Of a DNA stretch of 33,216 nucleotides, positions 1-33,216 are shown piece by piece (position 1 is the first letter of the stretch; the number at the start of each line of letters is the position of its first letter). Source of the stretch: Bacteroidota bacterium (GTDB lineage: Bacteria; Bacteroidota; Bacteroidia; Chitinophagales; Saprospiraceae). The position numbers and the translations under genes were made by a program. The stretch is taken from assembly GCA_963169325.1 (NCBI GenBank), contig CAUJEY010000116.1, positions 1 through 33,216 on the forward strand, in the 5' to 3' direction. The notes below the pieces were generated by a model that was given only the letters and a program-made list of their open reading frames with translations, was not told the DNA's origin and ran no database searches.

Positions 1-613
1 CTGCAAGATCCTTTATGACCGGATTCTTATAGTTGTAGGCATGGGTGTCCACCGCAAGGTGGAATCTGAATGAAGCCGGAGACAAATATTCGTTGCGACG
101 TACAGAGACCAGATAGAAGGCCTGGGAATCTGGGTAAGCGGCCCATGAACCGCGACGCCCAATAGTCATACGGAAGAGACTTGGGTAAATCTGGCGCGAC
201 GGATTGCAAGAGATGTGGCTTACCCCGGAGGTCTCCATAGGTGGAGCGATATCGGAGGCGCGAGCGAGTGCCGAAGAATTGCCATGAGTGGATAAGTCAA
301 CAGATCGCCTGAAAGGGAAAATCCGGGAGATATGCCAGAGGAATCGGGGCGTAAAATTCGAGCAAGTAATAGCGGAACTAAATGCTGCTATACTCGGCTG
401 GACGAACTACTTCCGATTGGCCAACAAATGGCTAAGCACGATGCATCAGATAGACAGTTGGATGCGCCACAAACTGAGGTGTTACCGCCTCAAACAATGC
501 GGACGCAAGTACACGATCTTCAAAATGCTGTGCAACTTAGGTATACCGGAAAGTACGTACGTCCGGTGGTGTGGAGGGGACGGAGGGCTAACGCCCTCCT
601 CCTACCCTTTTGA
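1..613 (+). mobile_element. Relic of a Bacteroides-type group II intron, internally deleted
   Basis: The first ~250 bases resemble domain I RNA of group II introns found in Bacteroides. They contain a GNRA-capped hairpin (CCACC-GCAA-GGTGG, 49-62), followed by the blocks GGAATCTGAATGAAGCCGGA, CTGGGAATCTGGGTAAG and CTTACCCCGGAGGTCTCC, which I recall from that intron class. The 3' end has the expected domain V/VI layout: CGTCCGGTGGTGTGG around 560-574, then a perfect 7-bp hairpin GGAGGGC-TAAC-GCCCTCC (582-599) and the branch-site region TCCTACC. Between them only the maturase C-terminus remains, so the reverse transcriptase palm/fingers region is missing. The true 5' end (GTGYG) lies before the window or is lost. 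The 3' boundary near 613 is estimated from the usual distance to domain VI. This is a non-autonomous remnant; whether its RNA can still splice is unknown. Confidence 0.8.
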
Positions 614-716
614 CGCAACCCTTAGTCTCCGCAATCCATCCAGCCAAATCAACAAACGATCCTTTCAAACCCTCAAGGCAAGTAAATCTCCGGAAACGGC
701 CTCGCCGGACACCTAA
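288..716 (+). pseudogene. C-terminal maturase (GIIM) fragment of a group II intron reverse transcriptase
   Basis: The frame opens at a GTG directly after a TGA and encodes 142 residues. Residues ~7-90 match the group II intron maturase-specific domain: RLKGKIREICQRNRG, then FEQVIAELNAAILGWTNYFR and the WMRHKLRCYRLKQ thumb/X-domain segment. A complete intron-encoded protein is around 400-600 residues with seven RT motifs including YxDD; none of those is present, so this is a truncated relic. After about residue 90 the frame reads through the intron 3' RNA (domain V/VI) and into the flanking exon, so the last ~50 residues are probably not protein of the original gene. No plausible start signal was seen, and expression is doubtful. 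Confidence 0.8.
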
Positions 717-752
717 TTTTATGTCGTTAATTGGTTCACGCATCAAAACGAC

Positions 753-817
753 ATGACTTATGAAGCAGGTAGCAGGTACTTACGCCTTTCGCGAAATCAC
801 CACCGATCATAAGTCAT
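753..817. repeat. 11-bp perfect inverted repeat downstream of the intron relic
   Basis: ATGACTTATGA at 753-763 is exactly complementary to TCATAAGTCAT at 807-817, with a 43-base spacer. A second, shorter pair lies immediately upstream: ATGTCGTT at 721-728 and AACGACAT at 747-754. Together they could fold into two adjacent hairpins in the gap before the methyltransferase gene. There is no T-run, so this is not a typical terminator. It could be remnant mobile DNA, an operator or a leader structure. Confidence 0.5.
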
Positions 818-879
818 CGTGTAAAGTATCCCTCTGCGGCTACTAAACAGTACACAAAACCAATAAAGTCAGCAACATC

Positions 880-1587
880 ATGCGAAAGTTCTCCAACCTG
901 CTCTTCTTCCTCGGACTTGGTTACCTGCTTCCGCTCATCGGGCGGCCGCATCTGATTCTGGATTGGCAAATACTCGCACTGATGGTTGCTGCCACCGCGC
1001 TCGTACTCAGCCAGCCACCCTTAGGGCTGGCTGAGGCCCGCAAACGCCGGGGCACCGATCGTTTTTCCCTGCTTTGGATCACGATCATGGCCTTGCCGGC
1101 CATGACGGCCCCGGTAGTGGAGTGGGCCTATTTCAGACCAATCGCCGATACGGTTGTGGCGAATGCAGCCAATAGGCCGGACGAGGTGCTACCATTTTTC
1201 GAGGCAGTCGAAGTTCCCATGTCAGTGGGTTGGATGCTGCTGGGACTGGGCATCATCGCCACCGGGCTTGTTTTGCGCATCTGGGCGATCCGCACCCTCG
1301 GCAACGCCTTCACCTCCACGGTGCAGATTGTGCCGGAGCACCGCCTGGTTACTTCCGGACCGTACAATTTCGTCCGGCACCCCAGCTACCTGGGCGCTTA
1401 CCTGGCGTTTTTGGGCGCCGCCGTTTTCTTACAGGCCTGGATCGGGCTGGCAGTAGCGGCATTGTGCATGGGCGTGGCCTATTGGATCCGGATTCCCGTG
1501 GAAGAAGCGGCGCTGGAGCGCAATTTCAAGGGTGCCTGGCGGGCGTACCGCTCCCACACGAAGCGAATGATTCCGGGAATATGGTGA
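880..1587 (+). CDS. Isoprenylcysteine carboxyl methyltransferase-family (ICMT/PEMT-like) membrane protein
   Basis: The 235-residue protein has about five hydrophobic segments (residues ~5-20, 28-45, 63-80, 115-135, 175-203). It carries the hallmark of the ICMT/PEMT superfamily of membrane S-adenosylmethionine-dependent methyltransferases: GPYNFVRHPSYLGAY at 160-174 (the RHPxYxG motif) followed by paired glutamates in RIPVEEAAL (E208, E209) and a C-terminal YRSHTKRMIPGIW. In the family these residues bind SAM at the membrane face. Bacterial members methylate unknown small molecules, lipids or thiols; the substrate cannot be told from sequence. It stands alone, 66 bases before a hydrolase fragment, and begins at ATG 880. 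Confidence 0.85.
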   Translation: MRKFSNLLFFLGLGYLLPLIGRPHLILDWQILALMVAATALVLSQPPLGLAEARKRRGTDRFSLLWITIMALPAMTAPVVEWAYFRPIADTVVANAANRPDEVLPFFEAVEVPMSVGWMLLGLGIIATGLVLRIWAIRTLGNAFTSTVQIVPEHRLVTSGPYNFVRHPSYLGAYLAFLGAAVFLQAWIGLAVAALCMGVAYWIRIPVEEAALERNFKGAWRAYRSHTKRMIPGIW

Positions 1588-1653
1588 GTAGGTAATTTGT
1601 TTTCCTCGTTTTTTCGATAACATTTTAATTTTTTCAAACTCAAAAAAAGTAAC

Positions 1654-1986
1654 ATGGCAGTCAACAGAGTGGTTTTTATGACTACTTTGATTAAACAGTC
1701 TTTTAACGAACATCCAATGCCCGGTAAACTTTCAGACTTTGTTTTAAGAATGCAAAAATTATTCCTGACAGCGCCGAATTTAACCGACAATGATTTGAAA
1801 AAAATAGGATGCCCGACCTTAATTATCGCCGGAGACAACGATTTAATAAAAACTGAGCACCAGCAATATTTGCGTGCAATGATATCGAATAGCAGTCTCT
1901 GTATTCTGCCCAATACCGGTCACGACGCACAAATCGAACAATTCGAAGTAGTGAACAGGTTCATCTCCGGATTTTTAAAAAAATAA
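1654..1986 (+). pseudogene. C-terminal fragment of an alpha/beta hydrolase
   Basis: The 110-residue frame matches only the C-terminal third of an alpha/beta-hydrolase fold. CPTLIIAGDNDLI (residues ~53-65) holds the acidic triad residue position and PNTGHDAQIEQ (~86-96) the catalytic histidine, followed by a final helix VVNRFISGFLKK. The oxyanion loop and nucleophile elbow GxSxG, normally 100-150 residues upstream, are absent, so it cannot be an active hydrolase by itself. Its DNA is much richer in A/T than the flanking genes (for example the run around 1610-1650 and codons AAA/TTA throughout). This suggests separate ancestry or relaxed selection. A small genuine protein is possible but less likely. 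Confidence 0.7.
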
Positions 1987-2064
1987 GATTCACCCATTCC
2001 TTGTACTAGTATATTCACCCAAATCACAGCAAAACCGGTAAATCGTACACAAGAGGTTGGGAAA

Positions 2065-2121
2065 CTTAACACTAACTTAAACTGCCTTTCAAGTTGGCTT
2101 AATACAGACTTCGGACTTTTG
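2065..2121 (+). promoter_or_regulatory. PhoB-box-like array of 11-bp direct repeats with overlapping -7 box
   Basis: CTTAA-type units start at 2065 (CTTAACA), 2076 (CTTAAAC), 2087 (TTTCAAG, degenerate), 2098 (CTTAATA) and 2109 (CTTCGGA), exactly 11 bases apart. Direct repeats with an 11-bp period are the known architecture of PhoB binding sites, two per dimer. A degenerate Bacteroidota -7 element (GACTTTTG, consensus TAnnTTTG) sits at 2114-2121, which places the repeats over the -33 region as expected for an activator. The ATG of the TonB receptor follows 23 bases later. Assignment to PhoB is inference; another OmpR-type regulator would use similar geometry. Confidence 0.6.
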
Positions 2122-2144
2122 CACCTGAAAATCTGTATATAACT

Positions 2145-4940
2145 ATGAAACGCAGTTCCAACCTATTATTCAGCATTCTGCTGCTCCTCCCCTTTTTTGT
2201 ACAAGCCCAAAAGGGAACCATTGTCGGAAAAGTTATTGATGCTAAACTCGCCGAAGATCTTATCGGATGCACCGTCAAAATGGACAACGGCGCGGGTGGC
2301 AGCATCACCGACTACGAAGGCCGCTTCATGATTACCAATGTGCCGGCGGGCAAACACTCCCTTACCGTCAGTTACACCGGGTATTCGGAAAAACGTATCG
2401 AAGAAGTTGTCGTAAAAGGTGGCGAAGCCACCACGGTAGACGTCGCGCTCGAAGATGCATCGGCCCAAATGATCGCCGAGGTGGTCGTGACCGCTACGGC
2501 CCAGCGCGCGAGCATGAGCGCACTCACCATTTTGCAAAAAAGCAGCGCGTTCGTCGCCGACGGTATCAGCGCGGAAGTGATCAAACGCACCCCCGACCGC
2601 ACCACCAGCGACGTCATTCGCCGGGTGAGCGGCGCCAGTATTCAAGACAATAAATTCGCCATTATACGCGGCCTCAACGACCGCTACAACATCGCCCTGC
2701 TCAACGGCGCCCTGCTCAGCAGTACCGAGCCCGACCGGAAAGCCTTCTCTTTCGATTTGTTCCCTTCATCTATGCTCGACAACCTGGTGGTCGTAAAAAC
2801 CGCCAGCGCCGACCTGCCGGGCGAGTTTGCCGGCGGCGCTATTTTGGTCAATACCAAAGACATCCCGGACGAAAGTTACGTGCGGGTAAACCTCAGCGGC
2901 GGCTACAACACCGTATCTACGTTCAAACCGTACCAGACCGCCCAGGGTGGCGGCCTCGATTTCCTGGGGACCGACGATGGTACGCGGGCACTGCCGGGAG
3001 GTTTTCCGAGCGCTACCGAATTCCAGGCCTCCGGAAAAGATGAAAAGGTGCGGTTTTCCCAAATGTTGACCAATGACTGGGCGATTACGCAAAAAAGCAG
3101 CGCCGCACCGAACAGTAATATGCAAATCGCATCGGGTTGGGTCACCGCTCCGAATCGCAAAGTGCAGTTCGGTTCCACCTTTGCCGTTTCGTACAGCAAC
3201 CAAAACCGCCTGCAAACCGGTCAGCGCAACGATTTCGATACACAGAGTCAAATCCTGGCGTACGAAGATCAGGAGTTCCGGAACAATGTGTTGTGGGGCA
3301 GCCTGCTGAATACGGCCCTTAAAATCGGGACCCGACACAAGTTAATTTTGCAGGGCACCTACTCTTCCAATGCGACCAGCAGTATTACGGACCGCACAGG
3401 ACGTGAAATCGAACGCGAACAATACGTAAAATATACCTTCAACGAGTACACCGAAAACCACCTGCTCACTTCCCGCCTTGGCGGCGAACACGCCTTCGGT
3501 GCAAACAACATAAAACTTTCCTGGGGTGGCGGGTTCAATCAGATGAACAGCGAAGTGCCCGCTTTACGCCGGATGTTTTATTCAAAACCTTTCGACGCTG
3601 AAGCGGATGCGCCGTTTCGCGCCTTTGTTCCCTTCGGCTCGGCCGACCCGTTCCGCAGTGGCCGTTTTTATTCCAGCCTGTCGGAAGACATCATCAACGG
3701 AAATGTCGATTTGACCATCCCGTTTGCCATCGCCGGCGCCAAACAATCCTTCAAAGCCGGTGGTTTGTATCAAAAGAAAGACCGCGGCTTCAGCGCCAGG
3801 AACCTGGGCTTTATACGCGGTCGTATTGCCGGGTTCAACACTGCGCTGCTCGAATTGCCGCAGGATCAAATTTTCGCTCCGGAGAATATCAATGCCAACG
3901 CATTTCTGCTCGATGAAATTACCAACCCCAGCGATGCTTACAACGCTAATTCGGCGCTCTATTCGGCTTACCTGATGTTCGACAATAAAATCCTCGAAAA
4001 ACTGCGTATCTCCTGGGGGATGCGCCTCGAAGATTTCAGCCAACAGATGGAATCCTTCGAGTATCCCGGCAATACCCCGATAAACATTGATACGAAAGTA
4101 ACCAGCTGGTTGCCCTCGGCCAACCTGACGTACAGCCTCAACGACAAGCACCAGATTCGCTTGTCGGGCTCCAAAACGGTCAGTCGCCCGGAGTTTCGGG
4201 AAATTGCGCCTTTCGCCTTTTTCGATAACCGGCTGTACGCCGCCGTGGTCGGAAATCCGGAACTTATCCCAACGGATGTGTATAATGCCGACCTGCGTTA
4301 TGAAATTTACCCCGGTCAGAATGAATTGTTCAGCGTAAGCCTGTTCTATAAAAAATTCAACAACCCGATCGAATTTACCTTTACCAGCCTGGGCACGGGT
4401 ACGCGTACGTTCTCTTATCAGAATATTCCCAGCGCTGAAAACATCGGCGTGGAACTGGAAATTCGCAAAACGCTCGCTTTTGTCGCTCCGGTGCTTGAAA
4501 ACGTGACCGTCTTTGCAAACGGTACGCTGACGCGCTCTTCGCTGGATTTGTCCAATGTATCCAGATTCGACTCCACCCGTAATTTGCAGGGCCAGTCGCC
4601 ATATATCATCAACGGCGGGATTACCTACAATCATACGAACTGGGGCTTGAGTTCCACGATCGTGTATAATGTGATCGGCGACCGCGTAGCCCAGGTCGGG
4701 ACCGAAGGATACGGCGATGTTTACGAACGTCATCGCCATCTGCTCGACTTCCAGATCAGCAAAACCCTGTGGCGCCGCGGCGAACTCAAACTGACCTGGG
4801 GCGATATTTTCCGTCCCGACTTCATTTACTACCAGGACAACAACGCCAACCACAAATTCGACGAAGGCCAGGGCGACAATGTGATGCAACGGCTCAACCT
4901 CGGCAGCACGGTTACGCTGGGATTTGGGTGGAAGTTTTAA
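2145..4940 (+). CDS. TonB-dependent outer-membrane receptor with CarboxypepD-like N-terminal domain
   Basis: This 931-residue protein has a signal peptide (MKRSSNLLFSILLLLPFFVQ, cleavage after AQ at 22). A CarboxypepD_reg-like beta-sandwich spans ~24-103 (GTIVGKVIDAK ... GSITDYEGRF ... VSYTGYSEK). EVVVTATAQR follows at ~112, then the plug domain (~125-250) with RGLNDRYNIALLNGALL and PGEFAGGAILVNT. A 22-strand-type barrel follows and ends in an aromatic residue (GFGWKF), the usual BamA signal. It should import a ligand across the outer membrane using TonB energy. No SusD-like partner gene is adjacent; the next gene encodes a secreted beta-helix protein. Both genes are preceded by 11-bp repeat arrays, so a nutrient-limitation role, possibly phosphate, is inferred. 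The ligand is not determinable from sequence. Confidence 0.93.
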   Translation: MKRSSNLLFSILLLLPFFVQAQKGTIVGKVIDAKLAEDLIGCTVKMDNGAGGSITDYEGRFMITNVPAGKHSLTVSYTGYSEKRIEEVVVKGGEATTVDVALEDASAQMIAEVVVTATAQRASMSALTILQKSSAFVADGISAEVIKRTPDRTTSDVIRRVSGASIQDNKFAIIRGLNDRYNIALLNGALLSSTEPDRKAFSFDLFPSSMLDNLVVVKTASADLPGEFAGGAILVNTKDIPDESYVRVNLSGGYNTVSTFKPYQTAQGGGLDFLGTDDGTRALPGGFPSATEFQASGKDEKVRFSQMLTNDWAITQKSSAAPNSNMQIASGWVTAPNRKVQFGSTFAVSYSNQNRLQTGQRNDFDTQSQILAYEDQEFRNNVLWGSLLNTALKIGTRHKLILQGTYSSNATSSITDRTGREIEREQYVKYTFNEYTENHLLTSRLGGEHAFGANNIKLSWGGGFNQMNSEVPALRRMFYSKPFDAEADAPFRAFVPFGSADPFRSGRFYSSLSEDIINGNVDLTIPFAIAGAKQSFKAGGLYQKKDRGFSARNLGFIRGRIAGFNTALLELPQDQIFAPENINANAFLLDEITNPSDAYNANSALYSAYLMFDNKILEKLRISWGMRLEDFSQQMESFEYPGNTPINIDTKVTSWLPSANLTYSLNDKHQIRLSGSKTVSRPEFREIAPFAFFDNRLYAAVVGNPELIPTDVYNADLRYEIYPGQNELFSVSLFYKKFNNPIEFTFTSLGTGTRTFSYQNIPSAENIGVELEIRKTLAFVAPVLENVTVFANGTLTRSSLDLSNVSRFDSTRNLQGQSPYIINGGITYNHTNWGLSSTIVYNVIGDRVAQVGTEGYGDVYERHRHLLDFQISKTLWRRGELKLTWGDIFRPDFIYYQDNNANHKFDEGQGDNVMQRLNLGSTVTLGFGWKF

Positions 4941-4946
4941 GTGCTT

Positions 4947-5050
4947 GTGTTTTAGTGTTTTGGTGTTTTAGTGTTTTAGTGTTTTGGTGTTTTAGTGTTT
5001 TGGTGTTTTAGTGTTTTAGTGCGGGCTCAAACACCAAAACACCAAAACAC
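4947..5050. repeat. Nine-unit 8-bp tandem repeat with a complementary arm
   Basis: Immediately after the TonB receptor stop codon, nine units of GTGTTTTR run from 4947 to 5018, with the last base alternating in the order A,G,A,A,G,A,G,A,A. After a short GCGGGCT spacer, 5029-5050 carries the complementary strand of the G-type unit (ACACCAAAACACCAAAACAC at 5031-5050). A transcript could form a long, slippery hairpin. There is no T-run, so it is not a classical terminator, but it may protect the 3' end of the receptor mRNA. The perfect periodicity suggests length polymorphism by replication slippage. Confidence 0.9.
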
Positions 5051-5099
5051 ATTAAGATATACAGATTTCAGTAGTTTAAAGGTTAGGAATTGACTACGC

Positions 5100-5134
5100 A
5101 AATCCGGGTGACGCAAGTTGTCCGGATTTTTTTT
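5100..5134 (+). terminator. Rho-independent terminator downstream of the TonB receptor gene
   Basis: An 8-bp perfect stem AAATCCGG (5100-5107) / CCGGATTT (5122-5129) closes a 14-base loop and runs into eight T residues (5127-5134). It lies 160 bases after the receptor stop codon and 20 bases before the repeat array of the next gene, so the receptor and the beta-helix protein are probably separate transcription units. Confidence 0.75.
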
Positions 5135-5153
5135 GTCGGTCATTTCCCACACA

Positions 5154-5197
5154 CTTAACATTCACTTCATACAGACTTAATCCAAACTTAACCCTCC
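5154..5197 (+). promoter_or_regulatory. Second PhoB-box-like array of four 11-bp direct repeats
   Basis: Units start at 5154 (CTTAACA), 5165 (CTTCATA), 5176 (CTTAATC) and 5187 (CTTAACC), spaced exactly 11 bases. The unit CTTMATACAGACTT is nearly shared with the array before the TonB receptor gene. Two candidate -7 boxes follow: TAATTTCA at 5198-5205, directly abutting the last unit, and GACCTTTG at 5225-5232, which is closer to consensus. The downstream gene begins at 5272. As with the first array, PhoB is the best-known regulator with this repeat geometry, but identity is inferred. Confidence 0.6.
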
Positions 5198-5271
5198 TAA
5201 TTTCAGCCCCCCTTGCAGGTAGGCGACCTTTGCGGCAGTTAAACACAACTTCCAATCTAATTTCACCTGCT

Positions 5272-8181
5272 ATGAAAAAAGCATTTTTACTGCTTACTTT
5301 CCTGTTCGTCGCTCTGCTGCACCTTGATGCTCAAATCGTGGTATCGAGCGACATTACTTCCGATGTTACCTGGACGAAAAACAATACTTATCTCCTTAGC
5401 GGCTTTATTTTTGTAACCAATGGCGCCAAACTCACCATCGAGCCGGGTACGGTCATCAAAGGCGAAAAAGGTAGCAAAGGTTCGCTGATTATTACCCGCG
5501 GTGCGCAGATCATCGCCAACGGAACACCTGCCGATCCGATCGTATTTACCAGCAACGAAGCCTCGCCGAACTACGGCGACTGGGGCGGCATTATTATGCT
5601 GGGTTATGCGTCCACCAATCAGATATATAATGGCGTACCCGGACTGGGGCTGATCGAAGGCGGCCTGGAACCGGCAAAATCCTTGTACGGCGGCGGCGAC
5701 CAACCCGGCGGCGCAAAAGACGACGACAACTCCGGTATCCTGCGTTACGTGCGCATCGAATACGCCGGTGTCGCTTTCCAGCCGAACAATGAGATCAACG
5801 GCCTGACGATGGGCGGTGTGGGCAACAAAACCACTATTGAGTACGTGCAGGTTTCCTACGCCAACGACGATGCTTTCGAATGGTTCGGCGGCACCGTCAA
5901 CTGCAAATACCTGATTGCTTACCGTACCCTGGATGACGATTTCGACTGCGACTTCGGTTATTCGGGTAAAGTACAGTTCGCTTTCTCCTCCCGCGACCCG
6001 CAGGTGGCCGACATCAGCAACTCCAACGGTTTTGAAGTGGACAACAATGCCTCCGGCAGCGGCGCCACGCCCAAAACCCGTCCGACATTCTCTAATGTAA
6101 CTATTGCGGGCCCCTCGGGAACCGTGGCTGCCGACTACCGCCGCGCATCGCACCTGCGTCGGAATACGGAAATAGCCATTTTCAATTCCGTTTTTGTCGG
6201 CCAATATCCCGTCGGGTTGTTCATCGACGGCGATTCCAGCGCCTCGCATGCCCTGAGCGGAAAACTGATCGTCAAAAACAGTTTTTATCACGGCATGGCC
6301 ACCCCGCTGACCACCAATGCTACGGCCGGCGTCGGTTTTGATATCAATGCCTGGGCTACCGCCAACCAGATTTCCACCGGCCCCAACGCGACTGACGCCG
6401 GGTTGATCAACCCGTTCAATGTCGACCTGCCCAATCCGCGCCCGGGTACCGGCTCGCCGGTGCTGAATTATGCTAATTTCAAAACTGATCCCCGAATTCA
6501 GGACCCCTTCTTTACACCGGTCAGTTATGCCGGCGCTTTCGGACCTTCCGGCGACTGGACCTGCCCCTGGGCACGCTGGACCGGCGGTCCGACCGGCGGC
6601 TGCCTGCCTTCCAACCAGGAGGTCGTTGTGGCCGGAAATATAACGTCCAATACCAACTGGACCGCCGACAAAACCTACATCCTCCAGGGCTTTGTTTATG
6701 TCACCAATTGCGCGACCCTGACTATCGCTCCGGGTACCGTAGTGAAAGGCGACAAAGGCTCCAAAGGTTCCCTGATCGTTACGCGTTGCTCCAAAATTAT
6801 TGCCGACGGCACCCGCGACCTGCCGATCGTTTTTACCACCAATGACCCGGATCCGACCTACGGCTCCTGGGGCGGCCTGATCGTCCTGGGTTATGCACCC
6901 ACCAACCAATTGTACAACGGGGTATCCTGCCTGGGCCTGGTAGAAGGCGGTTTGGATCCTGTTTTGGGCCTGTATGGCAGCGGCGACCAACCCGGTGGCT
7001 GCGGTAAAGACGACGACAACTCCGGTATCTTGCGTTATGTGCGCATCGAATATGCAGGTATTGCATTTCAACCGAACAACGAGATCAACGGCCTGACGAT
7101 GGGCGGTGTGGGCAATCAAACCGTCATCGACCATGTGCAGGTGTCGTATGCCAACGACGACGCTTTTGAATGGTTCGGCGGTACGGTCAACTGCAAACAC
7201 CTGATTTCCTACCGCGCACTCGATGACGATCTGGACTGCGACTTCGGCTTCAGCGGCAACATACAACACGTACTGGTCGTACGCGACCCGGAAGTAGCCG
7301 ACGTGAGCAACTCCAACGGTTTTGAAGTAGACAACAACGCCTCCGGCTCCACGGCTACGCCGAAAACGGCGCCGACCTTCTCCAACGTCACCATCGCCGG
7401 CCCAACCGGCGCCGTGGCTGCCGACTACCGCCGCGCCGCGCACCTGCGCCGCAACTGCGAAATCGGTATTTTCAACTCCCTCTTGATCGGTAACTACCCC
7501 GTAGGTCTGTTCATCGACGGCGACGCCACGCTGAACAACGCTAAAAACGGCTTGCTGGAAGTGAAAAACACTTGGGTAGCCGGTCCGACCGAATTGCTAC
7601 GCTCTTCCAATACGATGGTGCTCAATGTAGTCGACTGGTTCAACACTGCCGGCTGGGGCAACGGTTCCGCCGCCAACTCCAGTGCCGCCGCCCTGCAAGA
7701 TCCGTTCAACCTCGACTACCCCAATGCACAACCGACCGGCTTGTCGCCTACCATTGGCGCCGGCGCTGCATCCTTTACCGCAGCCCGTATCAACAAGCCT
7801 TTCTTTGACAAAGTGGCGCACGTAGGCGCTTTCGACGGCACGAACGACTGGACCTGCGGCTGGGCCAAATTCCTGGACGTGAATACCTCCTGCCTGGTGG
7901 AAACCGAAGATGTTGAAAAATACATCAACGGCGTGAAACTGTTCCCGACGGTCGCCAATCAACAGGCTACGCTGCAATTTGTGTTGAACCAGAGTACCGA
8001 CGTGTCGGTGGAGGTGTACAACATTGAAGGCCGGTACTTCGGTCGTCAGATTGATGAAAAAGCCTTTGCAGGCGAACAAACCTACACCCTCAACACGGCT
8101 AACCTGCCGCAAGGTTTCTACTTTGTTCGTATCCAGGCCGGTGCTGCTGTGAAAACGGAAAAAATGATTGTGGTGCGTTAA
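5272..8181 (+). CDS. T9SS-secreted protein with two tandem right-handed beta-helix copies
   Basis: The start at ATG 5272 gives 969 residues and puts a clean signal peptide first (MKKAFLLLTFLFVALLHLDA, Q21). An upstream in-frame TTG would bury it behind 14 residues. Residues ~22-449 and ~450-874 are two copies of one domain. Each opens V(V)xxxITSxxxWTxxxxYxLxGFxxVTN and LTIxPGTVxKGxKGSKGSLI, then DDDNSGILRYVRIEYAG, ANDDAFEWFGGTVNCK, SNSNGFEVDNNASGS and AADYRRAxHLRRN, and ends DWTCxWA. Alternating hydrophobic strands and repeated turns fit a right-handed parallel beta-helix. A linker (VETEDVEKYINGVKLFP) leads to a type A T9SS sorting domain (~885-969, ending LPQGFYFVRIQAG ... KMIVVR). The protein should therefore be exported and anchored at or released from the cell surface. 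No catalytic site is recognised. Linkage to the TonB receptor suggests capture or processing of that receptor's substrate. Confidence 0.9.
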   Translation: MKKAFLLLTFLFVALLHLDAQIVVSSDITSDVTWTKNNTYLLSGFIFVTNGAKLTIEPGTVIKGEKGSKGSLIITRGAQIIANGTPADPIVFTSNEASPNYGDWGGIIMLGYASTNQIYNGVPGLGLIEGGLEPAKSLYGGGDQPGGAKDDDNSGILRYVRIEYAGVAFQPNNEINGLTMGGVGNKTTIEYVQVSYANDDAFEWFGGTVNCKYLIAYRTLDDDFDCDFGYSGKVQFAFSSRDPQVADISNSNGFEVDNNASGSGATPKTRPTFSNVTIAGPSGTVAADYRRASHLRRNTEIAIFNSVFVGQYPVGLFIDGDSSASHALSGKLIVKNSFYHGMATPLTTNATAGVGFDINAWATANQISTGPNATDAGLINPFNVDLPNPRPGTGSPVLNYANFKTDPRIQDPFFTPVSYAGAFGPSGDWTCPWARWTGGPTGGCLPSNQEVVVAGNITSNTNWTADKTYILQGFVYVTNCATLTIAPGTVVKGDKGSKGSLIVTRCSKIIADGTRDLPIVFTTNDPDPTYGSWGGLIVLGYAPTNQLYNGVSCLGLVEGGLDPVLGLYGSGDQPGGCGKDDDNSGILRYVRIEYAGIAFQPNNEINGLTMGGVGNQTVIDHVQVSYANDDAFEWFGGTVNCKHLISYRALDDDLDCDFGFSGNIQHVLVVRDPEVADVSNSNGFEVDNNASGSTATPKTAPTFSNVTIAGPTGAVAADYRRAAHLRRNCEIGIFNSLLIGNYPVGLFIDGDATLNNAKNGLLEVKNTWVAGPTELLRSSNTMVLNVVDWFNTAGWGNGSAANSSAAALQDPFNLDYPNAQPTGLSPTIGAGAASFTAARINKPFFDKVAHVGAFDGTNDWTCGWAKFLDVNTSCLVETEDVEKYINGVKLFPTVANQQATLQFVLNQSTDVSVEVYNIEGRYFGRQIDEKAFAGEQTYTLNTANLPQGFYFVRIQAGAAVKTEKMIVVR
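5335..7893 (+). repeat. Intragenic direct duplication (two copies of about 1.28 kb)
   Basis: Copy 1 covers about 5335-6618 and copy 2 about 6619-7893 within the beta-helix gene. Long blocks stay identical in protein, for example ILRYVRIEYAG and NNEINGLTMGGVGN, while loops have diverged. Five cysteines occur only in copy 2 (see findings). Confidence 0.9.
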
Positions 8182-8215
8182 GAAACGCCATAAACGAAAT
8201 TAAAAAACCGAACAG

Positions 8216-8246
8216 GGGCGTCCGCAAGTTGCGGACGCCCTTTTTT
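8216..8246 (+). terminator. Strong rho-independent terminator after the beta-helix gene
   Basis: A 10-bp perfect stem GGGCGTCCGC (8216-8225) / GCGGACGCCC (8231-8240) with loop AAGTT is followed by six T residues. It is 35 bases after the stop codon and ends the transcription unit. Confidence 0.95.
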
Positions 8247-8256
8247 GATATCCGCC

Positions 8257-8298
8257 CTTTTACATTTTGACTTTTACATTTTGACTTTTACATTTTCC
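8257..8298. repeat. Three-copy 14-bp tandem repeat
   Basis: CTTTTACATTTTGA is repeated at 8257, 8271 and 8285; the last copy ends CC instead of GA. It lies between the terminator and the tatD start and is AT-rich like a promoter-upstream region. No function can be assigned. Confidence 0.9.
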
Positions 8299-8316
8299 AT
8301 TTCGCCTTAATCCCCC

Positions 8317-8324
8317 CACCTTTG
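8317..8324 (+). promoter_or_regulatory. Candidate -7 box of tatD
   Basis: CACCTTTG differs from the Bacteroidota consensus TAnnTTTG by one base. It ends only nine bases before the ATG at 8334, so the transcript would have little or no 5' leader. No convincing -33 element was identified. Confidence 0.4.
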
Positions 8325-8333
8325 CCCCCCGTT

Positions 8334-9104
8334 ATGCAAACACTCATTGATACCCACGCGCACCTCTATTCCTCAAAATTCGACAGCGACCGGCCGGAAA
8401 TGGTTCGGCGAGCCATCGCGGCCGGGGTGACGCGCATGTACCTGCCCAATATCGACTCGGAATCCATCGACGCCATGCTGGCGCTGGAGGCCGCATTTCC
8501 CGACAACTGTTTTGCCATGATGGGCCTGCACCCTTCGCACGTGAAGCCGGAAACCTACGAACAGGAACTGGCGCTCGTGGAAGATTGGCTCGGCCGGCGC
8601 CAATGGGCCGGGGTAGGGGAGACGGGCATCGATCTTTATTGGGATAAAACCACCTTGCCCATCCAGCAAATCGCCTTCGCCCGCCAGATCGAATGGGCGA
8701 AAGACCTGAACCTGCCCGTCATCATCCACGCGCGGGACAGCAACGAGGAGTGCCTGGAACTGGTGAAAGCCGGCCAGGACGGCCGCCTGCGCGGCATTTT
8801 CCACTGTTTCAGCGGCACGGCGGAGCAAGCCCGGCGCATGATCGACCTCGGCTTTATGCTCGGTATCGGCGGTACGCTCACTTACCCGAAATCGGAACTT
8901 CCCGTGGTGCTGCGCGACATCCCGCTGGAACATATCGTGCTGGAAACCGACGCGCCCTACCTGCCGCCAGTGCCGCACCGCGGCAAACGCAACGAAAGCG
9001 CTTATGTGCGCTTAGTGGCCGAAACGCTCTCGGAGGTAAAGGTGTTGCCCGTGTCGGAAATTGCGCGGGTGACGACGGCGAATGCGTTGCGGATGTTTGC
9101 GTGA
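8334..9104 (+). CDS. tatD: TatD family metal-dependent DNase
   Basis: The 256-residue protein has the full TIM-barrel amidohydrolase metal site of TatD. H8 and H10 are in IDTHAHLY, E96 in GVGETGIDLYW, H132 in IIHARDS, H157 in FHCFSG and D206 in LETDAPYL. Length and motif order match TatD enzymes, 3'-5' exonucleases that act on single-stranded DNA and take part in DNA repair or turnover. The start at ATG 8334 is chosen because the conserved LIDTHAH begins three residues later; the upstream TTG at 8322 overlaps the likely -7 box. The gene converges with the next one, leaving only six bases between stops. Confidence 0.95.
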   Translation: MQTLIDTHAHLYSSKFDSDRPEMVRRAIAAGVTRMYLPNIDSESIDAMLALEAAFPDNCFAMMGLHPSHVKPETYEQELALVEDWLGRRQWAGVGETGIDLYWDKTTLPIQQIAFARQIEWAKDLNLPVIIHARDSNEECLELVKAGQDGRLRGIFHCFSGTAEQARRMIDLGFMLGIGGTLTYPKSELPVVLRDIPLEHIVLETDAPYLPPVPHRGKRNESAYVRLVAETLSEVKVLPVSEIARVTTANALRMFA

Positions 9105-9110
9105 TTCCTG

Positions 9111-9716
9111 TTATTTCAACCGCCACAGCCTTTTGTTTTTACCCGTAGGTTGTTGCAAGTGCCAGGTTTTTTTGGAAGGCAGCAATATCATGGTCAGTCC
9201 CACACCGATGCCGCCCCACACAATTTTGTCGCTGGTATCCCGCGCTTTATTCGACAGAAAAGGCGAGATCGCAAAACTCTGCAACAAGGACAAGCCGATG
9301 ATTAGCGCGCCAAAGCCTTTCCATGCTTCACCGGGGTCAGAATATTTGGTCACCGACAACGCCGTACCCGCATCAACATCAGTGTACATTTCACGCTTCG
9401 TATAGGAATAGCGTGTTTGTACCTTTTTATACATGCCGTTTCCTTCCAGGTAAATGAGCGTTTCTTCCTGCACCAGTAGTTTTACTTTGCCTGCTTCCAT
9501 TCCTTTAAAAATCCCCTTGTACGACCAATAGCATTCGCAATCGCTCTGCTGTTGACCTGGAGGCGGCTGTTTAAGTCCAATGGTGGCGCCGATGGGAATT
9601 TCGGCGGTTTTTTTACCGGAAACTGATTGAAGGCGGAGTTGGGCAGAGGTAAGGCCAGGGAGCAGAAAAAGTGCAGCGAAAAGGCAGAGTTTGCCGAAGG
9701 GAATAATATTCACCAT
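9111..9716 (-). CDS. Hypothetical envelope protein with signal peptide and two C-terminal membrane segments
   Basis: This 201-residue protein is not recognised. A hydrophobic N-terminus (residues ~9-26, ending LTSAQ) looks like a signal peptide. A globular middle holds a CECYW motif (around residues 60-64) and the charged stretch TLIYLEGNGMYKKVQTRYSYTK. Two hydrophobic segments near 133-152 (ALIIGLSLLQSFAISPFL) and 165-180 (IVWGGIGVGLTMILLP) come before a basic tail. It is probably an inner-membrane protein with a periplasmic domain. It is transcribed divergently from the 111-residue secreted protein, with a 127-base shared upstream region. Confidence 0.7.
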   Translation of the reverse strand: MVNIIPFGKLCLFAALFLLPGLTSAQLRLQSVSGKKTAEIPIGATIGLKQPPPGQQQSDCECYWSYKGIFKGMEAGKVKLLVQEETLIYLEGNGMYKKVQTRYSYTKREMYTDVDAGTALSVTKYSDPGEAWKGFGALIIGLSLLQSFAISPFLSNKARDTSDKIVWGGIGVGLTMILLPSKKTWHLQQPTGKNKRLWRLK

Positions 9717-9843
9717 AACAAAAGGTTTTCGTGCAAAAATAGAATTTAAGCCTAAGTTTTTGGTAACACGAAGCTAAACTCCCGTTAAGGTTGAAAATCG
9801 TAGCATAATGCCCCCTTTCTTTGCCCCCAAAAAATATTAAGCC

Positions 9844-10179
9844 ATGAAAAAATTGCTTTTCCTTTCCCTCTTTTTAGCCCAAAGTCTCCTTGTTTCAGCG
9901 CAATTATTTGTCGAAGGTACCGTGCTCAACGCCTCCAATACCAGCGCCTACCTCGAAGCCACGCCCCTGCGCCGCACCGACGGCACTTACCACTTTCAGA
10001 TCGATCATGGACAGAAAGTCAAAACCGGTGAAAAAGAATGTTTGACCGACGACAAAGGCCGCCGCTACGAGTTTCGCAGCACCGTGGACGGCCTCAATTT
10101 CCTGTATGAAAATGGCTGGGAGGTGGCCGTGGTGTACGATGTATCGGATATGCGGCGGTATTTGCTCAAACGGCGTTGA
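9844..10179 (+). CDS. Small hypothetical secreted protein
   Basis: The 111-residue product has a typical Bacteroidota signal peptide (MKKLLFLSLFLAQSLLVSAQ). A mature domain of about 90 residues is rich in beta-strand-type alternation (FVEGTVLNAS, EVAVVYDVSD). No family is recognised. A degenerate -7 box (TTTCTTTG, 9816-9823) lies 20 bases upstream of the ATG. The stop codon is four bases from the convergent stop of the neighbouring T9SS protein. Confidence 0.7.
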   Translation: MKKLLFLSLFLAQSLLVSAQLFVEGTVLNASNTSAYLEATPLRRTDGTYHFQIDHGQKVKTGEKECLTDDKGRRYEFRSTVDGLNFLYENGWEVAVVYDVSDMRRYLLKRR

Positions 10180-10183
10180 AACG

Positions 10184-11689
10184 CTACCGAAACACCACCG
10201 CTACCGATTGCACGCCTTCCCGGCTTTGCAACACGCAACGGTACAGGCCGGATGGCAGGTTATCCCTGGAAAATTGCGCCTGAAAATCTCCTGCTTCCAT
10301 CCATTGTTCGGCCAGTACCCGGACGACGCGCCCGACCTGATCGTACAGGAAGATTTGCACGGTGCCGGATTGTTCCAGTCGCGAGCGGAGTGTAAAACCG
10401 TCTGTGGCGGGATTCGGCCAAACGACCAGCTGTGCAGGCATGGTGGCCGCTTGGCTCAACCGGGGCGTTGCCTGCACTGGCGTGCCACCGAGCCGGGCAA
10501 GGATTTCCTGTTTAAATTCCGGCACGACGACCTGTTGCAGCCCGGACCCCTGCCCGCAAGCACCGATATTATCCTGCACAATGACATAAGTCTCTGCTCT
10601 GGCCCAGTTTCCGGCGCCGTCGCGCAGCCAGACGTAGACCAGTTGTGTGCCGAGTTCTTCGCAGCTGAACGAGATGCTGGAGGAGGCGCTTTTGGGCGGT
10701 TTGGAAGGCAGGTTATCCTGCTGCCAATCCCATTTTGAAATACGCCAGCCTAAGTTGTTGTGGCAGCGGTCGCGGCCGAGGCGGATAAAGTCTTCCGCAA
10801 ATACCCGGACGGAAGGGCCGTTGCCACTCCACACGACTCCCTGGGAAAAGCCGTTATACACCAGCAAATCCGGCGGTGTTTTATCCGGCGAGCATCCGGC
10901 AGGCGGAGGCGTTGTCTGGCCCGATGCGCAACGGAGGTCAGGATCCTGCACGATGACATACGTTTCACTATAATTCCAGTTGCCGGCAGGGTCGCCGGCC
11001 CATACTTCCAGTATTTGCGCGCCCTGTTCGTCGCAGTTGAACACGACGATGGAGTCTGCCGGCACCCCTGTGCCGGTACCCGATTTGCGAAGGCGGTATT
11101 CGTAAGGCCCACCGCAATTGTCGTACACGTTGCGTACGAGGGCGCTTACCGGCACCGACAACAAAGCAGGGCCGTCGGGCGAAGCGCGTAAAGCGCCGCT
11201 CAGGCCGTTAATGGAATGAATTTCCGGGAAAAGAACGTCGGGATTGCAGGATGCCGGCTGCGGCGTATGCGGGAAGCACTCCCCGGTATTATCCTGAACG
11301 ATAATATAGGTTTCCGAATAGTTGGTGATCCCCATGTTATTGCGCACCCATACCTCGACTAATTGTGTGCCCAGTTCGGTACAAGTGTACTGGAGGCTCG
11401 ATGTCGGCGTGCCGTCGGGGTTGAGTGGGAAACCCGAGCCGGTGCCTGATTTGCGCATGCTGAAACTCAGCGGTCCGGCGTTGCAATAATCATCGGCGCG
11501 TAGGATCAGGTCGTCCAATCGCAACACAACCCCTGCCAGGTCCGTCAAACCATCGCCATTGTTGTCGACAGGATGTAGTTCTGCGGAAAGCCCGTTATGT
11601 ACGGTGAGCGAGGGCATGCAGATTTGCGCGGATAACAAAACAGGAAACACGCAAAGAATGACGAAAAGAAAATGTGTTTTGGATGTCAT
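10184..11689 (-). CDS. T9SS-secreted protein with three HYR-like immunoglobulin-fold modules
   Basis: The 501-residue product has a signal peptide (ending LLSAQ at 22) and three modules of ~110-120 residues. Each begins with NGLS/NGFS and contains D-x-C ... C and C-[TDE]-E-x-G-[TA]-Q-[LI]. Each ends VWxxxxxGxxxxxETYxIVQD, the pattern of HYR-related adhesive domains in Lewinella-type genomes. The C-terminus (~425-501) is a type A T9SS sorting domain: LVVWPNPATDGFTL, VQIFLYDQVGRVV and LPSGLYRCVL. It should be exported to the cell surface, probably for adhesion or matrix. It follows the 922-residue T9SS gene on the same strand after 117 bases and may share its transcript. Confidence 0.85.
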   Translation of the reverse strand: MTSKTHFLFVILCVFPVLLSAQICMPSLTVHNGLSAELHPVDNNGDGLTDLAGVVLRLDDLILRADDYCNAGPLSFSMRKSGTGSGFPLNPDGTPTSSLQYTCTELGTQLVEVWVRNNMGITNYSETYIIVQDNTGECFPHTPQPASCNPDVLFPEIHSINGLSGALRASPDGPALLSVPVSALVRNVYDNCGGPYEYRLRKSGTGTGVPADSIVVFNCDEQGAQILEVWAGDPAGNWNYSETYVIVQDPDLRCASGQTTPPPAGCSPDKTPPDLLVYNGFSQGVVWSGNGPSVRVFAEDFIRLGRDRCHNNLGWRISKWDWQQDNLPSKPPKSASSSISFSCEELGTQLVYVWLRDGAGNWARAETYVIVQDNIGACGQGSGLQQVVVPEFKQEILARLGGTPVQATPRLSQAATMPAQLVVWPNPATDGFTLRSRLEQSGTVQIFLYDQVGRVVRVLAEQWMEAGDFQAQFSRDNLPSGLYRCVLQSREGVQSVAVVFR

Positions 11690-11806
11690 AGAGCATTCAG
11701 GTTGAGCATGATTATTTGATAATTGAATTGTTGTTGATCTTTCCTATTGCTGCTTAAGCTTTGCCCTTTACTTGCCGGACGGTAAATATCTGCGGGGCAA
11801 GGCGGA

Positions 11807-14575
11807 CTACTGCACCGCCATTTTTCCTTGTGCCAGCACGCGGCCGTTTTCCCGGATATCAAAAACATACACGCCCGGCGTCAATCCCCGAGCCTGAAAC
11901 CGGAGGGCAGGTCCGTTTACCGGCTCCTGCCGGACCAATTGTCCCTGAGCGGTGTACAGCGAAAGTATCCCCCGGATATCCCGGCCGAACCGGAAACTTG
12001 TCGCCTCCCGGAACGGGTTGGGAAAGACCTCCACGCCCGGTTCGCCTGGTTGGGGGGTGTCGGTATCCACCAGGATAAAGTCCCGACCCAGCGTGTGAAA
12101 GGTTTCATTGGTGATGACGGGCAGGTTGAAGTCGAAATAAATGGCCGCACGGTTGTGGATAACGGTGCCCAGCGGCAGGTCTTTTCTGGGGGAAATGCGG
12201 AACAGGACATATCCGTTCGACCCCGGTTCGTTGGTCGTGGAATCCGGGAGCAGGATGTTGTCAAAAACAAATTTCAGGGTGTTGCCTTCAGAAAAATTCC
12301 AGGTAAACGGGTGCGACGAAGCCTCCGGGCGCACGGTGGCCGGATCGAGCCAGGGCGAAAGTGTATCGCGGATAATGACCGTGAACGCCGTATCGGTACC
12401 CGTGTTCTGGAAGCGTATGCGGTAACTGAGGTCGGTGTTCGGCGCGATAAAATGCTCCGGCCCGTAGCCTTCCGGTTGTGCGCTTTTGTCGTTTGGGTCA
12501 TAACTGCCGGTGATACGCTGACAGTCGACGTCCACAAATAGGTCCCCATCGTCGGCGGGATACTGCAACGCCAGACCCTGATTTGTTGCGGGGCCGCATC
12601 CCTCCACCCAGGCCGCCGGCATGGAAAATCCCGGATGGAAGAACTCCTGTTCGACCTCGATGCGGTACAAGCCGCCGTTGCCGACCGGCTGGGTAATCAC
12701 TTGCTGGCCGCCGGGAGGCAGGTTGAACGGCGCGCTCATCAGCACCACCTGGTCTTCGATGATAATATATTCCAGGCTCGGCGAGGTGGGGAAAGCGCCG
12801 GTGTTTTTGATCGTGAAGGTCACCGCAGTGTCGCCCGTACACTGGGCATTCACCTGTACGGAAGCTCCCGACCAGCCAGGCTCCGTCAGGCAAAAAGAGT
12901 CGGGGAAAATATGCGCCGTGGTGCAGAGTACCTGCCCAAGTGCCGAGGAGTCGCAATTCACTACTGCAATGAGCTGAAAACTGCCACATTCGTTGACATC
13001 CACAAAACCGATGTCGAACCACAGGCTGTCGCCGGCCATTAAACTTAAGGGGCCGGAAGTGGATACAAAATCCAGTTCAGGCGGTAGTACCACCAGGATT
13101 TTGGCCTCGTTTTCCGCTATCGTGCCGACGTTGCACCATTTTACGGTGGCGGTGTTTTCAAAACAACGCCGCAAACGCTGGAACCCCATGGAAACTTCCA
13201 TTTGCGGACAGCTGATGGTCGGAAACACCGGAATATCGAGGGTGTCCAACAGGAAAACGCCGTTCAGGGTGATCGTCTCGAAATCCGGACACACCTGCCA
13301 GAGCGACCCTGGGGAGTAAAGTTGTAAGGTTGTGGTACCGGTATCGGCTTGTACTTCGTAAAAACCCGAATCATCCGTGACGCTCAGAAAAAAGCCCGAC
13401 TGGATGGTCCAACCGGCCATGCCGGGTTCAGTCGATTGTACCTCGCAGTCGGGCAGGGTATCGCGAACGACGCGTCCGCGAAGCAGGTTGGGATACAATA
13501 ATCCCTGGGCATTAAATTTCCACACGATAGCATCCGATGGGCCTGATGCGCCCGGTTGTTCCTGGATAAAACCGGTGACGACAAAAGACCCGTCTTCATC
13601 CGCTACGCCGTCTTTAATCGAAGTGGAATGGCTCATGCTGAAAATCCGTTTCCACAGTTCGTTGCCGTTCGAATCGAGTCCGTAGATACGTGGAGAACGC
13701 ACCGGGGCGTACCAACTGGAACCGAGCAGGATAAGGTTGCCGTTGCTTGCCGGTACGATACGTTCCACCGCGTCGCTGGACGAGATCAGATACGTTTTTT
13801 TCCAGATCACCTGTCCGGCAGGTGTAGATTTCAGGATGTATACCGCATTGTTTTGGGCTTGCTGGCCGGATATCAAGGTTTCATAAAGGATGTAATTGCC
13901 CTGTTCGTCGAAGGCAATTTTGTAATAGAAAGCCTGCCCGAAGTCCATAGTAGATTGCCCGTTTCCGTCCGCGTCGTATACCGCCATTTTGGATTTGTTA
14001 TCGAACCCCCAGGTGGTAAACAGGGCTAGTATCCGGCTGTCCGGGGCAAGTTTAACGTCCTGAAGATCACCGGGAATATGTTGTTGTTTTTCCCATAGCA
14101 GGTTTCCATCAATGTCGTATTTGCGCAGATTTAGGGAATCGCCCGTGTTCACCCCTTTCCACAGGAGAACACCATCCGGCTGTACGCCCAAAATGTGATA
14201 AAAATGCGCGGCAACGGCAAACACTTTATGCCCCCCGGCATCGAACCGGAGCAAGCTGTCGTAAAATACCGAAAAGATTTCGCCGGCGCTATTATAAACA
14301 GCCCGGTCTTCTACCGCTGCACCGCCGGCAGGGAACGGTCCGGCAGTGTAGGTCCACACGCTGTCGCCGTCGGCATCGAGGCGCAGCAGGGTGGAGTAGG
14401 CCGGGTCGCTGCCGTTGGCCGAAGCCCGTACCAGAAAGCCGCCGTCGTCGGTTCGGGTAATAAATTTTCCCTGTTCTGTTTCCGGGGTTTGGCCGTAGCG
14501 CCGCTGCCAGCCCTGGCCGGACAAGATTCCGGACATTACCGAAGTCAAAATGCTGATAAGGATTACTCTTCTCAT
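11807..14575 (-). CDS. T9SS-secreted multidomain protein with beta-propeller-like N-terminus and DUF7619-type repeat
   Basis: This 922-residue protein starts with a short signal peptide (MRRVILISILTSVMSGILSG). Residues ~21-350 form a propeller-like region with recurring LRLDADGDSVW, KYDIDGNLLWEK, YGLDSNGNELWKR and FNAQG units. Next are a carboxypeptidase-regulatory-like segment (~360-440, LLRGRVVRDTLPDCEV), CARDB/DUF11-like beta-sandwiches (~450-690) and a conserved SYDPNDKSAQPEGYG ... DLSYRIRFQNTGTDTA ... HNRAAIYFDFNLPVITNET block (~695-840), known in this phylum as DUF7619. The final ~80 residues are a T9SS sorting domain (VEVFPNPFREATSF ... LTPGVYVFDI). The role is presumably surface-associated; no enzyme site was seen. 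Confidence 0.87.
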   Translation of the reverse strand: MRRVILISILTSVMSGILSGQGWQRRYGQTPETEQGKFITRTDDGGFLVRASANGSDPAYSTLLRLDADGDSVWTYTAGPFPAGGAAVEDRAVYNSAGEIFSVFYDSLLRFDAGGHKVFAVAAHFYHILGVQPDGVLLWKGVNTGDSLNLRKYDIDGNLLWEKQQHIPGDLQDVKLAPDSRILALFTTWGFDNKSKMAVYDADGNGQSTMDFGQAFYYKIAFDEQGNYILYETLISGQQAQNNAVYILKSTPAGQVIWKKTYLISSSDAVERIVPASNGNLILLGSSWYAPVRSPRIYGLDSNGNELWKRIFSMSHSTSIKDGVADEDGSFVVTGFIQEQPGASGPSDAIVWKFNAQGLLYPNLLRGRVVRDTLPDCEVQSTEPGMAGWTIQSGFFLSVTDDSGFYEVQADTGTTTLQLYSPGSLWQVCPDFETITLNGVFLLDTLDIPVFPTISCPQMEVSMGFQRLRRCFENTATVKWCNVGTIAENEAKILVVLPPELDFVSTSGPLSLMAGDSLWFDIGFVDVNECGSFQLIAVVNCDSSALGQVLCTTAHIFPDSFCLTEPGWSGASVQVNAQCTGDTAVTFTIKNTGAFPTSPSLEYIIIEDQVVLMSAPFNLPPGGQQVITQPVGNGGLYRIEVEQEFFHPGFSMPAAWVEGCGPATNQGLALQYPADDGDLFVDVDCQRITGSYDPNDKSAQPEGYGPEHFIAPNTDLSYRIRFQNTGTDTAFTVIIRDTLSPWLDPATVRPEASSHPFTWNFSEGNTLKFVFDNILLPDSTTNEPGSNGYVLFRISPRKDLPLGTVIHNRAAIYFDFNLPVITNETFHTLGRDFILVDTDTPQPGEPGVEVFPNPFREATSFRFGRDIRGILSLYTAQGQLVRQEPVNGPALRFQARGLTPGVYVFDIRENGRVLAQGKMAVQ

Positions 14576-14784
14576 GGGTATTCAGATGAATTAAACTTGA
14601 CGGTCCAAAAGTGCGGCATACGAACAGGGTAAAAAAATACAGTTTTAAGCAGGTTGTCAATTAATAGCAGGCTATATATTCTTTAATTAATTTTAAATCA
14701 ATGATTTGAAAATTTATTTGCCAAAATAAATTTACTTTTACAGGCCTAAACCTGCCGACGCATCAGCTATAAAAAATAATAAAA

Positions 14785-16224
14785 ATGCGCGATTCACTGC
14801 TCGTTCAAACCTTTCGCACCCTCACCAAACAGGAAAGGCGCGATCTGCGTAAATGGCTCAACAGCCCTTTTTTCAACCAGCGTACCGACGTGACGCGCCT
14901 GTTTGAATACCTGTGCGCCCTGGTACCCGTAGGCGCCGCCGATCTGCCGGAAGCCGTGTTGAACAAAAAGTCGGCATTTATCCAGGTTTTTCCAAACGAA
15001 GACGGGCGCCGTTCGGGCGGATACAAGGATGCGGATATGCGCCATGCCATGTCTTTTTTATATCAGGGGGTCAAAGCGTATTTAGCGTACGCGCATTGGC
15101 GCCAGGATGAGGTGGACGCCGGCCGGCATTTGTGCAAATCCTTGCGCGAACGCGGCCTGGAACTGGTATTTGAAAAAGAATTTGAAGCGCTTGCTGCACA
15201 GCTTTCCAGCGCGCCACACCAAAGTGTGGATTATTTTTTCCAGCAATACCACCTGCGACTCGAACGATGGGAAGTGTATCGCCGCTCCAACCGCGGCGTT
15301 TCGGATCTGATGGAACAGATCGGATCGGCCCGGGATGTTTATATCGCCTCGGAAACGTTGCGTTATGCCTGTGCCGTGCTGGCCCAACCGGGCCGGCAGG
15401 GCCAGGCCGGCGATTCCATTTATTTGCCGGCTACACTCACCGCTGTCGGGGCGGGCGCCTTCAGCCAAACGCCGGCGGTGATGGCTTACTTCCATTGCTA
15501 CCAGATTCTGGGAGAGCAGGATGCTGCGGCGGAACCGCATTTTGAGGCGCTGCGCGACCTGCTGGCGCAACATTGGGCGCTTTTTCCGCCCAATGAGATA
15601 CGTGACTTGTATGTCGGCGCCATTAATTACTGCATCCGCCGGCTCAACAGCGGCGACCGCATTTTCATCCGCGCTGCCCTCGATCTGTATCGCCAGGGGT
15701 TGGAGCGTCGCGTCATTTTTGAAGACGGTTTCCTGAACAAATACACCTACAATAACATCCTGTTGCTCGCCCTGGCGCTGGAAGAATGGGACTGGGCCCT
15801 GCATTTCCTGGAACATTACCGCACCGAACTACCTCCTCGTGAGCGCGATAGTGCCTGGCGCTACAACTTAGCCACCTATTATTTTCGGAAAAAAGACTAT
15901 ACCCAAGCCCAGGAAATTCTGCGAAAGGTGGAATTTCGCGACGTGTTTTATCACCTGGACGCCCGCCGGATGTTGGTCCGTATTTATTTCGACACCGGCG
16001 AACTGGCTGCCCTGGAATCGCTGCTCGACAGTTTTACCATATACCTGCAACGCAAACGCGCTTCCTTAGGTTATCACCGGGAACTGAACCTGAATTTCGT
16101 ACGCTTTGTCAAACGCCTGCTCCGAGTCGCGCCCGGCGACGCGGATGCGCGCGGTCGCCTGCGCACCAAGGTGCTGGCGGCGCAGTACGTGGCGGAAAGA
16201 GATTGGTTGTTGGGGAAATGTTGA
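14785..16224 (+). CDS. Conserved-looking all-helical protein of unknown function
   Basis: This 479-residue protein lacks a signal peptide or membrane segment, so it is probably cytoplasmic. It starts MRDSLLVQTFRTLTKQERRD. It is dominated by amphipathic helices; residues ~340-440 show TPR-like pairs (WALHFLEHYRTELPP, YNLATYYFRKKDYTQAQEIL, ARRMLVRIYFDTGELAALES). It has many Arg, Leu, Tyr and Ala and no catalytic motif that I recognise. Proteins of this shape often act as scaffolds. The upstream gap (14576-14784) is AT-rich and shared with the divergent T9SS gene, so a promoter is likely there. It is followed by a 16-bp repeat and a secreted propeller protein. Confidence 0.75.
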   Translation: MRDSLLVQTFRTLTKQERRDLRKWLNSPFFNQRTDVTRLFEYLCALVPVGAADLPEAVLNKKSAFIQVFPNEDGRRSGGYKDADMRHAMSFLYQGVKAYLAYAHWRQDEVDAGRHLCKSLRERGLELVFEKEFEALAAQLSSAPHQSVDYFFQQYHLRLERWEVYRRSNRGVSDLMEQIGSARDVYIASETLRYACAVLAQPGRQGQAGDSIYLPATLTAVGAGAFSQTPAVMAYFHCYQILGEQDAAAEPHFEALRDLLAQHWALFPPNEIRDLYVGAINYCIRRLNSGDRIFIRAALDLYRQGLERRVIFEDGFLNKYTYNNILLLALALEEWDWALHFLEHYRTELPPRERDSAWRYNLATYYFRKKDYTQAQEILRKVEFRDVFYHLDARRMLVRIYFDTGELAALESLLDSFTIYLQRKRASLGYHRELNLNFVRFVKRLLRVAPGDADARGRLRTKVLAAQYVAERDWLLGKC

Positions 16225-16227
16225 TAT

Positions 16228-16275
16228 GTGTTGATTTGTTGATGTGTTGATTTGTTGATGCGTTGATTTGTTGAG
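16228..16275. repeat. Three-copy 16-bp tandem repeat
   Basis: GTGTTGATTTGTTGAT repeats at 16228, 16244 and 16260, with single-base changes in the third copy (GCG start, final G). It begins four bases after a stop codon, as the 8-bp repeat at 4947 does, and like that repeat its strand is rich in G and T. Function unknown. Confidence 0.9.
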
Positions 16276-16321
16276 TAAATATCCCGCCCTTTCCTTTTCT
16301 TCGCCCCAAACAATACCAATC

Positions 16322-19300
16322 ATGCGTATCCTCTTCCTTTCCCTGCTGGCCCTTTGCCTGTCCGCCCCCGTTTTTTCCCAAAAAAATAAAACCACCCCAC
16401 CCGTAGCGGCTGCCAAAACCGCTTACGAAGAAACCCTCTACAACGCCCTCGAATGGCGCTGCGTCGGGCCTTTCCGGGGCGGGCGCTCGGCGGCGGTCAC
16501 CGGCGTGCCGGGAAAGCCCAACCTGTTTTACTTCGGCAGCACCGGCGGCGGCGTGTGGCGCACCACCGACGGCGGACGTACCTGGGAAAATATTTCCGAC
16601 GGCTTTTTTGGCGGCTCTGTCGGCGCCGTGGAAGTGGCGCCTTCCGATCCGAATGTGATTTTTGTCGGCGGCGGCGAAAAAACCGTGCGCGGCAACGTGA
16701 GCTACGGCTCGGGCTTATGGAAAAGCACCGACGCCGGCCAGACCTGGACCAGCGCCGGCATGACCAACGGTCGCCATATCCCGCGGATCTGTATCCATCC
16801 CGACAACCCCGATATGGTGTACGCCGCCGTGCTCGGCGACCTGTTCAAGCCCACGCCCGACCGCGGCGTGTACCGCTCCAAAGACGGCGGCCGTACCTGG
16901 GAGCGTGTCCTGTTTGCCAACGAAGACGCCGGCGCCGTCGACTTGTGCATGGACCCCACCAACCCCCGTATCCTGTACGCCAGCACCTGGCGCATACGCC
17001 GTACGCCGTACAGCCTGAGCAGCGGCGGCTCCGGCTCCGGCCTCTGGAAAAGCACCGATGGCGGCGATACCTGGACCGAACTGACCCGAAACGAGGGCCT
17101 GCCACAAAAGGACACCCTCGGCATCATCGGCGTAACCGTGTCGCCGGCCAATCCGCGCCGCGTATGGGCCATCGTGGAAGCCGAAAACGGCGGGGTCTTC
17201 CGCTCCGACGACGGCGGAAAAAAATGGACCAAACTCAACGATGACCGCAACCTGCGTCAGCGCGCCTGGTACTATACCCGCATTTACGCCGATAGCAAAG
17301 ACGAAGACAAGGTGTACGTCATGAACGTGGCCTACCACGTCTCGAAAGACGGCGGCAAAACCTTTACCTCCAAATACGCCCCGCACGGCGACCACCATGA
17401 TTTTTGGGTAGCGCCTGAAGATTCCCGCCGGATGATCATCGGCGACGACGGCGGCGCCCAGATCAGCTACGACGGCGGCGAAACCTGGAGCACGTATCAC
17501 AACCAACCGACGTCGCAGTTTTATCGCGTGACGACCGATAACGATTTTCCGTATCGGATTTACGGCGCGCAGCAGGATAATTCGACTGTGCGCATACGCC
17601 ATCGAACCGACGGCGCTACCATCACCGAGCGCGACTGGGAATCCACCGCCGGCGGCGAATCGGCCCACATTGCCGTAGACCCCGCCGATAACGAAATTGT
17701 GTACGGCGGCGAATACCACGGCTACCTCAGCCGCGTAGACCACCGGCGCAAAACCACCCGCTCCATCAACGTGTGGCCCGAAGACAACATGGGCCACGGC
17801 GCCGAAGACGCCAAATACCGCTTCCAGTGGAATTACCCCGTCTTCTTCTCGCCCCACGACCCAAAAAAACTCTACGCCTGCTCCAACCACCTGCATGCCA
17901 CCACCAACGAAGGCCAAAGCTGGCAAACCATCAGCCCCGACCTGACCACCAACGACAAAAACCGGCAAAAATCGTCGGGCGGCCCCATCACTCAGGACAA
18001 TACGAGCGTGGAGTACTACTGCACCATCTTCGCGGCTTGCGAATCGCAATACGAACCCGGCCTGCTCTGGACCGGCAGCGACGACGGCCTCGTACACGTC
18101 AGCCGCGACGGCGGCGCCAACTGGGCCAATGTGACACCCGCCGACATGCCGCAATGGTGTATGGTCAACAGCGTGGAGCCCGATCCTTTCCGCAAAGGCG
18201 GGCTCTACCTTGCCGCTACTTCGTACAAATCGGGCGATTACCGGCCCTACCTCTTCCACACCGCCGACTACGGCAAAACCTGGCGGAAAATCGTAAACGG
18301 CATCAACCCCGGCCACTTTACCCGGGTGTTGCGCGCCGATCCCAAACGCCGGGGGCTGCTCTATGCCGGCACGGAAGAAGGGCTGTATATCAGTTTCGAC
18401 GACGGCGCCAATTGGCAAACGTTCCAACTCAACCTGCCCATCGTACCCGTCACCGACCTGGCCGTCAAAAACGACAACCTCATCGCCGCCACGCAGGGCC
18501 GCAGTTTCTGGATCATCGACGACCTGACGGTGTTGCACCAACTGAATGACGAGATCAAAAACAAAAACGGGCACCTCTACCAGCCCATGCCCGCGTACCG
18601 CATGAACGGCGGACAGGCGAAAAACCCGAAAACCGCCGGTACCAACCACCCCGGCGGCGCGATGTTCCATTTCTACCTGAAAAACAAACCGGGCGAAAAA
18701 GACACCGTGACCATCGACATCCTCGGTAACGACGGCGCCGTGATCCGTACTTTTTCCAGCCAGGGTAAAGAAGACAAACTGACCGACCTGAAAGCCGGCG
18801 GCAACCGGTTTGTGTGGAACCTGCGCTATCCCAATGCCAAAAAGTTCGACGGGCTTATCCTGTGGTCCACCGGCCTGGGCGGCCCACGCGTGGTACCGGG
18901 CGACTACCGGGTACGCCTGACGGTAAAAGGCCAAAGCGAAGAGCAACCGTTTGCCGTACTGCCCGATCCCCGTGCCGGCGCCCGTCCGGAGGATTTTCAG
19001 CAACAATTCATGTTTGTAAAAGCCTGCTACAACAAACTCTCCGAAATACACGGCGCCATAGCCGACATCCGCGATGTGCGCGCGCAAATGAAAAACCTCA
19101 GTGACCGCCTGCCGAAAGAAGAGCGTATGAAACCCCTGCGCGATCAGATCAAAACCGTGGATTCACTGATGACCGCGGTGGAGCAGACTTTGTATCAAAC
19201 CAAAAACCGCTCCGGCCAGGACCCGCTAAACTACCCCGTACGCCTTAACGACAAACTCGGTAATCTGATGGAACTGGCTTCCGACGGCGACTTCCCGCCC

Positions 19301-19453
19301 ACCGACCAGGCTCGCGAAGTGCGCGACTTGTTGTTCAGTCAAATTGACGTGGAACTGGCGAAATGGACGGCAGTGCAGGAGCGGGAGTTGCCGGTGGTGA
19401 ATAGGTTGGTAAGGGAGTTGGGGGTGGAGATTATTAAAGTAAAAGAGGAGTGA
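16322..19453 (+). CDS. Secreted sortilin/VPS10-like BNR-repeat beta-propeller protein
   Basis: The start at ATG 16322 gives 1043 residues with a signal peptide (MRILFLSLLALCLSAPVFSQ); an upstream TTG would displace it. About ten Asp-box (BNR) motifs follow, for example TDGGRTW (82-88), TDAGQTW, KDGGRTW, TDGGDTW, DDGGKKW, KDGGKTF, YDGGETW, RDGGANW, YGKTW and DDGANW. These imply two propellers as in sortilin-type and GH74-like folds. Residues ~740-880 hold a beta-sandwich with GGPRVVPGDYRVRLTV, and ~890-1043 are helical. The family is frequently labelled glycosyl hydrolase, but no catalytic acid pair can be assigned from the sequence. It lacks a T9SS sorting domain, so it probably stays periplasmic or is exported by another route. 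It converges on the higA stop, two bases away. Confidence 0.88.
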   Translation: MRILFLSLLALCLSAPVFSQKNKTTPPVAAAKTAYEETLYNALEWRCVGPFRGGRSAAVTGVPGKPNLFYFGSTGGGVWRTTDGGRTWENISDGFFGGSVGAVEVAPSDPNVIFVGGGEKTVRGNVSYGSGLWKSTDAGQTWTSAGMTNGRHIPRICIHPDNPDMVYAAVLGDLFKPTPDRGVYRSKDGGRTWERVLFANEDAGAVDLCMDPTNPRILYASTWRIRRTPYSLSSGGSGSGLWKSTDGGDTWTELTRNEGLPQKDTLGIIGVTVSPANPRRVWAIVEAENGGVFRSDDGGKKWTKLNDDRNLRQRAWYYTRIYADSKDEDKVYVMNVAYHVSKDGGKTFTSKYAPHGDHHDFWVAPEDSRRMIIGDDGGAQISYDGGETWSTYHNQPTSQFYRVTTDNDFPYRIYGAQQDNSTVRIRHRTDGATITERDWESTAGGESAHIAVDPADNEIVYGGEYHGYLSRVDHRRKTTRSINVWPEDNMGHGAEDAKYRFQWNYPVFFSPHDPKKLYACSNHLHATTNEGQSWQTISPDLTTNDKNRQKSSGGPITQDNTSVEYYCTIFAACESQYEPGLLWTGSDDGLVHVSRDGGANWANVTPADMPQWCMVNSVEPDPFRKGGLYLAATSYKSGDYRPYLFHTADYGKTWRKIVNGINPGHFTRVLRADPKRRGLLYAGTEEGLYISFDDGANWQTFQLNLPIVPVTDLAVKNDNLIAATQGRSFWIIDDLTVLHQLNDEIKNKNGHLYQPMPAYRMNGGQAKNPKTAGTNHPGGAMFHFYLKNKPGEKDTVTIDILGNDGAVIRTFSSQGKEDKLTDLKAGGNRFVWNLRYPNAKKFDGLILWSTGLGGPRVVPGDYRVRLTVKGQSEEQPFAVLPDPRAGARPEDFQQQFMFVKACYNKLSEIHGAIADIRDVRAQMKNLSDRLPKEERMKPLRDQIKTVDSLMTAVEQTLYQTKNRSGQDPLNYPVRLNDKLGNLMELASDGDFPPTDQAREVRDLLFSQIDVELAKWTAVQERELPVVNRLVRELGVEIIKVKEE

Positions 19454-19455
19454 CG

Positions 19456-19815
19456 TCAATACACCTGAATCAGCACCTCTGCCGAGATCTTCAGTTCCCG
19501 GTTCAATTGCCGGATCATTTCCAAGCTCAGTTTCCGCCGGCCGGACAGGATTTCCGATTTGCGGCTCCGGCTGCCCAGAATACGGGTGAGTTCCGATTCG
19601 GATAGTCCCAATTGATCGAGCCGGAATTTGATGGCTTCAATTGGGTGAGGTTTGGGTACCGGGTAATGTTCATGTTCATACTCCTTCACCAACAGGGAGA
19701 GAACTTCCAATTCGTCACCGCCTTCTGTACCGGATTCGAGGTCGAGTTGCATCAGCTCATAAATCCGTTCCAGGGCCTCTTCATATTGCGCTTCCGTTCT
19801 AATTGGCTTTAACAT
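19456..19815 (-). CDS. higA: HigA-type antitoxin with XRE helix-turn-helix
   Basis: This 119-residue protein has an acidic N-terminal half (EAQYEEALERIYELM, DLESGTEGGDELEVL) that would wrap the toxin. Its C-terminal HTH (~58-115) includes IEAIKFRLDQLGLSESELTRIL, SRSRKSEILSGRRKLS and MIRQLNRELKIS, which fits HigA/XRE antitoxins that repress their own operon. It lies downstream of the toxin gene and overlaps its 3' end by 17 bases, so translational coupling is expected. Confidence 0.9.
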   Translation of the reverse strand: MLKPIRTEAQYEEALERIYELMQLDLESGTEGGDELEVLSLLVKEYEHEHYPVPKPHPIEAIKFRLDQLGLSESELTRILGSRSRKSEILSGRRKLSLEMIRQLNRELKISAEVLIQVY

Positions 19816-20110
19816 ATTTTACTGTTTTTGCGTCCAGTTTATCGTAATCTTTGTGTGTGCCAAACCAGACGATGAACACGATCTTGAATTTGAATTCGAT
19901 ATCGACAAGAAGGCGGTAGCTATTGCCGTGAATATTATAAACCACTCTTTTTCCTGTTATGACCGAAGCGCTTCGAAATTGTTCCTTCATTTCGTTTGGG
20001 CTGCTCCAATCAGCCTCACATACTTCCTCATACCAAGCGAATAGCGCCGCTTGCGCATCCGGGTACTTTTCCCAATAGGATTTTAAAGTCTTAACGGCAA
20101 TGATTCGCAT
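19799..20110 (-). CDS. higB: HigB-type mRNA interferase toxin
   Basis: The 103-residue product begins MRIIAVKTLKSYWEKYPDAQ. It continues with WSSPNEMKEQFRSASVITGKR, VVYNIHGNSYRLLVDIEFKF and the family signature FVWFGTHKDYDKLD-like stretch (IVWFGTHKDYDKLDA). This matches the HigB_toxin family of RelE-fold ribosome-dependent mRNA interferases. The start at 20110 is chosen from the conserved N-terminus; the frame stays open upstream but that part has no similarity. Toxin-before-antitoxin order is typical of higBA. The leader (20111-20267) is AT-rich and shared with a divergent gene, and is probably where HigA binds. Confidence 0.92.
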   Translation of the reverse strand: MRIIAVKTLKSYWEKYPDAQAALFAWYEEVCEADWSSPNEMKEQFRSASVITGKRVVYNIHGNSYRLLVDIEFKFKIVFIVWFGTHKDYDKLDAKTVKYVKAN

Positions 20111-20267
20111 AATATAACGAACAAAAATACAACTTTGTTCCCAAACGGGGAACGGTTGGGGGAATTTATTTTTACGACTCAACTTCTTCGGTTGCCTTGT
20201 GGGTACATTTTCCTCCTTCATGACACATGGTAGAAAACACATCATTTTCACCATTCCAACAAACGTC

Positions 20268-20729
20268 ATGAAAAACTTATTTGTAACCGTTTTCACCCTT
20301 TTTCTCTGCATTGCAGCACAGGCCCAGGCCAACAAAATCAAATCCAACGTGCCCGACGGCGCCGATCCGGCGGCGATCGACATCGTATTTCAGCCGGTAG
20401 ATGCCGTGGTATTGCCCAATGGCGACGTGAAAATTGGCGTCGGCCCCAAAGGTATCGTCAGAAACATCGGTACAAAACCGTACACGAACGGCGGGTCGCC
20501 TGTCAACATCGTTTTGTACCAATTGAAAAACGGCCAGTTTCAGGTGGTGACTACCAAACAGGTTAACGTGCTGAATCCCGGCGCGACCGTCGAAATCCAG
20601 TATTACACCACTTACATCAAAGGCAAAGAGAAAAAGCCGACGTTCCGGCTCGAAGTGCGCTCGGTCAACAGTGGTGTGCCCAATCCGGATGTTAATATGA
20701 ATAATAATAAAAGGGAAGAACAGCCGTAA
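20268..20729 (+). CDS. Small secreted beta-rich protein, possibly CARDB-like
   Basis: The 153-residue product has a signal peptide (MKNLFVTVFTLFLCIAAQAQ). Its mature domain looks like one immunoglobulin-type sandwich: VVLPNGDVKIGVGPKGIVRN, PVNIVLYQLKNGQFQVV, VLNPGATVEIQYYTTYIKG and PTFRLEVRSVNSG. This resembles CARDB domains, where the phrase about the end of a gap in a subject (NPGATVEI) sits on a conserved strand. An Asn-rich acidic tail (NPDVNMNNNKREEQP) follows. The start at 20268 is selected by the signal peptide. It is followed by a strong terminator. Confidence 0.72.
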   Translation: MKNLFVTVFTLFLCIAAQAQANKIKSNVPDGADPAAIDIVFQPVDAVVLPNGDVKIGVGPKGIVRNIGTKPYTNGGSPVNIVLYQLKNGQFQVVTTKQVNVLNPGATVEIQYYTTYIKGKEKKPTFRLEVRSVNSGVPNPDVNMNNNKREEQP

Positions 20730-20732
20730 AGC

Positions 20733-20775
20733 AAACAGGAGTCATGCCTATATGTCGGCATGACTCCTGTTTTAT
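20733..20775. terminator. 16-bp perfect hairpin, likely bidirectional terminator
   Basis: AAACAGGAGTCATGCC (20733-20748) pairs perfectly with GGCATGACTCCTGTTT (20757-20772) around an 8-base loop. The plus strand leaves the stem through TTTTAT, and the minus strand leaves through TTTGC. It sits between convergent genes (secreted protein and cold shock protein) and can serve both. Confidence 0.9.
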
Positions 20776-20810
20776 CTTGCACTTCGTGCATCGTGATTGA
20801 TCGGTACCCG

Positions 20811-21269
20811 CTAACTCACTAATTTCACGTTCACCGCATTCATCCCTTTAGGTCCCATTTCTATTTCGAACGTCACCTTATCATTTTCCCGGAGGTTGGT
20901 GCTGGTGTTGTTGGCGTGGACAAATACACTGTCCTTGGATTCCGCGTCGATGATGAAACCGTAACCTTTTTCGTCGTTGAAAAACTTGACCTGCCCATGG
21001 CGGACCGTATCAACAGGCGTGTCGTCGGTAGGACGCGCACCGAGGACGATGTCCTCCAGTTTGATCACTTTCTTTTTAGAAGGGTCGGGAGGTGTGGAGC
21101 TGAAGTTGCCGTTTTCATCCACATAAGAAATCATGTCTTCAAAGGACTTGGGGCCACCCAACGCTTTCTCTGCTTTGCGTTCTTCCCGGCGCTCCAGTTT
21201 GTCCTGATTCTTTTTTTTGCGTTTTTTTTCTTTTTCTTTTTTGTTAAAAGAGTCTTGCGATCTGGCCAT
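20811..21269 (-). CDS. Cold shock domain protein with charged N-terminal extension
   Basis: The 152-residue protein ends in a cold shock domain (~91-152): GQVKFFNDEKGYGFI contains RNP1 (KGYGFI, 101-106), SVFVHAN contains RNP2 (115-120), and VTFEIEMGPKGMNAVNV closes the OB fold. It should bind single-stranded RNA or DNA and act as an RNA chaperone. Unlike the 65-70-residue CspA type, it has an N-terminal ~85 residues. These include a highly basic Lys/Arg/Glu coiled segment (KKEKEKKRKKKNQDKLERR, 10-28) and a linker. Such extended forms are common in Bacteroidota. The 126-base upstream region may act as a cold-responsive leader. Confidence 0.93.
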   Translation of the reverse strand: MARSQDSFNKKEKEKKRKKKNQDKLERREERKAEKALGGPKSFEDMISYVDENGNFSSTPPDPSKKKVIKLEDIVLGARPTDDTPVDTVRHGQVKFFNDEKGYGFIIDAESKDSVFVHANNTSTNLRENDKVTFEIEMGPKGMNAVNVKLVS

Positions 21270-21395
21270 GTATCTTTTTTAGTTATGATGATGTCCGGTT
21301 TAAGGCGGAAATCATGGGCAACAGAGGCCCTGTTGCTGTTCTTTTATTAAACACCGTGCAAGTTAGTAAAGTTTTGGCGTATTGCCGCCAGTAAA

Positions 21396-22259
21396 TTACG
21401 CTCCCTTGACCAACCGCCGCGTCAGCGTCCCAAACGGCGTGACCAGTTGGCAATAAAATACCCCGGCTCCGGCATTGCCCAGGCAAACCGTTTCGTCCTG
21501 ATATCCCGCGGCGCAGGTTTTTTCCCAGCGCAGCCACTCCCGGCCGGAAGCATCAAATACCCGGAAATACACCATGCCTTCGGCGGGCAGTGTAAAACCG
21601 ATTTTTGTGCAGTTGGTGAACGGGTTCGGCCGGTTTTGATCGAGTTGCAAGCCGGTTATTTCGCCGGTTTCCGCGCGGGGGTCGGCGGGTTTGGTATAGT
21701 CGGCATAGTACAATTGTACGGCTTTCGGGGCCAGTACGGTGTTGTAGGCCACCGGGCTAAGGATCGCGGGATCGAGAACCAGTGCTTCGCTGAGTTTTTT
21801 ACCGCCGGACAGGGTGGTCAGTACAATCCGGAACACCGGCGTGGCTGCCGGCAGGGTGATACCTTGAGCGGTTGACCAAAGTGTGCGCAGTTCACCTGCC
21901 GCGATGTTAAAAAGGCCGAAATTACCAGAGGGGGCCAGTGGAAAGCCCGGCGGCGCCAGGATTTCAATTCGTTCAAAACGCAGTTGAGCAGGATCGAATT
22001 TCAGGGCGAACTGGTAAGCCGCCACATCGGTAAAGCCGAAGGCCAGAAAGTCCATGTTTACCGTTTGCCCGGTTTTTAAGACGCGGTCGCGTACCCGCCA
22101 GATCAGCGGATTAAGGGTGCTGTCGGGCCGGGTATTGCCGGTGAACACATTTTCCGTTTTGCGGGCTTGCGCATCCTGCCGGTCGGGTGAGTAGGGCGTT
22201 TGCGCCGGTAAGTGGCCGGCGGCACAGGCGAGTAGCAGAAAAAGGTATGTTTTTAGCAT
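21396..22259 (-). CDS. T9SS-secreted single cohesin-like domain protein
   Basis: The start is placed at 22259, giving 287 residues beginning MLKTYLFLLLACAAGHLPAQ, a signal peptide. An in-frame ATG seven codons earlier is less likely. Residues ~70-180 form a cohesin-like beta-sandwich (GQTVNMDFLAFGFTDVAAYQ, FALKFDPAQLRFERIEIL, GELRTLWS, PVFRIVLTTLSGGKKLSE). A T9SS sorting domain follows at ~205-287 (LQLDQNRPNPFTNCTKIGF ... RVFDASGREWLRWEK ... GVFYCQLVTPFGTLTRRLV). The same two blocks, including YQFALKFDPAQL and NRPNPF, end the 1757-residue protein nearby. It follows the amidase gene after 30 bases on the same strand, so they probably share a transcript. Confidence 0.85.
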   Translation of the reverse strand: MLKTYLFLLLACAAGHLPAQTPYSPDRQDAQARKTENVFTGNTRPDSTLNPLIWRVRDRVLKTGQTVNMDFLAFGFTDVAAYQFALKFDPAQLRFERIEILAPPGFPLAPSGNFGLFNIAAGELRTLWSTAQGITLPAATPVFRIVLTTLSGGKKLSEALVLDPAILSPVAYNTVLAPKAVQLYYADYTKPADPRAETGEITGLQLDQNRPNPFTNCTKIGFTLPAEGMVYFRVFDASGREWLRWEKTCAAGYQDETVCLGNAGAGVFYCQLVTPFGTLTRRLVKGA

Positions 22260-22289
22260 GTGATGGGTGGTTGTGGTCATTGACCAATA

Positions 22290-23270
22290 CTAAACCAAAT
22301 CCACGTATTTCCCCGATACCCAACGTTCGTCGACCCCGATTTTGACCCAGTTGCCAGATTCGGCGAAAACGAATACTTCCTGTCCTTTCCGGATATTCCC
22401 GATGGGAGGATTAAACTGGATGCCCGGGCCGGAGCGTACGTTCAGTTCGTCGGTATTGACGGTGCCACGTTTTAATTGCCGGATTTTACCGGCGGTAACC
22501 CACTCGTCTTTTGTGGCCGAAATACGGCGCCAGTGGCCTTTTTCTTCATAAATCCGCAATACGGAGCCGAAGGGCGTTTCGTTTATTTTTTTGGCCAGAA
22601 AAAACGGGTTTTTACGAATAGGCAACCACTTGGAGGTCACGTAAGCGTAATACAAGATTGGTTTTGCCGGAGGCACTACTTTGCCGCCGAGGGCTGCTTC
22701 GACGAGGGGAAGAAAGTTTTTTTCGGCGTTTTGTACCGAGTTGCCACCGAAAAAGTTGGTTCCCGGACAGGTTTTCGTAACGCCGCTGCCGTTGGTGCGG
22801 GCGCCCGTGTTCAGGTCGAACCAATGGTGATACACAATGCGGCCTGCATTGACCGGAATGGCGAAGCGCCGGCACAGGGCGGCGGTGACACGAATAATTG
22901 CTTCGCGATGTTCCGGGTGCATACTGTCGCCGTTCGTATCGAAATTGCCTACGTTTTCGATACAAATACTGTTGCTGTTGTTGCCGTAGATGCAAGCCGG
23001 GGAGATTTCCAGGTCGCGCCCGGTGACGACCATGCCATCGGGGAAGATGCTGAAATGTTGCCCGATATCCTGCCAGCCGTTGACCACGGTGTGGAAATCC
23101 TGCATGCCTTTTTGCAGTTCAAAGTGGTTATTTCCTTTAAAATGCGTGTAATTGGGCGACCAGGTGTGGTGTTCCTGCACATACAGCACCGTACGCGCTA
23201 CGTTTTGCTGGGTGATCCAGGTTTCAAACTCGCTCAGGGAGAGCAGGGTAAAGCCGAATTTTTTTTCCAT
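22290..23270 (-). CDS. N-acetylmuramoyl-L-alanine amidase (Amidase_2/PGRP type) with two SH3b domains
   Basis: In this 326-residue protein the Amidase_2 zinc site is visible. VQEHHTW carries H34/H35, VYHHWFD H148/H149 and KTCPG C168, with the supporting GQHFSIFPDGMVVTGR and SICIENVGNFD strands. It should cleave the bond between muramic acid and L-alanine in peptidoglycan. Two SH3b cell-wall-binding modules follow: ~206-262 (YVTSKWLPIRKNP ... WVTAGKIRQL) and ~271-326 (VNTDELNVRSGPG ... WVKIGVDERWVSGKYV). No signal peptide or membrane segment is seen, which is unusual for a wall-acting enzyme. A lysis-released, phage-derived or atypically secreted enzyme, or a cytoplasmic role, should be considered. 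It is first in a two-gene operon. Confidence 0.88.
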   Translation of the reverse strand: MEKKFGFTLLSLSEFETWITQQNVARTVLYVQEHHTWSPNYTHFKGNNHFELQKGMQDFHTVVNGWQDIGQHFSIFPDGMVVTGRDLEISPACIYGNNSNSICIENVGNFDTNGDSMHPEHREAIIRVTAALCRRFAIPVNAGRIVYHHWFDLNTGARTNGSGVTKTCPGTNFFGGNSVQNAEKNFLPLVEAALGGKVVPPAKPILYYAYVTSKWLPIRKNPFFLAKKINETPFGSVLRIYEEKGHWRRISATKDEWVTAGKIRQLKRGTVNTDELNVRSGPGIQFNPPIGNIRKGQEVFVFAESGNWVKIGVDERWVSGKYVDLV

Positions 23271-23417
23271 CAGGACAAATTTATGCTGAATAACTGAATC
23301 TCAACGAACCATCGTGGCATCTTGATTCCTATCACTGCATCATTCAAGCCATTATGCCGAATTTGTCAAATACCCGACAGGTTTTAATTGCATATAAAAT
23401 GAATTAAATATTGGCAC

Positions 23418-23425
23418 TACCTTTG
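23418..23425 (+). promoter_or_regulatory. Exact-consensus Bacteroidota -7 box
   Basis: TACCTTTG matches TAnnTTTG at every defined position and is followed by the frequent C. The best -33 candidate (TTG at 23388-23390) is about 27 bases upstream, longer than the usual ~19-20. The predicted start of transcription, near 23432, would give a leader of about 440 bases before the giant T9SS gene. Confidence 0.55.
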
Positions 23426-23431
23426 CAGTGG

Positions 23432-23793
23432 TATTTTCCGTAAGAAAAGTAAAACTACCCTTACGGTCTTTTACCTTTACCTTCATAATCATTTCCTAAA
23501 GCCGATTAGGAGCGAAGCTGTCTGTTGGGTAATTTAATAAAAGATTCAGGCATAATTCGCTGCTTGTCGGCTGTATCCGACAAAAGTAATCCTATGACAA
23601 CACAACTACCCAAACAAGGGGTAGCCCACTCCGGCGAAACCCGGAGTATGCCGCCTGCGTATGCTGGAACCTGCCAGGGAACGCTTTATTGGATATTCGG
23701 CCCGGGAACACAAAAAATACTACCATTAAGTTCAGATTTTATGTCCACACTTTCTGCTCCTGCTGCGGGTAGATAGTGTGGTGTCGTTTTTTT
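23432..23793 (+). ncRNA. Candidate structured leader RNA or stand-alone small RNA ending in a terminator
   Basis: Six perfect hairpins occur in a row with no supported gene between them. They are CCGTAAG/CTTACGG (23438-23466), TTGTCGG/CCGACAA (23564-23583), CTACCC/GGGTAG (23606-23624), CTCCGG/CCGGAG with loop CGAAAC (23629-23646), CTGG/CCAG (23664-23677), and CCACACT/AGTGTGG (23745-23781). The last is followed within five bases by seven T residues. A consensus -7 box lies just upstream. The arrangement promoter, folded RNA, terminator, then gene at 23873 suits an attenuator or riboswitch, or an independent sRNA. It did not match the cores I know for SAM-I, cobalamin, TPP, c-di-GMP-I, tmRNA or RNase P. 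Boundaries are estimates. Confidence 0.4.
23745..23793 (+). terminator. Terminator-like hairpin upstream of the giant T9SS gene
   Basis: The 7-bp stem CCACACT (23745-23751) / AGTGTGG (23775-23781) with a 23-base loop is followed by TGTCG and TTTTTTT (23787-23793). It lies 79 bases before the ATG at 23873. It may end a small RNA or act as a conditional terminator for the gene. Confidence 0.5.
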
Positions 23794-23872
23794 GATTTAA
23801 TCCTCAACAAGGGTTTTTCGCTCTTGTCCTGCCTGGTTGCCATTTATTTTCATCCATCAAAACGCAACGTCT

Positions 23873-26800
23873 ATGAACCGGCGTCAACAAACCGATTCGC
23901 CCCCCAGCTGGGTACCCGACACTCTGCACGCTTTACCTCAGATTTTTCGCTACTTCCTGCCGATCTTGCTGTTCGGTCTGCTGGTTGTGCCCCTGAGTGC
24001 AAAAGTAACCAACAGTGTTGCCAGCGGCAACTGGAGCGCCCCTGCTACCTGGAACAATGGCGTGCCGGCCGACGGGGACCAGGTCACTATTACGGCAGGA
24101 CATACCGTGACACTCACGGCCAATGTGAATTTTACACTGGCCGGCTCAACCCTGACGGTAAATGGTACGCTCGACCTGAGCACGTTCACCTGCCAGGTGC
24201 TGACCACCTCGGTGGCCGCAGGCGGGCAGGTTACTCAAAATACGACATCGGGTTTGCCGGTTCCGGCCAATCTGACGGCCGTGACGCTGACGCTGAACTC
24301 AGCCAGCACGTACGCCTATACCGGCAATCAAACCGGTTTTACGGGTACGCACCCGATGTACGGTAACGTGTCGTACGCCTCTTCGGCGGCGGGCGCAGGC
24401 ACTTTTGATGTCAACCTGAATATCGCGGGCAACCTCACGATCAATAATAGCGGCGCCGGCGAAATCCGCTTCGGCAACACTACCAACCATTCGCATACTA
24501 TCGGCGGCAACCTGATCCTCACGGCCGGCAATATCGCCGGCTCCAGCGGGACGGCCAATGTCGCTTTGGATATAAACGGCAGTTTTACCATTGCCAATAC
24601 CGCTACGTTTAAAGCCTGCGGGGCAAATGGGAATCTCACCGTCAACCTGGCCGGCAGTTTTACCCAAAACGGTACACTGACGAGCCCGGGCGCAGGTGTT
24701 TTCAACCTGATCTTCGATGGCGCAGCCAACGCCAATATCGGCGGCGCGGCGCCCCTGAGCCTGCCGACCATCACGATGAACAAAACAGCCGGCGCCATTG
24801 CCGCGCTGACCCAGCACCTGACCTTTACCAAAAGCCTGACGTTCCTTTCCGGTAAAATCCGGCTCGGTAACTTCAACCTTACACAGGCCTCCGGCGCCGC
24901 TGCGACCGGCGCTTCCGGCGCCAACGGCTACGCCGAAACTACCGGTACGGGCAAATATATTCTCGTCATGACCACTCCGGGCGGCAATTTCCCCGTCGGA
25001 AACGGCAGTTATACTCCCTTGTCGCTGGTGCTCACCACCTTGTCTTCTACCTTCGGCGTGCGCGTCGACAGCGGATTTTTGGCAGAAATTCCCGGTTGTA
25101 CCGGTTATGTCACCGACGATGCCGTGAAAAAAATGTGGATCGTCACCCGGGAAGCAGGCGCGGCGAACATCTCGGAAATGTATGTGAACTGGAACGGCTC
25201 CGACGAAGGTTCCAGCTTCAACCGGGCTTTGTGCAGTGTGGCACGGTATGTAGGCGGCGACTGGGATACGCAGGTGCCGAATACCGCTACCGGAAGCGAC
25301 CCCTACCAACGGGGCCGCGTTTACGGCTTGGCCAGCACCGTGTTCGAAGGCACCTTCGGCGTAATCGACAATAGTGCATCGGTCAACCTCACGGCGCCCG
25401 CGGGCGTCAGCAACAGCCCCGTATGCGAAGGCCAAACGCTCAACCTCCAACGCACCTCGGTTGCCGTTACCGGAGCCACATACCAATGGGCAAAACAAGG
25501 CGGCGGCTTCAACCCGCCGGCAGGCCCCAATGCCTCTATTAATAACGCACAACTTGGCGACGCCGGCAATTACCTGCTCACCATGAGCAAATACGGCTGT
25601 AATTATACCTCCACGGCAGTGCCGGTGCTGGTCAACCCGAAACCGGTTTGCAATATTACCGGTGATGTCGATGTTTGCGCCAACACGACCGGGCATATAT
25701 ACGCCGCGCCGCCCAGCCTGGCATCCTATGCCTGGGCGATTATCGGCAACGGAACAATTCCCGGCGCGACCAACGGCCCGCAAGTAACCGTAAATGCCGG
25801 TGCGGCGGGCAGTTATAGCCTGAGTCTCACTGTGACGGACATTAATAATTGTTCTTCTACCTGCACCCTGCAAGTCACCGTTTTGCCCCGGCCCACCGGC
25901 ACGTTGAGCGGCACGACGACGATATGCGCCGGCGAAAGCGCCGAATTAAAAATTGAAGTCACCGGCAACGGCCCCTGGAGCGGTACCTTATCGAATGGCA
26001 CGCCGTTTAGCGGCGCCGCCAGCCCCATTTTCGTCAGTGTCACCCCGGCGGGTACCACTGTTTATACGATCAGCACCTTGTCCGACGCTAACTGCCCGGC
26101 CACGCCGAACGACCTGAGCGGCTCGGCAACGGTGACCATCGACGTCCTGCAAATGTTCAACGTCACCGGAGGCGGCCCCTATTGCGACGGTGGCGACGGC
26201 GCGGAAGTATGGATCAGCGGCGGCGAAGCCGGCGTTTCGTATCAGTTACACCTGGACGGGTTCCCTATCGGACTTCCGTTGGACAGTGCCAGCAGCGTCC
26301 CGGTTAGTTTCGGCCCGCAAACGGCTGCCGGAACCTATACGGTAATTGGTACCCGCACCAGCACGGACTGTGAAAAAGCCATGATGGGTTCCGTGGTCGT
26401 GAGCATCCTGCCGCTACCCGTTGTTTCCCTGACCCTGGGCGATGACGAAGCATTAGCCAACGAAACCAACGTCCCGCTTACAGGCGGCGCCCCGGTGGGC
26501 GGCACGTATAGCGGCCCCGGCGTTTCGGGAAGTTTTATCAATCCCTCGGCGGCCGGCATTGGCGAACACACCATTACGTATACCTACACCGACCAGAACA
26601 ACTGCTCCAATTCCGCTACCGACACCTTCAGTATCAGCGCCGTTCCGGGCGTAAATCTGCTTGTGGAAGCGCCGGACAGCGTGGAGTGCGGAGAAAAATT
26701 CAGCGTACAGGTAGTTTCCCTGGCCGGTTTTGAAGACCTCGGCACGTTACAGTTCAGCATTGCCTGGGACACCAGCCTGTTTATGCTCATGGGTGTGGAC

Positions 26801-29146
26801 CCGACCGTGATCGACGGCAGTACGCCGCTGACCGGGATGGTTTCCGACACCTTTATTTATTCCTGGCTGGACGAAAATGACGTCCCCTACGGCGTAACCC
26901 TGCCCGACGATACGGTGCTGTTGCGCCTGAATTTTAAGCCGCTGCACTGCGGGGAGAGCGGCCAATTTAAGATCGTCAACTCGCCCCGTGTGATCGAGGC
27001 GTCCGACGACGGCCTGAATGTGGTGCCGGTTACCGTACTGGGTACCCCGGTTGTTATCGTGACCGACACGGAAGCGCCCGTTTTTGACAGCATTCCGGCA
27101 GATATCACGGTACAATGCAGCGCCGTGCCCGGCCCCGGCGCCCCGGTCGCCACCGACGCCTGCGACACGGCAGTGGTCGTGACCTACGAAGGGCAAACCA
27201 CCACACCCGGAAACTGCGTGGGTAACTATACGATTACCCGTACCTGGCGCGCCACCGACGACTGCGATAATACCACCACTGCCGCACAGGTGATCACCGT
27301 GCGCGATACCCAGCCGCCAACCTTTACCGAACCTGCCGACATCACCATCGCCCTGAATGGCGACTGCGAATACGATGCACCGGCAACCTTGACCGGACAA
27401 ATCAGCAACGCTGCGGATAATTGCAGCCCGGTGGACAGCCTGCGGGCCGTATTTACCGATACCTTCTCAGAGGGCCCCGGCTCCGGCGGCACCATCACCC
27501 GCAACTGGATCGTGATTGATGATTGCGGAAATTCGTCCTCCGGACAAATACAACTGATCACCGTGGTGGACAACACGCCTCCGACGATCACTTGCCCGGA
27601 CGAAGCCTCGGTGGTCTCCGGCAACCAGGATTGTATTTATACGGTCAACGGCACTGATTTCGACCCCGTTACAACGGATAATTGTGGGGTGGATTCGATA
27701 AAATATACCCTGAGCGGCGCCGCCACCGGTTCCGGCAGCGGTTCTTTGAACGGCGTGTTGCTCCCCATCGGAAACACCACGGTCACCTGGACGGTAAGAG
27801 ATATCAACGGCCTCACGGCTTCCTGTTCCTTTACGATTAAAGTACAGGACTGCGCGGGCATCAGCGGCCGGTTGATCTGGGAAGGCGACGATGTTTCCGG
27901 CGTAGCGCAGGCCACGGTTTTCCTCTCCGGCGATGCGGTCGGCTCCGACGGGCCGACGTTCCCCGACGGCCAGTACCTGCTGATCGGCGGCACCAGCGGT
28001 AATTTTGTAGTGACGCCCACCAAACCCTCCCCGCCTGCCGACGCGCTCAACGGTGTTTCGGCTGCCGATGCGCTGGCTATTCAGCAACATTTGTCGCCGA
28101 TCGGGCCATTTATCACCGACCCGTATAAACTGATTGCCGCAGATGTCGACCTCAGCAATTCGGTTACCGGCACCGACGCTTCACTGATCCGGCAGGCTTT
28201 GAAAGGCAGTCCGACCGCTATTGAAATATTTGTGTCGCACCCCTGGCGTTTCGTGCCCACCACCGATCCCGGACCGGGATTCGCGGGCTATTTCCCGCCT
28301 GCCAATCCGTTCACTGCTCCGATTCCTGCGAGCCGGGTTTTGACCGGCGTTGCCGGCGGCGCGGCCGATCAAAACTTTTTCGGTATCAAAATCGGCGACG
28401 TAAACGCCTCTGCCGACCCGGTGTTGCACCCGGAAGATACGGACGACCTCGTCTGGATCGTACAGGATCAAACCCTGGTGGCCGGACAGGAAGTGACCGC
28501 CGTATTCCGCAGCGCGCATTTCAACCAGATATCCGGATACCAGTTTGCCCTGAAATTCGACCCTGCGCAGTTGCAGTGGCTGGGTGTTGAAACGGCCGGC
28601 TCGCCGCTGGGCCTCACGGCTGCCGAACATTTCGGCGCGTACCAGTCTGCCGAAGGCGAAATCCGCAGCGTGTGGATCGACCCCGCCGGTCGCACGGTCG
28701 ACGACGGCCAGCCCGTATTTACCCTGCGGTTCAAAGCCCTGCAAAGCGGCGCCAAACTCAGCGACCTGCTGCGCTTGAAGCCGAAGAGCCTGAATCCGGA
28801 GGCCTACACGATGCAACAAGGCAAAACCGGGTTGGATTTGGTTTTTGAAACGACGACCGGCTTGCCCGTTACCCCGGCTGAAGCCGCGGGCGTACGCTTG
28901 CTGCAAAACCGGCCGAATCCGTTTGCCGGCGTCACCACCATCGGCTTTATCCTGCCGGAATCCTGCGACGCGCAACTGCGCGTGCTGGACGCTGCGGGAC
29001 GCGAACTGCTGCGGATCGACAAAACCTATCCCGCCGGTTACCAGGAAGAATCTATCCGGGTTGAACCCGCTTCGGGTATTTTATACTACGAACTGACCAC
29101 GCCGTTCGGCCAATTGTCGCGGCGTATGGTTGTTGCACAGCGATAA
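23873..29146 (+). CDS. Giant T9SS-secreted adhesin-like protein with Ig, cohesin-like, HYR and dockerin-like modules
   Basis: The start at ATG 23873 gives 1757 residues; an earlier in-frame TTG (23837) adds only 12. The signal segment is FRYFLPILLFGLLVVPLSA (~26-44). Domain order: beta-helix-like repeats (~45-420), Ig/PKD-like domains (~505-925, beginning PVCEGQTLNLQ), and a cohesin-like domain (~927-1060, VECGEKFSVQVVSLAGFEDL). Three HYR domains (~1067-1330) follow, with TDTEAPVFDSIPADITVQCS, DTQPPTFTEPADIT and DNTPPTITCPDEA. A dockerin-like EF-hand region (~1385-1443) contains DVDLSNSVTGTDASLIRQAL. A second cohesin-like domain (~1523-1660, YQFALKFDPAQL) and a T9SS sorting domain (~1670-1757, LLQNRPNPFAGVTTIGF) close the protein. 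It is probably a surface adhesin or scaffold. The long structured leader upstream suggests post-initiation control. Confidence 0.9.
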   Translation: MNRRQQTDSPPSWVPDTLHALPQIFRYFLPILLFGLLVVPLSAKVTNSVASGNWSAPATWNNGVPADGDQVTITAGHTVTLTANVNFTLAGSTLTVNGTLDLSTFTCQVLTTSVAAGGQVTQNTTSGLPVPANLTAVTLTLNSASTYAYTGNQTGFTGTHPMYGNVSYASSAAGAGTFDVNLNIAGNLTINNSGAGEIRFGNTTNHSHTIGGNLILTAGNIAGSSGTANVALDINGSFTIANTATFKACGANGNLTVNLAGSFTQNGTLTSPGAGVFNLIFDGAANANIGGAAPLSLPTITMNKTAGAIAALTQHLTFTKSLTFLSGKIRLGNFNLTQASGAAATGASGANGYAETTGTGKYILVMTTPGGNFPVGNGSYTPLSLVLTTLSSTFGVRVDSGFLAEIPGCTGYVTDDAVKKMWIVTREAGAANISEMYVNWNGSDEGSSFNRALCSVARYVGGDWDTQVPNTATGSDPYQRGRVYGLASTVFEGTFGVIDNSASVNLTAPAGVSNSPVCEGQTLNLQRTSVAVTGATYQWAKQGGGFNPPAGPNASINNAQLGDAGNYLLTMSKYGCNYTSTAVPVLVNPKPVCNITGDVDVCANTTGHIYAAPPSLASYAWAIIGNGTIPGATNGPQVTVNAGAAGSYSLSLTVTDINNCSSTCTLQVTVLPRPTGTLSGTTTICAGESAELKIEVTGNGPWSGTLSNGTPFSGAASPIFVSVTPAGTTVYTISTLSDANCPATPNDLSGSATVTIDVLQMFNVTGGGPYCDGGDGAEVWISGGEAGVSYQLHLDGFPIGLPLDSASSVPVSFGPQTAAGTYTVIGTRTSTDCEKAMMGSVVVSILPLPVVSLTLGDDEALANETNVPLTGGAPVGGTYSGPGVSGSFINPSAAGIGEHTITYTYTDQNNCSNSATDTFSISAVPGVNLLVEAPDSVECGEKFSVQVVSLAGFEDLGTLQFSIAWDTSLFMLMGVDPTVIDGSTPLTGMVSDTFIYSWLDENDVPYGVTLPDDTVLLRLNFKPLHCGESGQFKIVNSPRVIEASDDGLNVVPVTVLGTPVVIVTDTEAPVFDSIPADITVQCSAVPGPGAPVATDACDTAVVVTYEGQTTTPGNCVGNYTITRTWRATDDCDNTTTAAQVITVRDTQPPTFTEPADITIALNGDCEYDAPATLTGQISNAADNCSPVDSLRAVFTDTFSEGPGSGGTITRNWIVIDDCGNSSSGQIQLITVVDNTPPTITCPDEASVVSGNQDCIYTVNGTDFDPVTTDNCGVDSIKYTLSGAATGSGSGSLNGVLLPIGNTTVTWTVRDINGLTASCSFTIKVQDCAGISGRLIWEGDDVSGVAQATVFLSGDAVGSDGPTFPDGQYLLIGGTSGNFVVTPTKPSPPADALNGVSAADALAIQQHLSPIGPFITDPYKLIAADVDLSNSVTGTDASLIRQALKGSPTAIEIFVSHPWRFVPTTDPGPGFAGYFPPANPFTAPIPASRVLTGVAGGAADQNFFGIKIGDVNASADPVLHPEDTDDLVWIVQDQTLVAGQEVTAVFRSAHFNQISGYQFALKFDPAQLQWLGVETAGSPLGLTAAEHFGAYQSAEGEIRSVWIDPAGRTVDDGQPVFTLRFKALQSGAKLSDLLRLKPKSLNPEAYTMQQGKTGLDLVFETTTGLPVTPAEAAGVRLLQNRPNPFAGVTTIGFILPESCDAQLRVLDAAGRELLRIDKTYPAGYQEESIRVEPASGILYYELTTPFGQLSRRMVVAQR

Positions 29147-29157
29147 GAAAGGGCGCT

Positions 29158-29187
29158 GCGCGATGTTCGCGCGTCGGGTTTGTTTTT
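29158..29187 (+). terminator. Possible terminator between the two giant genes
   Basis: A tight stem GCGCGA (29158-29163) / TCGCGC (29167-29172) with a 3-base loop is followed by GTCGGGTTTGTTTTT. It sits 11 bases after the stop codon. The T-run is interrupted and displaced by about eight bases, so efficiency is uncertain. Confidence 0.45.
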
Positions 29188-29317
29188 CTACCGGGAATTT
29201 TATGAGGAAACCATGCTTCTTTAATTTTTTATAATGCCCCTGTTCGCTATGGGAAATATGCTACAATTTTTACCTTTTACCCAAAACAAAGGCCGTAATC
29301 TGATTTTTATCCCCAAT

Positions 29318-32300
29318 ATGCCGGCACTTACCTGCAGGGCTATATCCTCTTTGATATTGTTGGGCGCCCTGTTCACCGCTCCATTTGCACTGCAGGGGCA
29401 AATTTATACCTTCACAAACGATGCGAACGGCGCGCCGGCAACGGTGGCCCTGCATGCTACCGGGGGGAGTCTCACTCGCGGAAGCGGCGTGTTAGGTACC
29501 GGGTTGAATTGTAGCGGCGCTACGGAAGGTTTCGGCGCCGAGAACTGGCCCAATCCCACTTACGCCGACGCAGCAAGCATTGACAGCTCAAATGCGAACG
29601 GCGAGTATATTCAATTTATCCTGAAACCGAATCCCGGCTTCCGCCTGTATGTTACGGATTTCGTCGCTTCTACCCGGCATACCGGTAACACAGGCGATTC
29701 ACGTGGGCCCCGGGAAGTGGCTTATGCCTACAGCACCGACGGGACGAACTTCTTTAATTTTACCGGTCCGTTTATCCCGGAACAAGGTGGGGGATGCGCA
29801 GCAACCGGACTGACTCACCCTTGGGACAGTTTCCCAGCGATAAGTATTTTAGATTCTATCGTTTTCCGTATTTATGGATACGATGCAGGCTCGAACGGTA
29901 CTGGCGATTTGTATCTTTATGATATTACGGTCGGCGGCAGTGTTTGCGCCGGGCTTGAATTGGAAGCCACGGCTCCGACCACCGTTCAGTGCGGCGATAC
30001 GACGACCGTCGTGATAAAGGCCAACAGCGGTTTTTGCGGATTGACTTCGCTGGATTTTTCAATTAATTGGGATACCGCGCAGTTTCAGTACGTTACACAT
30101 GTTGCTACGACCATTGATGCTGAAGACCCGGCCGTAGGAACCGGTGATGTTGCCATCGGGGAAATGATTTTCAGCTGGGCGGATGCCAGCCTTCCTTGCG
30201 GCGCTTCTCTCCCCGACGATACCACGCTGCTGACGGTTTCCTTAAAAGCAAAAGGTTGCCCGGCATCACCAACGACTGTTTTGATCAGTAATGATCCACT
30301 GAGCATCGAGGCCGGTGATTGCAGTTTCCTTGAACCGGTGTCCGTAACAGTATTGAACAATGCAACAATTTTGGTCCAGGACACGGAGCCGCCGGTGCTT
30401 ACCTGCCCGGCTGCTGATCTCACTTTGGAATGTGATCCAATGGGAATCGACATGGATGCCATTCTGAATTGGCTCGACGAGGCAAGCGCAGAAGACGCCT
30501 GCAGCGGAACGGTTGAAGTGATGCCTGAATACGACAGTGTTATGCCGCTGGAATTGTGCGGACAGCAAGGCCGCGAGGTGCTTTTTCATGCAATAGATGA
30601 TTGCGACAACGAGACGGAATGTACCAGGTATATTTTTCTTGTAGATTCAGAAGCGCCAGTGCTCACTTGCCCGGGTCCTTTAACGGCGGTCTGTAGCGGC
30701 GACGAGCAAACGCCTTATGCTGATTTTGCAGCGTTTGAAATGGCCGGCGGCAGCGCTATGGATGGCTGTGCCCTGGACGAGGCGACATTTGTGCTGCTGG
30801 GGGAAGGTACTAATGAAAATACCTGTCCGGAAGTGCTGACACGCACCTATAGCATTTCAGATTTCTGTGACAATACAGGTATTTGTACACAAACCATTAC
30901 CGTGGATGACAATATCAACCCGGTAATCACTACCTGTGCCGTGACCCGAAACATAGAAGGCTGCGGTCCGGACGCCATCACTGACCCGGCGTATTCGGCC
31001 ACCTTGGCGTCCTCTTCGGAAGCCGAATTTGAGAACGGCACCAATCAGGGTGATGCCTCCGATCCCTGCGGGATTACTGAGGTGTCTTATATCGATGTCG
31101 TGGGAACGGGTACCTGCCCCATCGTGGTCAGCCGCACCTGGACGATCACCGATGCCTGCGGCAATTCCGCAATCTGCACGCAGACGATCAACGTGGACGA
31201 CAATACGGCGCCCACCTGGACGACAGCATCAGACGCTTTGGATATAACGGTGGAATGCAGTGATATTAACGGCCTTGCAGCAGCACAACTCCTGGTGCCT
31301 GTGGCATCGGACGTTTGCGACAACGACGTAACCAATATTGAAAAAATAACGGGCGCCTTTGTAGCCGGTACGGTCTGCCCGCAAGAAGGCACCTACACGA
31401 ATACCTGGACGGTGACCGACGATTGCGGCAACACGAGCACGGTATTTACCCAGATCATCACGGTAACCGACAACACGCCCCCCACCTGGACTACCCCGGC
31501 AGGCAATCTGGACCGTACGGTGGAATGCAGTAATGCCACCGGGCTGACTAATGCCCAGGCGCTTTTCCCCGTAGCCGCCGACAATTGCGACCTCACGGTG
31601 AGTGCGTTGAACAAAGTCTCCGGTCCTTTTGTACCGGGCATGACCTCCTGCCTGCAGGCCGGGACCTACACGAATACCTGGACGGTAACCGACGATTGCG
31701 GCAACACAAGCACCACCTACACACAAGTGATCACGGTGACAGATACGCAGGCGCCGACATGGGTAACCGTTGCCGGCACATTGAATCGCACCGTGCAATG
31801 TAGCGATGCCGGCGGCCTGGCCGCTGCCCAAACCCTGGAACCCGTGGCTACCGATAACTGCGATTTGTTGTTGGAGCCTGTTAAAAGTGCCGGGACCTTC
31901 CAACCCAATGTGGGCTGCGCCTACACGGGCACTTACACCAACGTCTGGACCGTAACCGATGATTGCGGTAACACCAGTACGACATTTACACAAATAATTA
32001 CGGTCATAGATGACCAGGTTCCGACCTGGACCACGGCGGCCGGATCGCTGGACCGCGCGGTCGAATGCAGCGATCTGTCTGGATTGACGGTTGCACAGGG
32101 ACTTTTCCCGGTGGCAGCCGATAATTGCGATCCCGATGTGACTAATATTGTTAAAACCTCCGGCTTTTTCACCCCCGGCACACCTTGCCCCCAGGAAGGT
32201 ACCTACACCAATACCTGGACGGTAACGGACGATTGCGGCAATACCAGCCTGGTATTTACGCAAGTGATCACCATTACCGATGATACTGCGCCGATATGGG

Positions 32301-33216
32301 TCACGGATGCCGGTGATTTGGATATCACAGTGGAGTGCAGCGATGCTACCGGCCTTGCAGCCGCACAACTCCTGGCGCCTGTAGCGCTGGATAACTGTGA
32401 TAATGACGTGACCAATATTGTGGAAACCTCGGGTACTTTTGTAGCCGGTACGGTTTGTCCGCAAGAGGGTACTTATACCAATACCTGGGTGGTGACGGAT
32501 GCGTGCGGCAATACGAGCACGGTGTATACGCAGGTAATTACGGTTACGGATAATACGGCGCCTGTAGTGACGGCTCCTTCGTCTGCTGACGCCGAATGCA
32601 CTACCGCCTTACCAGCAGGGGCAACCACCATCATGGAATATTTAGCCTTGCCGGGTGCAACGGCGAGCGACAATTGTACTGCGGAGGCAGATCTGACGGT
32701 TTCACACAGCGACTCCCCTATGACTGGCACGGAGTGTGGCGGTATGATTTTCCGTTCCTACACCATCACGGATGTCTGTGGCAACTCGATTACGACGGTG
32801 CAAACCATTACGGTATCAGACAATACACCGCCGACCTTTACGGCGCCTGATGACATCGAAATATTTACAGATGCCTCTTGCAACTATGATGCCGACCCCG
32901 TTATAACGGGAGATGTGGACGACGAAGCGGACAACTGCTCGACGAACCTTGAGGCGACGTACACTGATGCTGTGGCGGATGGGCCGTGTGAAGGATCGAA
33001 AGTGATCACGCGGACCTGGAGTTTGGTGGACGACTGCAATAATACAGCCTCTGACCAGGTGCAAACCATTACAGTATCAGACAACACACCGCCGACCTTT
33101 ACGGCGCCTGATGACATCGAAATATTTACAGATGCCTCTTGCGGCTATGATGCCGACCCCGGTATGACGGGAGATGTGGACGACGAAGCGGACAACTGCT
33201 CGACGAACCTTGAGGC
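29318..33216 (+). CDS. Giant secreted HYR-repeat protein (3' end beyond the window)
   Basis: The frame is open from 29318 (or an in-frame ATG at 29234) to the window end: at least 1299 codons with no stop. The start at 29318 puts a signal peptide first (MPALTCRAISSLILLGALFT, then APFALQGQ). Residues ~30-205 are a beta-sandwich (YTFTNDANGAPATVALHATG). Residues ~212-350 are a cohesin-like domain (TVQCGDTTTVVIKANSGFCG) homologous to the first one of the preceding gene. HYR-type modules follow from ~358 on, each with paired cysteines and the ending TWTVTDDCGNTST ... VITVTDN. Five of these form a regular array of 267-273 bp, and two later ones are near-identical. A T9SS sorting domain is expected at the missing C-terminus. 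It is likely an adhesin or matrix protein. Confidence 0.9.
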   Translation, partial: MPALTCRAISSLILLGALFTAPFALQGQIYTFTNDANGAPATVALHATGGSLTRGSGVLGTGLNCSGATEGFGAENWPNPTYADAASIDSSNANGEYIQFILKPNPGFRLYVTDFVASTRHTGNTGDSRGPREVAYAYSTDGTNFFNFTGPFIPEQGGGCAATGLTHPWDSFPAISILDSIVFRIYGYDAGSNGTGDLYLYDITVGGSVCAGLELEATAPTTVQCGDTTTVVIKANSGFCGLTSLDFSINWDTAQFQYVTHVATTIDAEDPAVGTGDVAIGEMIFSWADASLPCGASLPDDTTLLTVSLKAKGCPASPTTVLISNDPLSIEAGDCSFLEPVSVTVLNNATILVQDTEPPVLTCPAADLTLECDPMGIDMDAILNWLDEASAEDACSGTVEVMPEYDSVMPLELCGQQGREVLFHAIDDCDNETECTRYIFLVDSEAPVLTCPGPLTAVCSGDEQTPYADFAAFEMAGGSAMDGCALDEATFVLLGEGTNENTCPEVLTRTYSISDFCDNTGICTQTITVDDNINPVITTCAVTRNIEGCGPDAITDPAYSATLASSSEAEFENGTNQGDASDPCGITEVSYIDVVGTGTCPIVVSRTWTITDACGNSAICTQTINVDDNTAPTWTTASDALDITVECSDINGLAAAQLLVPVASDVCDNDVTNIEKITGAFVAGTVCPQEGTYTNTWTVTDDCGNTSTVFTQIITVTDNTPPTWTTPAGNLDRTVECSNATGLTNAQALFPVAADNCDLTVSALNKVSGPFVPGMTSCLQAGTYTNTWTVTDDCGNTSTTYTQVITVTDTQAPTWVTVAGTLNRTVQCSDAGGLAAAQTLEPVATDNCDLLLEPVKSAGTFQPNVGCAYTGTYTNVWTVTDDCGNTSTTFTQIITVIDDQVPTWTTAAGSLDRAVECSDLSGLTVAQGLFPVAADNCDPDVTNIVKTSGFFTPGTPCPQEGTYTNTWTVTDDCGNTSLVFTQVITITDDTAPIWVTDAGDLDITVECSDATGLAAAQLLAPVALDNCDNDVTNIVETSGTFVAGTVCPQEGTYTNTWVVTDACGNTSTVYTQVITVTDNTAPVVTAPSSADAECTTALPAGATTIMEYLALPGATASDNCTAEADLTVSHSDSPMTGTECGGMIFRSYTITDVCGNSITTVQTITVSDNTPPTFTAPDDIEIFTDASCNYDADPVITGDVDDEADNCSTNLEATYTDAVADGPCEGSKVITRTWSLVDDCNNTASDQVQTITVSDNTPPTFTAPDDIEIFTDASCGYDADPGMTGDVDDEADNCSTNLE
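31208..32557 (+). repeat. Five-unit HYR tandem repeat of about 270 bp
   Basis: Units start at 31208, 31478, 31751, 32018 and 32288, with lengths 270, 273, 267, 270 and 270 bases, always multiples of three. Each encodes PxWxTxAGxLDxTVECSD ... PVAxDNCD ... GTYTNTWTVTDDCGNTS ... VITVTD. Units 1 and 5 are the most alike (both LDITVECSD, AAQLLxPVA, GTFVAGTVCPQEGTY or GAF equivalent), as are 2 and 4 (LDRxVECS, QxLFPVAADNCD). Confidence 0.93.
32828..33216 (+). repeat. Near-identical 261-bp HYR duplication cut by the window end
   Basis: The unit beginning at 32828 (PPTFTAPDDIEIFTDASC) is repeated from 33089. Over the ~128 bases of the second copy in the window only a handful of differences are seen (AACTAT versus GGCTAT, GTTATAACG versus GGTATGACG). 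This indicates a recent duplication, and more copies probably follow outside the window. Confidence 0.93.

Follow-up and report, generated by a model that had tools for sequence, protein, structure and literature searches.

Two neighboring genes, one encoding a TonB-dependent receptor (TBDT) and the other a 969-aa secreted protein, each lie downstream of an array of 11-bp direct repeats in the 33,216-nt stretch of DNA analyzed here (“the window”; Table 1). A preliminary description treated the genes as separately terminated, in line with the terminator-like hairpin between them, and called the receptor SusC-like, a label that the family models do not support. Against the SusC/RagA model TIGR04056, the receptor scores 48.8 bits (cut-off, 368.25 bits), over residues 25–126 only (i.e., the N-terminal domain), and the SusC signature TIGR04057 finds no match in it in the NCBIfam search. 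The nearest NCBIfam model is TIGR01782, itself below cut-off. The first domain of the secreted protein is modelled as a beta-helix in the predicted structure, and its T9SS type A sorting domain scores above the cut-offs of TIGR04183 (39.3 bits; cut-off, 23) and PF18962 (38.7 bits; cut-off, 27). This tail is the only part matched in Pfam, which gives no SusD-family assignment, and the absence of a cysteine from the signal region means that the protein is not classed as a lipoprotein. The beta-helix protein of the window is duplicated, T9SS-tagged, and separately promoted.

Table 1. Features of the receptor/beta-helix locus, in window coordinates
Feature	Position	Strand	Remarks
Array 1 (putative Pho boxes, receptor gene)	2065..2108	+	Four 11-bp units: CTTAA, CTTAA, TTTCA, CTTAA
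Proposed −7 element of the receptor promoter, GACTTTTG	2114..2121	+	Compared with TAnnTTTG
TonB-dependent receptor	2145..4940	+	CarboxypepD_reg-like domain, plug, barrel (Pfam, NCBIfam)
Terminator-like hairpin, then T run	5100..5129	+	Separates the two genes; shuffles of the stretch, mean 0.4
Array 2 (putative Pho boxes, beta-helix gene)	5154..5197	+	Four 11-bp units: CTTAA, CTTCA, CTTAA, CTTAA
Proposed −7 element of the beta-helix gene promoter, GACCTTTG	5225..5232	+	
969-aa secreted protein	5272..8181	+	Two homologous domains and a T9SS type A sorting domain; start is the ATG at 5272

Read directly, array 1 consists of the units CTTAACACTAA, CTTAAACTGCC, TTTCAAGTTGG, and CTTAATACAGA, starting at 2065, 2076, 2087, and 2098, and array 2 of CTTAACATTCA, CTTCATACAGA, CTTAATCCAAA, and CTTAACCCTCC, starting at 5154, 5165, 5176, and 5187. 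Both 11-base-period runs in the preliminary description are real, as is its shared sub-sequence, present in the two arrays as the 10-mer ATACAGACTT (2102–2111 and 5169–5178), but the fifth unit that it assigned to array 1 (CTTCGG at 2109) is weak and extends into the −7 element. When up to 3 mismatches are allowed, a three-unit pattern matches the window five times; four matches lie inside the arrays, and the remaining one is at 21278 on the minus strand, with 3 mismatches. Dinucleotide shuffles, used as the control, yield a mean of 0.42 matches, and none of 100 reaches 5. The window also has intergenic satellites, one of which, with the 8-bp unit GTGTTTTA, is at 4947–5021, near array 2.

The −7 element of Bacteroidota promoters has the form TAnnTTTG. 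Measured from the T[AC]A of a unit to the G of TTTG, the units of array 1 (2065–2098) lie at 54, 43, 32, and 21 nt, and those of array 2 (5154–5187) at 76, 65, 54, and 43 nt; i.e., both arrays fall in one common register of 21+11k nt. The same placement is found in relatives. Among 101 receptor upstream regions sampled for phase, 35 have no run of three units and 15 more have no TTTG in range; in 44 of the other 51, the distance between the end of the array and the TTTG G is 21, 32, or 43 nt. Similarly, 28 of 35 arrays before beta-helix genes end 21, 32, or 43 nt from TTTG. There is no such distance peak for TTTC, TTTA, GTTT, AAAC, or CAAA (at most 4 arrays at one distance), and TTGC tracks TTTG with an offset of one base.

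We scanned the organism’s own genome (8.07 Mb) for CTTMA-CTTAA pairs with an 11-bp period ahead of TTTG. Nine of the 18 matches are linked to phosphorus, two of them being the window sites, and nine have no evident link. The other linked matches precede pstSC (PstS, TIGR02136, 209 bits; cut-off, 206.6); a PHO4 permease gene; separately, a unit of porin O/P and PHO4; genes for a PhoB-like response regulator and a histidine kinase; a metallophosphoesterase gene; a TBDT gene adjoining a phytase-like gene and TIGR03364/TIGR03351 (phosphonate-type) genes; and a SusCD pair in that same cluster. The box of a PhoD phosphatase gene was found by a different pattern. Both PHO4 matches of the genome and its sole PstS above cut-off are in boxed units; PhoU was not found in this genome. 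The boxes of pstSC, both PHO4 units, PhoD, porin O/P, and the best PhoB-like response regulator share one register within ~2 nt, and the PhoB-like regulator promoter has 17 bases identical to array 1, or 20 with the flanking AAA. A control with a 12-bp period gave 3 matches, none linked to phosphorus. Backwards versions of three patterns gave 25, 5, and 11 matches vs 18, 8, and 18 for the forward ones. Because backwards patterns match often, the counts alone are weak, and it is the gene content that carries the argument.

Conservation was assessed in two sets of loci. The first comprised 40 regions from 37 of 163 genomes with a match (the own genome counted), picked for score and long contigs, and the second comprised the top 80 from a list of at least 592 loci. 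With genes near contig ends dropped, these gave 37 receptor and 43 beta-helix upstream regions, and 64 and 74, respectively. A matrix built from 5 own-genome sites outside the window scored ≥10 at period 11 in 23 of the 37 receptor upstreams, vs 2–7 at six other periods, and in 17 of the 43 beta-helix upstreams, vs 1–10 at other periods. In the same 37 receptor upstreams, 87 pairs of TAA are spaced by 11 nt, vs 6–19 at spacings that are not multiples of 11. For the 64 named receptor upstreams from the best 80 loci, TAA pairs at spacings of 11, 22, and 33 nt number 168, 122, and 81, vs 9–30 at other spacings, and 43 of these upstreams have runs of at least three units, vs 0–3 at nine other periods; the corresponding count for the 74 beta-helix upstreams from those loci is 26, vs 0–8. 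Sorted by the gap ahead of the beta-helix gene, arrays are present in 0 of 45 cases with gaps <60 nt, which is partly expected since the stretch scanned is then mostly receptor coding sequence, 27 of 46 with gaps of 60–400 nt, and 1 of 3 beyond.

Further scans of relatives gave mixed results. Strict arrays of three TTAAC units are not enriched across 99 genomes (20, vs 17 for the backwards control), and 29 PHO4 upstreams of relatives have no clear 11-bp periodicity (10 TAA pairs at 11 nt vs 1–9) and no three-unit runs. Only 3 of 29 PstS-family upstreams of relatives have a three-unit run. In the 12 upstreams of PstS genes above cut-off, there are 16 TAA pairs at 11 nt vs 1–9 at other spacings, and 3 have three-unit runs.

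The preliminary description had suggested a phosphate regulon, to be supported by matches upstream of pstS or phosphatase genes and before orthologues of the pair. Both kinds of match are present, the former in the own genome (pstSC, PhoD, and the metallophosphoesterase) and the latter in relatives, and boxes also lie at the PHO4 and PhoB-like genes. Given the repeats, their exact TTTG phasing, their presence at phosphorus genes, and their conservation before the pair, all visible in the DNA itself, the arrays are very probably Pho boxes, i.e., 11-bp half-sites of a PhoB-like regulator of the OmpR family, at two promoters activated at low phosphate. When phosphate is scarce, the regulator, in its phosphorylated form, would line up head-to-tail on one face of the DNA, immediately before the −7 element, and would activate in parallel the promoters of the receptor gene and of the gene for the T9SS-exported double beta-helix protein. 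On the cell surface, the latter may bind or process a phosphorus compound that its partner receptor would import. Its close pairing with the receptor suggests that it may take the place of SusD.

An alternative concerns the cargo. The pair might import a metal or a glycan and merely be co-regulated in phosphate starvation, which we consider possible but unlikely. Neither protein matches a phosphatase family in Pfam or NCBIfam, and the fold matches of the beta-helix model are, among the matches listed, mostly carbohydrate-active enzymes and phage tailspikes, along with NosD; a shared fold, however, shows no function. Related systems argue for phosphorus: Caulobacter ElpS is produced in phosphate starvation and is linked to phosphatase activity (PMC2996285), and in Flavobacterium johnsoniae, TBDTs are induced under Pi depletion only, and limitation of N and Fe represses related lipoproteins (PMC8115612).

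It is improbable that the arrays are sites of a different OmpR-family regulator, responding, for example, to envelope or metal stress, with a similar 11-bp TTAA-rich site that overlaps phosphate genes by chance. The genome is rich in response regulators (TIGR02154 has 75 matches, many to receiver domains only), and other 11-bp CTTA runs, on C131, C179, and C317, have no evident phosphate link; the C317 run, a near-palindromic CTTAAG site variant, faces the gene for the second-best PhoB-like response regulator. The candidate regulator, on C89, scores below the PhoB cut-offs of TIGR02154 (226.8 bits; cut-off, 296.2) and NF053854 (221.2 bits; cut-off, 270), which are nevertheless its best two NCBIfam matches, and its kinase partner is below the PhoR cut-offs. 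Against a different regulator stand the common box register of the phosphate genes described above and the fact that no single other stress obviously accounts for the boxed gene set. Chance or neutral tandem repeats, which the intergenic satellites of the window, including GTGTTTTA, might bring to mind, can be dismissed, since conservation is limited to the first bases of each unit, the TTTG phase is exact, and the arrays recur in many genomes with differing inter-unit sequence.

A broader picture can be drawn, which we regard as having an even chance of being correct: the Bacteroidota have a Pho promoter of their own, and its regulon includes a widespread importer, distinct from SusCD, of a TonB receptor and a beta-helix protein, spanning Bacteroidota and Proteobacteria, with the partner’s surface route swapped by lineage. 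At such a promoter, PhoB-like regulators would stack on two to six 11-bp units, 21+11k nt from TTTG, replacing the −33 element. The beta-helix partner would reach the surface as a lipoprotein, by a T9SS tag, or by a T2SS-linked route, depending on the lineage. A TBDT homologue is present at 37 of the 40 beta-helix loci and at 70 of the top 80 (from at least 592). By a lipobox regular expression and a home-made tail profile, 59 of 114 complete beta-helix homologues carry just a lipobox and 45 just a T9SS tail, whereas 3 have both and 7 neither. A search of the open-access literature, in the texts available, returned no consensus for a Bacteroidota Pho box. Because members of this phylum break down much organic matter, a usable definition would be of value for recognizing their phosphate-stress genes in genomes and metagenomes. 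The widespread orphan pair of a TonB receptor and an ElpS-like beta-helix partner also becomes directly testable as a SusD-free phosphorus-scavenging importer.

The PHO boxes of PhoB, PhoP, and SphR (in E. coli, Bacillus, and Synechocystis) consist of at least two 11-nt direct repeats (PMC4415409), a form shared by both window arrays. The unit of Synechocystis SphR, CTTAACCT plus a 3-bp linker, is almost the same as the window unit (PMC1906773). Those boxes are tied to a sigma-70 −10 element, whereas the window arrays are locked to TTTG at 21+11k nt, and a window array may extend across the site that a −33 element would occupy. Within the phylum, Bacteroides fragilis PhoRB controls pst, and its PhoB binds the pstC promoter in EMSA, with no binding-site sequence given in the available text (PMC3547664). 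Pho boxes were predicted bioinformatically at plcP clusters in an earlier survey of marine isolates, one of them a flavobacterium; the accessible part of that report gives neither a consensus sequence nor the phyla with predicted boxes (PMC4796936).

The preliminary description called the beta-helix protein a novel surface protein, which is too strong: Caulobacter ElpS/Cc0171 is an earlier description of the family and of its pairing with a TonB receptor (PMC2996285), and for Flavobacterium, TBDTs of low-phosphate conditions have been reported together with the pectin-lyase-fold lipoproteins FI and FII (PMC8115612). The pair is therefore not new, being the counterpart of Cc0171/ElpS and, by description, of Flavobacterium PUSIII/IV. 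In F. johnsoniae PUSIII and PUSIV, a low-phosphate TBDT gene is clustered with that of a related lipoprotein; FII is listed with IPR011050, PUSIV adjoins phoBR, and the authors note modest homology of FI, FII, and FIII to the Caulobacter lipoprotein, while the sections available describe no box (PMC8115612). FI and FII are lipoproteins (PMC8115612), whereas the window protein is T9SS-tagged, and the likeness is one of description. Caulobacter crescentus ElpS (Cc0170) is an extracellular protein encoded next to the TonB receptor Cc0171, a co-occurrence noted by the authors, and a surface lipoprotein whose release is aided by the T2SS (PMC2996285). By contrast, the window protein is T9SS-tagged and lacks a lipobox. 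Both window genes are boxed, whereas cc0171 expression is reported, in the Discussion of that study, to be alike in rich and poor media and not to follow phosphate (PMC2996285). The same layout as in the window, a beta-helix gene adjoining a TBDT gene, recurs in alphaproteobacterial plasmid clusters of the BH-TBDT-T2SS type; the Indioceanicola cluster encodes homologues of both window proteins, its TBDT being 28% identical to the window receptor over 821 columns.

Both of the 11-bp arrays claimed in the preliminary description are present, one ahead of the TonB-dependent receptor (TBDT) gene and one ahead of the beta-helix gene, but the fifth unit that it placed in array 1, at 2109, is only a weak one that adjoins the −7 element. 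Allowing up to three mismatches, a three-unit CTTAA pattern has five matches in the 33-kb window, against a shuffle mean of 0.42, with none of 100 shuffles reaching five. The table also lists neighboring features, including intergenic tandem satellites of 7–16 bp with varied units; similar satellites occur elsewhere in the genome, upstream of the regulator in locus L122 and downstream of the L131 site, and several of the whole set lie near promoters.

Coordinates of the features discussed (window positions unless a contig is named)
Feature	Position	Remarks
Remnant with group II intron maturase-specific domain	288-716	PF08388, E 1.4e-15
Array 1	2065-2108	Sound units read directly at 2065, 2076, 2087 (TTTCA) and 2098; 54/43/32/21 nt from TTTG
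TBDT gene	2145-4940	
Tandem satellites	4947-5050; 8257-8302; 16219-16274	
Terminator-like hairpin	5100-5129	Between receptor and beta-helix genes
Array 2	5154-5197	Four units read directly, 5154-5187; 76/65/54/43 nt from TTTG
Beta-helix gene	5272-8181	
Two very large repeat-rich ORFs	23837-29146; 29234-33214	Probably secreted proteins
Phosphorus island (L039, L027)	C153:26000-52000	

The arrays are strictly phased with the promoter. In Bacteroidota, the −7 element is TAnnTTTG, and we define register as the distance from the T[AC]A of a unit to the G of TTTG. A run of at least three units occurs in 66/101 receptor upstreams, with TTTG in range for 51 of those 66. In 44 of these 51, the last T[AC]A lies exactly 21 nt (30 cases), 32 nt (12) or 43 nt (2) from that G; for beta-helix arrays, 28/35 lie at the same three distances (12, 11 and 5, respectively). 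In the same upstreams, no equivalent peak was found for TTTC, TTTA, GTTT, AAAC or CAAA, and a TTGC peak trails that of TTTG by one base, as part of TTTGC. Both window arrays are in register, and sites elsewhere in the same genome hold it within about 2 nt. Since the array stands at a fixed distance from the −7 element, it would overlie the −33 region, as would be expected of an activator that replaces the −33 element.

Within the 8.07-Mb draft assembly (349 contigs), a pattern of two units tied to a downstream TTTG has eight matches. These precede genes for a PHO4 phosphate permease and PhoD; both window genes; a TBDT whose neighbors are a gene for a phytase-like secreted protein and others of phosphonate type (TIGR03364, TIGR03351); a SusC/SusD pair from that cluster; porin O/P, with a second PHO4 permease behind it; and the OmpR-family regulator C317, which has the second-best PhoB score and a near-palindromic CTTAAG variant as its site. 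A wider pattern has 18 matches, compared with three for a 12-bp-period control; its additions include pstSC (PstS scoring 209 bits against a cut-off of 206.6), a calcineurin-type metallophosphoesterase and C89, whose PhoB score is the highest of any response regulator in the genome. The box lies upstream of pstSC and of phosphatase genes, places that the preliminary description named as ones that would support its reading. Array 1 and the C89 promoter have 17 identical bases in common, and after the C89 gene comes one for a PhoR/PnpS-like kinase; both proteins score below their family cut-offs. Both PHO4 matches in the genome, and the only PstS over the cut-off, are in boxed units. Nine of the 18 sites are phosphorus-linked, counting both window sites; the other nine, with no evident link of that kind, are those at a CarboxypepD_reg protein, hutH and a DUF4261 gene, and six probable background sites. 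By rough arithmetic, rather than a test, 18 matches on both strands amount to about 3 in 10,000 per 300-bp promoter. Backwards versions of three patterns gave 25, 5 and 11 matches, compared with 18, 8 and 18 forward; because these match so often, the argument for a Pho box rests on the identity of the genes and not on counts.

Other motifs were seen in the same genome. Further 11-bp CTTA(A/G)A runs occur at L001/L111 (C317), L010 (C131) and L015 (C179), one of them before an OmpR-family regulator gene, which suggests that the genome has a second regulator, whose site is related but not the same. The sites L131 (C217, before hutH) and L130 (C210, just beyond what we take by eye to be hutI) both contain CTTAACG(C/T)CACCTTAA, possibly a separate histidine-utilization signal. 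The C153 island encodes a phytase-like T9SS protein (at least 2274 aa), a TBDT, a TIGR03364 oxidoreductase, a PhnX-like hydrolase and a DUF5690 protein, followed by the boxed SusC/SusD pair; its content suggests a phosphonate importer.

Beta-helix homologues were found in 163/198 genomes of the order, own genome included, at E <= 1e-20. A TBDT homologue is present at 37/40 hand-chosen beta-helix loci (37 genomes) and at 70/80 named loci (the best 80 of at least 592), several of the others ending at contig edges. Judging by record titles, the loci presumably span Chitinophagales, Cytophagales, Sphingobacteriales, Bacteroidales, Flavobacteriales, and Ignavibacteria or Chlorobiota. Upstream of these orthologues the 11-bp periodicity proposed earlier is kept, more clearly for receptors than for beta-helix genes. 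A unit matrix was built from five sites that lie in the same genome but not in the window; at a score >=10 it matched 23/37 receptor upstreams at period 11, and six other periods gave 7, 5, 3, 3, 2 and 2. For beta-helix upstreams the corresponding figures, 17/43 versus 1–10, show a weaker contrast. TAA-TAA spacings of 11/22/33 number 87/47/26 in 37 receptor upstreams (other spacings 6–19) and 168/122/81 in 64 named receptor upstreams from the best 80 of at least 592 loci (others 9–30). At other phosphate genes, comparison across genomes gave weak or negative results: relatives' PstS genes over the cut-off (12 upstreams) have an 11-bp peak of 16 versus 1–9, with a three-unit run in just 3/12, and no clear 11-bp peak was found in 29 PHO4 upstreams.

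Of 108 beta-helix genes that have a receptor gene nearby, 94 lie downstream of it on the same strand, nine ahead of it and five on the opposite strand. The beta-helix gene has its own array in 0/45 cases with gaps <60 nt, partly since the scanned stretch is coding, in 27/46 with gaps of 60–400 nt (19/29 and 8/17), and in 1/3 with gaps >400 nt. The window pair is of the larger-gap kind. Because a terminator-like hairpin parts its two genes, each array probably drives its own gene, and the pair is apparently an operon split by a terminator, with the second array preserving co-regulation. Most likely, the PhoB-like regulator C89, boxed at its own gene, would activate both genes in phosphate starvation, for which the sequence evidence is strong. 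The external beta-helix protein would then most likely capture or trim a phosphorus source for the receptor, judging by the pairing and by work in Caulobacter and Flavobacterium.

The principle of 11-nt direct repeats is already known (PMC4415409), and the SphR unit, CTTAACCT (PMC1906773), is almost the same word as the window's box unit. Bacteroides fragilis PhoB binds the pstC promoter (PMC3547664), and Pho boxes were predicted earlier at plcP clusters of marine bacteria, in work whose isolates took in a flavobacterium (PMC4796936); the available text of these papers gives neither the site sequence nor the consensus, respectively. No Bacteroidota Pho-box consensus was found in the available portions of the open-access literature searched. 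New here are the box with its strict phasing and the way this regulon is read; the gene pair, whose surface protein was earlier called novel, is already known from descriptions in Caulobacter (cc0170/cc0171) and F. johnsoniae.

Predicted surface routes are nearly mutually exclusive among 114 complete homologues: 59 have only a lipobox, 45 only a T9SS tail, three both and seven neither. On Indioceanicola and Sphingomonas plasmids, the beta-helix homologue adjoins an annotated TonB-dependent receptor, and type II secretion genes come after them; in Pseudoalteromonas the homologue sits beside ExbB/ExbD/TonB genes. The Indioceanicola protein is also double-domain (32% identity over 949 columns to the window protein; receptors, 28% over 821). 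The plasmid layout is the one reported from Caulobacter, where, in the available text, cc0170 (elpS), cc0171 and gsp genes lie together, and ElpS is made under phosphate starvation and tied to phosphatase activity (PMC2996285). In F. johnsoniae, as far as the available text goes, Pi depletion draws a response from TBDTs and from the related lipoproteins FI/FII, while limitation of N or Fe does not, and the authors compared FI/FII with the Caulobacter protein (PMC8115612). From this layout, the homology to the Indioceanicola pair and the F. johnsoniae work, we take the window pair to be a Bacteroidota variant of the Caulobacter/Flavobacterium type: duplicated, T9SS-tagged and separately promoted.
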